Assembly (NCBI GenBank): GCA_014376435.1 | Contig: JACMRL010000004.1 | Coordinates: forward strand, 62,001-126,000 | From: Bdellovibrio sp. | GTDB lineage: Bacteria; Bdellovibrionota; Bdellovibrionia; Bdellovibrionales; Bdellovibrionaceae | Length of the DNA stretch: 64,000 bases | Reading direction: 5' to 3' | Shown: one piece after another, positions 1 to 64,000 of the stretch | Layout of the letters: every line of letters begins with the position of its first letter | How positions within the stretch are numbered: position 1 is the first letter of the stretch | Made by a program: the position numbers and the translations under genes | Notes under the pieces: generated by a model | What the model saw: only the letters and a program-made list of their open reading frames with translations | Told to the model about the DNA's origin: nothing | Database searches by the model: none

Positions 1-165
1 CTGATTACTTTTTTCGCTTTTTAAACTTTTTAAACGATTCAGATTATGGTTTGCTTCAATTTTCAGCGATTGCTCCAGCTCGGTATCAACTCGCTCCGAT
101 TGGGCATTCGAAAATTCGAAAAAGAAAATGCACCCGAAAAAATAAATGAGAGACTTTTTTAACAT
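1..165 (-). CDS. Secreted protein of unknown function, N-terminal part (cut by window edge)
   Basis: An ATG at 165 on the minus strand opens a frame that runs off the left edge of the window (55 codons visible). The first 23 or so residues form a clear Sec signal peptide: MLKKS, then a very hydrophobic run rich in Phe, Ile and Tyr, then a likely cleavage after SNA. The mature part is charged and looks helical (Glu/Lys/Asn-rich, with repeated LKSLK-like pieces). It is divergent from the SohB gene, with about 120 bp between the two starts. I cannot assign a function from this fragment. Confidence 0.6.
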   Translation of the reverse strand, partial: MLKKSLIYFFGCIFFFEFSNAQSERVDTELEQSLKIEANHNLNRLKSLKSEKSNQ

Positions 166-283
166 AACTATCTTTAGAGTATATATTTATGCCGAGTAGC
201 GGCCCATTTGATTCTATTAATTCGGGCATCTTCTCGACCTTTGTCTTTACCTTCAGTTTCTTTTAGGCTAGCGTCCAAAGCCT

Positions 284-1306
284 ATGGAAATGCTACAAAA
301 TATAATCACATTTTTTGCCCAAACTTTTATTATCGTTTTAGCAATCATCGCGATTCTTTTAACGATCGGCACCATCGCTTTCAAATCTCGAAACCAAAAA
401 TCCTTTGAAATCGAGCTGTTAAACGAAAAGTATGAAGATCAAACGCAGGCGCTCAAAGAAGCCATGCTTTCCGACAGCGAAGCTAAAAAAGAACGTAAGC
501 GTTCAAAAAAAGAAGAAAAACTTAAAGAGAAAAATTCATCGGATGATAAAAGTCGCGTTTTTGTTATCGACTTTTTAAAAGGCGACATCAAGGCTTCCGA
601 AAGCGAAAACTTACGCGAAGAAATCACCACAATCTTGGGCGTTGCTACGTCAAAAGATGAAGTGGTCGTTAATGTAGAAAGCCCGGGCGGCCTCGTTCAC
701 AGTTACGGTTTTGCAGCGGCGCAGTTAATTCGCCTGCGTGAAGCTAACATCCCGCTTACGATCTGCGTGGATCAAGTAGCCGCCAGCGGTGGCTACTTAA
801 TGGCTTGTACCGCTAATAAAATTTTAGCCGCTCCGTTCGCATTGGTCGGATCGATCGGTGTCGTTGCTCAAGTTCCAAACTTCAATAAAGTTTTAAAAAA
901 ACATGATATTGAATATAAAGAATACACGGCCGGAGATTACAAACGTACGGTCAGCATATTTGGTGAAATCACTGAAAAAGGCGAAGCAAAATTTAAAGAG
1001 CAGTTAGAATTAACTCACGCTTTATTTAAATCTTTTGTAGCTCGCTACCGCCCTAAATTAAATATTGAACAAGTAGCTACCGGAGAGTTCTGGTACGGTG
1101 AAACCGCTTTGATGCTAAACTTAGTTGATGAAATCAAAACCAGCGATGAATACTTACTAGCAAAGTCAAAACAGCACCAAATCGTAAAAATTTCTTTTGA
1201 ACAAAAGCCTACGTTGTCTGATAAAATCTCGGGCATTTTAACAAAAGCGGTCACTCTGACCCTAGAAAAAATGATTGAACAAAATAACATCACAAAAAGA
1301 ATGTGA
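284..1306 (+). CDS. sohB: SohB-like membrane-anchored S49 serine peptidase
   Basis: Inner-membrane protease of the SppA/SohB family (S49), which cuts peptides near the membrane. One transmembrane helix spans about residues 8-33, followed by a Lys/Glu-rich linker to about residue 85 and then the S49 fold. The catalytic dyad is visible: Ser168 in VAASGGYL and Lys220 in AGDYKRT, 52 residues apart as expected for a Ser/Lys protease. The length of 340 residues fits SohB rather than the longer SppA. The start is uncertain: ATG at 284 has no clear ribosome binding site and ATG at 290 would also work. The gene stands alone, and the next operon starts 80 bp downstream. Confidence 0.88.
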   Translation: MEMLQNIITFFAQTFIIVLAIIAILLTIGTIAFKSRNQKSFEIELLNEKYEDQTQALKEAMLSDSEAKKERKRSKKEEKLKEKNSSDDKSRVFVIDFLKGDIKASESENLREEITTILGVATSKDEVVVNVESPGGLVHSYGFAAAQLIRLREANIPLTICVDQVAASGGYLMACTANKILAAPFALVGSIGVVAQVPNFNKVLKKHDIEYKEYTAGDYKRTVSIFGEITEKGEAKFKEQLELTHALFKSFVARYRPKLNIEQVATGEFWYGETALMLNLVDEIKTSDEYLLAKSKQHQIVKISFEQKPTLSDKISGILTKAVTLTLEKMIEQNNITKRM

Positions 1307-1310
1307 CGCT

Positions 1311-1341
1311 AAGGGCTAAGCTCTGAGCCTTCTTTATTTTT
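1311..1341 (+). terminator. Weak stem-loop after sohB
   Basis: Just after the sohB stop, AAGGGCT pairs with AGCCTT (one bulged G) around an 8-nt loop and is followed by a T-rich tail. It is a plausible but weak intrinsic terminator separating sohB from the opp operon. Confidence 0.35.
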
Positions 1342-1387
1342 CGCACGCAGTCTTGTAAACATCCAGTCTGTTAAGGAGACGCGTAAA

Positions 1388-2356
1388 TTGAATCCAGTTG
1401 TACAAGTTAAAGATCTCGAAACAACATTCTTTTTAAAGTCAGGGCCGTTTAAAGCCGTGAACCGTATCTCCTATGAAATTAACCAGGGCGAAACTTTAGG
1501 TATCGTCGGCGAATCTGGTTGCGGAAAATCTGTAACTTCTTTTTCACTGATGAAGCTAATCGAAAAGCCAGGCATGGTTACCAACGGTGAATTTCTATTG
1601 AATGGCAGAAATATCTTAACTTTAAAAGACCGCGAAATTGAAGACGTACGTGGTGGCCAAATGGCCATGATCTTTCAAGAACCGATGACGGCATTAAATC
1701 CCGTTTTAACCATCGGCTATCAAATGGATGAACAAATCAAAAAACATTTGCGTTTATCTGATCAGGATTCACGTGACCGCGCGATTGAAATGTTACAACT
1801 GGTCGGAATTCCTTCGGCAAAAGAGCGCTATGCGGCCTACCCCCACCAACTATCGGGCGGAATGAGACAACGCGCGATGATTGCCATGGCATTATCTTGC
1901 AATCCAAAATTTTTAATCGCCGATGAACCAACGACGGCCCTTGATGTGACGATCCAAGCGCAAATATTAGAATTATTCCAAAGCCTGCAAGAAAAAATGA
2001 ATATGACCGTGCAATTTATTACGCATGACTTAGGCGTGATTTCGGAAGTTTCAGATAAAATGATGGTGATGTACGGTGGCCAAACCTGCGAGATGGGCCC
2101 CACTCAAGATATTATTAATTCTCCGGCGCATCCTTATACGGCGGCGCTGATTTTATCTCGTCCGCAACATGGTCACCGCGTAGAAAGATTACGTACGATT
2201 GAAGGATCTGTACCCGCTCCGCATGAATTACCTAAGGGCTGCCCGTTTGCAAATCGCTGCCCGAATGTTTTAGCTGATTGCTGGACAATTAAACCACCAC
2301 GATTACCCATCACCGGCAAACCAGGCAGAACCCTGGCATGCTTTAACCCACTGTAA
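1388..2356 (+). CDS. oppD: Oligopeptide ABC transporter ATP-binding subunit OppD
   Basis: One of two ATPases that drive peptide import through OppBC in the inner membrane. Walker A is GESGCGKS (41-48), the ABC signature is LSGGM (155-159) and Walker B is FLIADEP (175-181). The C-terminal tail has the Cys-rich oligopeptide-transporter motif (CPFANRCP, then another Cys), which in this family can bind an Fe-S cluster. The start is TTG at 1388, supported by a strong AAGGAG 9 nt upstream at 1372-1378. It is the first gene of oppDFABC, and oppF starts 14 bp later. The OppD/DppD distinction depends on the binding protein and is not certain. Confidence 0.92.
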
Positions 2357-2370
2357 GGCTTAAAAAAATT

Positions 2371-3369
2371 ATGAGTGATATCATTTTAGAAGCCAAAAAT
2401 ATTAGAAAATATTTCCCGATTAAAAAAGGTTTCTTCATGCGTGAAGTGGGGCAAGTAAAAGCCGTTGAAGACGTCGATTTTATCGTACGCCGTGGTGAAA
2501 CTTTGGGTCTGGTCGGAGAATCTGGTTGCGGAAAATCAACTTTGGGCCGCACCCTGATTCGCCTTTACGAGCCGACCAAGGGCGAAATTACTTTTGATGG
2601 TAAAGATTTCTTAAAATTAAAAGGTTCTGAGTTACGGCAAAAACGTCGCGATATTCAAATGATCTTTCAAGATCCTTACTCTTCCCTTGATCCGCGCATG
2701 ACGGTGGGCCAAGTGATTGAGCAGCCTTTTATTATTCACGGTCTATTACAAAAACGTGAACGCGAATTGCAGGTAAAACAATTACTTGAGCTAGTCGGTT
2801 TAAAATCTTCACACATCAATCGCTACCCGCATGAATTTTCGGGCGGACAACGTCAACGTATCGCGATTGCGCGCGCGATCGCACTTAATCCAAAACTAAT
2901 TATTTGTGATGAGCCCGTGAGTGCTTTAGACGTTTCCATTCAAGCGCAAATTTTAAATTTACTTAAAGATTTACAAAAACGCTTAAACTTAACGTATATT
3001 TTTATTTCGCATGACTTATCCGTGATTGAACACGTTTGTGACCGCATCGCCGTGATGTACTTAGGCCGCATCGTAGAATTAACAACGCGCGAAGAATTAT
3101 TTGCAAATCCGCAGCATCCTTATACGCAAGCCTTACTTTCTTCAATTCCCACCATTGGTACCGGTAAAAAGAAAATGGCGCGCGTATTAAGTGGCGAAAT
3201 TCCCTCGCCGATTAATCCACCCAGCGGTTGTACTTTTCATCCGCGTTGTCCGCAGGCCTTTGCTATTTGTCCAAAAGTGATTCCGGTACTTGAAGGCCCG
3301 GCTGATCACATTAAAGCTTGTCATTTATATACAAAAGAAAATTCTACAACACCAAAGGAGTTGTTATGA
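2371..3369 (+). CDS. oppF: Oligopeptide ABC transporter ATP-binding subunit OppF
   Basis: Partner ATPase of OppD. Walker A is GESGCGKS (49-56), the signature is FSGGQRQR (about 156-163) and Walker B is LIICDEP (176-182). The C-terminal oligopeptide domain carries [14 protein letters not shown], again with the spaced cysteines typical of OppD/DppD and OppF/DppF. The residue count (332) is normal. Its stop codon overlaps the start of oppA as ATGA at 3366-3369, and the oppA ribosome binding site lies inside the 3' end of oppF, which suggests coupled translation. Confidence 0.92.
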
Positions 3370-5111
3370 AATCTATTTATTTAGGTCTTGTTCTGTTCAC
3401 TACATTATTAGTAGCGGCAGGCTGTACAAAAAAAGAGGGCGATGGCACGGCGGCTGGCCAAACAGCGGTAGCAACCAGTTCATCTGCGAAACTTTCCAAC
3501 AACGAATTAAAGATTGGAATCTCGCAAGAGTTTGAAAATTTTAATCCATTGATCGCCAGTATGTCGGCCACAACTTATATGCAGCACATGGTTAGCCGTA
3601 CATTATCGACGATTGATGCCGATGGTAAATGGGTTCCGCGTTTAGCAAAAAAGATTCCTAATTTAGCCGACGGGTCTGCAAAGATCGTCGATAAAGGCGG
3701 AAAAAAGAAACTGGTAGCGGTTTGGGAAATTCTTGATAACGCTTCTTGGGGCGACGGAAACCCAGTGATCTGCGAAGATTTCGCTTTAGCGGTTAAAATC
3801 GCGGGTGCACCCACGGTCAGCGTAGGCGAAAAAGAAGTTTACACGCAAGTTGAAAGCATTATCGCGGATCCTAAAAATCCAAAAAAATGTACTTTTACTT
3901 ATGAAAAAGCAAAATGGGATTTTTACCAATTAGGTACCTTCTACCCGATGCCGAAACACTTAGAAGAAGCAGTGTTTAAAAAATACGGTAGTCAAAAAGA
4001 AGGTTACGAAAAGAACTCTCTTTATTCTAAAGACCCTACGAACCCAGGTCTTTACAATGGTCCTTACGTCATGACTGAAATCCAATTAGGCGATCACGTT
4101 ACTTTTGCACCAAATCCTAAATTCTACGGTGACCAACCAAAGATTAAAAAAATTATCGTAAAATTAATCCCGAACACGGGAACGCTTGAAGCCAATCTTC
4201 GCTCGGGCACAATCGATATTATTTCTTCTTTAGGCTTAGCTTTAGACCAAGCTTTAGCTTTCGATAAAAAAATTAAAAGCGAAAACCTGAACTACAAAGT
4301 TTTATTTCAACCAAGTGCCGTTTATGAACACATCGATTTAAACTTGGATAACCCGGCGTTAAAAGACGTGCGTGTTCGTAAAGCTTTAAATTACTCGATC
4401 AACCGTGAAGAATTAGTTAATTCACTGTTCGAAGGTAAACAAAATCCAGCGATCCATAGCATTACTCCCAAAGACCCTTGGTTTACGGATGATCCAGCTA
4501 AAGTAACAATCTACAAATACTCTTCTCGTGAAGCAGAACGTTTGTTAGATGAAGCCGGTTGGAAAATGGGCGCCGATGGCGTTCGTATGAAAGACGGAAA
4601 AAAATTAACTTTTACGTTAATGACGACCGCGGGAAATAAAACCCGTGAATTAGTGCAAGTTTATTTACAAAATAAATGGAAACAAGTTGGTATCGAAGTG
4701 GTTTCTAAAAATGAACCCGCGCGCGTATTCTTCGGTGAAACAACTAAGAAACGTAACTTTGATTCCATGGCTTTATTTGCCTGGGTATCGTCTCCGGAGA
4801 ATTCTCCTAAATCACAGTTCACAATTAAAAATATCCCGACGGCTAAAAATGGTTGGTCTGGCCAAAACTACATGGGCTGGGCAAATTCTAAAGTCGACGA
4901 CATTTTAAATAAAATGGACACCGAGTTTAAACCGGAAACTCGTATTGCGATGATTCACGAAGTTTTAAAATACTACACGGATGAAGTACCCGTATTACCT
5001 TTGTACTACCGTTCTGACGTGGCCGTGATTCCAAACCAATTAAAAGGTTACCGTTTAACGGGTCACCAATTTCCGGAAACAGACGAAATCGAGAAATGGA
5101 CTGTAGAGTAA
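3366..5111 (+). CDS. oppA: Oligopeptide-binding lipoprotein OppA (SBP_bac_5)
   Basis: Extracytoplasmic solute-binding protein that captures peptides and delivers them to OppBC. I place the start at ATG 3366 because AAAGGAG ends 6 nt upstream and the protein then begins with a lipoprotein signal peptide ending in the lipobox LVAAGC; an upstream in-frame extension would bury it. The mature protein has the family-5 pattern: TWEILDNASWGDGNPV-like region near residues 125-140, LKDVRVRKALNYSINRE near 340-355, and a long C-terminal lobe. At 581 residues it has normal length. A low-complexity Ala/Thr/Ser linker follows the lipid anchor. Confidence 0.9.
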   Translation: MKSIYLGLVLFTTLLVAAGCTKKEGDGTAAGQTAVATSSSAKLSNNELKIGISQEFENFNPLIASMSATTYMQHMVSRTLSTIDADGKWVPRLAKKIPNLADGSAKIVDKGGKKKLVAVWEILDNASWGDGNPVICEDFALAVKIAGAPTVSVGEKEVYTQVESIIADPKNPKKCTFTYEKAKWDFYQLGTFYPMPKHLEEAVFKKYGSQKEGYEKNSLYSKDPTNPGLYNGPYVMTEIQLGDHVTFAPNPKFYGDQPKIKKIIVKLIPNTGTLEANLRSGTIDIISSLGLALDQALAFDKKIKSENLNYKVLFQPSAVYEHIDLNLDNPALKDVRVRKALNYSINREELVNSLFEGKQNPAIHSITPKDPWFTDDPAKVTIYKYSSREAERLLDEAGWKMGADGVRMKDGKKLTFTLMTTAGNKTRELVQVYLQNKWKQVGIEVVSKNEPARVFFGETTKKRNFDSMALFAWVSSPENSPKSQFTIKNIPTAKNGWSGQNYMGWANSKVDDILNKMDTEFKPETRIAMIHEVLKYYTDEVPVLPLYYRSDVAVIPNQLKGYRLTGHQFPETDEIEKWTVE

Positions 5112-5112
5112 T

Positions 5113-6084
5113 ATGTTAACATTCATCCTTCGCAGATTTTTTCAAACAATCGTGGTGATAGTTATCCTATCGTACGTTTGCTTCGGGCTTATGAATTTAA
5201 TGCCCGGAGATCCTGTGGAGCTGATGATTTCGGCTAATCCAAGAATTACGCAGGAAGATGTAACCCGATTGCGTGAATTTTATGGTTTAGACCAACCCGT
5301 TTATAAAAGATATTTTGCTTGGGTATCTGATATCTCGACGGGAGATTTAGGTTATTCTCGCACTTACCGTATTCCAGTGACGGAGATGATGTTACCGGCC
5401 CTATTAGCCACTTTTATTTTATCCATGGCCTCTTTAATTTTTTCTTTGATTGTCGCGATTCCCCTCGGGATTTTATGCGCCCTTAAACCAAATTCTAAAG
5501 TTGATTATGCAGTGAACCTATTTAGTTTTGCCGGTATTTCCGTTCCTTCGTTTTGGTTAGGTATTGTTTTAATTATTATTTTTGCGGTTAACTTAGGTTG
5601 GTTACCCGCGGGCGGATATCAAACGACCGGTATGCAATATTCATCTTGGTTTGCGGAAATGATGGATAAAGGTAAATATTTAATTTTACCGATGGTTTCT
5701 TTATCGATTCAATCTATCGGTCGATTTTCTCGCTTCACCCGATCAGCAATGCTTGAGGCTATGCGCAATGATTTTATTCGTACGGCAAAAGCTAAAGGCC
5801 TTTCTAATCAAGTAGTCATCTGGAAACATGGTTTTAGAAATGCTTTAATTCCTTTAATTACGATTATTGCGATTAGTTTTTCTTCTATTTTTTCGGGCGC
5901 TTTGATCACCGAAACTTTATTTGCTTATCCGGGCGTGGGCCGCTTAATTTATTCTTCGATCATCGGTAATGACTTTAACGTCGCGATGGTTTCATTTGTT
6001 ATTTCTGTAAGTATGGTTTTATTGATGAGTTTAGTCTCAGACATTCTTTACGGCGTGGTTGATCCACGTATTTCATATAAATAG
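5113..6084 (+). CDS. oppB: Oligopeptide ABC transporter permease OppB
   Basis: Inner-membrane permease of the DppB/OppB family, 323 residues. A first helix at about residues 9-28 is followed by the conserved NLMPGDP region and then five further helices. The EAA loop that docks onto the ATPase is visible as KAKGLSNQVVIWKHGFRNALIPL (about residues 233-255). It starts one base after the oppA stop, so it is in the same transcript. The C-terminus ends with the usual GVVDPRI motif. Confidence 0.92.
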   Translation: MLTFILRRFFQTIVVIVILSYVCFGLMNLMPGDPVELMISANPRITQEDVTRLREFYGLDQPVYKRYFAWVSDISTGDLGYSRTYRIPVTEMMLPALLATFILSMASLIFSLIVAIPLGILCALKPNSKVDYAVNLFSFAGISVPSFWLGIVLIIIFAVNLGWLPAGGYQTTGMQYSSWFAEMMDKGKYLILPMVSLSIQSIGRFSRFTRSAMLEAMRNDFIRTAKAKGLSNQVVIWKHGFRNALIPLITIIAISFSSIFSGALITETLFAYPGVGRLIYSSIIGNDFNVAMVSFVISVSMVLLMSLVSDILYGVVDPRISYK

Positions 6085-6096
6085 GAAAGCCAAAAT

Positions 6097-7290
6097 ATGA
6101 ATACGCAAAATCCCACCTTAAATAAAGCGCAGATTGCCCAACTTGAAAAAGCTCAATCGCTGACGCAAATTGTTTACAACCAATTTAAAGAACACAAAGC
6201 GGCCGTCATCGGTGCTTACGTTATTTTATTATTTATAATCGTGGCCGTAAGCGCTCCGCTGATTGAAAAAGTAACGGGATTAGATGCCGATTCACAAAAT
6301 GTTTTTAACCGCTACCGTCCACCGATGACCCGAGTAAAAGCCGGTACCGATGTTCGTGAAACCGCGATTCAAAGATTCATCGATCAAAATCCTGAAGAAG
6401 TGATTATTATCCAGAATCAACTGATCAGCCAAAAATTAGTATCTCCAATTCGTCCGGAAGATGCATTGTACGATTGGGCTCAACTTGATAAAAATAAAGC
6501 CCTTGATGCTGTAAAGTTAATTGATACGACGAAAAAATCTGATCTTCGTCAGATTGCAAATCGATTTGAAAGTTTTCATATTTTAGGGACCGATGAACTA
6601 GGCCGTGATGTGATGATGCGCCTGATTTACGGAACGCGCGTATCGATGGGCGTAGGCATTTTAGTGGCACTAGCCTCTGCGCTAATTGGTTTATTTATTG
6701 GTGCTTTAGCCGGCTTTTACGGCGGCTGGGTTGACACAATATTAATGCGTATCACCGACGCACTTTTATCACTTCCGCTGATGCCCGTTTTAATTGTAGT
6801 GGCGGCAATCGATTTACAAAAACTTCCCTTCCTGAATCAGATTATTTCGACCGGTAACGAGAGTATTTTTAAACTAGTTTTTATCTTATGTATTTTCTCT
6901 TGGATGAGCGTGGCGCGCTTAGTGCGCGGTAGTATCTTATCATTACGTGAGCGCGAATTTATTTTAGCATCACGCACCCTGGGTGCGACCGATTATACTT
7001 TAATTACCCGTCATATGTTTCCGAATGTGCTAGCGCCGATGTTAGTTTCGGTTACTTTAGGAGTGGGTGAATCTATTTTATTTGAAGCGGCCCTTAGCTT
7101 TTTAGGTTTAGGTGTACAACCGCCGACCCCAAGCTGGGGTAATATGTTATTCAACGCGCAGGAATTAATTTATCAAGCTCCGTTTTTAGCGGTAGTACCT
7201 GGCTTATTGATTCTATTTGTCACAATCAGCTTTAATTACCTGGGTGATGGATTACAAGATGCGATCGATCCAAAAGCGATGCGCCGCTAA
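6097..7290 (+). CDS. oppC: Oligopeptide ABC transporter permease OppC with an enlarged periplasmic insert
   Basis: Second permease of the importer. It has a first helix at about residues 36-57 and a binding-protein-dependent transport domain at about 185-395, with the EAA loop near GATDYTLITRHMFPN and the hallmark FLGLGVQPPTPSWGNM. The 397-residue length exceeds the roughly 300 residues of E. coli OppC. The extra ~100 residues lie between helix 1 and FHILGTDELGRDV, so they would be periplasmic. The reading frame is clean across the insert, so it is not an artefact of a frameshift. It is the last gene of the operon. Confidence 0.9.
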   Translation: MNTQNPTLNKAQIAQLEKAQSLTQIVYNQFKEHKAAVIGAYVILLFIIVAVSAPLIEKVTGLDADSQNVFNRYRPPMTRVKAGTDVRETAIQRFIDQNPEEVIIIQNQLISQKLVSPIRPEDALYDWAQLDKNKALDAVKLIDTTKKSDLRQIANRFESFHILGTDELGRDVMMRLIYGTRVSMGVGILVALASALIGLFIGALAGFYGGWVDTILMRITDALLSLPLMPVLIVVAAIDLQKLPFLNQIISTGNESIFKLVFILCIFSWMSVARLVRGSILSLREREFILASRTLGATDYTLITRHMFPNVLAPMLVSVTLGVGESILFEAALSFLGLGVQPPTPSWGNMLFNAQELIYQAPFLAVVPGLLILFVTISFNYLGDGLQDAIDPKAMRR

Positions 7291-7451
7291 TTTAAAGACT
7301 TTTTACTTTTCTTCCAATGGACCGCGATTTAACTGACAATTATTTAGCCGTGTTTGTAAAAATCACCAGTCTTTTCACCTAGGCTCGAATAGATTGGCTT
7401 ATGCTCGGCATCCAATTTGGATATCAGTTCCTCATACAGGGGAATACTCTT

Positions 7452-7988
7452 ATGAAAAAATTAAGTCTTTTAACAGGTGTTTTAGTCGCGGTAAATTTAG
7501 GTTCGTTTGCTCACGCGCAGAATTCTTCGTCATCTGAATTTCAGTGTCGTTCAAAAGCAAAAGAAATTGCGGCCGAAACATATAAAGGCTGTATGACAGA
7601 TCAACGCCAAGCCCAGCTTGAACAAATCCGTAAAGACTATAAAGAGAAATTGTCAGAATTAAAATCTCACTACGATAAAGAACTAAAAAAATTAAGTAAT
7701 GGTAAAACATCAGCGGCCGTATCAGCTCCTGAGGCTTCAGCTAAAAGCGCTCCGCAAGAAGCCACTATCGAGCTTAAGAAATTACCAAGATCATCAACCA
7801 GAGCTTCTGGGGCACGATCACTTCCTACTAAAAAAGGTCCAATAAAAACTCAAGTCATTGATCTAAGCACTCCAGCCGTTACTCAAGACCCTGAGACAAT
7901 TTCGGCGATTCAGAGCGAAAATAGACTTAAAATCGAACAAGATGAGGCTAATAACGTTGAAATAGTTGAACTCCCTACGCAAGAGTAG
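7452..7988 (+). CDS. Secreted coiled-coil protein of unknown function
   Basis: I do not recognise a family. The start at 7452 gives MKKLS and a signal peptide that ends in SFAHA, with GGGG upstream as a weak ribosome binding site. The mature protein (about 155 residues) has two cysteines (about residues 32 and 46), a Lys/Glu-rich coiled coil at about 50-80, and an Ala/Ser/Pro-rich tail. A periplasmic location is likely. It stands between the opp operon and tatA with about 50 bp to tatA. Confidence 0.7.
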   Translation: MKKLSLLTGVLVAVNLGSFAHAQNSSSSEFQCRSKAKEIAAETYKGCMTDQRQAQLEQIRKDYKEKLSELKSHYDKELKKLSNGKTSAAVSAPEASAKSAPQEATIELKKLPRSSTRASGARSLPTKKGPIKTQVIDLSTPAVTQDPETISAIQSENRLKIEQDEANNVEIVELPTQE

Positions 7989-8036
7989 TATTTTTAAGTT
8001 ACGAACTAACATTCGCGATTTTTAAAAGGAGAGCCC

Positions 8037-8276
8037 ATGGGAGAGTTTAGCGTTTCACATATGATCATTTTAGCGGTGATCCTATTAGTATTTTTTGGCC
8101 CAAGCCGCTTACCTGCATTTGGACAATCTTTAGGTAAAGCGATCAAAGGTTTTAAATCTGGATTAAATGAAATCGATGCGGATGCAAAAGATGTGGGCCC
8201 GCAAGCTCAAATCAAGCAAAATGAAGACATCACTAAGCAAACGACCGATGATAAAATGAATCAAAATAAATCTTAG
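8037..8276 (+). CDS. tatA: Sec-independent translocase subunit TatA/TatE
   Basis: Small pore-forming subunit of the twin-arginine export system. It has a short N-terminal membrane helix (about residues 7-21) with the FGPSRLP hinge, then an amphipathic helix (GQSLGKAIKGFKSGL) and a charged, poorly ordered tail. The 79-residue length fits TatA. It has a strong AAAAGGAG ribosome binding site at 8025-8032. tatB and tatC are not nearby. It meets a convergent gene 3 bp downstream. Confidence 0.92.
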   Translation: MGEFSVSHMIILAVILLVFFGPSRLPAFGQSLGKAIKGFKSGLNEIDADAKDVGPQAQIKQNEDITKQTTDDKMNQNKS

Positions 8277-8278
8277 TT

Positions 8279-9010
8279 CTAGTTAACAGCTAAATCTAAA
8301 GGGGTGATTCGATCTGAAATCGCTCCGGCAATTTGATTATTAATTTTCGAATACAATCCTAAATCATTTAAAGTCCACAGTACGACCGGAATTTTTTTAT
8401 TCAGGTTTAGGTATTTTGCCGCAGTCCAATCTTCGTAACGTAAATGTAAAGCATGCGGACGACACAACAAATTAAAAACGCGCGCGCGTACAAACCAATT
8501 ATTTTCTGGGTAGTCTTCGAAAGTTTGAATCAGACCTCGGTAAACTTGAGGACTGAAAAAGCGGAAGCGTGCCAGTGATAACGGATTAAAACTGGAAACC
8601 ATCACTTGTTCGCTGACGCCAAACTGGTTAATCAGCTGACTGACCATTTTTTCAAGTTTGAAACCGAAAATTAATTTTGATTTAAATTCGATATTTAACT
8701 TTAAATTTTTATTTTTTTCGGCACTTAACCAAGTCAGTACTTGGGTTAAAGTATTTACAGGCTTTAACGCGTGCAATTTTTTAAAAGATAAACTTTTGAT
8801 TTCTTGATTTTCAATTGCATCGTCGTGGAACAGAACCACCACGTTATCGGCCGTTAAGCGCACATCAAATTCGACCATTTCATAATTAAGTTTAAACGCG
8901 GATTGAATAGAATCTAGAGAGTTTTGCGTAAGCCCGTCTATCCAGTGCCCTCGATGCGCTTGCAATTTAGGTAGCCAGTTTCTAAATTTTAGATCTGTAT
9001 TCCAAAACAT
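8279..9010 (-). CDS. Glycerophosphodiester phosphodiesterase-family protein
   Basis: Cytoplasmic GDPD-fold enzyme, probably releasing glycerol-3-phosphate from glycerophosphodiesters. His19-Arg20 (HRG), Glu47 and Asp49 (VEFDV) and His62-Asp63 (HDD) match the metal- and acid/base residues of the family. The usual ENT triplet after HRG is replaced by QNS (residues 29-31), which may affect activity or specificity. No signal peptide is seen. It sits 8 bp downstream of the AsmA-like gene on the same strand. Confidence 0.75.
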   Translation of the reverse strand: MFWNTDLKFRNWLPKLQAHRGHWIDGLTQNSLDSIQSAFKLNYEMVEFDVRLTADNVVVLFHDDAIENQEIKSLSFKKLHALKPVNTLTQVLTWLSAEKNKNLKLNIEFKSKLIFGFKLEKMVSQLINQFGVSEQVMVSSFNPLSLARFRFFSPQVYRGLIQTFEDYPENNWFVRARVFNLLCRPHALHLRYEDWTAAKYLNLNKKIPVVLWTLNDLGLYSKINNQIAGAISDRITPLDLAVN

Positions 9011-9018
9011 TTTTCGCC

Positions 9019-11007
9019 TTACTTACTAACTGGCACCAGAAGAATTTCATCTTCGGCCGTTTTTGTGATGTCGTATTTAATTAAGTTTGCCCCGTTTTGT
9101 AATAGAGCCGTTGAATTAAGAATCGCATCGTTTTTCCAGTTACCCTTAACCCTTAATTGCGCAGACTGTTTTTCGTCTTCGCTATTATGCAAACCCATTT
9201 CAAAATCAAAATTCATATTTTTCCAGTCAGAACCTTTTAAATTAAGATGTAATTTGCGGGCTTGGTAATTTGCTCCTTGCAGCCCAGAATTTTCATTGAA
9301 CAAGCCGCTGGCCGCTGCATAGGTTAGGTTAGCCACTTGAATTTCGGCTTCTTTGGATTTCATCGTTAAAGCTAGGCTTTGATTTTCCCCGCCCGAGGCC
9401 TGTATAAAATCGATTTGCAGGTCTTTAAAACTGAAGCCTTCAAACTGAACCTCGGGCGCTGATAGGAAAACTTGCTGACGCAAATCCGCAGTTTTATGAT
9501 AAGACCAGGTCATTTTAATTTCGGGAGCTTGTTCGATCTGCGTAAGTTGTTTCCAAATTTTTGCGTTCAGTAAAATTCCTGTGATATCCATTTTAGCTGT
9601 TAAAGCATTATTCTTTTGATTGAAATGGGCTTCCATCTGCCCCTTTATCTCTTGGGAATTTACTTTGAATTCGGTTAACAATAAATCATGCTGTTCATTT
9701 TTTTGAGTCGAATGCATTTGGATTGAATCGATTTTTTGCAATTCACGAGTTCCGCGATTAGAAAAAATAAGATTTGTTCCGGTTAAAATCCCATCCATCG
9801 TCCAGTTTTTTGGATTGGTAAATTGCACCTGGGCTTTTATATCGCCTAGATCTTCAAAGCTATTTAGATCGCTTTTTAAAGTAGCTAGGTACTTAAATTG
9901 ATTGAGTGGCAAGTGATCAATCTGAGCCGTAAAGGGTTGTAATTCAAATACAGTTTTTTTGAATTCAAAATTCATTTGATCAATCACTACGTGAGTGCGT
10001 TCGCCCGAAAGTTCTATTTTATTAATCTTTGCCGTACTGACGGCATCACTGTTTAAAGATTTGGTTTGCCCCGTTAAATCAAAACTTAAATTGATGGGCC
10101 AGCGATCAAAAACCGCTTCAAAACCATTCAACTTAACCAATGGTAGAAATGCTTTAACCGATATTTTTTTGGCTTTGATTTCGTAATTTAAATTTTTTGA
10201 TAGCGAACTAAATTGACTAAAAATCTGTAAATCACCATCAAGCATGCGACCTTTTAAATTTAGCTGTACTTCAAAGTCTTGTTTATCGATCGCTTTAACT
10301 GAACTTGTTAGGTCTCCGCCAAAATAAAATACATCTGACTTCGGATCATTTAATGCTAGCAATCTAGACTTTATATTAATCTGCGATAAAGTTTCGCGCG
10401 AGTACTCTAAATTGACATTCAGCTGGCGTAAAATCAGCGGCTGTTGGTATTGGTTTTTTACGATGATTTTTAATTGATCGACGTAGATATTTTTTAATAA
10501 AGAGCTCGTTTTTTTTTGAAAAAGATTTTCCGCCGCGATCATTTCCGGTTTAGCTGAATCGGATTTAACTAAAACGGATTTCGCCGTAGCCTTTACGGGT
10601 TCAGAATCAACAATACAGTTATCTAAGTCTGCAATTCTTAACTCCACATTGTGCGCCCGGACGGTATCGACGGTGGTTTGTGAAAATAATAAAGCCGTCC
10701 AAGAAATAGGAATTTCGATTTGATCGATAAATATTTGTGATGACTGACAGATGTTTTTACGCGGACTTAAGCGCACGCGGTTTATTTCTAAACGCGGCCA
10801 AGGTAAACCCCAGTTTGATAAATTCACGTTAGCGCCTTCGAAATCGATGGTAAAATCTTTTTCTAGGCGACTTACTGCTTTTTGCAAATGTTTTTGAATT
10901 TTTTCAGGCGCTGTTTGTGATTTTAAAGCAAAGCCCAAAATAAAAGACATGATCAGTCCCACGATTACGATGCGTGGGCCAGGTTGGTCAATAACAGCGC
11001 GACTCAT
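9019..11007 (-). CDS. AsmA-like envelope protein
   Basis: Large (662 residues) single-anchor protein: one transmembrane helix at about residues 12-28 and then a long beta-rich domain made of repeated short strands, as in AsmA/TamB/YhdP-like lipid-transport proteins and in type II secretion GspN. The family call rests on architecture and the early motif (LSNWGLPWPRLEINRVRLSP) rather than on a catalytic site. It lies between greA (6 bp upstream) and the GDPD-like gene (8 bp downstream), so the three are likely cotranscribed. Confidence 0.6.
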   Translation of the reverse strand: MSRAVIDQPGPRIVIVGLIMSFILGFALKSQTAPEKIQKHLQKAVSRLEKDFTIDFEGANVNLSNWGLPWPRLEINRVRLSPRKNICQSSQIFIDQIEIPISWTALLFSQTTVDTVRAHNVELRIADLDNCIVDSEPVKATAKSVLVKSDSAKPEMIAAENLFQKKTSSLLKNIYVDQLKIIVKNQYQQPLILRQLNVNLEYSRETLSQINIKSRLLALNDPKSDVFYFGGDLTSSVKAIDKQDFEVQLNLKGRMLDGDLQIFSQFSSLSKNLNYEIKAKKISVKAFLPLVKLNGFEAVFDRWPINLSFDLTGQTKSLNSDAVSTAKINKIELSGERTHVVIDQMNFEFKKTVFELQPFTAQIDHLPLNQFKYLATLKSDLNSFEDLGDIKAQVQFTNPKNWTMDGILTGTNLIFSNRGTRELQKIDSIQMHSTQKNEQHDLLLTEFKVNSQEIKGQMEAHFNQKNNALTAKMDITGILLNAKIWKQLTQIEQAPEIKMTWSYHKTADLRQQVFLSAPEVQFEGFSFKDLQIDFIQASGGENQSLALTMKSKEAEIQVANLTYAAASGLFNENSGLQGANYQARKLHLNLKGSDWKNMNFDFEMGLHNSEDEKQSAQLRVKGNWKNDAILNSTALLQNGANLIKYDITKTAEDEILLVPVSK

Positions 11008-11012
11008 AGACC

Positions 11013-11504
11013 TTACACGAATTTAAACGAAAGGATTTCGTATTCTTTATCACCTTTAGGGCTTTGTACGGTGACTAAGTCCCCCACTTTTTTTCCAATT
11101 AATGAACGAGAAATCGGAGAAATAATAGAAATCATCCCTTTTTTTACATCCGCTTCATCAACTCCCACGATTTGGTAAGTTGATTTTTCGTCTGCGTCGG
11201 TGTCTTGAATTTCAACGGTTGCTCCGAAAACGATTTTATCTGACTTAATCGTCGCAGGATCGATTGATTCAACGCCCGATAATTTAAATTGGATTTCGCC
11301 GATGCGGCCCTCGATCATACCTTGACGCTCTTTTGCGGCATCGTATTCAGCGTTCTCACTGATATCCCCATGCGCGCGCGCTTCTTCGATCGCTTTAATA
11401 ATTGCGGGTCTTTCTTCATGAATTAATTTTTTAAGTTCTGCTTCGAGCATTAATTTACCGCGTGAAGTAATTGGCAGAGTCTGAGATGAATTGTCTTGAG
11501 CCAT
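11013..11504 (-). CDS. greA: Transcription elongation factor GreA
   Basis: Binds the secondary channel of RNA polymerase and stimulates cleavage of backtracked RNA. The N-terminal coiled coil runs to about residue 80, with the acidic tip in the conserved stretch HGDISENAEYDAAKERQ (46-62). The C-terminal FKBP-like domain ends in SPISRSLIGKKVGDLVTV. The 163-residue length is normal. A good AGGAAGG ribosome binding site precedes ATG 11504. It heads a likely greA - AsmA-like - GDPD transcript and is divergent from nrnA. Confidence 0.95.
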   Translation of the reverse strand: MAQDNSSQTLPITSRGKLMLEAELKKLIHEERPAIIKAIEEARAHGDISENAEYDAAKERQGMIEGRIGEIQFKLSGVESIDPATIKSDKIVFGATVEIQDTDADEKSTYQIVGVDEADVKKGMISIISPISRSLIGKKVGDLVTVQSPKGDKEYEILSFKFV

Positions 11505-11657
11505 AAAAGTACCTTCCTGTATTAACAGCGTGCTTAATTTTGCGGCTAGCGTCTAGCCTGGCCATTGGCCATACAAAAGCCCTATTTTATACCTAAACTA
11601 TCGGGTTTACACAATCACATGAGGACAGATCCTAGTGCGTCAAAATACAATAATACG

Positions 11658-12638
11658 ATGAACCTACCCAAGCAAATTCTAGAGGCAAATACTCTTTGGC
11701 TTTCAACTCACAAAAACGCGGATGGCGATGGTCTTGGCAGTGAAGTTGCTTTCTACTACGCTCTGAAAAGCTTAGGCAAAAAAGTAAACATTATTCATAA
11801 CGATGCGGCTGCAAAACGTTATCAGTTCTTAACTACCAATATTGAAATCAAAAATGTTTCTAAGCTAGAAAAACACTCATTTAGTGCGAATGACTTAGTT
11901 TTAATTTTTGATACGCATGATCCGCTTCTGTGCTTTCCATTATTTGGCTTTTTACAAGAGCAGCAAATTCCGCTTGTTTTCATCGATCACCATGTTCCGG
12001 TGAAACAAAATTTAAAAGATGTCTCGTATCAAATCGATGAAAGTGCCTGCTGCACGGGTGAGATCGTTTACGAATTAATTAAAAAAATGAAAGTAGCCCT
12101 GACTGCAGAAATTGCGACTCCGCTTTACGCCAGTCTGATTTTTGATACACAAAATTTTAAATTTATCCGCGGATCAACCCGACCGTTTTTGATGGCCGCC
12201 GAGCTGATCCAAAGCGGCGCCGATCATTCGTTAATTCAAAAGCATTTGTATGATAATTGGACCGTACAAAAAATGAACTGTTTAGCTAGTCTAATTAAAA
12301 CCGTGGATTATAAAAACGAGCAAAAAATTGCCGTGATTAAAATGACTAAACAGAATTTGTTAGACCATCAATTAGAATCTGACGACGTCAGCGACATCGT
12401 AGATTTATTTATGGGGATTCAAAGCTTAGACGCGGCCATCGTTATTCGTGAAGAAGAACCTGCTTATTATAAACTAAGTTTTCGTAGCCGTCGTTTTGAA
12501 GTATTGTCTTGGGCGCAGTCTTTTAACGGCGGTGGGCATCTTTATTCGTCCGGAGCTTGGGTTAAAGATTCGTTAGCGAATATTGAATCGCAAATTAATT
12601 CTTTAATTGCCGCGCAACTTCAACGATCTGTTAATTAA
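11658..12638 (+). CDS. nrnA: NrnA-like DHH phosphoesterase (nanoRNase / pAp phosphatase)
   Basis: DHH/DHHA1 enzyme that degrades very short RNAs and, in many members, pAp. Motif I is HKNADGDGLGSE just after the start, further motifs are FDTHDP and IDHHVP, and the C-terminal DHHA1 motif is NGGGHLYSSGA. I choose ATG 11658 because NrnA proteins normally begin about 16-20 residues before motif I; earlier in-frame TTG 11565 and ATG 11619 exist and none of them has a good ribosome binding site. The protein would be 326 residues. Confidence 0.82.
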   Translation: MNLPKQILEANTLWLSTHKNADGDGLGSEVAFYYALKSLGKKVNIIHNDAAAKRYQFLTTNIEIKNVSKLEKHSFSANDLVLIFDTHDPLLCFPLFGFLQEQQIPLVFIDHHVPVKQNLKDVSYQIDESACCTGEIVYELIKKMKVALTAEIATPLYASLIFDTQNFKFIRGSTRPFLMAAELIQSGADHSLIQKHLYDNWTVQKMNCLASLIKTVDYKNEQKIAVIKMTKQNLLDHQLESDDVSDIVDLFMGIQSLDAAIVIREEEPAYYKLSFRSRRFEVLSWAQSFNGGGHLYSSGAWVKDSLANIESQINSLIAAQLQRSVN

Positions 12639-12717
12639 AGTAGTTAAAAATTTTGATCGGCAATGATTTGTCGGTCGACATTTTTTTAACCGAATGAGGC
12701 AAATACGGTTCGGCGTA

Positions 12718-13644
12718 CTAATAACGCTTACCATCTTTAAATTCAGCTAGCTCAAGCGCAAAAACTTCACTGATGGTCGGAAATTTAAACTTAAAACCTA
12801 GCTTGATTAATTTCTCGGGCTGAACGCGCGTCGAAGTTAATACTAATGCAGCCATTTCACCTAATAAGATTTTTAAAACAAAACCGGGGACCTTCGGCAA
12901 TTGAATAACGCCTAGTTCTTTGCAAAATTTTGCGGTGAACTCCTCATTACGAACCGGATTTGGGGTTACTGCGTTGATGATTCCTTGGTACCCAGGATTT
13001 GTTAATGCGGCATTGTAGATTTCGCACAGATCATTCAGTGCGATGAAACTGATCCATTGTTTTCCGCTACCTAAGGCTGCACCTAGATTTTTTTGAAATA
13101 GCGCGATTAGTTTTTGCAAGGCTCCGCCGCGGTGACTTAACACCATGCCTAGACGCAAAATCACCAAACGAGTTTTGGCTTTTTCTTGCCACTGAATAAA
13201 TGGAGCTTCCCAGGCTTCACAAACTTCGGCTAAAAAGCCTTCGCCCGCATCGGAAGATTCAGTCACAACATCGTCTTTTCTTTCGCCGTAAAAACCTTGG
13301 GCTGAGGTAGAGACTAAGGTTTTTAAATCTAACGGACAATTTTTTAAAAGATTTTCGGCACTGAGAATTCTTGAATCAAGAATTTTTTTCTTTTTTTCTT
13401 TCGTCCAACGTCCGTCGATCGTTTCGCCGATCAAATTGACGATGGCATCAACTCCATTAAAATCTGATTTCTTTAAAGCGGTGCTTTGCAAATCACATTC
13501 GATAAATTCAGCGGGATAAGGAGTTATTTGCTGAGCTGATTTTTTTTGGCGGGTCACGATCACGATTTGATGACCGGCCTGGTTAAATAGTTCACCTAAC
13601 TTAGTGCCGATAAAACCAGTTCCGCCCGTCATTAATATTTTCAT
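12718..13644 (-). CDS. TIGR01777-family SDR epimerase (YfcH-like)
   Basis: Extended short-chain dehydrogenase fold with NAD(P)-binding GGTGFIG at residues 7-13 and the YGER/STSAQGFYG region that carries the active-site Tyr in this family. The C-terminal DUF1731 part ends with TSTRVQPEKLIKLGFKFKFPTI, the usual signature. Its start overlaps the end of phrB by 4 bp, so the two are translated together, an arrangement that suggests a shared pigment, cell-division or light-related role (inference only). The substrate is unknown. Confidence 0.85.
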   Translation of the reverse strand: MKILMTGGTGFIGTKLGELFNQAGHQIVIVTRQKKSAQQITPYPAEFIECDLQSTALKKSDFNGVDAIVNLIGETIDGRWTKEKKKKILDSRILSAENLLKNCPLDLKTLVSTSAQGFYGERKDDVVTESSDAGEGFLAEVCEAWEAPFIQWQEKAKTRLVILRLGMVLSHRGGALQKLIALFQKNLGAALGSGKQWISFIALNDLCEIYNAALTNPGYQGIINAVTPNPVRNEEFTAKFCKELGVIQLPKVPGFVLKILLGEMAALVLTSTRVQPEKLIKLGFKFKFPTISEVFALELAEFKDGKRY

Positions 13645-14954
13645 TTAAGCGCCCTTTTGAATTCGGTTAACGCCCGCTCACGGGCAAAGGTGTGTTCAAC
13701 CATTGGTTTTACATATTGATCCGTACCATATTCAGGTACCCACTTTTTTATATACTTTAGATCTTTATCAAATCGCTCTAATTGCGAAGTTGGGTTAAAA
13801 ATACGAAAGTATGGCGCGGCATCGCAGCCCGTTCCGGCAGACCATTGCCAATTTCCGTTGTTCGCTGCCAAATCATAATCCAGAAGTTTTTCGGCAAAAT
13901 ATCTTTCACCTTCGTACCAATACATCAGTAAATGTTTCGTTAAAAAACTAGCGGTCACCATCCGAACACGGTTGTGCATAAAACCCGTCGCGTTAAGCTC
14001 GCGCATGCCCGCATCGACCATGGGATAACCGGTTTGACCCAAAGTCCATTTTTTAAATTCGGCTTTATCTTTACGCCAAGCCACCGTGTCAAACTGAGGC
14101 CGAAAACTCGACTTTTCAACGTGCGGGAAATTCCATACGATCTGCATAAAAAAATCGCGCCAGACTAATTCACTAAGCCAAACATCCGAGTTTTGCGCTT
14201 TAGCTTCGCGGGCCAGCTCACGCACGCTCACCGTTCCAAATCGTAAGTGTAACCCCAAGTGTGAAGTGGCATTCATCGCCGGGAAGTCTCTTTTTTCGCC
14301 GTATTCTTTGAGGATTTTTGTTGAAACTTCTGGCTTTGGAAAATCAAATTCAAAACTTTCAAAGCCTAGTTCACCAAGAGAAACTAACGCCGTCGTTTTT
14401 TTTACTTGGTGTAGGTTTTTTTTATATTCTTTATTAGGATGTGGTTTTAAATAAAATGGGCTTAAAGCGGCCAACCACTTCTTTTTATAAGGAGTGTAAA
14501 CAGTGTAAGGTTTTTGCAAATCTGTAACGATTTCTTTTTTTTCAAAGATGACCTGGTCTTTATAAGACAAAAATTGAATTAACTTTTCCTCACAGTGCTT
14601 CTTTACTTTGTCGTCACGCTTAATTGCTTCAGGCTCATAATCGGTATTAGTATAAATCGCATCGACTAAGAACTCTTCGGTTAGCTGCTTGATAATCTCT
14701 AGCGGATTCCCATGCTTAACTAAAAGATCTGAACCCATTTCTTGAAACTTTTCTTTCAGATCGGCAATACTTTGGTGAATGAATAAAACCCGCGCATCTT
14801 TTTTCGGAAGGTGCTTCAGAATATTGTCATCAAAGATAAAAAACGCTAGCACGGCTTGATGATTACAGAGAGCATGATACAATCCGGCATTGTCATCGAA
14901 CCTAAGATCTCGCCTAAACCAAAATAGAGTCAGTTTTTGTTTTGTTGTAACCAT
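13641..14954 (-). CDS. phrB: Deoxyribodipyrimidine photolyase
   Basis: Class I photolyase/cryptochrome-family flavoprotein that repairs UV-induced pyrimidine dimers using blue light. The N-terminal antenna domain begins LFWFRRDLRFDDN. The FAD domain shows ELVWRDFF, GYPMVDAGMRELNATGFMHNR, the binding stretch LLDYDLAANNGNWQW, and the CDAAPYFRIFNP motif. The 437-residue length is typical. It overlaps the downstream SDR epimerase gene by 4 bp and is divergent from the ABC1 kinase gene (42 bp between starts). Confidence 0.92.
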   Translation of the reverse strand: MVTTKQKLTLFWFRRDLRFDDNAGLYHALCNHQAVLAFFIFDDNILKHLPKKDARVLFIHQSIADLKEKFQEMGSDLLVKHGNPLEIIKQLTEEFLVDAIYTNTDYEPEAIKRDDKVKKHCEEKLIQFLSYKDQVIFEKKEIVTDLQKPYTVYTPYKKKWLAALSPFYLKPHPNKEYKKNLHQVKKTTALVSLGELGFESFEFDFPKPEVSTKILKEYGEKRDFPAMNATSHLGLHLRFGTVSVRELAREAKAQNSDVWLSELVWRDFFMQIVWNFPHVEKSSFRPQFDTVAWRKDKAEFKKWTLGQTGYPMVDAGMRELNATGFMHNRVRMVTASFLTKHLLMYWYEGERYFAEKLLDYDLAANNGNWQWSAGTGCDAAPYFRIFNPTSQLERFDKDLKYIKKWVPEYGTDQYVKPMVEHTFARERALTEFKRALK

Positions 14955-14996
14955 AATTTGATATTCTAGCAGGACCTGTTACAATCAGGAATTGAA

Positions 14997-16307
14997 ATGT
15001 CAGAAAAAAAGAAAGAACTTAAAAGTATTAAAAGCTCGCTGATGTCGCGTAGCTTTAGCATTGCTAAACTAGGCTTAGGCGCTGGTCTTAAATATGCTGG
15101 TTCTAAAATCACCAATACCTCCTTAGACAGTTTCCTCAATTCTCAGGCCGTCACTTTTGCAAAAGAGTTAGGCGAACTTAAAGGTAGCCTGATGAAGGCC
15201 GGCCAAATGCTATCAATGTACGGCGAATATTTCTTTCCGCCGCAAGCTAATCAAATATTAAAAAGCCTGCAGTCCGATTCTCCCTCGATTGAGTGGAAGA
15301 CGATGCACACTTATTTAAAAAAATATTTATCCCGTGATTTATTAGCCGAGCTTGAAATTGATCCTGTTTCGATTGGCTCTGCTTCAATGGGGCAAGTTCA
15401 CAAAGCACGCGTTAAAGCTACGGGTGAAATTGTCGCTATTAAAATTCAATATCCTGATCTGGAAAAAGCGATCGATTCTGACATTTCGGCTTTAAAAAAG
15501 TTATTGAAACTAACTAAGCTTATCCCGGCAGGCCTTGATTTGTCGGCCGTTTTCGAGGAAGTAAAATCGATGCTCCGCCAAGAGCTTGATTATGAAAACG
15601 AAGCCCGCCTCACGATGATGTACCGCGATTTAATTAAAGATGACCCACGCTATGTGGTGCCTAAAGTTTTTTTACGTTATTCAAACCGCCAAGTTTTAAC
15701 GACCGAATATTTGGAAGGTTTAAAAGCCGATCATCCGTTAGTTCAATCTTTGTCGCAAAAAAGACGCGATCAACTGTCTGAAAGTTTTTTAGATCTTTAT
15801 TTTAAAGAAATTTTTCAGTGGAATTTAATTCAGACGGATCCACATCTGGGCAATTACAAAATTCAAATTGATTCACTCGGTGACGACCGGCTGGTGTTAC
15901 TTGATTTTGGTGCATGTCGTGAGTTTAGTACAGAATTTATGCATAACTACCGCCGCATGATTAAAGGTAGTATTTTGCGTGATCGTAAGATGTTTATGGC
16001 CGCAGCAAAAGAACTGGGTTTTATTATCGAAGGCGACAAAGCTGATTATATTAAAGCCTTTGAAGACTTCTGCTACGAAACGGTCGAACCCTTTACGGTT
16101 GATGGCACTTACCACTGGAAAGACTCAGATCTTCCTGGCCGCGTAGTTAAAAAGGCTATTCAGTTTAAAAATTTTGATCTACGCAGCCCACCGCGAGAAA
16201 TTTTATTTTTAGACCGTAAGACTGGCGGCGTATTTATCTTTTTATCAGTAATGAAGGCCGATATTAATTCGCGAAAAGTGATTGATCCTTATTTAGCCCA
16301 AGTCTAA
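14997..16307 (+). CDS. ABC1/UbiB-family atypical kinase
   Basis: Member of the ABC1/UbiB/ADCK family linked to quinone biosynthesis and membrane lipids. The family-specific KxGQ motif is seen as LMKAGQMLS (about residues 64-72); the Ala-rich loop is GSASMGQVHKA; the catalytic loop is QTDPHLGN, where the usual Pro after His is Leu; and DFGACREF gives the DFG metal site. There is no obvious C-terminal membrane helix, unlike E. coli UbiB. It is followed 31 bp later by ctaA, so a respiratory context is likely. Confidence 0.85.
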   Translation: MSEKKKELKSIKSSLMSRSFSIAKLGLGAGLKYAGSKITNTSLDSFLNSQAVTFAKELGELKGSLMKAGQMLSMYGEYFFPPQANQILKSLQSDSPSIEWKTMHTYLKKYLSRDLLAELEIDPVSIGSASMGQVHKARVKATGEIVAIKIQYPDLEKAIDSDISALKKLLKLTKLIPAGLDLSAVFEEVKSMLRQELDYENEARLTMMYRDLIKDDPRYVVPKVFLRYSNRQVLTTEYLEGLKADHPLVQSLSQKRRDQLSESFLDLYFKEIFQWNLIQTDPHLGNYKIQIDSLGDDRLVLLDFGACREFSTEFMHNYRRMIKGSILRDRKMFMAAAKELGFIIEGDKADYIKAFEDFCYETVEPFTVDGTYHWKDSDLPGRVVKKAIQFKNFDLRSPPREILFLDRKTGGVFIFLSVMKADINSRKVIDPYLAQV

Positions 16308-16338
16308 AATAAGCTTTAACTTTGCTGGAGAGCTATCC

Positions 16339-17220
16339 ATGAAACATGTGATAAAAACTTTAGACGAAAACAAATGGGCGCGCTTTTTATTTTACTTCTG
16401 GCTTTATACCTTGCTCGTCATTTTATGGGGTGCTTGGGTGCGCATTTCTCATTCCGGAGATGGCTGCGGCGATCATTGGCCACTGTGCGAAGGTTCTTTT
16501 ATTCCGTCATTCCAAAAAACTAAAACCTGGATTGAGTACGCGCATCGTCTAATGAGTGGCACTTATGGCTTGATCGTTATTTACATTTTTCTAAAAATTC
16601 GTAAAGCACCCGTTTCGAAAATGCTTAAAAATCTTAATGTCGCATTGCTGGTTTTGATGATTTCAGAAGCCTTACTCGGTGCCGTGTTGGTTAAAGGAAA
16701 ACTGGTTACGGTCGATGATTCGTTTACTCGCATGACCGTTATGATATTTCACCAGCTAAATAGTTTTTTATTAACGGGTGTAACTTATCTTTACTATTTG
16801 AGCTTTAAAAATAATAACTTCGGTAAACTAACGATTCATCATAAATTATTTTTATTTATCTTTTTAATCTTACCCATCACCGGCGCGATCGCCGCACTTT
16901 CAACAACATTATTTCCGAGCATTTCAGTTTTGCAAGGAATTATGGATGATCTATCGCACACGACTCATCCTTTTATTCGTCTGAGAATTTTACATCCCCT
17001 GTTTTCCACTCTGTTAGTCGGAAGCTTTATTACATGGTGTTTTAATAAAGGACATAATCGCTTAGCCTTTGAATTTATGTTTGCGCTAATCATTGGTTTT
17101 GTAACTTTACTAACTTTATCGCCCGTTTACTTAAAGCTTGCACATTTACTGATCGCGCATGTTCTATGGGCTCGCTTACTTCAAGTGCTGGCAAGCTTTC
17201 CAGACTCTAATAAACGATAA
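16339..17220 (+). CDS. ctaA: Heme A synthase (CtaA/COX15 family)
   Basis: Inner-membrane enzyme that oxidises heme O to heme A for aa3-type oxidases. Eight hydrophobic helices are expected in 293 residues. Conserved His residues of the heme sites are seen in EYAHRLMSG, FHQLNSFLL, LRILHPLF and LKLAHLLIAHVLW. The first periplasmic loop has GDGCGDHWPLC with the two cysteines found in many CtaA proteins. Its 3' end overlaps the convergent LON-domain gene by 40 bp. No cytochrome oxidase genes are in the window. Confidence 0.88.
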   Translation: MKHVIKTLDENKWARFLFYFWLYTLLVILWGAWVRISHSGDGCGDHWPLCEGSFIPSFQKTKTWIEYAHRLMSGTYGLIVIYIFLKIRKAPVSKMLKNLNVALLVLMISEALLGAVLVKGKLVTVDDSFTRMTVMIFHQLNSFLLTGVTYLYYLSFKNNNFGKLTIHHKLFLFIFLILPITGAIAALSTTLFPSISVLQGIMDDLSHTTHPFIRLRILHPLFSTLLVGSFITWCFNKGHNRLAFEFMFALIIGFVTLLTLSPVYLKLAHLLIAHVLWARLLQVLASFPDSNKR

Positions 17221-17789
17221 AGAAATTTAATTTGTTCATTAATCGAAATAATTTCCATCATTTCATATTGAAGATCGTAATCAAAAATTAAATACGCCGC
17301 AAAAGCCCCGACAACTTCGCGTGGGCCGGTCAAGCCGCGAATAAAAATTTCCTGCTGCTGTTGATCGGAAATATGCCCGCGAATCCAGCGGACTAATGCT
17401 TCGCTGAGCGCCCTATATTTAGGTTTAAAAGATTCCTCTAATAAAACCTCTTCTTGAATCATTTCACCGTCTGCCATTTGTAAAAAATTAGTGATTTGAA
17501 TTCGGTCGATGTCTAGCCGAACCTTACCCAAACCCGTCATGAAAATAAGCATGGTTTGGTCATCGCGACTTTCGATTATTTTAGGAAGTCCATAGCCGGC
17601 CACCGGGCGAATCTCTTTTGATCCTTCCGGAACAAAGCAGACGGCAATGGGAATTTGTTTTGCAATGGACTCTTCGACCATCTGCACGTAACGAGGCTCA
17701 AAAATATGTAAGGGCTTCGTCGTCTTCGGGAAAAGATTTACGTTTGTTAAAGGAAATATAAAATAAGGATGCTTGGTCTGTTCTGGCAC
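17181..17789 (-). CDS. LON peptidase substrate-binding-domain protein
   Basis: Stand-alone LON N-terminal domain (about 202 residues) without ATPase or protease parts; family members are cytoplasmic and of unclear role. The core signature is FPLTNVNLFPKTTKPLHIFEPRYVQMVEE. I choose GTG 17789 because AAGGAG lies 6 nt upstream and the LON domain then starts about 10 residues in; longer frames back to 17903 would overlap the divergent gene at 17827. The 3' ends of this gene and ctaA overlap by 40 bp. Confidence 0.8.
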   Translation of the reverse strand: MPEQTKHPYFIFPLTNVNLFPKTTKPLHIFEPRYVQMVEESIAKQIPIAVCFVPEGSKEIRPVAGYGLPKIIESRDDQTMLIFMTGLGKVRLDIDRIQITNFLQMADGEMIQEEVLLEESFKPKYRALSEALVRWIRGHISDQQQQEIFIRGLTGPREVVGAFAAYLIFDYDLQYEMMEIISINEQIKFLYRLLESGKLAST

Positions 17790-17826
17790 ACTCGACTCCT
17801 TAGCCTTTTCAGTGTAATATAAATCC

Positions 17827-18216
17827 ATGGAAAGAATCATCTTTTTTGATGGCATATGCCCTTTGTGTAATCGTTTTGTGGACTTCGTCATAAAACGCGA
17901 CAAGAAACGTCATTTCCTTTTTGCATCATTACAATCAGAACAAGCGCAGAAATTACTAAGCCCGCAAGACCTTGGGCTTGATTCGGTTATTCTGACTGAA
18001 GATAAATTGGTTTACCAAAAATCAAAGGCAGTTCTCCGGATTTTGTTTGCCTTGGGCGGTGGCTGGACTTTACTTGCATTACTTTTATCGATTTTTCCAA
18101 ATGGGTTACGCGATATTGCCTATGCTTGGATTGCCAAGAACCGTTATCGCTTTTTTGGAAAATTTGAAAGCTGTCGTATTCCTCGGTATGACGAACGCAA
18201 GTATTTTTTAGAGTGA
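17827..18216 (+). CDS. DCC-family (DUF393) thiol-disulfide oxidoreductase-like protein
   Basis: Small thioredoxin-related protein with the DGxCPxC pattern at the N-terminus (FFDGICPLCNRFVDFV), characteristic of DUF393. The rest shows RFLFASLQS-like and GGWTLLALLLSIFPNGLRD segments typical of the family, followed by NRYRFFGK. Length is 129 residues. Its start lies 37 bp from the divergent LON-domain gene. The substrate is unknown. Confidence 0.85.
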   Translation: MERIIFFDGICPLCNRFVDFVIKRDKKRHFLFASLQSEQAQKLLSPQDLGLDSVILTEDKLVYQKSKAVLRILFALGGGWTLLALLLSIFPNGLRDIAYAWIAKNRYRFFGKFESCRIPRYDERKYFLE

Positions 18217-18235
18217 TTTTATGCCCTTAGAATGA

Positions 18236-18664
18236 TTACTTCAGTTGGTCTATAAATGGGCGATCAGCCTGACTAAGCCCCAACGTATGCATTTCACTGG
18301 CGTGACACCACTGTAACTGATCATGTTCGGTTAAAATAATTTCAGGAATTACATTCAAGCTCAGGCTCCATAAAAATAACTGAATGCTTTTATTCGGGTA
18401 ATGATGGCTATTTTCGGCTACAAATAGAAGCTTCTGTTCCTCTAAGCTAAAGCCTAACTCTTCTTCGATTTCTCTCTTGAGCGCTTGTTTTTGGCTTTCG
18501 CAGGGCTCTAGTTTTCCTCCCGGAAACTCCCACTCACCCGCCCCCGATTGCCCTGGTCCTCGGCGCGTTACAAGGTAACGACCGTCTAGCTCGCGCCTTA
18601 AGGCAAGGGCTACCACTTGAATCGCGGGTATATCGTTTTTTTTAAGATTCGTGCTGGATGACAT
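18236..18664 (-). CDS. mutT: Nudix hydrolase, MutT/8-oxo-dGTPase type
   Basis: Hydrolase that likely removes oxidised nucleotides from the dNTP pool. The Nudix box is complete: GGKLEPCESQKQALKREIEEELGF fits GX5EX7REUXEEXGU. The preceding GAGEWEFPGGK and the C-terminal QLQWCHASEM fit MutT and related enzymes. The length (142) is normal. Calling it MutT rather than another Nudix enzyme is moderate in confidence. Divergent from the Na/Pi transporter gene with 59 bp between starts. Confidence 0.75.
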   Translation of the reverse strand: MSSSTNLKKNDIPAIQVVALALRRELDGRYLVTRRGPGQSGAGEWEFPGGKLEPCESQKQALKREIEEELGFSLEEQKLLFVAENSHHYPNKSIQLFLWSLSLNVIPEIILTEHDQLQWCHASEMHTLGLSQADRPFIDQLK

Positions 18665-18723
18665 GAGATTACTTTGTTAAAATAAGTTTATGTTTGCAAC
18701 TTTAAAAAATGAACTGACCTGCC

Positions 18724-20370
18724 ATGCTTGATTTTAATAATTCATATTTTGTAATTCTGGTCGCTGGGGTTTCATTTTTTTTATACGGAAGTTCGTTAGC
18801 TTCTAGCAGTTTACAAAAACTGATGGCAACGCGAATCACCACTTTATTGAATAAAATTTCTCAGTCGCAATTTCTATCAATTAGCGTGGGCGTAGCGTTG
18901 ACGACGATCTTACAAAGTTCGGGCGCCGTAACTTCTATGCTAGTTGGTTTAGGCAATGCGCGCGTGATTCGCCTGAAGCAAGTCATGGGAATTATTATCG
19001 GAACCGCGATTGGTTCCACATTAACCGTGCAATTAATCTCGTTTGATTTATCTTCTTATGCGCTGCCGATATTTAGTATTTCGTTCATCGTTTACTTTGC
19101 CGCTAAAAAACCGCTGATTAAAAATATCGCCACCGTATTGATGGGCTTTGGACTTTTATTCATCGGTCTAAAAATGATTTCGATCAGTTCCCACTACTTT
19201 GCAAAAGTTGAATTTTTAACTGAGCTATTTCAAACTTTGCGTGATAATGTATTTTACTCTTTCTTAGCTTCAATGATTTTTTGTGCTTTGGTGCAAAGTA
19301 GTGCCGTGACCATCGGTTTGGCGATGAGCTTAGCTACGGCCGGAGTGATATCGGTCCACGATGCGGTGATTTGGGTATACGGAGCTAACATCGGAACGAC
19401 AGCCACCGCCTTAGTTGCCGCTACCGGCAGTAACTACATTGGCAAGCAAGTCGCCTGGGCGCACTTCTTTTACAAATCGGTTAGCGTTCTTATTTTCTAT
19501 CCACTGACTTCCTTCTTTTTAGATTTCTTAGAAACTTTTAACTCACCCGCATCACGTATGGTCGCAAATTCGCATTTCTTTTTTAATATTGCGTCTGCTT
19601 TATTATTTTTACCTTTCATCAATAAAGGAACCTTACTGATCGAGAAAATGTTTCCGAAAACCGCCGGCGATGAGTTTGGCGCCGAGTTTTTAACTTTAGA
19701 TACTTACCAAAATTCGTCGTTAGCTAGCTCCTATGCGCAACGGGAAATTATGCGGATGGCCGATATCGTATCCAGCATGATTAAGGATTCGATTCACTTA
19801 TTCGAAACGGAAGACCCCGGATTAGTTCAATCGATTAAAGATCGTGATAACCAGGTAGATTTTTTGTATCGTGAAATTAAAATGTTCTTACTTGATCATG
19901 CCAATAAAAGTACGACCGTTGTTCATCAAAATATTATGAATACAATTATGTTCATTAGTGACCTTGAGCGCGCGGCCGATTCGATCGATATCAATATCCG
20001 CACTTTAGCCACAAAAAAGCACGCGCTGAGATTAGAATTTTCAGCAGAAGGCTTACAAGAGATCCGACTCATGCATTCCCAAGTGGTAAAAGTGGCTTCC
20101 ATGGGCATAAACGCTTACGACAACCCAGAAATGTGTGAATTAGCGATTCAGTTAAAACGTGATTTAGCAAAGCTAGAAATTTCGTTCCGTGAAAATCATA
20201 TCTCGCGTTTGAACCGCGGTTTACGTGAAACAATTAATACCAGTTCGATTCATTTAGATTTATTAAGCGAATACCGCCGAATTGCCAGTCTTTTATGTAA
20301 TCATGCTTACGCGACGACGAAATCAAAAGTTTCCTCAGGCAACTCCGCGCCGGCTGAAGATTTATCATGA
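18724..20370 (+). CDS. Na/Pi cotransporter family protein with PhoU-like C-terminal domain
   Basis: Two repeated transport units carry the QSS motifs (TILQSSGAVTSM near residues 60-72 and ALVQSSAVTIGLAM near 190-203), as in NptA/YjbB phosphate transporters. About eight helices fill residues 5-310, then a helical PhoU-like domain fills the remaining 230 residues. It probably imports or exports phosphate with sodium. The stop lies 2 bp from the stop of the convergent DUF366 gene. Confidence 0.85.
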   Translation: MLDFNNSYFVILVAGVSFFLYGSSLASSSLQKLMATRITTLLNKISQSQFLSISVGVALTTILQSSGAVTSMLVGLGNARVIRLKQVMGIIIGTAIGSTLTVQLISFDLSSYALPIFSISFIVYFAAKKPLIKNIATVLMGFGLLFIGLKMISISSHYFAKVEFLTELFQTLRDNVFYSFLASMIFCALVQSSAVTIGLAMSLATAGVISVHDAVIWVYGANIGTTATALVAATGSNYIGKQVAWAHFFYKSVSVLIFYPLTSFFLDFLETFNSPASRMVANSHFFFNIASALLFLPFINKGTLLIEKMFPKTAGDEFGAEFLTLDTYQNSSLASSYAQREIMRMADIVSSMIKDSIHLFETEDPGLVQSIKDRDNQVDFLYREIKMFLLDHANKSTTVVHQNIMNTIMFISDLERAADSIDINIRTLATKKHALRLEFSAEGLQEIRLMHSQVVKVASMGINAYDNPEMCELAIQLKRDLAKLEISFRENHISRLNRGLRETINTSSIHLDLLSEYRRIASLLCNHAYATTKSKVSSGNSAPAEDLS

Positions 20371-20371
20371 A

Positions 20372-20944
20372 TTAATTTTTTGGATGGTAATGAAGCGGTT
20401 TTACTTTTTGAGTCGCTTCTAAAATTGACTGATACTCTTCACTAAATTTTTTCATCAATTCAAGCGCAAAAGTTTTGGGTTCGATGTTAAAATCTTTAAG
20501 TGCACAGGTTGGAACCGGAGTTCCAAGGTTTTCAATATTAATACCTAAATGAATCATAGCCGACACACTTGAGTTCGACGCGATTGAAACACTCAGCTTT
20601 TTCGCACCATCCGGCGCATCCAAATAAAGATCATCACCTTCGCGGCGTAGTTTTTTATCTAATAATGCCTGAGCAGTTGCTACTAATAATCTTTGTAAAG
20701 AAACCGCCGTAAATAATGTTTGCCCGAAAATTTCAATGATAAAGTGTAGCATATGATCTGATTTAATTTTAGCGCCAACCACAAAGTCTTCGGCATCAAC
20801 CATATGCTCTAAGGTCACATCACACGCGCCGATGAAAGCAATAATTGAATCACCCGGAAGCTTGTGCTGAACATAGCCAAACAACGGGGCTAATTGCGAG
20901 CCATCGTAATCTAATTTTTTTTCTACAAATAAATTTTTCATCAT
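20372..20944 (-). CDS. DUF366 family protein
   Basis: About 190 residues, matching DUF366 in the stretches MKNLFVEKKLDYDGSQLAPL, GDSIIAFIGACDVTLEHMVDAED and MIHLGINIENLGTPVPTCAL. The function is unknown to me. It overlaps the queC stop as ATGATGA (either of two adjacent ATG codons can start it), so it is translated with queC, suggesting a link to the 7-deazaguanine pathway (inference). It is the last gene of a long minus-strand cluster. Confidence 0.8.
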   Translation of the reverse strand: MMKNLFVEKKLDYDGSQLAPLFGYVQHKLPGDSIIAFIGACDVTLEHMVDAEDFVVGAKIKSDHMLHFIIEIFGQTLFTAVSLQRLLVATAQALLDKKLRREGDDLYLDAPDGAKKLSVSIASNSSVSAMIHLGINIENLGTPVPTCALKDFNIEPKTFALELMKKFSEEYQSILEATQKVKPLHYHPKN

Positions 20945-21627
20945 TTTTCAAAATTTCCCATCATATCTACGTGAGCTAATTTAAAAGCACGTTTAGCGCG
21001 TTGGCAAGATTCACACTGGCCACACCAATTTTCGTGATCGAAGTAACAAGGCCAAGTGTTTTGAAACGGAACCATCAACTGCTTACCTAATTCTACAATT
21101 TCAACTTTTGACATATTAATTGTATAGCACTGCACGTCGACTTGGTTGGCGGTTGAGAAGGATAAAGTTTTTCGCGTGGCGCGAATAAAATCAAAACTAT
21201 TATCTGGAAAGGTCACGGCTTCTTCCGCATTAAACCCGGGTATAATAACTCCGGCGCCGATGCTTTCGGCAAAGCCCGCCGCAATATTTAAAAAGATTCC
21301 GTTCCGATTTGGAACCCAAACTGTTTTAGCACTTTTTTCAGATATCTTTTTATCATCTAATGAAATGTTTTTTCCGGTCGGAATCAGGCCATCTTTTTTA
21401 GTCAAAGATGAATTCCCTAAGTTTTTTAGCCAAGGAATATCAATAACTAAGTGAGAAATGTTATTTAGTTTTGTTAATCGCTTGGCGTATTCAATTTCTT
21501 TTTTGGCCGCGCGCTGGCCATAATCAAAAGTAAGTGCCAGTTGAACGCTACTATCTTTCATGGCAGCGTATAAATTTACGCTTGAATCTAATCCGGCCGA
21601 TAATAAAATAACGGACTTCCTCTTCAT
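20941..21627 (-). CDS. queC: 7-cyano-7-deazaguanine synthase QueC
   Basis: ATP-dependent enzyme that makes preQ0 from 7-carboxy-7-deazaguanine in queuosine synthesis. The PP-loop is LLSAGLDSS (residues 8-16); the usual SGG is SAG here. Zinc ligands are the four cysteines 194, 202, 205 and 208 in PCYFDHENWCGQCESC. The length is normal (228). It overlaps recJ by 4 bp (ATGA) upstream and DUF366 downstream. Together with queA and tgt in the same region it completes three steps of the queuosine route; queD, queE and queF are not in the window. Confidence 0.92.
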   Translation of the reverse strand: MKRKSVILLSAGLDSSVNLYAAMKDSSVQLALTFDYGQRAAKKEIEYAKRLTKLNNISHLVIDIPWLKNLGNSSLTKKDGLIPTGKNISLDDKKISEKSAKTVWVPNRNGIFLNIAAGFAESIGAGVIIPGFNAEEAVTFPDNSFDFIRATRKTLSFSTANQVDVQCYTINMSKVEIVELGKQLMVPFQNTWPCYFDHENWCGQCESCQRAKRAFKLAHVDMMGNFEK

Positions 21628-23324
21628 AAAGGTTTTAAATCCTTCACTAAAAGTTGAATTGTTTTACGTCCGTTAAAATAATTCCACTGCATTTCACCCA
21701 GCACGTCGTACGTAATCCCCACGACAATTTTACTTTTTATCGACTCGGTTGGAGAAAATAATAAACCATCCACTTGGTTCGCTTTCGTAGCATCAGAAAA
21801 ACTTAGCTTTAAATGCCCGCCTTTGAGTTCTTTTTTTGTAATGAGGCTGACGTCTGAAAATTTAATTAAAGGAACGTTAAAGCCTACGCCGTACGGACCC
21901 ATAAAATCATACCACTTCATCACATTGGCATTCACTTCTGATAAATCAGCGGCCGTATCAAAATCGATCGCTAAGCTTTGCGGATTAGATTTTAAATTCT
22001 GAAAATGTGTCCTTAAATAATCGATCATCTGATCTTGATTATGACTCTGTAACTCAAAACCTGCCGCCGCCGCATGCCCACCAAAGCGGTTTAATACTTT
22101 TTCACCCGATTTTAAAGCTACCACCAAACTAATTTCTGAACCCGGTGGAGTTCGAGAGCTACCCACCACCATACCGTCCGAATTTTCCGAGCCAACAAAG
22201 GCGGGGCGATTAAAGTGCTGCGAAAGTTTAGTCGCAATTAAACCAATAATACCACGATGAAAATCTTTTGAACTAACAAATACAAAATCAGGTTCGTTCC
22301 AGTTTTCCAATATTCTCATGGCGCGCACATCGGCATCACTTTGCAAGCTTTGGCGGGTCTGATTGTTTTCTAACACGCGCGAAATCATCTGCTGCGCTTT
22401 ACGGTCATCTGTTTCTAAATAAATTTGCGCCGGTAAGATGTCTGATTCCATACGCGATAAAGCATTTAGTTTTGGCGAAAAGCGAATCGCCACATCTTGG
22501 GAAGTCAGTTCGCGACCATCTAAACTAAGCGCTTCTAATAAAGCTTTTAAACCCGCTTTTTTAGTTTGCGCTAAGGCGACTAAACCGTGCTTCACTAATA
22601 CCCGATTGTCTTCCACTAAGGGAACCATATCCGTTAGTGTACCAATACAAAAAAATTCTAGAACCTCTTTTAAATCCCAATCATTTTTAGGCAAAGTTGG
22701 ATCTTCAAAAAAAGCCCGCTTCACCGCGCGCAGCAAATAAAACGCGACGCCCGCACCACATAAATAACCTAAACCCGAAGTACATTCTTTTTGGTTTGGG
22801 TTAACTACCGCGAAGGCTTTAGGAAGATTTTCTCCGGGCAAATGATGATCGGTTAAAATCACATCAACCCCTACTTCATTGGCTTTTTCAAAAGCTTTAT
22901 ATGAAGTAATCCCTACATCGACGGTAATAATTAAACTAATTCCTAGATTTTTTAATTCTTCTACGGCATCCGCATGAAAGCCGTAACCTTCACTTAATCT
23001 ACGCGGCTGATAATAAGCTACGTCTTTAAAACCAATCTTTTCTAAACCTGTTTTTAAAATCGCTAAGCCACTGGTTCCATCCAGATCAAAATCAGCATAA
23101 ATACAAATTTTTTCTTTATCCTTGTACGCGCGAACAATTCGCTCGACGGCAATTCCCATATCTTTTATTAGATTGGGATCTTTTAACTCACTTAGTTTTG
23201 GATTGAGTAAGTCATCGACTTTATCTTGAGTTAACCCACGCGAAGCTAATACTCGAGCAATCAGGTCCGGAAACGGACCCAATAACTTAGGAGTTTGGCT
23301 TAGACGTTCTTTCCAAACCGGCAT
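21624..23324 (-). CDS. recJ: Single-stranded-DNA-specific exonuclease RecJ
   Basis: 5'-3' exonuclease on single-stranded DNA in recombination and mismatch repair. DHH-family motifs are present in order: YADFDLDGTSG (motif I), TVDVGITS, LTDHHLPGE (DHH) and the DHHA1 motif RFGGHAAAAGFEL. A C-terminal OB-fold follows. At 566 residues it is close to E. coli RecJ. It starts 45 bp after secF and overlaps queC. Confidence 0.93.
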   Translation of the reverse strand: MPVWKERLSQTPKLLGPFPDLIARVLASRGLTQDKVDDLLNPKLSELKDPNLIKDMGIAVERIVRAYKDKEKICIYADFDLDGTSGLAILKTGLEKIGFKDVAYYQPRRLSEGYGFHADAVEELKNLGISLIITVDVGITSYKAFEKANEVGVDVILTDHHLPGENLPKAFAVVNPNQKECTSGLGYLCGAGVAFYLLRAVKRAFFEDPTLPKNDWDLKEVLEFFCIGTLTDMVPLVEDNRVLVKHGLVALAQTKKAGLKALLEALSLDGRELTSQDVAIRFSPKLNALSRMESDILPAQIYLETDDRKAQQMISRVLENNQTRQSLQSDADVRAMRILENWNEPDFVFVSSKDFHRGIIGLIATKLSQHFNRPAFVGSENSDGMVVGSSRTPPGSEISLVVALKSGEKVLNRFGGHAAAAGFELQSHNQDQMIDYLRTHFQNLKSNPQSLAIDFDTAADLSEVNANVMKWYDFMGPYGVGFNVPLIKFSDVSLITKKELKGGHLKLSFSDATKANQVDGLLFSPTESIKSKIVVGITYDVLGEMQWNYFNGRKTIQLLVKDLKPL

Positions 23325-23369
23325 GAACTAACCTCGCAGATATTTAGCATCTATTAAAAACCGAAATGA

Positions 23370-24320
23370 TTAAGTTCTTTTCGGTGTCAGATTCAATTTT
23401 TCCATAATTAAGATCGTCGGCGCCGCTACGTAAATTGAAGAGTACGCTCCGAAGAAAATACCTATACAAATTGCAAAAGCGATATCTGACACGACCCCAT
23501 TCGCAAAAATAAATAAACAAAGAGAACTGACGAAAACCGTACCCGAAGTAATCAACGTACGACCCAACATATCATTAATCGCGCGGTTGATTATAAACTT
23601 CGAAGTTTTCTCTTTATATAAATGTTCTGTTTCACGAATACGATCAAATACCACAATCGTATCATTTAGCGAGAAACCGATTAATGATAAAATCGCGGCT
23701 AGAATAGGAACGTTGACTTCTTTTCCCACCAAAATAAAGATCGCAAGCGTGATCACGGCATCATGGAACAAACAAAGAACGGCGCCGGGCGCGTATTTAT
23801 AATCAAAACGAACAGCAACATAGATGAGGATGATCAATAGACAGTAAAATACCGCTAAAAACCCATTTCGTTTTAATTCTCCACCCACCTGAGGTCCCAC
23901 CGTATCAATACGTCGGATATCAGGTTCAAATGCCGCAAACTGAGTCGTAATTTTAGTACGAACTTCGGCGATTGAAGCATTTAATTTATCATTTGTTTCT
24001 TTATCCGTGGCACCTGCTTCCCCTTGGAAACGCACGATATATTCATTACCTTCGCCAAATCCTTGCACGCCGATTTCGCCTAAGTGATGCATACCTTCTA
24101 AAGATTTACGGATCTCATCGATGTGAACATCTTTGTTAAATTTAACTTGGATCTCAGTTCCACCTTTAAAATCGATTCCGTAATTGATGCCTTTAACAGA
24201 AAGGTAAACGAATGAAAGAATAACTAATAGAATCGAAATACCACCGAATAAGCCTAAGCTTTTTACAAAGTCAAAACGGCCAAACGATTCAGATTCTGTA
24301 ACATGATATGCTTTTGACAT
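23370..24320 (-). CDS. secF: Protein translocase subunit SecF
   Basis: With SecD it pulls preproteins across the inner membrane using the proton gradient. It has a first helix at about 23-45, a periplasmic region with GINYGIDFKGGTEIQVKF (52-69) and then five helices with the motif SLIGFSLNDTIVVFDRIRE in the membrane domain. The 316-residue length is standard. It follows secD by 8 bp in the tgt-yajC-secD-secF cluster. Confidence 0.95.
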   Translation of the reverse strand: MSKAYHVTESESFGRFDFVKSLGLFGGISILLVILSFVYLSVKGINYGIDFKGGTEIQVKFNKDVHIDEIRKSLEGMHHLGEIGVQGFGEGNEYIVRFQGEAGATDKETNDKLNASIAEVRTKITTQFAAFEPDIRRIDTVGPQVGGELKRNGFLAVFYCLLIILIYVAVRFDYKYAPGAVLCLFHDAVITLAIFILVGKEVNVPILAAILSLIGFSLNDTIVVFDRIRETEHLYKEKTSKFIINRAINDMLGRTLITSGTVFVSSLCLFIFANGVVSDIAFAICIGIFFGAYSSIYVAAPTILIMEKLNLTPKRT

Positions 24321-24328
24321 AATAACTC

Positions 24329-26020
24329 CTAAACCGAAAGTTTCTTAACACCGAAGCGGTGTACTAAATTGTCTGTAATTACTTTTGAAACAAAAACGTT
24401 CGCAAACAATGTGGTAACGATACCCACTAGTAAAGTAACGGCGAATCCACGAACTGGGCCCGTTCCGAAGTAAAGTAATACTAAGGCTGTAGAAGCTACG
24501 GTCACATTTGAATCAATAATCGCCGACATCGCCTTGGCGTAGCCTGCTTCGATTGCAACTTTGATTGAATTTCCATGCGCATACTCTTCACGAATACGTT
24601 CATTAATTAAAACGTTCGCATCGACGGCAACTCCCACCGTTAACGCCATTCCGGCAATTCCCGGTAAAGTTAAAGTCGCACCTAAAGATCCTAATAAAGC
24701 AAATACGGCTAAGATATTAATCGCCAACGATAAAGTCGTGATCAAACCCATTTGTCGGTAGTAGGCAATCATGAAAATAACAATCAATAAACAACCAATG
24801 TAAGATCCCATTTTCGCTTTTTCTAATGCATCCGCACCGAGCGATGGACCAACTCGGCGCTCTTCTAATTGCTCAAGAGTGGCTGGTAGTGCACCCGCAC
24901 GTAGGGCCGTTGAAATTAACTGGGCTTCTGCCATTGATTCTTCACGATTACGTGAACTACCTAAAGTAATCACGGCTTCACCATTCGGAATTTTAGAATT
25001 AATTTTTGGAGCCGTTTTAACAATACGATCTAAAACAACGGCCATTTGTTGATTCAAATGTGAACCCGTTAAGTCACCAAATTTAGTCGCGCCCACCGAG
25101 TTAAATTTTAAAGAAACTTCAGGCGCACCAAACTGATCAAATTTAACGGTGGCACTGTCTAATAGATCTCCCGTTAAATCTGTATCCGTTTTCAATAAAT
25201 ACGGATTAGATCCCGCTTCCATTGTTTTGGCATGTTGAAGCTTTTCAAAATAGACGATGCTTTTGGGTGGAAGTTTTGCCGCTAAATCTTTATTCAAACG
25301 CACCACGTAGTCAGAGTACTTCATCGAACCCATCTTGTAGTTACCCGCTTTTTCAGCCTCAGTAATCATGGCACGAAGTTCTTCCGCACTTTTTTCGTAA
25401 GACACAATCATAAAATCAAGTTTAGCGGTGGTGTTGATTAGCTGCTTTGCTTTTTCAGCATCAGCCATACCTGGTAATTGAACTAAAATACGATCGGCAC
25501 CTTGCTGCGTGATCGAAGGCTCTGCCACCCCGAATTCATCGATACGATTTCTGATTGTTTCAATCGCTTGACGAATAATATTTTGTTTTTGTTCGGCTAA
25601 GCTTGCATCGAAATATTTAATTTCAACAACGTCACCTTTAATTGCTAAAATTTGCAATGTTGTCGGATAATTTTTTTGAATATATGCTTCCGCTTTTTTT
25701 GCATCATCTGCAGAAGCGGCCAAGATATCAAAGCGACCTTGTTTTACATCGTTTAACGTATAATCTTTCACCGCGATATTCTCTTTCGCGAATTCGGTCT
25801 TCAGCGCCAAAGTTTGACGAGTCACGGTGGTCGCTACAACCCCATCCACATCCACTCCCATGACTAAGTGAATACCGCCTTGAATATCTAAACCGTAGTT
25901 TAGTTTTCCATTGGGCCACCAAGCTAACTTGCTGGTATCAACGACATTAGGAATAACAAAAATGATCGATGCAATAATTCCAATTAATGCTAACCACGTT
26001 CTGGTGCGAAGTCCTTCCAT
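24329..26020 (-). CDS. secD: Protein translocase subunit SecD
   Basis: Inner-membrane RND-like partner of SecF. The N-terminal helix (about 10-25) is followed by GLDIQGGIHLVMGVD, the large periplasmic P1 domain, and six helices with TLPGIAGMALTVGVAVDANVLINERIREE, the D-rich signature of the family. The 563-residue length is typical. It begins 1 bp after yajC. Confidence 0.95.
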   Translation of the reverse strand: MEGLRTRTWLALIGIIASIIFVIPNVVDTSKLAWWPNGKLNYGLDIQGGIHLVMGVDVDGVVATTVTRQTLALKTEFAKENIAVKDYTLNDVKQGRFDILAASADDAKKAEAYIQKNYPTTLQILAIKGDVVEIKYFDASLAEQKQNIIRQAIETIRNRIDEFGVAEPSITQQGADRILVQLPGMADAEKAKQLINTTAKLDFMIVSYEKSAEELRAMITEAEKAGNYKMGSMKYSDYVVRLNKDLAAKLPPKSIVYFEKLQHAKTMEAGSNPYLLKTDTDLTGDLLDSATVKFDQFGAPEVSLKFNSVGATKFGDLTGSHLNQQMAVVLDRIVKTAPKINSKIPNGEAVITLGSSRNREESMAEAQLISTALRAGALPATLEQLEERRVGPSLGADALEKAKMGSYIGCLLIVIFMIAYYRQMGLITTLSLAINILAVFALLGSLGATLTLPGIAGMALTVGVAVDANVLINERIREEYAHGNSIKVAIEAGYAKAMSAIIDSNVTVASTALVLLYFGTGPVRGFAVTLLVGIVTTLFANVFVSKVITDNLVHRFGVKKLSV

Positions 26021-26021
26021 G

Positions 26022-26399
26022 TTACTTAACCTCTTTCTTGGCTTGTAAAATTTCTTGTGACATTGACACTTGCGAACGCATCACTCTGATTTGAACCTGG
26101 TTGGCTACTTCTAAAGTAGCCACTTGGTCGGTTAAGGCGGTGATGCGACCTAAGATTCCCGATTGCGTAATGACTTGGTCACCGACTTTTAAAGCCGATA
26201 AAAAACTTTGCGTTTCTTTTTGTTTTTTAGCTTGCGGACGGATCAAGAAAAAATAAAACACACCGATAATCACTGCGAATGGAACAAACTGCATCCACGC
26301 CGCTTGCGCCGGTTGAGCCGCTACAGGAGCCGCTGCTTCTTGTGCGAATGCGATACTAGAAACGGATAACTTCGTTAAAAGTTGAAATACTTGGAACAT
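26022..26399 (-). CDS. yajC: Preprotein translocase subunit YajC
   Basis: Small accessory subunit of the SecDF complex. I start it at ATG 26399, because AGAGGA ends 5 nt upstream; a longer frame to 26450 has no ribosome binding site. A signal-like hydrophobic N-terminus is followed by an Ala/Pro-rich stretch, the main helix (about residues 38-56) and then the conserved RPQAKKQKETQSFLSALKVGDQVIT region. 125 residues. Confidence 0.92.
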   Translation of the reverse strand: MFQVFQLLTKLSVSSIAFAQEAAAPVAAQPAQAAWMQFVPFAVIIGVFYFFLIRPQAKKQKETQSFLSALKVGDQVITQSGILGRITALTDQVATLEVANQVQIRVMRSQVSMSQEILQAKKEVK

Positions 26400-26477
26400 G
26401 CTGGTCCTCTTTCTGATTACTTTTTTAAAATAGCAAACAAAATTGAACACTTAAACGATCCTGAGATCAAGCTTTGA

Positions 26478-27620
<1,143 letters not shown>

Positions 27621-27669
27621 TTAACTGATTCTTCGTTGACTCACAATAAGATTTAGGATCGTCTGGGTC

Positions 27670-28077
27670 ATGAAAAATAGAATCACCTTATCTATCCTTG
27701 CCGCTGCCGTATTAACTAGCTGCCAAAGCTCAAAGCCAAAACCTAATCCGATTCAAGACCAAGCATTAGTTAAACCTTACGAAACTCCGCGTCCTGTGAA
27801 GGAAGAATATGATAAAGATTGGGATCAACAGTTTATAACTCCACTGCGCGATAATGCGATCCACAAAGAAGCTGTTAATGCGATTCGAAAAGCCAACGCT
27901 AAAGACAAAAATGCATTGGCAAAATTTTGCTTAAAACCGCAGATTATATGCTTCATGCAAAGAATTGCTTATCCGAATGAAAAAGTAGCGCTTGATCCAG
28001 CTTATACAAAACTAATTCACCGTGAATTATATAAGTTTAATCAACAAGAAATTGCGATTTTTGGTTACCAAAAATAA
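27670..28077 (+). CDS. Small lipoprotein of unknown function
   Basis: Short signal peptide with lipobox VLTSC (Cys at about residue 18), then about 115 mature residues. The mature part contains repeated acidic/basic patches and a Cys pair (KFCLKPQIICF). I do not recognise a family. It lies on the plus strand between tgt and queA and converges on queA with 5 bp between stops. Confidence 0.65.
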   Translation: MKNRITLSILAAAVLTSCQSSKPKPNPIQDQALVKPYETPRPVKEEYDKDWDQQFITPLRDNAIHKEAVNAIRKANAKDKNALAKFCLKPQIICFMQRIAYPNEKVALDPAYTKLIHRELYKFNQQEIAIFGYQK

Positions 28078-28082
28078 CAGAC

Positions 28083-29090
28083 TTATTTAATCCAAACCGA
28101 AAAATCCCCATAGCTAAAAAGCTTGAACTTTTTGGCTATCGCCCAGCTGTAGCTTTCCTTCACTTGCGCCAAACTAAAAAATCCCGCCACTAACGCAAGT
28201 AAAGTTGATTCCGGTTGGTGAAAGTTCGTCATTAAACGATCTACGATTTTGAACTCACTTCCAACTTGTAATAAAATATCGGTTGATCCCGATAACTTTC
28301 CGGTGCGCGCAACTGATTCTAAAACGCGAGTGGAAGTTGTTCCTAGTGACCAAATATGCTGGCCACTTTTTTTCGCGTCGTTGATTTTTTGCCAGCTCTC
28401 AGCAGAAATTTCGTAAACTTCCGAATGCATTTGATGCTGGTCAAGATCGTCGGCTGCAACCGGCAAGAATGTTCCTAAACCGACGTGCAAAGTCAGCTCA
28501 ATCACTTGCACACCTTTGTCTTTTAATTTTTGAATATCATCTTTTGAAAAATGTAAACTTGCCGTGGGTGCGGCCATACTACCCGGAGATTTAGCCCACG
28601 CGGTTTGATACCAAGATTCATCATCACTTACGTTGTGACGGGCATGCCTTGCTTTTTGAATGTAAGGGGGCAATGGAAGCTCAGCCATTTTTTCAAAATC
28701 GCTCTCCGTAATTGCGGGCGTCACTTCGACTAATTGTGGGCGGCCCTTTTCTACAAGCTTCATTTGAAAACCGTTTGGTAAATCTAAAACGTCACCTAGC
28801 GCAAACTTTTTCGACGGAAATAAAACTTTCCAGGTATTTGATTCTGATTTTTTATCGACGCAATCAAGAAAAAGAACTTCGATTTCGTTTTTAGCGAACA
28901 CGCGGCGTTTTAAAACTTTCGTGTTGTTAATAACGAATACATCTCCCGCAGGAATACGTTCAATGACGGAGTCTAAATTAATTTCTTGCGGAGGAAGATC
29001 TTTTTCAACCCACATCACGCGCGTGGGACGTGATGGTACGATTGCGATTAATTCTTCTGGGTATTCGTATTTTAAATCGGACAACTTCAT
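28083..29090 (-). CDS. queA: S-adenosylmethionine:tRNA ribosyltransferase-isomerase QueA
   Basis: Transfers the ribosyl group of SAM to preQ1 in tRNA to make epoxyqueuosine. Conserved pieces are VINNTKVLKRR, TASLHFSKDDI, LTLHVGLGTFLPV, SLGTTSTRVLESVAR and LMTNFHQPESTLLALVAGF. I begin at ATG 29090, giving MKLSDLKYEYPEELIA, the normal QueA N-terminus; the open frame extends 33 codons further but runs through a terminator hairpin. 335 residues. Confidence 0.92.
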   Translation of the reverse strand: MKLSDLKYEYPEELIAIVPSRPTRVMWVEKDLPPQEINLDSVIERIPAGDVFVINNTKVLKRRVFAKNEIEVLFLDCVDKKSESNTWKVLFPSKKFALGDVLDLPNGFQMKLVEKGRPQLVEVTPAITESDFEKMAELPLPPYIQKARHARHNVSDDESWYQTAWAKSPGSMAAPTASLHFSKDDIQKLKDKGVQVIELTLHVGLGTFLPVAADDLDQHQMHSEVYEISAESWQKINDAKKSGQHIWSLGTTSTRVLESVARTGKLSGSTDILLQVGSEFKIVDRLMTNFHQPESTLLALVAGFFSLAQVKESYSWAIAKKFKLFSYGDFSVWIK

Positions 29091-29132
29091 AGAATGATTA
29101 TGTAACACAACTTTTAAAGCTGCGCAAAAGGC

Positions 29133-29163
29133 AAAAAAAAAGCGGAAGCTCGTCGCTTCCGCT
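29133..29163 (-). terminator. Strong intrinsic terminator of the 43-residue gene
   Basis: AGCGGAAGC (29141-29149) and GCTTCCGCT (29155-29163) form a perfect 9-bp stem with a 5-nt loop. On the minus strand it is followed by a run of eight to nine T residues (A tract at 29133-29141). It ends the transcript of the small gene at 29214-29345 and separates it from queA. Confidence 0.85.
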
Positions 29164-29213
29164 GAAGAAAGTTCTAGGGGAACCACCAAAACCCAAAGAA
29201 CTATTCTTAAAAA

Positions 29214-29345
29214 CTAAGATCTATTTCGATTTACTTTAACTGTAGCGACCGAGGGGGCCCGTTCCGCTACGGTCATCCAAAGGGAAAAGATGACCACGCC
29301 AGAGTAAAACGCGCAAAACACATAAACTTCATATAACTCACTCAT
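29214..29345 (-). CDS. Predicted 43-residue single-helix membrane microprotein
   Basis: ATG 29345 is preceded by AGAAGGAG with 5 nt spacing, an excellent ribosome binding site. The 43 codons encode an acidic start (MSELYE), one hydrophobic helix at about residues 7-27 (VYVFCAFYSGVVIFSLWM), and a basic tail ending KVNRNRS, so the C-terminus should be cytoplasmic. A strong terminator follows 51 bp after the stop and a folded leader lies upstream. I know no family. The context (own leader, own terminator) argues that it is a real gene, probably of the small membrane-complex accessory type. Confidence 0.7.
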   Translation of the reverse strand: MSELYEVYVFCAFYSGVVIFSLWMTVAERAPSVATVKVNRNRS

Positions 29346-29443
29346 CTAAACTCCTTCTATTGCACCGAAGTCATCCGTAACTTCTTGTTCACTTTAGGGG
29401 CGACGGTTTGAAACATTCATCCTGATTGTCTCGTTAACTTTCC

Positions 29444-29500
29444 GTCTTACTGAGCTTCCGTGCTCTTAATAGTAAGACAACTGACTGGACCCGTTCGGGT
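29444..29500 (-). promoter_or_regulatory. Folded 5' leader of the microprotein gene
   Basis: Two inverted repeats lie about 100 nt upstream of ATG 29345. GTCTTACTGAGC (29444-29455) pairs with GCTC plus AGTAAGAC (29462-29478), leaving a 5-nt bulge; a second element ACCCG-TT-CGGGT covers 29489-29500. A short third stem (GAAGT/ACTTC) lies near 29360-29377. A minus-strand promoter candidate exists around 29530-29550 but is not clear. This could be a regulatory leader or a small RNA fused to the microprotein message. Confidence 0.45.
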
Positions 29501-29644
29501 TAAAGAATTTCTGATTTTGGCCTTGTATTCATACTATAAGGTTCTGTTATGCAAAGGCGCATTCAGACATAGGTCGAGCTTTCAATTTTTTTGACCACCT
29601 ATATTGATTATGGCAAAAATTAAGTTCAGTTTTAGATAGAGTGC

Positions 29645-29726
29645 GCGCGAGTGGTGGAATGGTAGACACGTACGTTTGAGGGGCGTATGCGCAAGCGTGG
29701 GGGTTCAAGTCCCCCCTCGCGCACCA
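29645..29726 (+). tRNA. tRNA-Leu (anticodon GAG)
   Basis: Acceptor stem GCGCGAG (29645-29651) pairs with CTCGCGC (29716-29722), followed by A and an encoded CCA (29724-29726). The anticodon stem is TACGT/GCGTA with loop TTGAGGG, so GAG at 29678-29680 reads CUC/CUU leucine codons. The T arm is GGGGG-TTCAAGT-CCCCC (29699-29715), and a long variable arm (about 29688-29698) fits class II leucine tRNA. The end of the gene is the left boundary of the island. Confidence 0.95.
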
Positions 29727-31381
29727 AATGTCAAGCTATGCGAACTCTTACTTTTAAAAAAATATGAACCCTCAGAAGGAACTTCTGAGGGTTTTGTTTT
29801 ATCGGCCGAAGCTAATTCTTGGTCATAATGCTGTTTATCGATGATCCACTGGATCTTTATCGAATCGACACCCACTTCAACTTTCTTAATAAATTTCTGC
29901 ACCATGGCTTTTTTCATATCGTGATCCATTGTTTTTATGAACTTTCTGAAACTTTTAGCAAACGCTTCGAATGTTTCTAAATCAATGAGTCTTTTTTCTA
30001 TGGGTACGGTGTGCCCGTGGTTTGATTTTGTAATCGCATCCATGATTTCGTTTTTTATGGCTTCTAGCTTTTCCATTTGTTTAAAGATCGGTGTTGCCGA
30101 CACACTTTTAGGAATCTGCGAAAGTCGTTCTGCTAAGGCATCAATTTGTGAGTTCACGCCGTAAAGTTTTGTTTTCAAGCGGTCCGATTCTTTTAAACCT
30201 GGTTTACCTTCGTGCTTGGCTTTTACTTCGTTCATTAACGACTTAATCATTTCCGGTTTCGTCACAAATCTCACAAGCTCTTGCCAGACTGCGGGCTCTA
30301 ATCGTTTTGCTGGTACTCGGTGTGGGTCACACTTAAAAATTTTCTTTGTCAGTGTAGAATCTCTTTTTGTGGCCCAGCTGTGCTCGTAGTAACCAACTTT
30401 ACCGCATTTTCCGGTCGCAGATTTTCCTGGCAAATGGTCACCGCAAGTCATGCAAAAATTAACTCCACTCAATAAGTATGGCAGTTTGTAAAAAGACTTT
30501 GGCTTCATCCTAGATTTATTTTTTGCGAGCTTATCGTTTACTCGCTTAAATGTAACCTCATCAATAATGGCATTCCAGACGGCGCGCACTTCTTTTTGTT
30601 CACCTTTTTGCGTGTAAACCTTAACTCCAACGTAGGCTTTGTTCTGTAAAATATTATGCAAGTTATCGACGGTAAAATGTCCAACACGCTTGTGCCTTCC
30701 ACCACCTTCCATATGTTTTTTGATCGAGTAGCTGTTATCATTTAGCCATTTTGCTGCGTGAGATAGACAGCCTTCTTTTAAATACGCCTCAAACGACGCA
30801 CGCACAGTGTTCGCAGCGTCTTCGTCGACATCCAAGTAGCCAAGTTTATCTGGGATTCTTTTATAACCTAGCGGGATGCAACCGCCGTTGTATAAACCAC
30901 GACTTGACCGGGCTTGAATGTTCGCACCGACGCGCTCACTGGTTTGTTTTCGCTCAAACTGTGCAAAGTTCATCAATTGAAATAAAAGCATTTCTCCGGC
31001 GGCTGAAGTAGTATCGAAATCTTCTCTAAGACTCATGAATCTACAGTTTTGGTCATGCATCATGTCCCACATGGATAAAAAATCACGGTTGTTACGGCTT
31101 AATCGTGAAAGTTCTGTAACCATCACAAGATTTATTTCTGAACGCTTTACGGCTGAAAGCATTTCCATTAGCTTCGGTCGATTCATGTCTTTCGCTGAAA
31201 TCCCGGCATCGACGTAGACACCAGTGATTTCACCAAAATTGCTGCGCGCGTTCCGGTAAGTAACGGCTTCCCGCAAGCGTTGCTCTTGGTTTTTGATTGA
31301 GCCTTCAGGATTTTCAGCCTGCTCTTCTGTAGAAACTCGAATGTATAAAGCGATTTTGTAATTTTTGTTTTTATTATCCAT
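29705..31381 (-). CDS. Large serine recombinase (E1), core protein ending at the tRNA att site
   Basis: Site-specific recombinase, 558 residues. The resolvase catalytic domain has the nucleophile Ser17 in LYIRVSTEEQ, plus DAGISAKDMNRPKL, ELSRLSRNNRDF and FAQFERKQTSERV. A Recombinase domain (about 165-290) follows, then a zinc-ribbon (CMTCGDHLPG, later CGK and KCDPH, about 307-355) and a coiled coil to about 450. The last residues GARGGT and the stop codon are encoded by the antisense strand of tRNA-Leu, so the protein lacks the HTH-like tail seen in related copies. It starts 8 bp inside the upstream small ORF, implying coupled translation. This is the only intact recombinase in the island. 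Confidence 0.9.
   Translation of the reverse strand: MDNKNKNYKIALYIRVSTEEQAENPEGSIKNQEQRLREAVTYRNARSNFGEITGVYVDAGISAKDMNRPKLMEMLSAVKRSEINLVMVTELSRLSRNNRDFLSMWDMMHDQNCRFMSLREDFDTTSAAGEMLLFQLMNFAQFERKQTSERVGANIQARSSRGLYNGGCIPLGYKRIPDKLGYLDVDEDAANTVRASFEAYLKEGCLSHAAKWLNDNSYSIKKHMEGGGRHKRVGHFTVDNLHNILQNKAYVGVKVYTQKGEQKEVRAVWNAIIDEVTFKRVNDKLAKNKSRMKPKSFYKLPYLLSGVNFCMTCGDHLPGKSATGKCGKVGYYEHSWATKRDSTLTKKIFKCDPHRVPAKRLEPAVWQELVRFVTKPEMIKSLMNEVKAKHEGKPGLKESDRLKTKLYGVNSQIDALAERLSQIPKSVSATPIFKQMEKLEAIKNEIMDAITKSNHGHTVPIEKRLIDLETFEAFAKSFRKFIKTMDHDMKKAMVQKFIKKVEVGVDSIKIQWIIDKQHYDQELASADKTKPSEVPSEGSYFFKSKSSHSLTFGARGGT
29722..29725 (+). other. Left att junction (tRNA-Leu / E1)
   Basis: CACC, part of the tRNA 3' end, followed by AAATGTCAAGC. 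The same right-hand sequence (TAATGTCAAGC) follows CACC at 37012-37015, where the left side is not tRNA. Divergence between the copies begins at this tetranucleotide, so crossover is inferred to occur here. Confidence 0.65.
29767..29800 (+). terminator. Terminator for tRNA-Leu, embedded in the recombinase gene
   Basis: A perfect 12-bp stem AACCCTCAGAAG / CTTCTGAGGGTT with a 3-nt loop and the tail TTGTTTT. It lies about 40 bp after the tRNA on the plus strand, inside the recombinase coding region on the other strand. An equal hairpin is found at 37057-37090 in E3, so the element carries its own replacement terminator for the tRNA it enters. Confidence 0.8.
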
Positions 31382-31589
31382 CGGTGCCTGTCCTTCTTAA
31401 AGTAGGTGTTAATTTTTCAACTAACTCTGAACTTTGAAGTGACGTAACACTTAAGGGCTTATCTTTTTGGAGCTGGCATATTTGAAAATACACAAGCTCT
31501 GCGAATTCTGCAAGGTTCTGTTTAAATTCATCATCTGGTAAGATCAAAAAATCATGAGTCACTTTTAATAGCTCCCATTTTTTCTTCAT
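31374..31589 (-). CDS. Small cytoplasmic protein translationally coupled to the E1 recombinase
   Basis: 71 residues (MKKKWELLKVTHDF...), helical and without signal or membrane segment. GGAG lies 4 nt before ATG 31589, and its stop overlaps the recombinase start by 8 bp. The E3 copy at 37475-37690 differs at only four residues (L15S, I to M, Q to K, R to K). The E2 cassette has a different small ORF at the same place. It is a candidate recombination directionality factor or recombinase partner; the function is not known. Confidence 0.75.
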   Translation of the reverse strand: MKKKWELLKVTHDFLILPDDEFKQNLAEFAELVYFQICQLQKDKPLSVTSLQSSELVEKLTPTLRRTGTDG

Positions 31590-31689
31590 AAAACTCCAAA
31601 TTATTTCTATTTAAAACTTAATTCTTTACTCAATTCGTCATTTTCTTATTCTTTCCTTCAACTATCCATACATTAACCACCAGCTACTA

Positions 31690-31805
31690 TTACCGCCGCC
31701 GCCTTATCTCTTGTCACCAGTAGGAGACCACTTTCTCTCAACTTGTTGGGAGGGAGTGGTCTCCTACGATCAGGGGGCAAGAATCAGATAAGGCGGCGGT
31801 GGTAA
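31690..31805. other. Long nested hairpin of cassette E1
   Basis: Outer arms of 20 nt at 31690-31709 and 31786-31805 match at 19 of 20 positions (TTACCGCCGCC.../...GGCGGTGGTAA). Inside, TAGGAGACCACT (31721-31732) and AGTGGTCTCCTA (31755-31766) pair perfectly, and the loop itself can pair further (CTCTCAAC with GTTGGGAG). The result is a nearly continuous 116-nt hairpin upstream of the recombinase operon. Equivalent structures occur in E2 and E3. It could be DNA (recombination or replication site) or RNA. Confidence 0.75.
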
Positions 31806-31860
31806 GTGTTTGTATTTGCTTTAATGTTTTTAGATTTCAGTTTTATTTATTTTTCAAATG

Positions 31861-31881
31861 ACCACTTCCATTTACAGTGGT
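31861..31881. other. Small stem-loop with a compensatory change between E1 and E3
   Basis: ACCACT-tccatttac-AGTGGT here; the E3 copy at 37963-37983 reads ATCACT-tccatttac-AGTGAT. One C-G pair has become T-A, with both partners changed, so pairing is kept while sequence differs. This supports a selected structure in the region that follows the long hairpin. Confidence 0.5.
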
Positions 31882-32153
31882 GACTGAGTTATGTCTTCGC
31901 TTTCGATTTGGCTCATTTACCTTAAAGTTTTTTTGTTCTCAAAAAATGAAATGGTCGAATCCGGTCTTAATCGCTTACCAGATCCCTCGCGTTCGATCGT
32001 AAGGTTTCGTTTAAGACTCAAGGTATAAGGATCATGAAACAGGCCTCTTACTATATATTATTGCAAGGCATGCCAACTATTCTGCAAAATTAGTTAAGTG
32101 TTAAATATCGTTCAGCTAAAATAAAAAAGTGCGATTTTAGAAACTCGTGAAAG

Positions 32154-32246
32154 TTTCAAATAATTTGAAATATAAAATATGAATTCGAATCTTTTCAATG
32201 ACTTAAGTGATTACAAATAATTTGTAAAACTTCAAAATATTTGAAG
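32154..32246. repeat. Three 17-bp palindromes in AT-rich cassette DNA
   Basis: Three 17-bp palindromes share the core TCAAA or ACAAA, three central bases, and TTTGA or TTTGT: 32154-32170, 32211-32227 and 32230-32246. The stretch from 31806 to 32280 otherwise has no credible gene. The repeats could be binding sites for the C-terminal HTH-like domain of the recombinase or of an unknown regulator. In E3 the first copy is intact and the second and third are partly decayed. Confidence 0.5.
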
Positions 32247-32280
32247 ACATCTCAAATAATAGAAATTCAATATTAACAAT

Positions 32281-32313
32281 AAAAAAGGCTAACCTTTTGA
32301 GTTAGCCTTTTTT
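32281..32313. terminator. Bidirectional intrinsic terminator
   Basis: AAAAAAGGCTAAC and GTTAGCCTTTTTT form a perfect 13-bp stem with a 7-nt loop; it has A and T tracts on both sides and so can stop transcription in both directions. It lies 30 bp beyond the stop of the minus-strand cargo gene. A degraded version is present in E3 at 38290-38308. Confidence 0.85.
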
Positions 32314-32342
32314 AAAAACATTAGTGTTAAGAAAACTAGGAT

Positions 32343-32660
32343 TTACTTAACAGGCCAAATTATATTACATCGGCTGTCTTTGAATCCGATGTTTTTAGAT
32401 GTAACGACTAAATTTTTATCAGCGCCTGTGACATAATACTCAACAAGATAAGTTCCGTCAGCCTCGTATGGACTATTCCATATTTTAACTGTGTAGATAT
32501 CAACTAAGTTAATATTTATCGGATTGAAGTTATTCATTTGGAAATAAGCTTGCGCAGTCTTATTGCATTCCGGCGTGAGCCCTTCAGTTGCTATTATATC
32601 GGAGTAAGCATTCGTTATTAGACCGCTGAATAAAACAAGACAAATAAGCAATTTTTTCAT
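32343..32660 (-). CDS. Small secreted cargo protein of E1, unknown function
   Basis: 105 residues, starting at ATG 32660 with GGAGG 8 nt upstream. Residues 1-20 or so form a signal peptide (MKKLLICLVLFSGL, then cleavage near NAYS). The mature part is about 85 residues with two cysteines (in LTPECNKTA and DSRCNIIW) that could form one disulfide, and a beta-rich look (VDIYTVKIWNSPYEADGTYLVEYYV). I recognise no family. It is the only cargo gene in this cassette. Confidence 0.75.
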   Translation of the reverse strand: MKKLLICLVLFSGLITNAYSDIIATEGLTPECNKTAQAYFQMNNFNPININLVDIYTVKIWNSPYEADGTYLVEYYVTGADKNLVVTSKNIGFKDSRCNIIWPVK

Positions 32661-32683
32661 AAAAAATACCTCCATTAAAATTT

Positions 32684-32711
32684 TTAATACTTAACTGTTT
32701 ATACCATTCAA
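32684..32711 (-). promoter_or_regulatory. Predicted promoter of the E1 cargo gene
   Basis: On the minus strand TTGAAT (32706-32711), 16 nt, then TATTAA (32684-32689), about 24 nt before the cargo start codon. It fits a sigma-70-like promoter although the -35 element is imperfect. Confidence 0.5.
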
Positions 32712-32801
32712 CTGCGGTTTTTCCTCTCAAATTTATTTAAATTGTAAGCTTTTCTATTTTTAACTAAACCCAATGAATTAAGAGTGCCTTTTAAAGCTCT
32801 C

Positions 32802-32963
32802 CTATTTCAATAACATCGCTTTAGGCCATTTCGACGCTTTCGAATCCTGAATCAATAGAATCTGAGCTTTATGCACAAAATTAATAATTCGCGGCAATTG
32901 TCCAGTTGAAACAGCTAAAATAGCTACGACCGAGACCGCCGAGATAAGGTTTTCGAGGCCCAT
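32802..32963 (-). CDS. Predicted 53-residue membrane protein at the right end of E1
   Basis: ATG 32963 with AAAGGA 4 nt upstream opens a 53-codon frame that overlaps the end of the recombinase C-terminal domain in another frame. It has one hydrophobic helix at about residues 6-20 (LISAVSVVAILAV) and a basic tail. The homologous stretch in E3 (39853-40014) has the same length with no indels, and several changes fall at third codon positions without changing the amino acid (GTC/GTT, TCA/TCC, TTG/CTG, GTG/GTT, AAA/AAG), which supports past coding function. The E3 copy has lost its ATG and gained a stop. Function unknown. Confidence 0.55.
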   Translation of the reverse strand: MGLENLISAVSVVAILAVSTGQLPRIINFVHKAQILLIQDSKASKWPKAMLLK

Positions 32964-34054
32964 AAAATCCTTTCGCTTTCTACTTTCGTCAGACCATCCA
33001 ACTTATAATTACGTCGTCGAATGTTCCGATAATAGTTTTCAATAGCGTAAGGCGACTTATTAAAATGTTTCGCCAAGCTATTAGTGTCCATGCCATCAAT
33101 CCAACGCAGTTTTGCCAGCTCCGCTAGATTTAACCTTGAGTCACGCCACTGTATAGGATACGTTTTATCCATTGTCAGAGGTTCTTCTAGCCTAGGACCG
33201 TGGGCACCATTACCGTCAGTACTCGAACCCACAATCTGGGTCGGGTTAAACGGAATGAGTTTTCCTTCTTTTTCTTGAGTTTCGGTTCGTTCAATATAAA
33301 TTCCATCGGTTCCAGTTGCTTTTAAAGCTTCTTTAGCTGGAACATACATTCCAATTTTGATTTTCATCGGGTGGATTTCTACAAATTTAAGTAAATTACT
33401 AAAAATCGGTCTTTGTTTTTCTGCCTGAGCGGTATCTAGTCGCTCTATTGTTCTTCTTATTCTATCAACAAATCCCTTTTCATCAATTTCATGTTTCATG
33501 GCTTCATAAATATCTTTGGCTAACTTTTCTTTAGACAATTTCAATTCTTGAATTTTCAATTGCCCCTGTCTAATTTGTTCATAGAACAAATCAGCAGGCA
33601 GATCGGTCGGAAGCTCTGACACGCGCTGAACCAAATTATTGACTTTTTTTGACGTCGCTAGAATTTCAGATTCAATCTGCTTTTGTCGTGATTGAACTTC
33701 AGGAAGCTCTTGATTTACTTTTGATCTGTAAATTGAAACCCATTTCTCGATAAGCTGTGGGTCATTTAAAAGTTGCTTTAAGGAATTAAGTACGATTTCT
33801 TCGATTCTAAAGGCACGAACATTTTTGATCTGACATTCGTGGGCCAATTCTTTTGTAAACGGATTTTTAATTTGGGCATGGCCATAATAAAAATGTTTTT
33901 CTTTGCTTCGGCCAGTTCCTCTTTTGCCGCCCATACGTTTACCGCATTCACCACAGACAAGTAACTCAGTCAGTGAAAACGGATGATTCTTCCATTCGTC
34001 AGGTTTGTACTTATTTTTATTTTTCGTAAGACGATCTTGAACTTGATTCTTCAA
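32924..34054 (-). pseudogene. Composite: C-terminal half of the E2 recombinase joined at att to the E1 C-terminal domain
   Basis: Codons from about 34045 down to 33209 encode the end of the E2 recombinase core: zinc-ribbon (CGECGKRMGG, then CQIK) and coiled coil. At CACC (33205-33208) the frame passes into the detached C-terminal part, GAHGPRLEEPL followed by an HTH-like stretch (LNLAELAKLRWIDGMDTNSLAKHFNKSPYAIENYYRNIRRRNYK) that recurs in E3 next to host DNA. The frame starts with a TTG inside the gene at 34054, which is an artefact of the frameshift described for the upstream piece. Confidence 0.7.
33205..33208 (+). other. Internal att junction E1/E2
   Basis: CACC flanked by GGACCGTGGG on the left (the E1 right end, same as at 40256) and ATTACCGTCAGTAC on the right (the E2 left end). 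The left flank reads CGTGGGC-A-CCA, which is like a tRNA acceptor 3' strand plus discriminator and CCA. The reading frame is continuous across the junction. Confidence 0.6.
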
Positions 34055-34859
34055 TTATTGGTTTCCATACGGCAGGGATTAATGTTACTTCACCAGATTT
34101 ATCTTTGACTTCACGTTTGGCGATATAGATTTTATTTGTTAAAACTGATTGTAGCGTATCGACTGAGAAAAAGTTTCCGCCTTTGGCGATTCCATGTTTG
34201 TTAGTGTAAGATTTATTTCTAATTCCAAGTTCGGTTAATTTCATTTGAGTTTTACGAACGCTTCCTTCAGATAGGAAAATTTCAAATATCTTTTGAACTT
34301 GAGTAGCTTCTTGTTCGTTAATCAGTAGCTCGCCTTTGTTTTTGGTGCTGCGGTCATAACCAAGTGGGATTGTACCGCCATTGAACAGACCGCGCTTGGC
34401 TCGAAATTCCCAGTTTGCAGAAATTCGTTCTGCCGTTTGCTTTCTTTCGTACTGCGCGAAATTGATAAGATTGAAAACCATCATCTCGCCTGCAGCGCTT
34501 GTTGTATCAAACTGTTCACGAAGGGTTATAAAGTTACAATTATGCTTTTTAAAAAGATCCCAGATCTCGCAAAAATCTCGGATGCTTCGAGATAGCCTAG
34601 AAAGTTCAGTCGATATGATCAGATTAGTCCGGCTAGCTTCAACGTCTGAAAGCAGCCTTCTAAATTCTGGACGATTCATGTCTTTAGCTGATTTTCCTTC
34701 ATCGCAATAGAATTCAATGATCGAACCCCAGTTGGAATTCATTTTGTTTTGATGTTCAACGTCTTCGATAATGCGATTTTTTTGTGAAACAAGTGATCCA
34801 TCCGGAATTCGGGCCTGCTCTTCATTCGATACCCTAAGATAAATTCCAACTTTTCTCAA
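34017..34859 (-). pseudogene. Large serine recombinase (E2), N-terminal part before a frameshift
   Basis: Resolvase domain with nucleophile Ser in YLRVSNEEQ, then DEGKSAKDMNRPEF, ELSRLSRSIRDF and QYERKQTAERI, and most of the Recombinase domain. The frame fails after AVWKPIIEE; comparison with the E1 protein (AVWNAIIDEVTFKRVNDKL) puts about 7 residues there, while only 10 nt remain before the codons for VQDRL in the next frame. That implies an 11-bp deletion near 34040-34050. The start is TTG 34859, overlapping the stop of the small ORF upstream as TTGA. Confidence 0.8.
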
Positions 34860-35017
34860 GCTGCCTGCCTTTGACCAGCAGTCTCAGCTTCAAAACTAAC
34901 TTCGTCAATTTCAAGCAAGCACTCGATCAGCCGCAAAATACACTTTTCATACTCAGATCTATTAATTTTGATCTGATCAATTTCGATTCTTATTTCTAAT
35001 TCCTTTTTTTTACTCAA
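34856..35017 (-). CDS. Small protein translationally coupled to the E2 recombinase
   Basis: A TTG at 35017 opens 53 codons (MSKKKELEIRIEIDQ...), a very charged helical protein with no signal or membrane segment. Its TGA overlaps the recombinase TTG start as TTGA. A tiny upstream frame of seven codons (MMIKNRA) with a GGGGG ribosome binding site ends at the same TTGA, so the TTG may be reached by coupling. It occupies the same place as the 71-residue ORF of E1 and E3 but has no visible similarity to it. Confidence 0.55.
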   Translation of the reverse strand: MSKKKELEIRIEIDQIKINRSEYEKCILRLIECLLEIDEVSFEAETAGQRQAA

Positions 35018-35084
35018 GCTCTATTTTTTATCATCATCACTGACCCCCTTTATTCTATTCACCCTTTACTATTTCAATACCCAT

Positions 35085-35179
35085 ACCACCAAATTCAACC
35101 CCCCGCTTCGTGACCACTTCCCCGTACATCGTTAAGGGGGATTGGTCACGAACCGCAGAAGGGGGTTGGGTTTGGTGGT
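35085..35179. other. Long nested hairpin of cassette E2
   Basis: Outer arms ACCACCAAATTCAACCCCC (35085-35103) and its partner at 35161-35179 match at 17 of 19 positions; inner arms TTCGTGACCA (35107-35116) and TGGTCACGAA (35143-35152) pair perfectly. The outer arms are unrelated in sequence to those of E1 and E3 but keep the fold. The apical part is shared by all three: GACCACTT, a short spacer, a G-rich stretch and ATTGGTC (AGTGGTC in E1). Confidence 0.7.
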
Positions 35180-35245
35180 CTTCGCTAAAATTCTGATTTG
35201 ATTCAAGGACTTAATAAAATATATCAGTGATGATGACCATAATTT

Positions 35246-35393
35246 TTACCAGAATGAAATTCTGCATAATTATTCTGGTAATTTTTAATTTCAATTTGAT
35301 TTTTTTATTTTTGAAAATTTGAAATTTGAACGTAATCACGTACAGCTGATTTTGAATTGCTGAAACATTTAAAGCAGTTGGCGTTGTACGTGA
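35246..35393. repeat. Two inverted repeats in the E2 non-coding stretch
   Basis: The 427-bp gap between 35018 and 35444 contains, besides the long hairpin, TTACCAGAAT / ATTCTGGTAA (35246-35255 and 35272-35281, perfect) and TCACGTAC / GTACGTGA (35336-35343 and 35386-35393, perfect, 42-nt loop). No credible gene is seen in the gap. They may be operators or recombinase accessory sites. Confidence 0.5.
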
Positions 35394-35444
35394 AATTTAA
35401 TGCTATTCGTAAATCCGGCCGCAAGCAGGACGCGCATTTTAAAT

Positions 35445-36023
35445 TTATTCAAATAATGCTTTGAATTTTGGAAAATCCTTTAAATCTTTTAGGCCTACTT
35501 TAGATTGAAAGTCTTTTAAAATAGAATTTAGAAAATTACTGATAGTAAGCTCGTCAAAACTACTAAAAACAGTAATACCACTTTTCTTTAAAAGTGCAGC
35601 GGTTACACCAATTCCTCTTTTGAAACCACCCGCAGGCCAATGTTCTTCTTTAAGCAGAACATTGGAACCACAAGAAGGGCTCCCGTCCATTAGAATTGCA
35701 TATTTTATATTTGAAGCTAGAAGTTTACTAACGAACTGGTGAGCTCCATCGATTTGTTCTTTTGTTACGTCCTGACCATTTTCGTTAATAACGACAGCAG
35801 TTTTGTCTAGGACACTGAATCCATCACCACCGACTATTCTTAGATTAGGACGAGGTGTTCCAAACACACTATCCTCAGGACAAAAGGGAACTAGAGTAAC
35901 GTGGTTATTATTCTGTAGCTCTTTGACAAAATTGCTTAAAAGATCAGTCCCATTAAAATTACATTTCGTTCCTAATAAACAACTACTTACTCCAATTTGG
36001 ATTTTTTCACTTTTTGTATTCAT
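35445..36023 (-). CDS. DUF523 (TudS-like) Fe-S protein, cargo of E2
   Basis: 192 residues with the DUF523 motifs: GVSSCLLGTKC (Cys15 and Cys21), PFCPED (Cys48) followed by FGTPRPN, and GSPSCGS (Cys118). Members characterised as TudS are [4Fe-4S] enzymes that remove sulfur from thiouracil. Three of the four cysteines could hold the cluster. The use of GTPRPN in place of the common EVxGG motif is typical of the shorter branch. Strong AAAGGA upstream of ATG 36023. Possible role: nucleobase detoxification (inference). Confidence 0.8.
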   Translation of the reverse strand: MNTKSEKIQIGVSSCLLGTKCNFNGTDLLSNFVKELQNNNHVTLVPFCPEDSVFGTPRPNLRIVGGDGFSVLDKTAVVINENGQDVTKEQIDGAHQFVSKLLASNIKYAILMDGSPSCGSNVLLKEEHWPAGGFKRGIGVTAALLKKSGITVFSSFDELTISNFLNSILKDFQSKVGLKDLKDFPKFKALFE

Positions 36024-36096
36024 CTTTCCTTTTTAGCAGACAAGATTCTTACCTGTCAGTAGCGGAATCTAAATTTGAATATACTCATACAGGGGC

Positions 36097-36501
36097 TTAA
36101 ATTCGGTCCATAAACTGACGTGCAGTGATAATATCTACGTTTTGAAATTTTTTAAGAACAAGTAAGTCACGTCTGTCGCCGCTTACAATATAAGTGCATT
36201 TACCTTCGACAGCACATTCTAAAACACGGTTATCGGCTGGACATCTTGGAATCGCATTGATTGTCTGTGTAGGAATAACTATTTCAGCAATAGAAAAAAT
36301 AGGTGAAGTTAAAGTCTTCATTTCATGAGCAGTAAGGCCAAATTTATCGGAACTCATTACACGCTCTGCTTCTTCGATTAAAAAAGGTGACGTCACCCAG
36401 ATAAATTTTTTAGATAAAGCAGCCTGTACTACCTTCAATGGCAGCCCACCAAATAAAAGAGCAGAAACTGTAATATTGGTGTCAACAACAGCGCGAATCA
36501 T
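36097..36501 (-). CDS. PIN-domain toxin (COG1569-like)
   Basis: Predicted RNase toxin of a toxin-antitoxin pair. PIN acidic residues are Asp7 (VVDTN), Glu43-Glu44 (LIEEAER), Asp90 (PADNRVLECA) and Asp108 (SGDRRDLL). The 134-residue length and order fit the PIN family found with ribbon-helix-helix antitoxins. It starts 5 bp after the antitoxin gene. It may stabilise the island by post-segregational killing (inference). Confidence 0.85.
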   Translation of the reverse strand: MIRAVVDTNITVSALLFGGLPLKVVQAALSKKFIWVTSPFLIEEAERVMSSDKFGLTAHEMKTLTSPIFSIAEIVIPTQTINAIPRCPADNRVLECAVEGKCTYIVSGDRRDLLVLKKFQNVDIITARQFMDRI

Positions 36502-36506
36502 ATGCT

Positions 36507-36746
36507 TTAAGTACGCTTGCGCAAAGTGGAAAGCACATCTTCAACAACTGAAGGCTTAAAGCCCTTTTTTTTGAGTCTTTTTGAAACGGCTTTTTGTGTC
36601 TGCTCAAATTCACTGGTGCTCATATATTTACGAACTGCTTCGCGCAGATATTCACTAATTGTTCTATGTTCAGCTTTTGCATGTTTTTGAATTTCAAGTT
36701 CAAACTCAGGTGGGACGGAAAAAGCTACTACTTTGGTTGTACGCAT
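36507..36746 (-). CDS. Ribbon-helix-helix antitoxin
   Basis: 79 residues: a short beta strand (KVVAFSVPPEFELEIQKHA) and helix region (RTISEYLREAVRKYM) like CopG/MetJ-type DNA-binding proteins, followed by a charged tail that would bind the toxin. ATG 36746 has a perfect AGGAGG. It precedes the PIN gene as antitoxins usually do, and an operator-like palindrome lies just upstream. Confidence 0.85.
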   Translation of the reverse strand: MRTTKVVAFSVPPEFELEIQKHAKAEHRTISEYLREAVRKYMSTSEFEQTQKAVSKRLKKKGFKPSVVEDVLSTLRKRT

Positions 36747-36764
36747 AAAAGCCTCCTGCCTGAA

Positions 36765-36794
36765 ATTATACCTAGTTATACTAAGTAATACTAG
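36765..36794 (-). promoter_or_regulatory. Promoter and operator of the toxin-antitoxin pair
   Basis: A perfect TATAAT (minus strand, 36765-36770) stands 13 nt before AGGAGG. Next to it CTAGTTATACT-A-AGTAATACTAG (36772-36794) is a 23-bp imperfect palindrome (9 of 11 pairs), suitable for the ribbon-helix-helix antitoxin. The operator overlaps the last codon of the adjacent recombinase tail. Confidence 0.65.
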
Positions 36795-37011
36795 TGTTTT
36801 TTAGAACTTTGACGAACAAATGCTTCTGAAGCTCCAATTAGTTGAGCTACGTCACAATGTGATCCATACTTTTTAACCAGCTGCTTCAAATTTATAGGAT
36901 TTAATAGCTTAGCTTCTGGATAGGCATCAAGCTCAACACATAAAATCGGCTCAGATAGGTTTAATTGATTTTTGAGGTATAAAACCGGTTCGTCTACTTC
37001 GGTTACTCGCC

Positions 37012-37015
37012 CACC
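37012..37015 (+). other. Internal att junction E2/E3
   Basis: CACC between GGTTACTCGC plus C (E2 right end) and TAATGTCAAGC (left end of the E1/E3 type). The left flank ACTCGCCCACC resembles the tRNA-Leu 3' end CCTCGCGCACC. Confidence 0.6.
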
Positions 37016-37056
37016 TAATGTCAAGCTAAGCGAACTCTTACTTTTAGAAAAATAGG

Positions 37057-37090
37057 AACCCTCAGAAGTAACTTCTGAGGGTTTTGTTTT
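37057..37090 (+). terminator. Intrinsic terminator near the E3 left end
   Basis: AACCCTCAGAAG (37057-37068) and CTTCTGAGGGTT (37072-37083) form a perfect 12-bp stem with TTGTTTT after it. It is the counterpart of the tRNA-Leu terminator at 29767-29800, at the same distance from att. Confidence 0.7.
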
Positions 37091-37284
37091 GTCGGCCGAA
37101 GCAAATTCTTGCTCGTAATGCTGCTTATCAATGATCCAGTCTATCTTTATCGAATCTACGCTCACTTCGACTTTTTTAATAAATTTCTGCACCATGGCTT
37201 TTTTCATATCCTGATCCATTGTTTTTATGACCTTTCTGAAACTTTTAGCAACAGCGGGGAGCATTTCCATAAGCTCCGGTCGAT

Positions 37285-37482
37285 TCATGTCTTTCGCCGA
37301 AATCCCGGCATCGATGTAAACGCCCGTGATTTCACCAAAATTACTGCGCGCGTTTCGATAAGCAACGGCTTCCCGCAGGCGTTGCTCTTGGTTTTTGATT
37401 GAGCCTTCAGGATTTTCAGCCTGCTCTTCGGTTGAAACTCGAATGTATAAAGCGATTTTGTAATTTTTTTTTTATTATCCAT
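37285..37482 (-). pseudogene. E3 recombinase remnant, N-terminal codons out of frame
   Basis: ATG 37482 begins as in E1 (MDNK) but one base is missing in the A-rich stretch after codon 4, shifting the frame; the DNA still matches the E1 catalytic-domain start. This frame itself is meaningless. It shows that E3 cannot make its own recombinase. Confidence 0.75.
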
Positions 37483-37690
37483 CGGTGCCTGTCTTTCTTA
37501 AAGTAGGTGTTAATTTTTCAACTAACTCTGAACTTTTAAGTGACGTAACACTTAAGGGCTTATCTTTTTGGAGCTGGCACATTTGAAAATACACAAGCTC
37601 TGCGAATTCTGCAAGGTTCTGTTTAAATTCATCATCTGGCAATATCGAAAAATCATGAGTTACTTTTAATAGCTCCCATTTTTTCTTCAT
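37475..37690 (-). CDS. Small cytoplasmic protein, E3 copy
   Basis: 71 residues, intact, four differences from the E1 copy at 31374-31589. I start at ATG 37690 (GGAG 4 nt upstream), to match E1, rather than five codons earlier. It remains open although the recombinase behind it is broken, which hints that it may have a function of its own or that the damage is recent. Confidence 0.7.
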   Translation of the reverse strand: MKKKWELLKVTHDFSILPDDEFKQNLAEFAELVYFQMCQLQKDKPLSVTSLKSSELVEKLTPTLRKTGTDG

Positions 37691-37789
37691 AAAACTCCGA
37701 ATCATTTCTATTTAAAACACACTCTTTACTCAATCCGTCATTTTCTTATTCTTTCCTTCAATTAATAGTTCTTTATCCAACAGCTACTA

Positions 37790-37907
37790 TTACCGCCGCC
37801 GCCTTATCTCTTGTCACCAGTAGGGGACCACTTTCTCTAAAGCTTTGTTGGGAGGGATTGGTCTCCTACGATCAGTGGGCAAGAATCAGATAAGGCGGCT
37901 GCGGTAA
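37790..37907. other. Long nested hairpin of cassette E3
   Basis: Outer arms at 37790-37809 and 37888-37907 match at 19 of 20 positions; the single mismatch is at a different place from that in E1 (right arm GGCGGCTGCGGTAA versus GGCGGCGGTGGTAA). The inner arms TAGGGGACCACT (37821-37832) and ATTGGTCTCCTA (37857-37868) pair at 10 of 12 positions as DNA, with one mismatch allowable as G-U in RNA. The stretch 37691-38289 has no gene. Confidence 0.7.
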
Positions 37908-37962
37908 GTGTTTGTATTTGCTTTAATGTTTTTAGAATTCAATTTTATTTATTTTTCAAATG

Positions 37963-37983
37963 ATCACTTCCATTTACAGTGAT
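37963..37983. other. Small stem-loop, E3 copy
   Basis: ATCACT-tccatttac-AGTGAT, the counterpart of 31861-31881 with one base pair changed on both sides. Confidence 0.5.
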
Positions 37984-38201
37984 GACTGAGCTATGCCTTC
38001 GCTTTCGATTTGGCTCATCTGCTTTATCGTTTTTTGTTCTCAAAAAATGAACAAGCCCCTTACTATTTATATTGCAAGGTATGCCAACTTTTCTGAAAAA
38101 TGAGTTAAGTCCTAAATATTATTTAGTAAAATTAAAAAATGTGATTTTTCAAATCTTAAAAAGTTTCAAATAATTTGAAATATAAAATATGAATTCGAAT
38201 C

Positions 38202-38227
38202 TTTTCAATGACTTAAGTCATTGAAAA
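38202..38227. repeat. Perfect 26-bp palindrome in E3
   Basis: TTTTCAATGACTT followed by its exact reverse complement. The E1 counterpart (around 32192-32217) keeps the left half but has three changes on the right. A palindrome of this size in AT-rich DNA upstream of nothing but cassette functions looks like a protein-binding site. The E1-type TTTCAAATAATTTGAAA palindrome is also intact at 38164-38180. Confidence 0.5.
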
Positions 38228-38289
38228 TAATTTGTAAAACTTCAAATTTTGTGAAGACATCCCAATTAATAGACTCAATTTTAAGAATA

Positions 38290-38308
38290 AAAGGCTAACT
38301 TAGCCTTT
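38290..38308. terminator. Degraded bidirectional terminator of E3
   Basis: AAAGGCTAA-C-TTAGCCTTT, the shortened counterpart of 32281-32313. The stem is nearly perfect but the loop is one base and the T tract is short, so it may be weak. It lies 30 bp after the stop of the HExxH gene. Confidence 0.5.
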
Positions 38309-38337
38309 ATCAAAAATTTCGTGTTAAGAGACAAGTA

Positions 38338-39081
38338 TTATCTAACCGCAGGCATGGATGTACTACTTTTAATGACAGCCGCTTCGGCTGGAATAATGGC
38401 CTTCATAAAGTCGACGTAGTTTTTTGATTCAAGACATTTTTTTTCGACTTCGAAAATTTCTTTACCCGTCATTTCAACACCAAATGTTGAAATATATTTA
38501 TCGTAAATAAACTGACCAGGCCTTTCAATTGCGGTCTTGTTATCAAAAGCAAGGCCCTGCTTCGAAAGATTAATATTGGTTTGGTAAGCCCGTCTTTCTT
38601 GGCAAAATAAGCCCTGCATAACAAAGTTGACTTGCCTTTTATTTGCGGCAATAAATTCACTTTTATTTTTTTGCTGTAATCCTTTGATAACAAAGGAACC
38701 AATTGCATCAACAGCTGGATGAGTCTCTAGAAACTGATCAAACTCTTTCTCGTCTCGGACATGCTGTAACTCGTGCGCAATGGCATGAGCTCTCTGACTA
38801 GCAGGTAAGTCTTTGCTGATTAAAATTTCATATTTTTTCGTAACCGGATCTTGGCGCACGCCGCCCCCATTATGACCGGACCTTTTTTCAATTTCAACTT
38901 GTTCAAGAAGCAGAATTTTCACGTCAGAAAATTTGCTGTTCAAATCGTTAAAAATTTTTAAACCTTCAGGGTAATTCATCAATGTCGACGCTGCCGGTGA
39001 ATCTGATGACAACTCCGCATTTGCAAAAGACCCTGAAAGAAGAAAAGCGCACAAGTATATTTTTTTTGATGCAATGTTCAT
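38338..39081 (-). CDS. Secreted zinc-metallopeptidase-like protein (HELQH), cargo of E3
   Basis: 247 residues with a signal peptide (cleavage near SFANA, about residue 22). A zinc-binding motif AHELQHVRDE (HExxH, about residues 102-106) and a downstream ERRAY (about 162-166) that could supply a third ligand resemble small gluzincin-type peptidases. Two cysteines (QGLFCQERR and KKCLES) may form a disulfide. I recognise no precise family. GAGGA precedes ATG 39081. It is followed by the lipoprotein gene on the same strand upstream. Confidence 0.7.
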   Translation of the reverse strand: MNIASKKIYLCAFLLSGSFANAELSSDSPAASTLMNYPEGLKIFNDLNSKFSDVKILLLEQVEIEKRSGHNGGGVRQDPVTKKYEILISKDLPASQRAHAIAHELQHVRDEKEFDQFLETHPAVDAIGSFVIKGLQQKNKSEFIAANKRQVNFVMQGLFCQERRAYQTNINLSKQGLAFDNKTAIERPGQFIYDKYISTFGVEMTGKEIFEVEKKCLESKNYVDFMKAIIPAEAAVIKSSTSMPAVR

Positions 39082-39128
39082 AGAGTCCTCAACGAATTAA
39101 TAGGCTTAAAAGTCAAATAAATGATTTT

Positions 39129-39665
39129 TCATCTTACTGCTGGTTCAACATGACTGCTATCAGGCGAATCATTTCTTTGGGCTTGCTCTGGGCACCAATA
39201 ATCAGAATCGCGTAGTTTTGGGATATAGCTATTTTTTAAGTAGTTGATATTTTCAGTAGTTTTTCGATCATTGACAGAATCTTCTTCTAAAATTTGAAGC
39301 GTGGCTTTTGATCTTGCTTCTAATATGTCAGAAATTCTATCTGGGTGCCAGATTGCCTTCACGGCAGGGTATCGAACATCTAAAGCTATTTCTTTTACTT
39401 GTTTCATTTGAGCTTTAGTAACCGACGTTTGGGGGCGACTTTCCAGTCTTTCAATATACGCGTCTAGAATATAATTGAGCGATCTTAAACGCTTTCCGTT
39501 GAATAAATGGGTTCCAGTATATCCACATTTAACTACTTCTTCAATTTTAGACCAGCCCTCCGTAGGTTCTGAATTCGCTGGAGTACGTACATGATCTTTG
39601 TTCAACTCGTTTGTCGATGCACAGCCAACGACAATTGCGATCGATATTAATACCAAATAATTCAC
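39129..39665 (-). CDS. Lipoprotein of unknown function, cargo of E3
   Basis: 178 residues from GTG 39665 with AAGGAG 5 nt upstream. Lipobox VVGC with Cys15, then a helical mature part (RLRSLNYILDAYIERLES...). Cys47 and Cys163 are also present. It lies 47 bp before the secreted peptidase-like gene on the same strand, so the two are probably one transcript and could be enzyme and partner (inference). Confidence 0.7.
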   Translation of the reverse strand: MNYLVLISIAIVVGCASTNELNKDHVRTPANSEPTEGWSKIEEVVKCGYTGTHLFNGKRLRSLNYILDAYIERLESRPQTSVTKAQMKQVKEIALDVRYPAVKAIWHPDRISDILEARSKATLQILEEDSVNDRKTTENINYLKNSYIPKLRDSDYWCPEQAQRNDSPDSSHVEPAVR

Positions 39666-39852
39666 AATTACTCCTTCACTAAAAAAACGAAGCTAATTTA
39701 GATTGTAACTGGATTTTTTTATTTAGGACATAAGTTCGCTAGACCCTTTGTATAACTGGACTCTTATACAGCTCCGCGATGTACCGCTTTTATTAAAAAC
39801 AAATAAATTCAGGTCGGCCTCGAAATCGAATAGAATACCTTTTTAGGCCCTC
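39666..39852. other. Non-coding stretch at the right end of E3
   Basis: Together with the overlapping remnants to 39974 this is about 300 bp without a working gene. I see only the promoter side of the lipoprotein gene and a short repeat GTATA/TATAC near 39750-39770; nothing convincing. Confidence 0.3.
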
Positions 39853-40014
39853 CTATTTCAATAACATCGCTTTCGGCTATTTTGATGTCTTCGGTTCCTG
39901 AATCAATTAAATCTGAGCCTTATGAACAACATTAGTAATTCGCGGCAGTTGTCCAGTGGAAACAGCTAAAATAGTTACAACCGAGACCGCCGAGATAAGT
40001 TTTTCGAGGCCAAT
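39853..40014 (-). pseudogene. Decayed copy of the 53-residue membrane ORF
   Basis: Same 162-bp length as 32802-32963, with no indels. The start codon is ATT and a TAA interrupts after KAQI (about codon 34), so it cannot make the full protein. Confidence 0.6.
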
Positions 40015-40263
40015 AAAATCTTTTCGCTTTCTACTTCCGTTAGACCATCTAACTTATAATTAAGTCGTCGAATGTTCCGATAATAGTTTTCAATAGCATA
40101 AGGCGTCTTTTTGAAATGCTTCGCCAAGCTATTTGTATCTAGTCCTTCAATCCAACGCAGTTTTGCCAGCTCCGCTAGATTTAACCTTGAGTCACGCCAC
40201 TGTATAGAATACGTTTTATCCATTGCCAGAGGTTCTTCTAGTCTAGGACCGTGGGCACCATAT
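39975..40263 (-). pseudogene. Detached recombinase C-terminal HTH-like domain at the right end of the island
   Basis: Encodes GAHGPRLEEPLAMDKTYSIQWRDSRLNLAELAKLRWIEGLDTNSLAKHF and so on to SRRSRL, closely matching the end of the 32924-34054 frame. Immediately to the right of CACC (40256-40259) the similarity stops and host sequence begins. It has no start of its own. The arrangement is what opening a circular element inside the recombinase gene would leave at the right end. Confidence 0.75.
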
Positions 40264-40692
40264 AATGTAATTTGTCTCATTAACTTGATCTTTAGCCATG
40301 GCAATAACGATTGTTTTTTCCGAACGCTTTTTATCTTGGGTCGTGTCGTAAAACATGGAACCGGCTTTAAAAAATTGATATCCAAAATCGAAAACATCAC
40401 CAACACCTTCGGGCGCCAAAAATTCCATGTTGGTAGTTATGGAAGCCGAAACCGGCGAGCGATTTTTCCAAAAAATGTTTCCCGATTGTTTCAAATAGCC
40501 GGCCGGATAACCGAATCGTTTCGTAAAATAAAAAAGTAGACCGACCAAAAATGCCGCGATCGCAGAAAGTAATCGTTTATTAAAAAAATTGATGAAAATG
40601 AAAAACGACCACAAACTCATCAAGGAAACAATCAGCGCGAAACTATTTTCAAAGGTAAGCTCTTGTTTGATTGGACTACCGTGGAGGTACAT
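40243..40692 (-). CDS. Membrane protein of unknown function, probably truncated at the island edge
   Basis: 149 codons from ATG 40692. Two hydrophobic segments (about residues 18-35 and 40-56) are followed by a soluble part. The last codons (WCPRS) come from the att site and the cassette, so the natural C-terminus is lost or unknown. There is no clear ribosome binding site, and the start is uncertain. I recognise no family. It could also be a remnant of a further inserted element. Confidence 0.45.
   Translation of the reverse strand: MYLHGSPIKQELTFENSFALIVSLMSLWSFFIFINFFNKRLLSAIAAFLVGLLFYFTKRFGYPAGYLKQSGNIFWKNRSPVSASITTNMEFLAPEGVGDVFDFGYQFFKAGSMFYDTTQDKKRSEKTIVIAMAKDQVNETNYIIWCPRS
40256..40259 (+). 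other. Right att junction (E3 / chromosome)
   Basis: CACC with GGACCGTGGG on the left (identical to the E1/E2 junction) and ATATAATGTAATT on the right. The right flank should be the DNA that originally followed the tRNA target. Confidence 0.6.
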
Positions 40693-40814
40693 ATCGATGA
40701 TTAACGCGCCAAGGCGCTTACACGCTCACTTTCTATCGCCAGCTGTATTAAATCTTTGACAGAATATCGATATTTTTAAACCTGTAAACGTGCTAAATTT
40801 TTAAAAAAGGACCC

Positions 40815-42251
40815 ATGATGAAAAATTTAATCTTTGTTATTTTATTTTGTATGACATCAAGCTTAGCCTATGCAGAGCCTTTACCAAAAGCACCCATTGA
40901 TGCAAATCATCCGGGTAGCCTGGTGTACGCACATTCGCTATTCCACGAAACCATCGCAATTCGAGGCCGTAGCGTTGAATTTTATGCGCCCGCTGATTTT
41001 AAAACCAGTGGCGTAAAAATTCCGGTTATTATTTTTGGACACGGGCAAGCCATCGACGTGACTGGGTATCAAGAAACGTTAGAGCACATTGCTCGTAAAG
41101 GTGTCGCGGTTATTTTTCCAACTTACGATACAGGTTTCTTTGATCGCGACTGGCGAAGAATGGCCAATGACTTTGTCAGTTTAAGTCATGATGTTTTAAC
41201 AAAGTACTCGGCTTTTTTAAACTTGGATCAAGTTGTTTTTACTGGTCACTCAAAGGGTGCCTATGTAGCCCTTGTCGCCGCGGGCCTTCCCAACAGTAAA
41301 CAAACAGGCAAACAAATTGTGAAGCCCGCATCTATCGTATTATTTGCACCAGCTGGATTTGACACTGACTACATAAAAAATATTGATCCGTTAACGGCGG
41401 TAACGCTTGTGTGGTCTGATAAGGACTCCATCGTGAGTGAATCGTTGGTTAATCAAATTTATGAACAACTTCCTTCACAAAAAAAACAATTTATAACTGC
41501 AAGCAGTTACAAAGGCACCACGCCTGAACTAAACGCTAATCATTTTTTTCCATTATCAAAAAGTTTTTTCTTCGGTGGAAATGATGGAATATCACCCTTT
41601 CACTTTCAAGGAGTATGGAAATGGCTTTTGGGTGCAACTCAAGATCTTCAGAGCGGCAAAAAGACGGATAATATTTATTTATACGGTAACGAAGCCTTAG
41701 ATACCGGAATTTCAAGCATCAAACACAAGGTTAAAAAAAGCTGGTCGCTCCGCGCCGCTAATGCAAAACAAAGCCAAGAACTTCAAACGGTCGATTACGT
41801 TGATGTTTCAAAATATCTAGGCACTTGGTATCAAATCGCACGCAACCCCCTTTTCTTTGAAGGCAACTGCGCATGCTCTAGACAGGTTTTATCAACAACT
41901 TCTGATTCGAAAATTCAGGTTTATAATTCATGTAATGATGTAACTGTAACGGGTCCCCTTCGTGAAATTAGCGGTTTTGCCACAAACGAAGATCCAATGA
42001 GCAATTCAAAATTCAAAGTTGATTTCGGCTTACCGAAAAAGGGTGACTATTGGATCATCGGTCTTGGTACAAACTACGAATACGCGGTGGTTTCTGATCC
42101 TAGCCGACGTTCACTCTACATTTTGTCGAAAACTCCAACCTTGGATCCGATCCTTTTTAATGAAGCTTTAGCAAAAGCTTCTAGCCAGCTAGACACTTCA
42201 AAACTAATTATGACAATCCAGCAACAATGCCAGTACCCGGTTGTTAATTAA
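40815..42251 (+). CDS. Secreted fusion of an alpha/beta hydrolase and a lipocalin
   Basis: 478 residues. A signal peptide ends near AYA (residue 20). Residues 45-290 are an alpha/beta hydrolase of the dienelactone/PET-hydrolase-like type: nucleophile motif GHSKGAY (Ser near residue 144), oxyanion stretch FGHG, and NANHFF with a likely catalytic His. From about residue 340 a bacterial lipocalin (Blc-like) follows: KYLGTWYQIARNP, then SDPSRRSLYILSKTP. AAGGA lies before two adjacent ATG codons (40815 or 40818). The fusion is unusual; a lipid- or ester-handling role in the periplasm is likely. Confidence 0.8.
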   Translation: MMKNLIFVILFCMTSSLAYAEPLPKAPIDANHPGSLVYAHSLFHETIAIRGRSVEFYAPADFKTSGVKIPVIIFGHGQAIDVTGYQETLEHIARKGVAVIFPTYDTGFFDRDWRRMANDFVSLSHDVLTKYSAFLNLDQVVFTGHSKGAYVALVAAGLPNSKQTGKQIVKPASIVLFAPAGFDTDYIKNIDPLTAVTLVWSDKDSIVSESLVNQIYEQLPSQKKQFITASSYKGTTPELNANHFFPLSKSFFFGGNDGISPFHFQGVWKWLLGATQDLQSGKKTDNIYLYGNEALDTGISSIKHKVKKSWSLRAANAKQSQELQTVDYVDVSKYLGTWYQIARNPLFFEGNCACSRQVLSTTSDSKIQVYNSCNDVTVTGPLREISGFATNEDPMSNSKFKVDFGLPKKGDYWIIGLGTNYEYAVVSDPSRRSLYILSKTPTLDPILFNEALAKASSQLDTSKLIMTIQQQCQYPVVN

Positions 42252-42269
42252 TACGACACCATTTAATTC

Positions 42270-43598
42270 CTATTTTGCCGCAGAGTCGACTTTCTTTAGT
42301 ACCTCATTCAAGTAAGCCGGAAACATCGATGCTTCCGCGGATTTTGGATTCATACGATCTAATTGAGTTTTATATTTTTCATAAAAATCTGGGTGTGTAG
42401 TTTTAGTATCTAGTATTTTTTTAAAAATTTCTAGTTCGCGAGCTTTCTGTTCAATATTATAAGTGTCTAAAACTTTTTGCGCCAACGCATCCATTCCTTG
42501 CGCAGCTAGTTTAATCACTTTACCCTGACCGTAGGTTGCATCGGCCCAACCTCTAAATAAAGCATCTTGAGAATATCTTTTCGCTAGCTGACCCGGAAAG
42601 TGAATCTTTGCATTCTCGATTTGAGTTTCTTGCTGAATCTTTTTAATGTTTGCAGGATGTTCACCTAGAGTTAGCAGGAATTCACGCTGGGCTACATTGT
42701 ATCCATCTTTATCAACGGCATCAAAAAGGTAGTGACCAATGCCCGGCTCAATCGTCACCGTTGCATTACGTAAAACTTTTTTTAAGGGTATTGAGATATC
42801 GTAAGTATTGTCTCCGATTGGCGTTCCATTTTCGCCATCGACGGGTCCCGGTACGTACTCTTCGCGATTTCCACTTAAGATCCGAATATTTAATTTAGGA
42901 TTTACCAATGTCGGATCCGCTAGTTTACCTTTCGACCATAAAAATTGTTTAGACATATGATAGGCCCACTTACCACCGGCATCATTTTCGGCAACATTTC
43001 CGCCAAATTTCATTTTTGAAGTATGCTCGTCGTACCATTTTTCTAATTCTTTGGTGAACCCTGCGGGAGAAAGACCAGTCACACCCGCAATATCTTTTGG
43101 ATAACGGGCCGCATATTCTAGCGCCACATCCGGACCAAATGAGTGGCCCGCTAGATAAACTGGTTTACCCGATTTTTTTGCCTCCAACACAATACTACGT
43201 ATCCATTCCATAAAATATTTAGAATCATTAAATTTTGTATCACGCGGACCTTGACCATGAAATGGCATATCCATACTGATTGATGAGAACCCTAAATTAG
43301 CCATGGAATTCATATTCGAAATAAAATTACCACCGCTTGATTTCATCGTGCCTGAGCCGTGAAAAAATATGATGACGGCTTTTGAATTAGGATCGACCAG
43401 CGGGCTTTCGCCTTTTACATTGGGAACGGCCGTATTTGAGTAAAAAATCTGCGTATCCCAATTTTTAGCAAAATAACTTTTTACTTGGCCAAATCTTTCA
43501 CGCGACTGCATCGCGCTGATAAAAGAAATATCACTTTTCCAATCCACTTTACTTTCAGCGAAGCCACGTACCAGTTCGGGGTAAACAACTCCACACAT
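42270..43598 (-). CDS. Secreted alpha/beta hydrolase with an apparent frameshift at its signal peptide
   Basis: Hydrolase motifs are FFHGSG (oxyanion), GHSFGPDV (nucleophile elbow) and PGIGHYLF (His). The frame given starts at ATG 43598, but just upstream, in another frame from ATG 43684 with GGAGG 8 nt before it, is a good signal peptide (MLRLKSRKTFLAV, ending NVMAA). One extra base near GCCGCCGG at about 43605 would join them. Either one base has been lost or the sequence is in error. As read, the protein has no signal peptide. Confidence 0.7.
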   Translation of the reverse strand: MCGVVYPELVRGFAESKVDWKSDISFISAMQSRERFGQVKSYFAKNWDTQIFYSNTAVPNVKGESPLVDPNSKAVIIFFHGSGTMKSSGGNFISNMNSMANLGFSSISMDMPFHGQGPRDTKFNDSKYFMEWIRSIVLEAKKSGKPVYLAGHSFGPDVALEYAARYPKDIAGVTGLSPAGFTKELEKWYDEHTSKMKFGGNVAENDAGGKWAYHMSKQFLWSKGKLADPTLVNPKLNIRILSGNREEYVPGPVDGENGTPIGDNTYDISIPLKKVLRNATVTIEPGIGHYLFDAVDKDGYNVAQREFLLTLGEHPANIKKIQQETQIENAKIHFPGQLAKRYSQDALFRGWADATYGQGKVIKLAAQGMDALAQKVLDTYNIEQKARELEIFKKILDTKTTHPDFYEKYKTQLDRMNPKSAEASMFPAYLNEVLKKVDSAAK

Positions 43599-43798
43599 AT
43601 TCCGGCGGCCATCACGTTAATTGGCAACAGCATAGCTAGAACATTGACAGCTAAGAAAGTTTTACGGGATTTTAAGCGTAACATAGGGGTGGCCTCCATC
43701 GGTTAAGTCTTTTGATACAAATGGAATGCCGAAATTTAAATTTTAAGTAAAACTTGATTTTTTATGTTTCAAAATGAGACTGGACGCTTGATTAGTTT

Positions 43799-45235
43799 TC
43801 AATCGCAGCCTGAAAATAAATTCAGCTGCACCCGTCTTTGGTTATTTTTTGGATTCATCTTGTAAGCTGCTTGCTCGATTAAATTAACGCTAAATTGGGC
43901 TTTTAACTTAAGACGATTTGTAACTTCACTTAGTTCTGGCAAATTAAATTCACCGACGACCAAAGCGTTATGACAGTTCGTCCAATCCATCGCGGCTAAT
44001 TTTTCTTTATCACTGGCCATCAATTCAAACTGTTTATTTAATACAAAAGCTTCGGTAATCCATCCCGGAGTATCATTAACGCGGTAAACTGTTTTAATTT
44101 CGGGATGTTGATCTAAATAACGAGACATCTCAATTAGATTTTTTTGTGGTGGAAAAAAACTCGCGATAAAAAATAATAAGCCATTCACGCTATACAAAGA
44201 AATCAATCTTGCTTTGTGATTTTTAAAGTTCTCTTGCAAGTAAAATAAAAATGGATTCACGATAAAAATTAAAATCGGAATAATCGAAATAACAAATCTT
44301 TCCCATTTCTGTGGAAATAACGAATGTAAGAACACAAATAGAAATAAAATGACCCATAGACTTCGTTGATTTTTAATTGTTCTTTTTAAAAAATCACTTG
44401 GATATTTTTTAATGAAAAATGGGGTCAGGCAAAGTCCAAAAATGAGTAACGGATAAAATGTAATCGGCTTATTGCCGTAATCTGCGCCGTGCTGGTAATT
44501 ATAAACCGTTAAATGAAGTAATGAGTAATGAAACTGGCCCCGTAAAAAATAATCCGGAATTCCCGCTAAAATTAATAAAACTAATCCAAGCGCGGAAGCC
44601 ATGAAAAACTGTTTCCACTTTTTTTTCATGAGCGGTAGTAAGATAAAAATCAAGGCACAAAATCCTAATTGCTGACGTAGAACAAATGCCATCGATGCAA
44701 AAAACACTCCCCATAATAAATCTTTGGTTCGGCCGTTTAAATCGTAGCGAATTGCCCAGACCGCGGCCAAAGCCAACCATGGTGCAGAAATAGACTCAAA
44801 CATCGGCCGAGTTAGTGCAAACGGAGCCGCAAAATAAAACGTTAACATCAGCAGCAAAAAGTTACGTTGCTTCAAAGAAAATCGAAGTGTGTCGGCTAAT
44901 TTTAAAAAAGCAAAGATCAATAATGCGAAACTTAAAATTCCTAATACAAAAATCACGACCCGGTACTGCCAATACGGAGAATGAATTCCAACCGCCAGCG
45001 CCGCTTGCGCAACGCCGTGCATTGGCAAAATTTGTAGCGGCGACTTCACATCATCCGGCGCCACGAGTGTTTGCAAAGTCGATGTTTGCGCAGGTATGTA
45101 GCGCGTAATTCCCACGAAATACTCATCTAAAGCCATAAATCCATCGTTTAGCATCATTACGCTAAAGTAGATCAAACCAGCCAAGATTAAAAAAAACTTT
45201 GTTGGTTTGTTCAAAAACGAATCAGTTGATTGCAT
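43799..45235 (-). CDS. Alg9/PIG-M-like (GT22) glycosyltransferase
   Basis: 478 residues with about ten membrane helices. Near the N-terminus MALDEYFVGITRYIP resembles the acidic first-loop motif of GT-C enzymes (Asp-Glu), and SLFPQKWERFVISIIPIL resembles the HKExRF motif of the GT22 mannosyltransferases. It probably uses a polyprenyl-linked sugar in the envelope. The substrate cannot be told from sequence. Divergent from the outer-membrane protein gene (63 bp). Confidence 0.65.
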   Translation of the reverse strand: MQSTDSFLNKPTKFFLILAGLIYFSVMMLNDGFMALDEYFVGITRYIPAQTSTLQTLVAPDDVKSPLQILPMHGVAQAALAVGIHSPYWQYRVVIFVLGILSFALLIFAFLKLADTLRFSLKQRNFLLLMLTFYFAAPFALTRPMFESISAPWLALAAVWAIRYDLNGRTKDLLWGVFFASMAFVLRQQLGFCALIFILLPLMKKKWKQFFMASALGLVLLILAGIPDYFLRGQFHYSLLHLTVYNYQHGADYGNKPITFYPLLIFGLCLTPFFIKKYPSDFLKRTIKNQRSLWVILFLFVFLHSLFPQKWERFVISIIPILIFIVNPFLFYLQENFKNHKARLISLYSVNGLLFFIASFFPPQKNLIEMSRYLDQHPEIKTVYRVNDTPGWITEAFVLNKQFELMASDKEKLAAMDWTNCHNALVVGEFNLPELSEVTNRLKLKAQFSVNLIEQAAYKMNPKNNQRRVQLNLFSGCD

Positions 45236-45298
45236 AAAACTACCTTATGATAAAAATTTAAAATTGCAATACCCAGCTTAGTCCCTAATACTAAATCC

Positions 45299-45856
45299 AT
45301 GAAAAAAATAATCTTTTTCCTTATCAGCTTAGTCATGACCCAAACCACTTTCGCAAAAAACATCGGTAAAGATGGCGACAACACAGCTATTTTGGGCTTG
45401 AGTACTTTTTATTACTCATCAAGCAGTGAATCCGGCGGGGTTTCGACAACATCGACAAACACGATTTACGATTTAAAAGGTGGATACGTAACTAGCAAAG
45501 GTTTATTTTTAGGACTTTTATATACGATGAGAGATGATAATCTTCCCGGAGCCGTAGCCACTGGAGGAACGCAACTGGGCGCCTCCGTCGGCTACTACGG
45601 AAGTTCAGGCATTCACTTCGTTGGTCATTACATCACCTCGGCAAAATTAGGTGGAAACCCTTCTGCTTACGAAAAAGGTTCGGGTATTCAAGCTGACTTC
45701 GGTTATCTTTCGTCAGTGACTTCAAACTTTTTTATTGGTGTTGATCTTTCCTATCGATCAATCACGTACAAAGATCAAGGTGGGGTCACTTTAACAAATA
45801 GTTATAAACGCACCGAGCTTTTTCCGATGCTCTCACTGATGTTTACGTTGATGTAA
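45299..45856 (+). CDS. Predicted small outer-membrane beta-barrel protein
   Basis: 185 residues. A signal peptide (MKKIIFFLISLVMTQT, cleavage near TFA) precedes short amphipathic strands rich in Gly, Ser, Tyr and Thr, and the protein ends in a hydrophobic residue (LMFTLM), as barrels do. An 8-strand barrel is likely. No partner is known. It starts 3 bp ahead of the hemolysin III gene, on the same strand. Confidence 0.65.
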   Translation: MKKIIFFLISLVMTQTTFAKNIGKDGDNTAILGLSTFYYSSSSESGGVSTTSTNTIYDLKGGYVTSKGLFLGLLYTMRDDNLPGAVATGGTQLGASVGYYGSSGIHFVGHYITSAKLGGNPSAYEKGSGIQADFGYLSSVTSNFFIGVDLSYRSITYKDQGGVTLTNSYKRTELFPMLSLMFTLM

Positions 45857-45859
45857 TCG

Positions 45860-46477
45860 ATGTATAAAGGCGAAAAGTTTAATAGCATCAGTCATCTTAT
45901 CGGTGTTATTTTAGCCTGCGTCGGCGTATCTTTTTTAATTTCATCTTCAATCGATAAAGGGGATGTTTATAAAATCATCGCCTTTAGTATTTACGGGGCT
46001 ATTTTAATTGGCCTTTACATCGTCTCTACCATTTATCACAGCATTAAAGGTCCCTGGAAAAATGTCTTACGACAAATGGATTATCTTTCTATCTACGTGA
46101 TGATTGCGGGCTCTTACACCCCATTTACTTTAGTTACTTTGCGCGGCGTCTGGGGTTGGTCGCTATTTGCAATTATTTGGACTCTAGCCTTAGCGGGAAT
46201 TATTCAAGAAATTTACTTAGGTAAAAAAACACGTCGTTATTCTTTAATAATTTATTTACTGATGGGTTGGCTGATCGTGGTTGCGATGAAACCCTTAATA
46301 AGCTCTTTGGCTCCGGCGGGTCTGTGGTGGCTGATTGCCGGTGGTTTATCTTACACCGTGGGCGTGATCTTTTTTGTCATGGATGAAAAAGTTCGGCATT
46401 TTCACGGGGTTTGGCATTTATTCGTAATGGGTGGAAGTATCTGCCAATTTGTTTGCTTATATTTATACGTAGCTTAA
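45860..46477 (+). CDS. Hemolysin III / PAQR family membrane protein
   Basis: 205 residues with seven helices. PAQR family motifs are KFNSISHLIGVILA, STIYHSIKG (with the conserved His), MDYLSIYVMIAGSYTPF and KVRHFHGVWHLFVM with two conserved His. Family members are related to adiponectin-receptor ceramidases; bacterial members are called hemolysin III (YqfA). It lies between an outer-membrane protein and a secreted hydrolase. Confidence 0.88.
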   Translation: MYKGEKFNSISHLIGVILACVGVSFLISSSIDKGDVYKIIAFSIYGAILIGLYIVSTIYHSIKGPWKNVLRQMDYLSIYVMIAGSYTPFTLVTLRGVWGWSLFAIIWTLALAGIIQEIYLGKKTRRYSLIIYLLMGWLIVVAMKPLISSLAPAGLWWLIAGGLSYTVGVIFFVMDEKVRHFHGVWHLFVMGGSICQFVCLYLYVA

Positions 46478-46504
46478 CCAAAAATTAATGAACGAAAGGT
46501 TTTT

Positions 46505-47293
46505 ATGAAAAAAATTATTTTACTTTGCTTAGGTTTAACTTTAGCAATTTCCGCACAAGCTAAAATTGTGATGGAAAAAGTTGATTACAAACAAGCCGAA
46601 GCTGCTTTAGAAGGTTTTGTCGTCTACGATACGACATTTGCGAAACCTGGCAAAAAATTACCCGGCATGGTAATTGTGCATGACTGGATGGGAGTCGGCG
46701 ATTACGTAAAAGTGCGCGCTGAACAGGTGGCTAAACTTGGTTACGTCGCATTTGTTGCGGATATTTACGGTAAAGGCGTACGTCCGAAAGATGGCAAAGA
46801 AGCTTCAGTTTTAGCCGGCCAATATCGCAATGGCGACCGTAAATTATTACGGGCCCGCGCGGAAGCCGCGTTAAATGAACTTCAAAAAAATAAATTTGTT
46901 GATACCACAAAAATAAGCGCGATGGGCTACTGCTTTGGCGGAACCACGGTTTTAGAAATGGCCCGCGCGGGTCAAAAAATTAAATCAGCACTTAGCTTTC
47001 ATGGTAACTTAGCAGCCGTAAGCAAAGACGATGCAAAAAACATTAAAGTTCCTTTATTGATTATGCACGGAGCGATTGATCCGTACGTAAGTCCTGAAGA
47101 GGTAGCTACATTTCAAAAAGAATTAAACGATGCGGGCGTTGATTACCAATTTATTTCGTACAGCGGAGCCGTTCATGCTTTTACTGAAGCTCACGTTGGT
47201 AGCGATACTAAATCGGGAGCGGCTTACAACAAAAAAGCTGATGAGCGATCGACCGAGGCGATGAAGACTTTTTTAGCCGAAGTGAATAAGTAA
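46505..47293 (+). CDS. Periplasmic dienelactone hydrolase family protein
   Basis: 262 residues, signal peptide MKKIILLCLGLTL ending at AQA. Dienelactone-hydrolase motifs are VIVHDWMGVGDYVK, VADIYGKGV, and the nucleophile GYCFGG (Cys near residue 140); the Asp is in HGAIDPYV and the His in YSGAVHAFTE. The catalytic Cys makes it a Cys-Asp-His dienelactone hydrolase. Substrate unknown. AAAGG upstream of ATG. Confidence 0.88.
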   Translation: MKKIILLCLGLTLAISAQAKIVMEKVDYKQAEAALEGFVVYDTTFAKPGKKLPGMVIVHDWMGVGDYVKVRAEQVAKLGYVAFVADIYGKGVRPKDGKEASVLAGQYRNGDRKLLRARAEAALNELQKNKFVDTTKISAMGYCFGGTTVLEMARAGQKIKSALSFHGNLAAVSKDDAKNIKVPLLIMHGAIDPYVSPEEVATFQKELNDAGVDYQFISYSGAVHAFTEAHVGSDTKSGAAYNKKADERSTEAMKTFLAEVNK

Positions 47294-47296
47294 CTA

Positions 47297-48160
47297 CTAT
47301 TCAAGCCACATTCTTTGCAGCAGGCGGGTTTCACATTTACCTGAAAAACCATGCTGCGCGGCCCGGGTCGTCGGCGCTTGTTCTAAAAATCTGCGTATAC
47401 CCGGAATATTTGCATCGATCATGTTTTTAACAGCGGTTTGATCCGGCGTATGTGAAAATCCTAATTCAAATAATAAAGACCAAACCCCATGCTTCCAGTA
47501 AGCATAATCTTCAAAAGTCCCATCGGCCGGATATAAAACTTCGGTGTTGTTACCGACTTGATAATGACTTTCCTCCGTCGCCGCTTTCGTTAGTTTTAAA
47601 AACTGCGCATCGTTCGGAGTTGATAAATCACTGGTCGAGATCCCCCAAGGATAAACCACCGCGGGCCAAAAAGTATGGAGCGTTGCAGAGGTTACGATAT
47701 TTTTTTGTTCAATAAAATCCGCTAAAGACTTGGTCGATTTTAAATTATAACTTTGACCTGATACACAAGGCCCTGGGTAATCACGGTTCGGATCAAACGA
47801 GCTATTTAGATTAGATTCGTAACGGTTATTCTGATTGTAACCACCCGTATTTAATACCGGCACCACAAATACCGTTTGCCCGTCGACCGGCTTTTTCGCT
47901 AGCGCATCCGCTACGCCCATGGCCACCGCGGTTGACCCGTATTCATTTCCATGATGGGTCGCCACCACCAAAGTATTCACGGGACCATTACCAATCTGTA
48001 AGGCCTGAATCGGAATTCCTTTATCAGATATTCCGATCGTTAGTAATTTAGTTGTTCCGGGATTTTGCGCCGCGATTTGCTCAATGGTCGTGACGATGCG
48101 GTCATAATTTGAAGCACTTGGTCCCGCTAGTAAAAAAAGCGAAAGAATTGTATTTAACAT
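47297..48160 (-). CDS. M14 zinc carboxypeptidase
   Basis: 287 residues with signal peptide. Zinc ligands are His70 and Glu73 (ATHHGNE), the third is His near TLHTFW, the substrate-binding Asn-Arg is in NRDYPGP, and the catalytic Glu is in LFELGFSHT. Related to MpaA-like peptidases; it may act on peptidoglycan peptides, relevant for a predator or for cell-wall recycling (inference). Confidence 0.85.
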   Translation of the reverse strand: MLNTILSLFLLAGPSASNYDRIVTTIEQIAAQNPGTTKLLTIGISDKGIPIQALQIGNGPVNTLVVATHHGNEYGSTAVAMGVADALAKKPVDGQTVFVVPVLNTGGYNQNNRYESNLNSSFDPNRDYPGPCVSGQSYNLKSTKSLADFIEQKNIVTSATLHTFWPAVVYPWGISTSDLSTPNDAQFLKLTKAATEESHYQVGNNTEVLYPADGTFEDYAYWKHGVWSLLFELGFSHTPDQTAVKNMIDANIPGIRRFLEQAPTTRAAQHGFSGKCETRLLQRMWLE

Positions 48161-48246
48161 ACAATAATTCTTTCAGTCTTTATTTAGGTCGTCCACACGA
48201 CTAGCCTTAATAACGATCAATTTCTAGACTGAAAATCTAGACCCAC

Positions 48247-49161
48247 TTAGTAATCGCAATCAGCCACGTTAAAGTCTTTCGTGCACTTAGGCTCTAAATT
48301 TAAAGGACGTTCGACGATATCGCCCCACTTACCACTCACGTTACAACGCTTACGAAAGCACTTGTCGCCATCAATCCACCACGCACATTGATCTTTTTGT
48401 GCGAAAGGTTTTTTACATAAAAATGAATCCTCGTAAGCCTTACGCTTTTTGATTTTATCATCTTCATTTTTTTTAAAAGCGTTTTTCTTATCAAGAATAC
48501 TTTGCCGGATTGCTTTTTCTTTATCAAAAAATTGTTGAATCTCAAACTTTTGCACCGCACCTAACTTACCTTGAGGAATTTTACGGTTATCTAACAAATA
48601 GTCGTATTTTAATCCGTTCCCGTCAGCCGCAAACACCCCAACAAACTTAATTTTCTCACCGGCCTTTAAAGTTTGTTTTTTCTCGTAAGCAAAAAACTCT
48701 AACAGCCACTCTCCGCGAATCATACGCACTTCCACCGAAGGCTCTTTCATATCTAAATAGATCATTGCATCGGCATCTTTCGGTTGTTCTAAATCGAAAA
48801 AGACCGTCTTAATCTGATTACGTTTTTGATCAGCCGATTCTCCACTGTGACGAGTACGAATTTCGCCATTTAATAAGAAAATGTCGTACGTTGCAATTGC
48901 GGCGCTATGGACCTCGGGAATTTGTACTTTAGATTTTGGATAGACCGTTAACTCACTTTGAGTGGTCATCTGTAGTGAAACTTCATCAGCGTTTGCCGTC
49001 ACCACAAAGAAAGGTGATTTTACTAAATAATTTTTACGCAGCGGAGCAGAACTCTTGTTTTCAAAAACGATCAATGGCGAAGACTTCCAATCAGTGATTT
49101 CCGGATAGGCTAAGGCAGTGGTTGTAAAACCGAATACTAAAATCGTCGCTAAAAATTTCAT
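48247..49161 (-). CDS. Secreted FecR-like protein of unknown function
   Basis: 304 residues. A signal peptide ends near ALA (residue 18). The central part (IYLDMKEPSVEVRMIRGEWLLEFF... AGEKIKFVG) resembles FecR domains, followed by a Lys-rich helical segment and a Cys-rich tail (six cysteines in the last 60 residues, e.g. FLCKKPFAQKDQCAWW, KCFRKRC) that may form disulfides. The role is unknown. The start of this gene overlaps the stop of the glycosyltransferase gene by 4 bp (ATGA). Confidence 0.55.
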   Translation of the reverse strand: MKFLATILVFGFTTTALAYPEITDWKSSPLIVFENKSSAPLRKNYLVKSPFFVVTANADEVSLQMTTQSELTVYPKSKVQIPEVHSAAIATYDIFLLNGEIRTRHSGESADQKRNQIKTVFFDLEQPKDADAMIYLDMKEPSVEVRMIRGEWLLEFFAYEKKQTLKAGEKIKFVGVFAADGNGLKYDYLLDNRKIPQGKLGAVQKFEIQQFFDKEKAIRQSILDKKNAFKKNEDDKIKKRKAYEDSFLCKKPFAQKDQCAWWIDGDKCFRKRCNVSGKWGDIVERPLNLEPKCTKDFNVADCDY

Positions 49162-49958
49162 ATCTTATTCTCCGGGAGCATTTGTAACTCTTTTAGCTTT
49201 GACCACTTCATAAAAACAGAATGGGCCGCATTACGTGCAATCACGTAACCCGGCCAACCATCTAAAAAGCCTAATTTCCAAATGTAGCATTCAATAAATT
49301 TTACGCTGGGCTTCGTTAAAAAATGAAACCACGAAAATTTTTTCCCCTTTTCCTGAAGATCATTCGCTAACAACGAAGAGTATTTATCATTGGTCTGAAT
49401 TTGGTGAGAGATGTTTTTAAAAACATAGTGATTTAAGTTACTTATTAAGCTTTCGTAATTTTTCGCTTCAACTTTCTCATGCACATTTGACTGATTCCAT
49501 TCTGCATGTAGGCGATTAAAAAGTCGTACTTGGTAATCTGGATACCAGCCACCGTGACGAATCCAGCGCCCCAAAAAATTTGAAAGTCTTGGCAAACGAT
49601 AAGCTGTTTCAATATTTAAATTCATTAGTTTTGCGCTAATTTCATTTCTAAGCTCGGGACTGACTTCTTCATCCGCATCAATCGAAAGAATCCAATCATG
49701 ACTGGCTAACGCAGTGACCTGATGCTTTGTTGAGCCAAAACCTAACCATGCACCGTTGGTCACTTTCGCGCCCATTTTCTGCGCAATCTCGACGGTTAAA
49801 TCCGTAGAGCCTGAGTCATAAATAACCACTTCCGCCGCCCATTCGACGGACTTCAAAGCACGGGCAATGTTTTTCTCTTCGTTCAAAGTAATGATGGCCA
49901 CACTGATTGGTAGTTTTTGGCCACCATTTAAGCCATTGGCTTGAAAGTGATTTGTCAT
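49158..49958 (-). CDS. GT2 glycosyltransferase, WaaE/KdtX-like
   Basis: Cytoplasmic glycosyltransferase of family 2, 266 residues. IAIITLNEEKNIARALKSV starts the fold (the first residue is V/I), DSGSTDLTVEIA and the metal-binding SIDADEEVSPE (DxD) follow, then WIRHGGWYPDYQVRLFNR. This fits LPS core beta-1,4-glucosyltransferases of the WaaE/KdtX type. Probably acts in lipopolysaccharide synthesis with the GT9 enzyme at the end of the window. Confidence 0.85.
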   Translation of the reverse strand: MTNHFQANGLNGGQKLPISVAIITLNEEKNIARALKSVEWAAEVVIYDSGSTDLTVEIAQKMGAKVTNGAWLGFGSTKHQVTALASHDWILSIDADEEVSPELRNEISAKLMNLNIETAYRLPRLSNFLGRWIRHGGWYPDYQVRLFNRLHAEWNQSNVHEKVEAKNYESLISNLNHYVFKNISHQIQTNDKYSSLLANDLQEKGKKFSWFHFLTKPSVKFIECYIWKLGFLDGWPGYVIARNAAHSVFMKWSKLKELQMLPENKI

Positions 49959-50022
49959 AAAATCATGTCACAACCTTTCATCTTTCTTGTCAAACCAAAG
50001 TCTAGATGGTTACCATAAGCTT

Positions 50023-50658
50023 ATGAAAAAATTATTTACAAAACAGACAGCAATGATTGGTTTTATCTTTTTTGCGGCTTTTATTTTAAGTCGCACATCA
50101 CACGCGTATTTAGCCGTTAATGAAACCGCTGAATTATTACCAGATGGATATTTTAAATTTGGTGTCGCACCCCAATTACGTTTATCAGATGGCGGCGGAT
50201 TAAATGTGGGGGCTTTCTTTGATACTTTTATTGCTGATGATTTAAATGGTCGTTTTGAATTAGGTGGCGGCAAAACTGATTTTTGGTCTCAAGCCTCAGT
50301 AAAATGGGTGCCATTTCCAGATGTCGAACGTCAACCTGCTTTGGGCATACGCGGTGCTTTTATCTACGCGCGCGATGAAAATTTAGATTTTTATAATTTT
50401 CAAGTGGCTCCCATGATGAGTAAGGTAGCCGACACCCGCTACGGAAAAATGATTCCATTCGTGGCTTTGCCGATTACTTTTATGAATACAAAAAATAACA
50501 GCACAACCGCAACTCAATTCACCGTGGGCGCCGAGTGGTTTTCAAATAAAGATATGCATGTGGGTGCAGAAATTGATTTAAATTTATCGAAATCTTACAC
50601 GAGCGTTTCAACCTTTATCAGTTTTCCGTTCGACGCAGCGATCGGTTACAAGAAGTAA
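50023..50658 (+). CDS. Outer-membrane protein of unknown function
   Basis: 211 residues from ATG 50023 (earlier frames start with TTG and have no ribosome binding site). Signal peptide MKKLFTKQTAMIG, cleaved near SHA. The rest shows beta strands of barrel type (FKFGVAPQLRLSDGGGLNVGAF, ...AAIGYKK). It stops one base before mreB starts. A barrel of 8-10 strands is likely. Confidence 0.6.
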   Translation: MKKLFTKQTAMIGFIFFAAFILSRTSHAYLAVNETAELLPDGYFKFGVAPQLRLSDGGGLNVGAFFDTFIADDLNGRFELGGGKTDFWSQASVKWVPFPDVERQPALGIRGAFIYARDENLDFYNFQVAPMMSKVADTRYGKMIPFVALPITFMNTKNNSTTATQFTVGAEWFSNKDMHVGAEIDLNLSKSYTSVSTFISFPFDAAIGYKK

Positions 50659-50659
50659 T

Positions 50660-51703
50660 ATGCTAAAGTGGTTATTCGGATCATCTTCAGGAGCCGGTGC
50701 TGATATCTATGTCGACCTAGGGACGGCCAACACCCTAATCGCCGTTCGCAATAAAGGCATTGTCTTGAACGAGCCTAGTCACGTAATGGTTTCAGAAACC
50801 AATGTGAAAAAAAGAAAAGTTTTAGGGATTGGTTTAGAGGGCAGCGAAATCGCCAAAAAAAATCCGGGCCATATCGTGACCATTAAGCCAATTCGTGACG
50901 GCGTCATCGCCGATTTCGACGCGACCCAAACAATGATGAAATACTTTTTAGCAAAAGTTTTAAAATCAGCTTCTTTATCTAGACCACAAGTGGTGGTTTC
51001 GCTTCCGTACGGAGTCACTGAAGTTGAGAAAAAAGCCGTGATTCAAGCGTGCCGTTCCGCGGGCGCAAGACGTACAATTTTGATTGATGAGCCCATGGCC
51101 GCTGCCATCGGCGCAAACTTAGCAATCAAAGAAGCCTCTGGCCAAATGATTATCGACATCGGTGGCGGTACCACTGAAATTGCGGTGATTGCATTAGCTG
51201 ATATCGTTTACTGTGAACCTTTACGAATGGGTGGTCATAAGTTTGATGAGGCCATCATTCGCTACATGAAAGATTCTAAAAAATTAATCGTGGACGAAGC
51301 GGGCGCCGAGCATTTAAAAATTGAATTAGGCACCGCCTTACCCAAGAAAAATATTATCTCGATCGAAGTTGAAGGCCGTGATTTAGATACGGGTTTTCCT
51401 CGTAAACAAAAAGTAACTTCCGAAGAAATCGGCATGGCACTTTCTGATTCGATTCAAATTATCGTACACGGAATTTTAAATGCTTTAGAAAATACACCGC
51501 CCGAATTAGTTTCCGATATTATCGGAAACGGAATCACTTTAGCGGGCGGCGGAGCCTTGATTAAAGAATTAGCCGCAAAAATTGAAGCGGAAGTTCGTAT
51601 TCCCGTCCGCGTAGCCGATCACCCATTAACGGCGATTGCACTCGGCGGAGAAAAAGTTCTGTCAGACCCTGATCTATTAGATAAAATTCAACTCGAAGTA
51701 TAA
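50660..51703 (+). CDS. mreB: Rod shape-determining protein MreB
   Basis: Bacterial actin that guides elongasome cell-wall synthesis under the inner membrane. Phosphate-binding loops are VDLGTANTLI (near residue 20) and IDIGGGTTEIAV (near 165); the adenosine loop is GGGALIKEL (near 295); IDEPMAAAIGA is the connecting motif. 347 residues. The mreC/mreD genes are absent nearby. Predatory Bdellovibrio carry two mreB genes; this could be either. Confidence 0.93.
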   Translation: MLKWLFGSSSGAGADIYVDLGTANTLIAVRNKGIVLNEPSHVMVSETNVKKRKVLGIGLEGSEIAKKNPGHIVTIKPIRDGVIADFDATQTMMKYFLAKVLKSASLSRPQVVVSLPYGVTEVEKKAVIQACRSAGARRTILIDEPMAAAIGANLAIKEASGQMIIDIGGGTTEIAVIALADIVYCEPLRMGGHKFDEAIIRYMKDSKKLIVDEAGAEHLKIELGTALPKKNIISIEVEGRDLDTGFPRKQKVTSEEIGMALSDSIQIIVHGILNALENTPPELVSDIIGNGITLAGGGALIKELAAKIEAEVRIPVRVADHPLTAIALGGEKVLSDPDLLDKIQLEV

Positions 51704-51715
51704 TTCGGAGCGCTC

Positions 51716-53770
51716 ATGAGTACTCTTACCAATCCGCGAAAAATTTTAATGACCTGTGCACTACCCTACGCGAATGGTCCCATCCACTTGGGTCATATGC
51801 TAGAACATATTGAAGCCGATATTTTTTCGCGTTTTCAAAAGATGAGCGGCCACGACTGCGTATTTATTTGTGCGGATGATACGCATGGTACGCCGATCAT
51901 GATTAAAGCGCGCGAGCAAAAAATTACTCCGGAAGAACTGATCACTCAATCGGCGATTGATCATTTAAAAGATTTCGAAGATTTTGGCATCGCATTTGAT
52001 CATTACGGCTCCACCAACTCACCAGAAAATAAAAAATTATGTGACCTATTCTACGAACGCATGAAAGCGAAGGGCCACACCCATAAAAAGGGAATTGAGC
52101 AGCTTTACTGCGAGCACGACAAAATGTTTTTACCGGATCGCTTCGTAAAAGGCACCTGCCCGAAATGCAAATCAAAAGACCAGTACGGTGATTCTTGCGA
52201 CGTGTGCAGTGCGACCTATTCACCGGAAGATTTAATTGAACCGGGTTGTTCAATTTGCGGCACAAAGCCCATTAAGAAAAAATCGAATCACATTTTTTTT
52301 AAAGTAAATGATTTTAAGCAATACTTAACGGAATGGTTACCGCTTCACACCGTTCCTGAAGTTTCTAAAAAAATGATGGAGTGGTTTAATGAAGATTTAC
52401 GTGATTGGGATATTTCCCGCGATGAACCCTACTTTGGTTTCGCAATTCCGGGTGAACCTGGAAAATATTTCTATGTCTGGGTGGACGCCCCGATGGGTTA
52501 TGTTTCGACTGCTGACCAATGGGCTAAAAAGAATAATCGTAAACTAGAGGATTTTTGGGGCGCAGATTCCAACGCCGAGATCTATCACTTTATCGGAAAA
52601 GATATCGTTTATTTTCATACTCTATTTTGGCCCGCTCTTTTAAAGAGTGCGGATTTCAAATCCCCGACGCAGATTTTTGTTCATGGTCATGTAATGGTGA
52701 ACGGCGAAAAGATGAGTAAATCGAAGGGTACTTTTATTTCGACCCGCGTTTATTTAAATCATTTAGATCCGCAGTTTTTACGTTACTACTACGCGACAAA
52801 AATTAACGGTGGCATTAATGATCTAGATTTAAGTTTTAACGATTTCTCTTCCCGCGTGAATTCAGACTTAGTTGGTAAAATCGTTAACCTTGCTTCCCGC
52901 GGTGCACAAATGCTGACGAAAAAAATGGACGGCGTGATGAGCACCCCTGATGCAGCGGGGCTTACTTTATTAAATACAATTTTAGATCAAACTTCACAAA
53001 TTGCGAAATATTATGATTCACGTGATTTTTCTAAAGCGACAACCCTGATTCGTGAAATGGCAGAATTAACGAATAAGTATTTCGATGATAAAGCTCCGTG
53101 GAAAACTTTAGCGAGCGATCCTGTAGCTACTAAGCAAGTTATTACCACTACGCTCAATGCTTTCCGTACGATTGCGATTTGTTTACAACCAGTTTTACCA
53201 AAAATGGCCGAGCAAACAGCCATTTTACTGAATGAAAAATCTTACGTGTGGTCAGATTTAGGTAAGCAATTATCAAATCATAAAATTAACGACTACATTC
53301 ATTTAGCGGGCCGCGTGGAAACAGACAAAATCACTGCGATGATTGAAGAGCAGAAAGAGATCTACGCCGCGACGGCCGTTAAAAAACCAGCGCCAGCGAT
53401 TGCCGCCAAATCAGAACCAGATCGCAATGTCGACAAACCTTCTGAAATTGAATTTGAAGATTTTATGAAGGTCGATCTAAGAATCGCTAAAATCATCGAA
53501 GTTGAAGAAATCAAAGAAGCCGATAAATTATTAAGATTAAAAGTCGAACTTGCTCCGGGCGAAACTAAACAAATTATCGCCGGAATTAAATCAGCCTACT
53601 CTGCAGAAAAATTATTAGGTCGTTACGTTGTTATTTGCGCGAATTTAAAACCGCGCAAAATGAAATTTGGCATCAGCGAAGGAATGGTTTTAGCGGCGGG
53701 CGATGGCGGCAGTGATTTATTTGTATTATCACCTGACGCTGGCGCTAAGGCCGGAAGTCGAGTGAAGTAA
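51716..53770 (+). CDS. metG: Methionyl-tRNA synthetase
   Basis: 684 residues. HIGH-type motif HLGHM (21-25), zinc domain with two CxxC pairs (CPKCKSKDQYGDSC and CSATYSPEDLIEPGCSIC), KMSKS motif GEKMSKSKGTF (near residue 325), and the C-terminal tRNA-binding domain (EDFMKVDLRIAKI... KPRKMKFG) from about 585. All domains of the larger MetG type are present. It follows mreB by 12 bp and precedes a SpoU gene by 1 bp. Confidence 0.95.
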   Translation: MSTLTNPRKILMTCALPYANGPIHLGHMLEHIEADIFSRFQKMSGHDCVFICADDTHGTPIMIKAREQKITPEELITQSAIDHLKDFEDFGIAFDHYGSTNSPENKKLCDLFYERMKAKGHTHKKGIEQLYCEHDKMFLPDRFVKGTCPKCKSKDQYGDSCDVCSATYSPEDLIEPGCSICGTKPIKKKSNHIFFKVNDFKQYLTEWLPLHTVPEVSKKMMEWFNEDLRDWDISRDEPYFGFAIPGEPGKYFYVWVDAPMGYVSTADQWAKKNNRKLEDFWGADSNAEIYHFIGKDIVYFHTLFWPALLKSADFKSPTQIFVHGHVMVNGEKMSKSKGTFISTRVYLNHLDPQFLRYYYATKINGGINDLDLSFNDFSSRVNSDLVGKIVNLASRGAQMLTKKMDGVMSTPDAAGLTLLNTILDQTSQIAKYYDSRDFSKATTLIREMAELTNKYFDDKAPWKTLASDPVATKQVITTTLNAFRTIAICLQPVLPKMAEQTAILLNEKSYVWSDLGKQLSNHKINDYIHLAGRVETDKITAMIEEQKEIYAATAVKKPAPAIAAKSEPDRNVDKPSEIEFEDFMKVDLRIAKIIEVEEIKEADKLLRLKVELAPGETKQIIAGIKSAYSAEKLLGRYVVICANLKPRKMKFGISEGMVLAAGDGGSDLFVLSPDAGAKAGSRVK

Positions 53771-53771
53771 T

Positions 53772-54557
53772 ATGAAAAGTCAGCTCGAGGAAATTCACCG
53801 TTTATTTATTGGGCTTGCGCTTGATTCAAAAGATGGCGATTTTGATCCACCCATGCTGGAGCAACTGGTTTTGTTAATCGCCGAATTAGAAAACGCAGAC
53901 GAGCCTATTTTAAAAAAATTATCTAAGTATAAAGACCACTTACCGCCAACGATGACTTTAAGACATTTTTCGGGAATCGGCGTTCCCTTTGAACGCTATT
54001 TAAAAAAATCAATTCAAGATGATGACTTCGTCGTGACTGATAAAGACCGCGATCATTTAGTTACCGCCCGAGTGCCTTTACAATTTATCGTCGACAATAT
54101 GCGCTCGGCTTTTAATGTGGGTTCTTTATTTCGAACGGCCGATACCTTAGGCGCTCAAAAAATTTGGCTGACGGGTTATTCACCGACTCCGCATCAGCTA
54201 CAAGTCGAACGCTCGGCTTTAGGTGCCACACTTATTTTAGATTGGGAAACTTGTAGCTTTACAAACGCCATTGAAAAATTGCGCGCCGAAGCTTATCACA
54301 TCATCGCTTTAGAAACGGCCGCGAATGCTTTAGATATTGCTTTTCCGTACACGGAAAATAAACCCACGGCTTTTGTGATTGGTAACGAAAGATTTGGTTT
54401 AGACGCTGATCAATTAAAAATGTGTCACGAAGTTAGAAAAATTCCTACTTTCGGAATTAAGAATTCACTCAACGCCGCAACGGCCGCCGCCATCGCCGGT
54501 TACGAATGGCGCAAACAATGGAATGAGTTTCCCCAGCAGGCTATCGGGCGTGCTTAA
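53772..54557 (+). CDS. SpoU-family tRNA/rRNA methyltransferase
   Basis: SPOUT-fold 2'-O-methyltransferase, 261 residues. Motif 1 is NMRSAFNVGSLFRTADTLG, motif 2 is FVIGNERFGLDADQL, and motif 3 is IPTFGIKNSLNAATAAAIAGYEW. The N-terminal 90 residues are an extra helical domain. Target is not clear. It overlaps the start of trmO by about 35 bp and lies in a metG - spoU - trmO tRNA cluster. Confidence 0.88.
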   Translation: MKSQLEEIHRLFIGLALDSKDGDFDPPMLEQLVLLIAELENADEPILKKLSKYKDHLPPTMTLRHFSGIGVPFERYLKKSIQDDDFVVTDKDRDHLVTARVPLQFIVDNMRSAFNVGSLFRTADTLGAQKIWLTGYSPTPHQLQVERSALGATLILDWETCSFTNAIEKLRAEAYHIIALETAANALDIAFPYTENKPTAFVIGNERFGLDADQLKMCHEVRKIPTFGIKNSLNAATAAAIAGYEWRKQWNEFPQQAIGRA

Positions 54558-55308
54558 TTTAAGATCCATTGGCCTATTTGAATCTCCGCAAAAAGAACCT
54601 TATCAAGCTAGCCGGCAGCCTGACCCGCTTGGCAGTTTTGGCAGAATTAGATTAAATAAGGGTGAAAATTTTGAACAAGCTTTACAAGATTTAGAAGGCT
54701 GTTCTCATATTTGGTTGATCTTTGGATTTCACCATAACGAAAACTGGAAACCCTTGGTCCAGACTCCCCGCTCAGATCGAAAGATCGGCGTATTTGCAAC
54801 GCGCGCTCCGTATCGCCCAAACCCGATCGGACTTAGCTTAGTTAAACTGATCTCAGTCGACGGACTAGTGGTTTCAGTCGCCGAAAATGATTTATTAGAT
54901 GGAACACCTATTTACGATATTAAGCCCTATCACCCCGAAGCAGACATCGCCAGCGACGCAAAAATCGAATGGCTTGAAAACTCGGTCACAGGAAAATTTG
55001 AAATTCACATTTCGCCCGTTGCTGAACTTCACTTAGGATTTTTAGAATCGCACGGCATGCGCGAGATTCGCCCGTTTGTGCAAAGACAACTGCTGTACGA
55101 CCCCTTAAATAAAGATAAAAAACGCGTCGAAGAAAATAACGGCTACTACACTTTAGCTTACCGTACTTGGCGCATTGATTTCGCAGCGACCGAGAATGTG
55201 ATCGCCATTTTATTAATACGCTCGGGCTATTCAGAAGCGGATCTGCAAAGTTTAGACGACACTTACAAAGATAAAGATTTACACCGTCAGTTTGTAAAAG
55301 AATTTTAA
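54523..55308 (+). CDS. trmO: tRNA (N6-threonylcarbamoyladenosine37-N6)-methyltransferase TrmO-like
   Basis: UPF0066/TrmO family, which methylates t6A37 in some threonine tRNAs. Motifs: DPLGSFGRIRL near the start, ATRAPYRPNPIGLSLVKL, and the binding stretch LLDGTPIYDIKPYHPEAD. Start unclear: ATG 54523 overlaps spoU by 35 bp, or GTG 54550 gives a shorter overlap. The C-terminal part after about residue 150 includes the second domain of longer TrmO proteins. Converges with the MFS gene (4-bp overlap). Confidence 0.8.
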   Translation: MSFPSRLSGVLNLRSIGLFESPQKEPYQASRQPDPLGSFGRIRLNKGENFEQALQDLEGCSHIWLIFGFHHNENWKPLVQTPRSDRKIGVFATRAPYRPNPIGLSLVKLISVDGLVVSVAENDLLDGTPIYDIKPYHPEADIASDAKIEWLENSVTGKFEIHISPVAELHLGFLESHGMREIRPFVQRQLLYDPLNKDKKRVEENNGYYTLAYRTWRIDFAATENVIAILLIRSGYSEADLQSLDDTYKDKDLHRQFVKEF

Positions 55309-56537
55309 GTTAATTCTTCGCCCAGTTTTCCTGAATACATTGGAACAAATAAAATAAGTCTGATCACTCCCGCAACTACAAACATTTTAGCGTAATCATC
55401 AATATAATAATATTTAAGCAAACAGGCTGCAAAAATAGTTCCCAAAACTTGGGTCGGTAAACCAATCATATTGTAAATCGTCACGGCTTCAATTTTTTCA
55501 TGCGGATTAATCTTTTTAAAAATAGATAAGGCAATCCCCACGTCCCACGCAGCCCAACCAATTCCCGAAACAAATTGCAGCAGTGAAAGCGTCAGCACAC
55601 TTTCACATACCGGCCATAACGCAGGCAAAGGTGCGGCCAGTAACCCACCCCAAAAATACATTTGGTGCGGCGTCCACTGTTTCCGCATTCGTTCAAGCAA
55701 CATGGTGGTAAGAATTTTCCCACCGAAAATACTGGCCATCACCCACATATAATCTTTGTAATCTAGCCCGCGCACCGTCAATAAGTATCCACTGATAAAC
55801 GGGGCTGATAAATAAAGTGAAAAATTAAACAATGAGTAAACCGAAAAAAACGCCTTTTGCTTTTTTAGAAACTTACGCGCCTTATCCCAATTCAAATCAT
55901 AGTAAGTATGCGAAGCCGGCTGTTTAAAAAAAAGATAAAATGAAATAAATTTAAAATGATAAGTGATTAAAAATAAAATAATAAATAAGAAAGAAACCGA
56001 AAAATTAAAAATATCAAAATGCAGCGCCATTCCTCCCAAAAATAAACCCAAAATAACGCCGATTTGCACCAGGCGCGTACGCTGCGAAAAATACTGATCG
56101 CTTTTTTGATTCGGAATCAGCTCGTGAATCCATTTATTCCAGCTAGGTAATGCCGAAAAGTTTCCGAACCAATAAACCGAATAAATAATCAGTAATGGAT
56201 AAAATGGCTGCCTTAGAAAAGATTCCCCTAAAATGCCTAATACGGCTAAAGCCGCTAGCGATACACATTGAATTGCGCACGCTATTAATACCCAATTCGA
56301 ATTTAAAAACCGATGAAATATTTTACGAAAGAAAAAAGGCGATACGCCAGCAAAAATTAAAGGTAGCGAAGCTAATAAGCCCGACTCAAGCACGCTCACG
56401 CCTAAATGCAGGGCGTACGCGATGAAGTACGTCTCGCCTAGGCCAACCGTTAAGCTCGTAAAAAAAGCCTCGCAGAGGCTTAAACGATAAGTCTTTTTTT
56501 GCTGAGTTGAAAATAGCTCTGTCGAGATTTGCTTCAC
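55305..56537 (-). CDS. MFS transporter
   Basis: 410 residues, about twelve membrane helices, with MFS-type loops (e.g. ERMRKQWTPHQMY between helices 8 and 9). No family-specific motif is recognised, so no substrate is given. It lies 18 bp after the metzincin lipoprotein gene on the minus strand and could be cotranscribed with it. Confidence 0.75.
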   Translation of the reverse strand: MKQISTELFSTQQKKTYRLSLCEAFFTSLTVGLGETYFIAYALHLGVSVLESGLLASLPLIFAGVSPFFFRKIFHRFLNSNWVLIACAIQCVSLAALAVLGILGESFLRQPFYPLLIIYSVYWFGNFSALPSWNKWIHELIPNQKSDQYFSQRTRLVQIGVILGLFLGGMALHFDIFNFSVSFLFIILFLITYHFKFISFYLFFKQPASHTYYDLNWDKARKFLKKQKAFFSVYSLFNFSLYLSAPFISGYLLTVRGLDYKDYMWVMASIFGGKILTTMLLERMRKQWTPHQMYFWGGLLAAPLPALWPVCESVLTLSLLQFVSGIGWAAWDVGIALSIFKKINPHEKIEAVTIYNMIGLPTQVLGTIFAACLLKYYYIDDYAKMFVVAGVIRLILFVPMYSGKLGEELT

Positions 56538-56554
56538 AGAAGCTATTTTAGCAA

Positions 56555-59161
56555 TTAGTTCGCCAATGTCGATTCAATTTGTTTATTAAATAAAAGCCAT
56601 TTTAATGCTTCTTTGGTTAAAGACGCTTTATCGATTTTATCTTCAGCACCTAGTAACGAAAGCTCATCTTGCATCATTTCTACAGCCTGTTGTTTTTCAA
56701 AGTAAGCCCAGTCGATTGCTAAAGCTTCGCTGGAAAATAAACGTGCCGAAGCCGCACGAACCGTCTGCGGAAATAAATAAGTTGGAAGCTCGACCTTTGA
56801 ACGAGAACCATCTTTTAAAACCACATCTGTAGATATTTTAGGTAGTGCATGAGTCAAAGCATAATGATTGAAATGCGATAATTGAACCTGTGCAAGCTCG
56901 GTCGTTAAATCAGAATCTGCCCATTTAGTTTTATCTTCTGCCGCAGCTTGGCCATAACTTTGTTCAAAAGAAAAATTATCGCCGCTCAAAGCTTTGATTT
57001 CATTTAAAATAAATTCATTTTTCATTTGCGTTGAAAAAATCGCAACCTGATTGATCATGATTTTTTTCTCGTCCGTGGTAAAGCTATAAGGCTTTCCATC
57101 GCGAGTGGTGCCCGAGTTATAATACGGGTTTGCCAGTAACTCAGCAAAGTGAGTCTGTAATTGAGTATCGTAATCATTCGGAAAGGCCGCTAGTACCTTC
57201 GTTAATCCACCAAAGCGATTTACTTCGGATTGTAAATAAGCTTTTTCATTTTCGTGCATCACCGGAATATTCGTCGCTAAAATTGGCATCGCCGCAGATC
57301 TAACCGCAATCAATTTTACATCCGCTTTCAATAATGAAACAAACTTAGCAAAATCAATTCCCATTGTTTTAATAATTGTTTTTGCATTCAAGTCGACTTC
57401 GCTGACCGGAATTAAACTTATATTCAAATCATCCGCGTATTTTGATTTTGAGATATAAAGATTAATCATGCGCGCCGCTAAAGTATCTAAGTTAAATTGG
57501 TATGCGCCTAAAGAAGACGAAACAACTGAACGACCTGCATCGCTCATGTTACAGTCTGCATAGATGGCCACGTGCGAATCCGTACAAAATGCCGGGCGCA
57601 CGTCGGGAGTCGCCGTACCAAAATAAAGATAATTCATCGCCATTTGGTCATAAGTTAATGCCGGAGAATTAGCTTTCTGTAAGCGATCCCCATTCCAAGA
57701 GCTTTCTTCGAAGCGCGAATATTCCATCACCGAACTTGAAGTCACCACGGGGGTGCCATCCGCTAAATTCGGCGCGGTTTGGGTGCGATAGTAGCTCATC
57801 ACGAATTCTTTACGCTGATCCCAATCATAATTAGAAGCTAAGTTACCCGCAAAGTTATGACGTAAACCCATTACGTGCCCAACTTCGTGAGCTACTACTT
57901 CGTAAACGTAATCACGCATCGCTTTATCCATGGCAGCCGGAGTAATGTCTGCTAAATCCATCGTTGCCAAATCGTTATTGATATTACGATTACACACGCG
58001 CGTGAAAGAAAAGCCTTTTAGGCCAATTTTTAATTGTTTCGTTGGCTTAGCTGAATCTTGACCCGCATTTAAACGTACACGTTTCGGAACCAAGGACTCC
58101 GTGAATGCAGAAGGAATGTAAACTTGTGCACTTGTTACTTGACCCGAACGCGGATCAATTTGCATATCGGCAAATGCAGCGCCTGAACCATCGTAATCAA
58201 CCCACTGGATAATATTTTGATCAAACGCTGGAGCCGTCATCGTCGCATCTGTTAACTGCACCACGGTGATTTTGTCTTTACCTAAAACTTTATTCCAATA
58301 AAGAATTCCGTTTCTCACTAAATCACGATATTTAACCGGGGTATTAGCAGAAATTGCAAATACCATTGGTTTTTTATCATCCCACTTGGTTGCGTAAACG
58401 ACCGAAGTACCATCTTTTAGTAAAAGTGGATTCGCTTCAAAGTAGCCAATTTTTGTAAAACCTGGAGACTTCACCGGAGTAAAACTTGTATCAGGCAAGT
58501 AAGGTTTAATTTGGTACCTAACTTCAACCGGTACAGACTTTGTTTCTTGTTTTTCTGAAACAGTTTCAAGCTGTGCAACTTGGCGGATAAACAAAGTATC
58601 CTCGTGCATCACCACTTCATCTAAATAGCTAAGTCCTACTTTAGCGGTAGGTAAATTATAATCGGCGTCCGCACTGCCATCGTCGGATGCATACATGTCT
58701 CCCGCGGTAAAAACATTTTTCATTCCGGTGTTGAAATCAATTACCAATGAATTTGTCGATTCAGATAAAATATTAAACTCTGCTAATAATAAATTTTGCG
58801 GGATATTGTTAACACCCACTTTATGATTACCTGTTACATCCATTAAATAAACTTTATGGTCACGTAAGATAAAACTAATCACGCGGCTTTGTAAGCTTGA
58901 AAAAGCCGGCGTCGGAGTTTGCCAAAGAATATTTGAAGATAATAAAAATTCTTTATCCAGGGCTACTTTTTTAATAACGACGTGCGCTTGATCAACCGCA
59001 AGATCGCTTTCCGTAATTAAATTTGTTTGCGCGAAAAAAGAATCTGCGATTTTTGCAGAAGCGCGGTGTTCACTTGTTGGATCAATACCTAAACGATTTT
59101 TTTGACAACCGAATGAAAATGCAACCACCGACGCTAGAACTAAAATTTTGTATGAATTCAT
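56555..59161 (-). CDS. Large metzincin lipoprotein (zinc metalloprotease)
   Basis: 868 residues. Lipoprotein signal peptide with lipobox SFGC (Cys about residue 19). The catalytic motif HEVGHVMGLRHN (HExxHxxGxxH) near residue 425 is the metzincin zinc site. The surrounding domain resembles DUF5117/DUF4953-type proteases of predatory and soil bacteria; a Met-turn is likely in YYRTQTA...SSVMEYS. It is a candidate predation or envelope-remodelling protease (inference). The ribosome binding site (GAGGGG) lies within the hppA terminator stem. Confidence 0.8.
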   Translation of the reverse strand: MNSYKILVLASVVAFSFGCQKNRLGIDPTSEHRASAKIADSFFAQTNLITESDLAVDQAHVVIKKVALDKEFLLSSNILWQTPTPAFSSLQSRVISFILRDHKVYLMDVTGNHKVGVNNIPQNLLLAEFNILSESTNSLVIDFNTGMKNVFTAGDMYASDDGSADADYNLPTAKVGLSYLDEVVMHEDTLFIRQVAQLETVSEKQETKSVPVEVRYQIKPYLPDTSFTPVKSPGFTKIGYFEANPLLLKDGTSVVYATKWDDKKPMVFAISANTPVKYRDLVRNGILYWNKVLGKDKITVVQLTDATMTAPAFDQNIIQWVDYDGSGAAFADMQIDPRSGQVTSAQVYIPSAFTESLVPKRVRLNAGQDSAKPTKQLKIGLKGFSFTRVCNRNINNDLATMDLADITPAAMDKAMRDYVYEVVAHEVGHVMGLRHNFAGNLASNYDWDQRKEFVMSYYRTQTAPNLADGTPVVTSSSVMEYSRFEESSWNGDRLQKANSPALTYDQMAMNYLYFGTATPDVRPAFCTDSHVAIYADCNMSDAGRSVVSSSLGAYQFNLDTLAARMINLYISKSKYADDLNISLIPVSEVDLNAKTIIKTMGIDFAKFVSLLKADVKLIAVRSAAMPILATNIPVMHENEKAYLQSEVNRFGGLTKVLAAFPNDYDTQLQTHFAELLANPYYNSGTTRDGKPYSFTTDEKKIMINQVAIFSTQMKNEFILNEIKALSGDNFSFEQSYGQAAAEDKTKWADSDLTTELAQVQLSHFNHYALTHALPKISTDVVLKDGSRSKVELPTYLFPQTVRAASARLFSSEALAIDWAYFEKQQAVEMMQDELSLLGAEDKIDKASLTKEALKWLLFNKQIESTLAN

Positions 59162-59193
59162 AAAAAAACCCCTCAGTTTTACTTAAGGGGTTT
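59162..59193 (-). terminator. hppA terminator that overlaps the next ribosome binding site
   Basis: AAACCCCT / AGGGGTTT 8-bp stem with about 12-nt loop, followed on the minus strand by TTTT and then directly by the ATG of the metzincin gene at 59161. The 3' arm of the stem contains GAGGGG, the only candidate Shine-Dalgarno for that ATG. Confidence 0.7.
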
Positions 59194-59245
59194 GTACATA
59201 AATTGGTCTGTAGAATCAAAGTATAAAGCTGCTTATTTTAAGGCA

Positions 59246-61312
59246 CTATTTCAGAGCAATTAATTGTGCAATCAATAAACTCACGACTGACATCACTTTG
59301 ATAAGGATCGCAATACCTGGTCCTGATGTATCTTTAAACGGATCACCGACGGTATCGCCAACAACCGCTGCCTTGTGTACTTCAGAACCTTTTTTGTGAC
59401 CTGGTAGGCCACCTTTTTCGATGAATTTCTTCGCGTTATCCCAAGCTCCGCCGGCGTTTGCCATGAATAAGCTCATCGTAGCACCAACAGCCATGCCGCC
59501 CGCTAACATTCCCGCTAAGGCCTGAGGGCCCATCAAGAAACCAATTAATACCGGAGCCACTACCGCGATCATACCCGGTAAAATCATTTCCCATAATGCG
59601 GCTGTCGTTGCAATATCAACGATCTTCGCTGGTTGTGGTTCTGCTTTACCTTGTAGTAAACCCGGAATTTCACGAAATTGACGAGCGATCTCTTCAACAA
59701 TTTTACCCGCCGCGCGACCAACGGAAGTCATCGTCGTTGCACCAACTAAAAACGGTAAAATTGAACCAAGTAAAATACCGATCAATACACCCGAAGAAGT
59801 TAGATCTAAAAGCATCGGAGGTAAATTATTAACTAAACGAACGTGGTTTACTTCCATATTGAAAGCGGAGAATAATGCTAAAACCGTTAAAATGGCTGAA
59901 CCGATTGCGAAACCTTTTCCGATCGCAGCCGTGGTATTACCAACGGCGTCTAATTCATCGGTGATTTCGCGAACTTTGGGATCTAAACCAGACATCTCAG
60001 AAATTCCGCCCGCGTTGTCGGCGATTGGGCCGTAAGCATCAACCGTCATGACGACGGCAGTTCCTGCTAACATTCCAACAGCCGCTAGTGCGATACCGTA
60101 AAGACCTAAGCATTGATCTGCAATGTAAGCGGCAATCACAACGATAATCATTGGTAATGCAACTGATTCCATACCCACTGCTAAACCACGAATCACCGCA
60201 GTTCCCGCTCCGGTTTTAGCTGCTTCAGCAATTAAACGAATCGGTTTCATCGCCGTATAGTATTCAGTCACTAGACCGATTAAAGCTCCACCGAATGCAC
60301 CGGCAGCAAGAGCCCAGGTTACATTTTGTGAGATGTTTAAGGTCGGTAAAACGAAAAAACAAATCGCCGTTAAAATTACGGGTGGAAGTAACAAAGCCGA
60401 GCGAAGAACCGTCGCTGGTTTTGAATTTTTTAAAATACGCGCCATAAAAATCACAACGATAGAAATGATCATACCCAATGCCGAAAGCACTAATGGTAAA
60501 GTCACGGCCGTCCAGCGTAAAGTTTCCGGAGTCGCATCATTTACTACGTTTAAAATCGCGGGTAAAAGTTTAGCGTCGATGGTTAAAGCGATCGCCATTG
60601 CTGAAACGATGGCCGCAACCATTGATTCGTAAATATCGGCGCCCATGCCCGCAACGTCACCCACATTGTCACCAACGTTATCTGCAATTACGCCCGGATT
60701 ACGTGGATCATCTTCTGGAATATTTTCTACAACTTTACCCGCGATATCTGAACCAACGTCAGCGGCTTTCGTGTAAATACCACCGCCGATCCGCGCAAAA
60801 AGTGCAATCGAAGATGCGCCTACCGCGAAAGAATGAAGAATAGTTCCGATGTTTGCAGAACCTTGGTACAAATAATAAAGCGCGCCCAAACCAACTAAGC
60901 CTAAACCCGCAACGCAAAGGCCCATCACCGCGCCGCCGTCGAAGGCAACAAGCAATGCATTTCCTTTCGTTGAAGAGGCCGCGGCTTGCGTGGTACGAAC
61001 GTTTGCAAAAGTCGCAGCTTTCATTCCAATGAAGCCAGCTAGTAAAGATAAAACCGCACCCAGCACAAACCAAGTAGCAGCTAGGGCACCAAGCGCATAC
61101 CATAAAAGAGCGCCGACAACGATGCAGTAGACCGCAAGCACTTTGTACTCACGAACTAAAAATGCCATCGAACCTTCACGGATATAACCCGCGATACGAT
61201 TCATTGTTTCATTTCCTGATGGTTGAGCTTTCACTCGGAAGTAAAGAAAAACCGCAATCACCAAACCGATGACACCCGCGATAATAGGCGAAATCAAATA
61301 ACTTGAATTCAT
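59246..61312 (-). CDS. hppA: Membrane pyrophosphatase, K+-dependent type
   Basis: Proton- or sodium-pumping pyrophosphatase, 688 residues with 16 helices. The active-site motifs are [35 protein letters not shown] (residues about 185-220), [12 protein letters not shown] (about 455), [11 protein letters not shown] and [14 protein letters not shown]. The [10 protein letters not shown] motif has Ala at the position where K+-independent enzymes have Lys, so K+ dependence is expected. Whether it pumps H+ or Na+ cannot be told. Confidence 0.92.
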
Positions 61313-61467
61313 AAAGTTCGACTCCTTTTATTGATCCTTAATACTTAGAGTTTTCAGATATTTAAGTCAAATAAAAGAACAAGAAAAGCTCGGATGAAAA
61401 CTTACGTAAAACTTCCTGTTTTTTAATCACAAACCTAAATTCTCAAGATTGTTCTTTCAGGTCTGAT

Positions 61468-62712
61468 GTGATTAGATGGGATATGCTAAAAATCACGACG
61501 AACCCAAATTTAAAAATGCATTTTCGTGATGAAGACGTAGCCGCCTCTTTTGCGAAACTTTTAGCACGTAAAGACCTAGGCTTCTTAAATCTGCCCAATG
61601 ATCAGGAATCTTTAGCAAAATCTTCGGCACTGGGTAGCCAAATTTCTGCGAACTATGAACATTTGGTTTTAGTCGGCATCGGCGGAAGTTCGATGGGTCC
61701 GCGTGCATTAGCCGAAATCTCGGGCTCAACAAAAATTTCTTTTTTGGACAACGTTGACTCAATGGAAACTGAAGCCGTGATTGCGAATTTAAAAAATCTT
61801 TCGAAAACGGCGTGGTTATTTATTTCAAAATCAGGTACCACGATTGAAGTTCTGTGGACCTTAGAATTAGCTGAGCAAATTTACCGTCAGCACAATACAG
61901 AGTTTTTTCCGCACACTTTTTATATTACTGAAGATACGGATAATACTTTAAATAATTTAGCTAAAAAGCATCAACGTCCACGCTTAGCTATTCCTTTAGA
62001 CGTGGGTGGTCGTTTTTCTGTTCTATCACCCGTTGGTTTGGTGATCGCGCAGTATTTAGATCGGTCGCCTAAACTTTTACTTGAAGGCGCGCGCGAGGCT
62101 TTGCAAGCTCGAGAACTTTTAATTACTTCGGTAAATCAATACCTGAGTTCGTTTGAAAGAAATGAAGTCATTACTTTATTTTGGTTTTACAGCTCGCGTA
62201 TGCGTTGGTTTGGCTGTTGGTTACAACAACTATGGGCTGAATCTTTAGGCAAAAAGGAAACCATCGATGGGAAAACCGCTCCGCATTTTAGCTCGCCGAT
62301 GATTTCGATTGGCACTTGCGACCAGCATTCAATTTTGCAACAGATCATGGAAGGCCCGAAAAATAAGTTCGTAAATATTTTTCGCTTTCTAGATGTCGAA
62401 AAAAGTAAACACAAAATTAAAACCACTCAATTTGCAGAAACAAAATTATTAGAAAACTTAAACTTTGGCGAGCTCATCAAGGCCGAAGCGGTCGCCACTG
62501 AAATGGCTTTGCAAAGCACCGCGCTTTCGACGACTTCGTTTGAACTGATCGATCACGGCGATAAAAGCTTGGGCTTTTTATTTATGTTTTATCAATTACT
62601 CGTCGCGACCATTGGGGAACACACACGAATTAATGCTTTTAATCAGCCCAGTGTCGCATTATCAAAAAAATTGACTCTTGAACTGTTAAAAAAATTAAAG
62701 CCTAAGTTATAA
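61468..62712 (+). CDS. pgi: Glucose-6-phosphate isomerase (short form)
   Basis: Glycolytic/gluconeogenic enzyme in the cytoplasm. Motifs are VGIGGSSMGPRAL, the phosphate-binding SKSGTTIEVLW, DVGGRFSVLSPVG, the DQHSILQQIMEGP stretch, and GEHTRINAFNQPSV. At 414 residues it is the short GPI form. Start: GTG 61468 with AGG upstream, or ATG 61483 (five codons later). The 3' end overlaps the convergent glycosyltransferase gene by 6 bp. Confidence 0.9.
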   Translation: MIRWDMLKITTNPNLKMHFRDEDVAASFAKLLARKDLGFLNLPNDQESLAKSSALGSQISANYEHLVLVGIGGSSMGPRALAEISGSTKISFLDNVDSMETEAVIANLKNLSKTAWLFISKSGTTIEVLWTLELAEQIYRQHNTEFFPHTFYITEDTDNTLNNLAKKHQRPRLAIPLDVGGRFSVLSPVGLVIAQYLDRSPKLLLEGAREALQARELLITSVNQYLSSFERNEVITLFWFYSSRMRWFGCWLQQLWAESLGKKETIDGKTAPHFSSPMISIGTCDQHSILQQIMEGPKNKFVNIFRFLDVEKSKHKIKTTQFAETKLLENLNFGELIKAEAVATEMALQSTALSTTSFELIDHGDKSLGFLFMFYQLLVATIGEHTRINAFNQPSVALSKKLTLELLKKLKPKL

Positions 62713-63846
62713 GATTTTTTTGCCAAGCATTTTTAGCGTCGATTCAATCACTTCGCCTGTGTTAACCTGATTAATATCGATATCAGTTTCTCCATACTTA
62801 GGCTGCACAGTAACTTTTGTAAAGTTTGTTTTATAAGGAGCCCATATCACCGAATTTTGCTCAACGGCTGATTCATGGTCGGCACGATAGATCGCGACTA
62901 AATTTTTCTTTAAAGCGGCCGCTAAATGGACCCACGCCGTGTCGGGCGTGATCACTACGTCTGACAAACTCATCAAAGCAATGTTTTCCGCTAAACTTGT
63001 TAATTCGGAAAATACGCTCCAGTTGAATGAGTGAATTCGACTTTGCCATTGTTTCAAGATGCGTTGGTCGCCCGCGCTGGCTAAGCTGATAATACAAATA
63101 TCCGGATAAACCGATAACGCTTCGATTATTTTTTTAGTCGTATCTAAATTTAAATTTCTTAAGCGCCCACCCGCGAAACAATTTATAGCCACCACGTAGG
63201 TATATTTATCTTTTAATTGCTCGATCTCTTTTTTAGCTTTTACTAAAGCAGTGGCGTACGTAGGCAACTCATAGCTAAAGTCCCTGGAGTTACTGTCCGG
63301 CAAATTCAATAACTGAAAAACTTTTAAGTAACGGTCTGTCACATGATCATTCCTAAAATCGATTCGAATAAATTCAGAGAACACACCACCGGCCGCATCG
63401 CCAAAGCCTATTTTTTTCTCGGCTGATAAAAGACTACTTAAAAAAATCACCCTAGGATTTAAGATATGAGAAGTATTAATAATAAGCTTGTAAGAATTTT
63501 TTTTAAGTTGTTTAAAAAGTTTAATCGTAGAAAATAAGCCCTTTTTAGAAACCTTAACTTCATCGATGAAATTGAAGCTTCTAAATAGATCTTCCGTCGC
63601 GAGTCCACAAACGACCACCAATTTACGGTTAGGATATGCCTGTTTTAAGCTTCTTAAAAAACCAGTCGAGCTTACGCTATCACCTAATTTATCATCTAAG
63701 CGAAGAACTAAGATTAAATTTTGGGTATCTGTTGTAGCAAATTTCGAAAACGGAGCAAAAAAACTTTGCATGAGCGAAAGTTTCAACGTGCGCCCTAGGT
63801 CGATACGTCGGTGATTTAAATGGCGTAAATAAGAATGAATACTCAC
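62707..63846 (-). CDS. Glycosyltransferase family 9 (heptosyltransferase-like)
   Basis: 379 residues. VLRLDDKLGDSVSSTGFLRSLK resembles the RxxxxGD start of family 9 heptosyltransferases, and DVVITPDTAWVHLAAAL is the donor-binding motif. It probably adds heptose or another sugar to LPS core on the inner face of the membrane. GTG start at 63846 overlaps the stop of the preceding gene as GTGA, so coupled translation is likely. Confidence 0.85.
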   Translation of the reverse strand: MSIHSYLRHLNHRRIDLGRTLKLSLMQSFFAPFSKFATTDTQNLILVLRLDDKLGDSVSSTGFLRSLKQAYPNRKLVVVCGLATEDLFRSFNFIDEVKVSKKGLFSTIKLFKQLKKNSYKLIINTSHILNPRVIFLSSLLSAEKKIGFGDAAGGVFSEFIRIDFRNDHVTDRYLKVFQLLNLPDSNSRDFSYELPTYATALVKAKKEIEQLKDKYTYVVAINCFAGGRLRNLNLDTTKKIIEALSVYPDICIISLASAGDQRILKQWQSRIHSFNWSVFSELTSLAENIALMSLSDVVITPDTAWVHLAAALKKNLVAIYRADHESAVEQNSVIWAPYKTNFTKVTVQPKYGETDIDINQVNTGEVIESTLKMLGKKIL

Positions 63847-64000
63847 GGGATTTTAACTAATTTCGATTTTTTTTGTCGGTTACGGATCGCGATCACTAAA
63901 GCCCAGCTAAAAATATAAACCGCACGGATTTTTGCATACTCAAAACTCACGTCGGTTAATTCTGCAATTAAAAATTCAATCTGTAGCCATAAACAACTAA
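63843..64000 (-). CDS. Tail of an unidentified protein (cut by window end)
   Basis: An open frame enters from the right edge and ends with TGA at 63843-63845, overlapping the GTG of the glycosyltransferase (GTGA). The 52 residues include a short hydrophobic stretch (AVYIFSWALVIAI) followed by RNRQKKSKLVKIP, as seen at the end of membrane-associated glycosyltransferases. Probably another LPS gene (inference). Confidence 0.6.
   Translation of the reverse strand, partial: SCLWLQIEFLIAELTDVSFEYAKIRAVYIFSWALVIAIRNRQKKSKLVKIP

Follow-up and report, generated by a model that had tools for sequence, protein, structure and literature searches.

How three small islands came to lie in a row against the 3' end of a single tRNA-Leu(GAG) gene, each with a recombinase domain separated from its recombinase, is the question posed by this locus. 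The window analyzed is a 64,000-nt stretch of Bdellovibrio sp. DNA (GCA_014376435.1, contig JACMRL010000004.1, 62,001-126,000, forward strand), in which the target gene, tRNA-Leu(gag), was located by ARAGORN and the Rfam tRNA family at 29645..29726 on the plus strand. An earlier note on this sequence had divided the region into three CACC-bounded units, and this division holds: CACC occurs at 29722-29725, 33205-33208, 37012-37015 and 40256-40259, delimiting the units E1 (29722..33208), E2 (33205..37015) and E3 (37012..40259), all on the minus strand. These borders are exact: over the 100 bp just within them E1 and E3 are identical at 93% of positions on the left and 97% on the right, but over the adjoining 100 bp beyond them at only 24% and 25%, respectively. 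The ORFs running across the four borders all do so in the same codon phase. E1 and E3 also share internal blocks that are 83-96% identical, in agreement with the claim that they have ends and internal DNA in common, and the cargo between these blocks is unshared, as the note had likewise held.

The proposed order, running from the integrase through small ORF, hairpin and cargo to the detached domain, is found in each unit (all features on the minus strand), but an intact recombinase core survives only in E1. That core (29705..31381, 558 aa) is a single protein with the domain set of large serine integrases (Resolvase N-terminal, Recombinase and zinc ribbon), all three above Pfam cut-offs, as is also the case for L211; it runs into the tRNA gene and stops in its T-loop. 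The E2 core (33205..34859) is frameshifted near 34040 and occupies two frames (34859-34017 and 34054-33205), the second running into the detached domain of E1, while the E3 integrase is reduced to pieces (37012..37482) matching E1 residues 5-81 and 473-555. The assignment of E2 to a different recombinase lineage is borne out by an identity to E1 of 46% over residues 8-286 and by a detached domain of another type. Small ORFs lie at 31374..31589 in E1, overlapping the integrase start and lacking a Pfam match, at 34856..35017 in E2 (53 aa) and at 37475..37705 in E3; as a guess, the small ORF at the integrase start is a possible directionality factor, the kind of protein that reverses the otherwise one-way integration of large serine integrases. 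Cargo consists of a 110-aa ORF in E1 (32343..32675), a 2-thiouracil-desulfurase family protein, a PIN protein and a ribbon-helix-helix-like protein in E2 (35445..36746), and, in E3 (38338..39665), a 247-aa protein that matches Peptidase_M78 below threshold plus a 178-aa orphan. The detached C-terminal domains are of type A in E1 (32924..33208, an in-frame fusion with the E2 frame), type B in E2 (36791..37015, an in-frame fusion with the E3 remnant) and type A in E3 (39975..40259, at the chromosomal end of the stack).

An attachment site within the serine-integrase gene explains the detached domain: the core ORF reads out through one border of the unit, and a helix-turn-helix-like domain takes up the same frame precisely from the opposite border. 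Integration thus seems, from the arrangement of the reading frames, to exchange a tail of 59-102 aa for antisense-tRNA codons, so that the element splits its own integrase. A tandem neighbour restores the tail in frame, as seen in the stack, and a circular form would restore it too. In a search run with the integrase core parts masked by X, as the window ORFs are chimeric, 22 of 22 detached domains began at a border (two of these borders were placed by hand), and six natural junctions of core and domain were found; L231 has an example of such a full-length fusion.

The same layout recurs in relatives at many tRNA and tmRNA genes, although an intact integrase is not always tRNA-adjacent. From 85 listed places outside the window, 80 regions were fetched and 74 kept, with L041, L042, L045, L053, L054 and L055 dropped as shorter duplicates (L060 was also excluded from protein alignments A3 and A4); two further sets, of 16 and 20 regions, were hand-picked for strong matches and room upstream, L220 of the first set being left out and L212 used in a single step. 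Of 51 tRNA-adjacent integrases, 45 run over the end of the tRNA in phase 2 and six are out of phase, and a later test outside the order gave phase 2 in 17/17, a far border in seven and one fusion. GTTC stands at -20 in 41 of the 51 loci. Past the core, GAAC was found at +24 16 times, compared with at most three times at any other offset; one of these matches, L082:3236, is followed by only four codons and is due to chance. The position of GAAC at +24 in the attP arms versus +19 in the tRNA amounts, by sequence only, to the 5-bp outer-motif shift between attP and attB that is characteristic of large serine integrases. A tRNA-side motif count of 51/51 was dropped as evidence, nearly every tRNA having the motif. 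The site carried by E2 itself fits the tRNA less well (GGTGGG versus GGTGCG).

Units anchored at a tRNA and complete at both ends were found at other places in 13 relatives, tandems in two, and an empty site in one sister genome, which bears out the proposal of separately inserted units in place of one conserved operon. A far border could not be found for 21 tRNA-adjacent loci whose upstream sequence spans 7 kb or more. The earlier note had also suggested looking for strains with one, two or no units at this particular tRNA-Leu; none was found among 13 congeners, in which the right flank found matches of no more than 28-40 bases and its protein none, and the empty site was taken instead from a comparison of genomes G072 and G070, with queA loci scanned for tRNAs. 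A group I intron in the tRNA-Leu of G030 received no support from Rfam.

Could the stack instead have arisen by duplication and decay of one island? The near-identical ends of E1 and E3 and the homologous blocks throughout both would fit such a history, which is nonetheless highly improbable: their cargo is unrelated, E2 of another lineage sits between them, the borders coincide with att sites, and elsewhere, in relatives, both units and tandems are known, as is an empty site. A subtler doubt concerns the split itself. The overlap of attP and integrase might be mere economy, with the part beyond attP idle once integrated and of little use before, so that splitting has no functional consequence. 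Every recognized integrase domain is indeed already present in the 558-aa core of E1, and in relatives the integrase still lies at a tRNA where no domain was found. Against this, the tail keeps its frame and helix-turn-helix-like pattern through 22 copies of two types (A and B), and dN/dS is 0.14-0.37 in eight of nine detached-domain pairs, which makes simple economy unlikely in our judgement. Part of this constraint may stem from the att site within the first ten codons of the domain, where all 22 copies have GAA as codon 9 and a C at the start of codon 10. AlphaFold gave a poor model of the detached domain alone. Methionine codons are present in 13 of the 22 domains, and GTG or TTG or ATG in every one; given these start-type codons, separate expression of the domain is conceivable.

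An alternative must also be weighed for the nested hairpins at 31690..31805 in E1 (model match 31716-31771), 35031..35236 in E2 (35102-35157) and 37790..37907 in E3 (37816-37873), again on the minus strand. Their folding exceeds chance, with z-scores of -10.5 in E1 and -6.4 in E2, and a covariance model built from relatives together with these three detects the hairpin in all of them. The family shows covariation; the number of further pair types was not above that in shuffles (150 of 500). The model search left out L071 and L072, and alignment A2 left out the near-copies L075, L059 and L060 as well as L081, in which the best hairpin of a simple scan was another one. Rfam returned only sub-threshold matches to unrelated families. 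The hairpin lies upstream of the integrase and on its strand in 47/47 loci and is absent in 26 of 73. This constant placement, the strong RNA fold and the absence of transfer genes from E1-E3 would suit a leader RNA that regulates integrase expression, or an origin from which the circle replicates. However, the distance to the integrase varies from 247 to 1896 nt, and copies of the hairpin lie next to genes for relaxase-like and coupling proteins (L073 has a coupling protein too), next to tyrosine integrases and in an ICE-like locus, and in genomes without this integrase. We therefore regard a leader or replication origin as rather unlikely, with some chance of being correct, and the hairpin as probably an origin of transfer, because it is common to the relaxase, coupling-protein and ICE-like loci. 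Among the window ORFs scanned, the only sign of a transfer gene was a NikA-like match, below threshold, to the ribbon-helix-helix protein; a coupling-protein locus is present in the same genome.

These findings make it very probable that E1-E3 are integrative mobilizable elements, with integrase and attachment sites of their own, belonging to a phylum-wide family that has a self-partitioning serine integrase. Of 368 genomes in the phylum, 107 have a match to the integrase at E <= 1e-60. Among phage records all 707 matches were below 60% identity, and among plasmid records all 3190 were, with the best 20 listed in each case at or below 30%; the viral contigs searched held no relative, and in a named genome collection three loci turned up, one of them, on a Bdellovibrionota contig, a close relative. 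Restriction-like and toxin-antitoxin genes are among the cargo in some relatives. Other classes of element were set aside: an integron cassette array, as each unit has or had its own serine recombinase and not a tyrosine integrase acting at attC; insertion sequences, as the ends are att sites at a tRNA; and a prophage, as no phage structural family was found among the window ORFs scanned.

For such an element, the following course can be envisaged. With attP placed between the catalytic and zinc-ribbon part and the C-terminal domain, the circle would encode a full-length enzyme, for which attP and a tRNA or tmRNA 3' end would be the recombination partners. Of attB, it is apparently the tRNA half that is specified: inverted copies of the T-loop motif occur in the two attP arms, whereas the flank half lacks the motif. 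After integration the core gene would read into antisense tRNA, ending in E1 at a TGA in the T-loop, and the C-terminal domain would remain at the opposite end, separated from the start of the integrase. As the half-site in the tRNA is kept, a further element could enter next to the tRNA, and the older integrase would gain the newcomer's domain in frame; stacks would build up in that order of insertion. The hairpin would probably be served as oriT by a relaxase and type IV machinery; some units have a relaxase-like gene of their own, and to others, such as E1-E3, these functions would be supplied in trans. We also propose, tentatively and with slightly less than even confidence, that integration acts as a switch, in which exchange of the tail for a tRNA-encoded stop yields a different enzyme, stacked neighbours revive or re-target the older one, and a single T-loop-reading family has thereby colonized many tRNA and tmRNA genes of the phylum.

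This interpretation provides a readable rule for both ends of the elements, makes control of integration through C-terminal exchange testable, points to serine integrases whose apparent recognition sequence is a universal motif of tRNAs, and offers a plausible conjugal vehicle for small islands in Bdellovibrionota. The earlier view that the system has no described equivalent was too strong. It fits integrative mobilizable elements, and attP within an integrase gene is known from archaea, from Myxococcus phage Mx8, whose Int is a tyrosine recombinase, and from one streptococcal element; our literature searches nevertheless found no published account of the whole combination. Integrative mobilizable elements carry oriT with or without a relaxase (PF13814 being the MobC relaxase family), and the streptococcal examples resemble the present units in their small size, their serine integrase and, in IME_Spy2096_SNF2, a recombination site inside the integrase gene (PMC5357655). 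They differ in that the sites of those with serine integrases (known for 14 of 16) lie in rumA or ICE protein genes and not in tRNA genes, and neither a conserved detached domain nor re-fusion in stacks appears in the text consulted. Large serine integrases of the LI/A118 type have the same Resolvase, Recombinase and zinc-ribbon domains, and in them a motif lies 5 bp nearer the centre in attB than in attP (PMC3783163), a shift matched here; unlike them, the present units encode an extra C-terminal domain beyond attP and target tRNA and tmRNA ends. In Mx8, attP also lies within the int coding sequence and integration creates a new int 3' end with changed specificity (PMC6070905), but this is a phage, and a detached domain under selection, stacking and a T-loop motif do not figure in the text consulted.

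A further parallel is with the archaeal "suicidal" integrases of the SSV1/pTN3/pT26-2 type, in which attP lies in the integrase gene, the gene is split at a tRNA gene, and a related incomer can supply the missing part (PMC8371274). In the present units, too, attP lies within the integrase gene and integration splits it. The archaeal enzymes, however, are tyrosine recombinases whose catalytic domain resides in the C-terminal fragment, whereas here a serine recombinase retains its catalytic and zinc-ribbon domains in the N-terminal part and loses only its tail; the present integrase works in part like a suicidal (SSV-type) integrase and is not a member of that class. A review describes integrases that disrupt their own gene as exclusively archaeal (PMC8371274). 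The family represented by E1-E3 looks like their bacterial, serine-recombinase counterpart.

The integrase gene of E1, the first of three tandem units (E1, 29722-33208; E2, 33205-37015; E3, 37012-40259) that come after tRNA-Leu(gag) (29645-29726), lies on the minus strand, and its frame crosses the unit border into the tRNA, to end at a TGA stop in the antisense T-loop. At the far border of a unit begins a detached C-terminal domain whose frame is open across that border; in the array the second frame of E2 continues into the domain of E1, and the E3 remnant into that of E2. Because all four CACC borders (starting at 29722, 33205, 37012 and 40256) share one codon phase relative to the ORFs crossing them, a circle of one unit would, on sequence grounds, join its own integrase core (catalytic part and zinc ribbon) in frame to its own domain, as the stack joins these parts crosswise. 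Natural in-frame junctions of this kind occur in relatives: one of 784 aa (L108, genome G017), beyond which a second integrase holding one TGA stands at tRNA-Met; one of 647 aa (L231/L250, G302), followed by a second unit with no recognisable integrase at tRNA-Leu; one of 771 aa in which the domain contains a stretch of N (L074); and one in which a contig end cuts the domain after seven residues (L058). The window adds two more, at the borders inside its stack, where the cores are damaged. Some contigs end exactly at an attachment junction (L058, G084:C210; L067, G103:C52) or at the nested hairpin upstream of the integrase (G022:C53, G022:C26 and G022:C76); mixed junctions, multiple copies or a structure that breaks assembly may be the cause.

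The unit borders lie where the earlier note had set them, since identity between E1 and E3 falls from 93% (left) and 97% (right) in the 100 bp inside the border to 24% and 25% in the 100 bp outside. Its assignment of E2 to a different integrase lineage agrees with the 46% identity of the E2 and E1 integrases (residues 8-286); the ends of E2 are different too, and the cargo is, as it had claimed, unlike between units. E1 encodes a 110-aa protein, E2 a member of the 2-thiouracil-desulfurase family together with a PIN and a ribbon-helix-helix-like protein, and E3 an orphan and a protein whose M78 match is sub-threshold. The common plan proposed for the units holds for borders, small ORF, hairpin, cargo and detached domain, but the integrase core is intact only in E1, being frameshifted in E2 and lacking most of its middle in E3. 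Beside the island, a protein at 40815-42251 with a strong lipocalin domain and weak alpha/beta-hydrolase matches had no match among 13 congeners.

Matches to the E1 integrase at E <= 1e-60 were found in 47 of 140 genomes of the Bdellovibrionales and, counting these, in 107 of 368 of the Bdellovibrionota. From 85 places listed outside the window 74 were fetched, giving 75 loci with the window, and ARAGORN called a tRNA or tmRNA at the integrase 3' end in 51 of them (tRNA Leu, Ser, Met, Arg, Gln, Val, His, Phe, Ala and Pro; tmRNA). The end of the RNA gene is crossed in phase 2 by 45 of these 51 integrases, in phase 1 by four and in phase 0 by two; among the other 24 loci are some whose end resembles a tRNA without an ARAGORN call. 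At L040 (G030:C26), from position 2218 in integrase orientation, the 3' half of an uncalled tRNA-Leu adjoins the integrase and appears interrupted; an intron was suspected there, and no Rfam family matched at its cut-off. Twenty regions from outside the order, picked for strong matches and upstream room and judged by rules set in advance, agree closely: a tRNA or tmRNA adjoins the integrase in 17, all 17 being crossed in phase 2. L231, where no tRNA was called, carries the intact fusion of core and domain, and no domain was seen in the other two (L232, L239). Among the cargo of relatives are a helicase-nuclease similar to defence proteins, an McrBC component, and toxin-antitoxin-like pairs, RES-Xre among them; in L057, L061 and L037 the interval from domain to hairpin holds large defence-like cargo (a helicase-nuclease with PADLOC PDC-S37 and Hhe matches, an McrBC component, an ATPase-Toprim-like protein).

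Iterated profiles of two domain types recovered 22 detached domains, three of them in the window, and in all 22 the homologous part starts at the border GG (integrase strand), preceded, except in tandems, by unrelated sequence; the borders of L069 and L073 were set by hand. Both ends are present in 13 relatives, 3.8-11.4 kb apart, where attL and attR have at least six bases in common, TGG and the three that follow it (TGGTGC, TGGTAC or TGGCGG, for example). The domain arm of E2, GGTGGG, is a poorer match to the present tRNA, GGTGCG. A search of 7 kb or more of upstream DNA found no far end at 21 tRNA-adjacent loci; some far ends may lie beyond the fetched DNA, since the tandem integrases of G017, from a more distant clade, are about 25 kb apart. 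Among nine domain pairs above 68% nucleotide identity, which are short and not independent of one another, eight gave dN/dS of 0.14-0.37 and the ninth 0.65. Profile matches, all of them weak, suggest helix-turn-helix folds; the AlphaFold model has low confidence (pLDDT 50). Methionine is absent from nine of the 22 domains. Short ORFs like the type A domain just upstream of a small serine recombinase (frame of about 230-280 aa) in four genomes (G030:C35, G034:C14, G051:C4, G053:C143) are a possible free-standing relative. In L083 (G077:C1), a border at 15953 in integrase orientation adjoins DNA that is neither recognisable tRNA nor domain, with a detached domain upstream, and may represent a rearranged or off-target insertion.

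The attachment sites carry a shared motif. Of 51 integrase-side arms, 41 carry GTTC at position -20 relative to the border GG (14 of 17 outside the order), and it is absent between -8 and -44 from all 20 flank-side arms. Among 137 occurrences of the site core, GAAC follows at +24 in 16, one of them by chance, versus no more than three at each of the other offsets between 8 and 44; outside the order, a matching core followed by GAAC at +24 and an open frame is present in seven of 17 loci, one frame being just 33 aa and one locus having two. The two arms of attP, the site in the proposed circle, are inverted copies of the T-loop motif, which the tRNA holds at +19, as does nearly any tRNA, so that this alone is no evidence. 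Arithmetic on the site table places the attP symmetry point between the fourth and fifth base from the border GG, with the motif's outer end 24.5 bp away in attP versus 19.5 bp in the tRNA copy. All 22 domains have GAA as codon 9 and a codon 10 beginning with C (encoding P, H, L or Q), as would be expected under a DNA constraint beyond that of the protein.

G070 offers an empty site: the sequence flanking the G072 element lies there just 13 bases away from the tRNA-Ser(gga) 3' end. The corresponding interval in G072 is about 6.2 kb, and the element accounts for all but about 570 bp of it. At the same tRNA-Ser in L154 (G067:C1:1362000-1381000), flank and tRNA are about 14 kb apart and the tRNA-end region recurs as a 20-bp repeat on the far side, which suggests an island of a different kind stacked with a serine-integrase element. 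In the likeliest course of events, a circle with full-length integrase would insert at the tRNA, recognised through its T-loop half; integration would remove the integrase tail, which may bear on direction, target or expression, and a second unit could later enter at the surviving tRNA half, so that the youngest unit would adjoin the tRNA. The order of decay in the window, from intact E1 through frameshifted E2 to most decayed E3, is consistent with this, but decay is not tied to position in general, because in G017 and G302 the intact integrase is the outer one.

The hairpin is conserved as a structure. In 21 aligned copies the covariation score was 0.471 versus 0.165 in shuffles (reached by none of 500), and 11 of 16 pairs changed on both sides, a count reached by five of 500 shuffles; further pair types showed no excess over shuffles. 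Six of the 21 fold at z -6.4 to -10.5, and no Rfam family matched the hairpin at its cut-off. The model matches 47 of 73 loci, 19 loci having supplied it, always upstream of the integrase on the same strand, 247 to 1896 nt away; it also has matches in 12 of the 20 outside regions and, within the order, in 72 of 140 genomes. Some of these 72 (G003, G013) have no match to this integrase. Among the 72 the hairpin neighbours a 256-279 aa ORF and a coupling protein of the TraG/TraD type, the latter over cut-off in both L213 and L216; the ORF matches Replic_Relax, listed as the MobC relaxase family (PMC5357655), narrowly above cut-off in L213 and below cut-off in L223, and has no match in L216. Near the integrase-associated hairpins, Replic_Relax is over cut-off in adjoining ORFs of L037, L061, L084 and L085 and in one overlapping the hairpin in L082; in L073 the match stays under cut-off, and L069 has none. 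Other hairpins lie near ORFs judged by eye to be tyrosine-integrase-like (L210, L217-L219, L221, L224), and L211, with CagX, TrbI and coupling-protein matches over cut-off, a hairpin and then a serine integrase running into tRNA-Gln, looks like an ICE. Given these relaxase-like, coupling-protein and integrase neighbours, the hairpin is best read as a putative oriT. The window's own genome has a hairpin (E 2e-7) directly after tRNA-His (L252, G000:C35:285000-301328, at 13713-16329); next come a 272-aa ORF that matches no Pfam family and, where the contig ends, a coupling protein over cut-off. This locus is a possible helper for E1-E3.

Related systems provide several points of comparison. Suicidal integrases are tyrosine recombinases described as exclusively archaeal (PMC8371274), whereas the present family is of serine integrases. 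Integration of phage Mx8 gives int a new 3' end (PMC6070905), and in one streptococcal IME the recombination site lies inside the serine integrase gene (PMC5357655). The 5-bp difference between attP and tRNA copies of the motif resembles, by sequence, that of LI integrase, whose zinc-domain motif is shifted 5 bp between attP and attB (PMC3783163). A literature search, mostly of non-subscription journals, found no account of this split serine-integrase family; a description may exist in print, and the units may be viewed as extending known themes, those of self-split integrases and IMEs.
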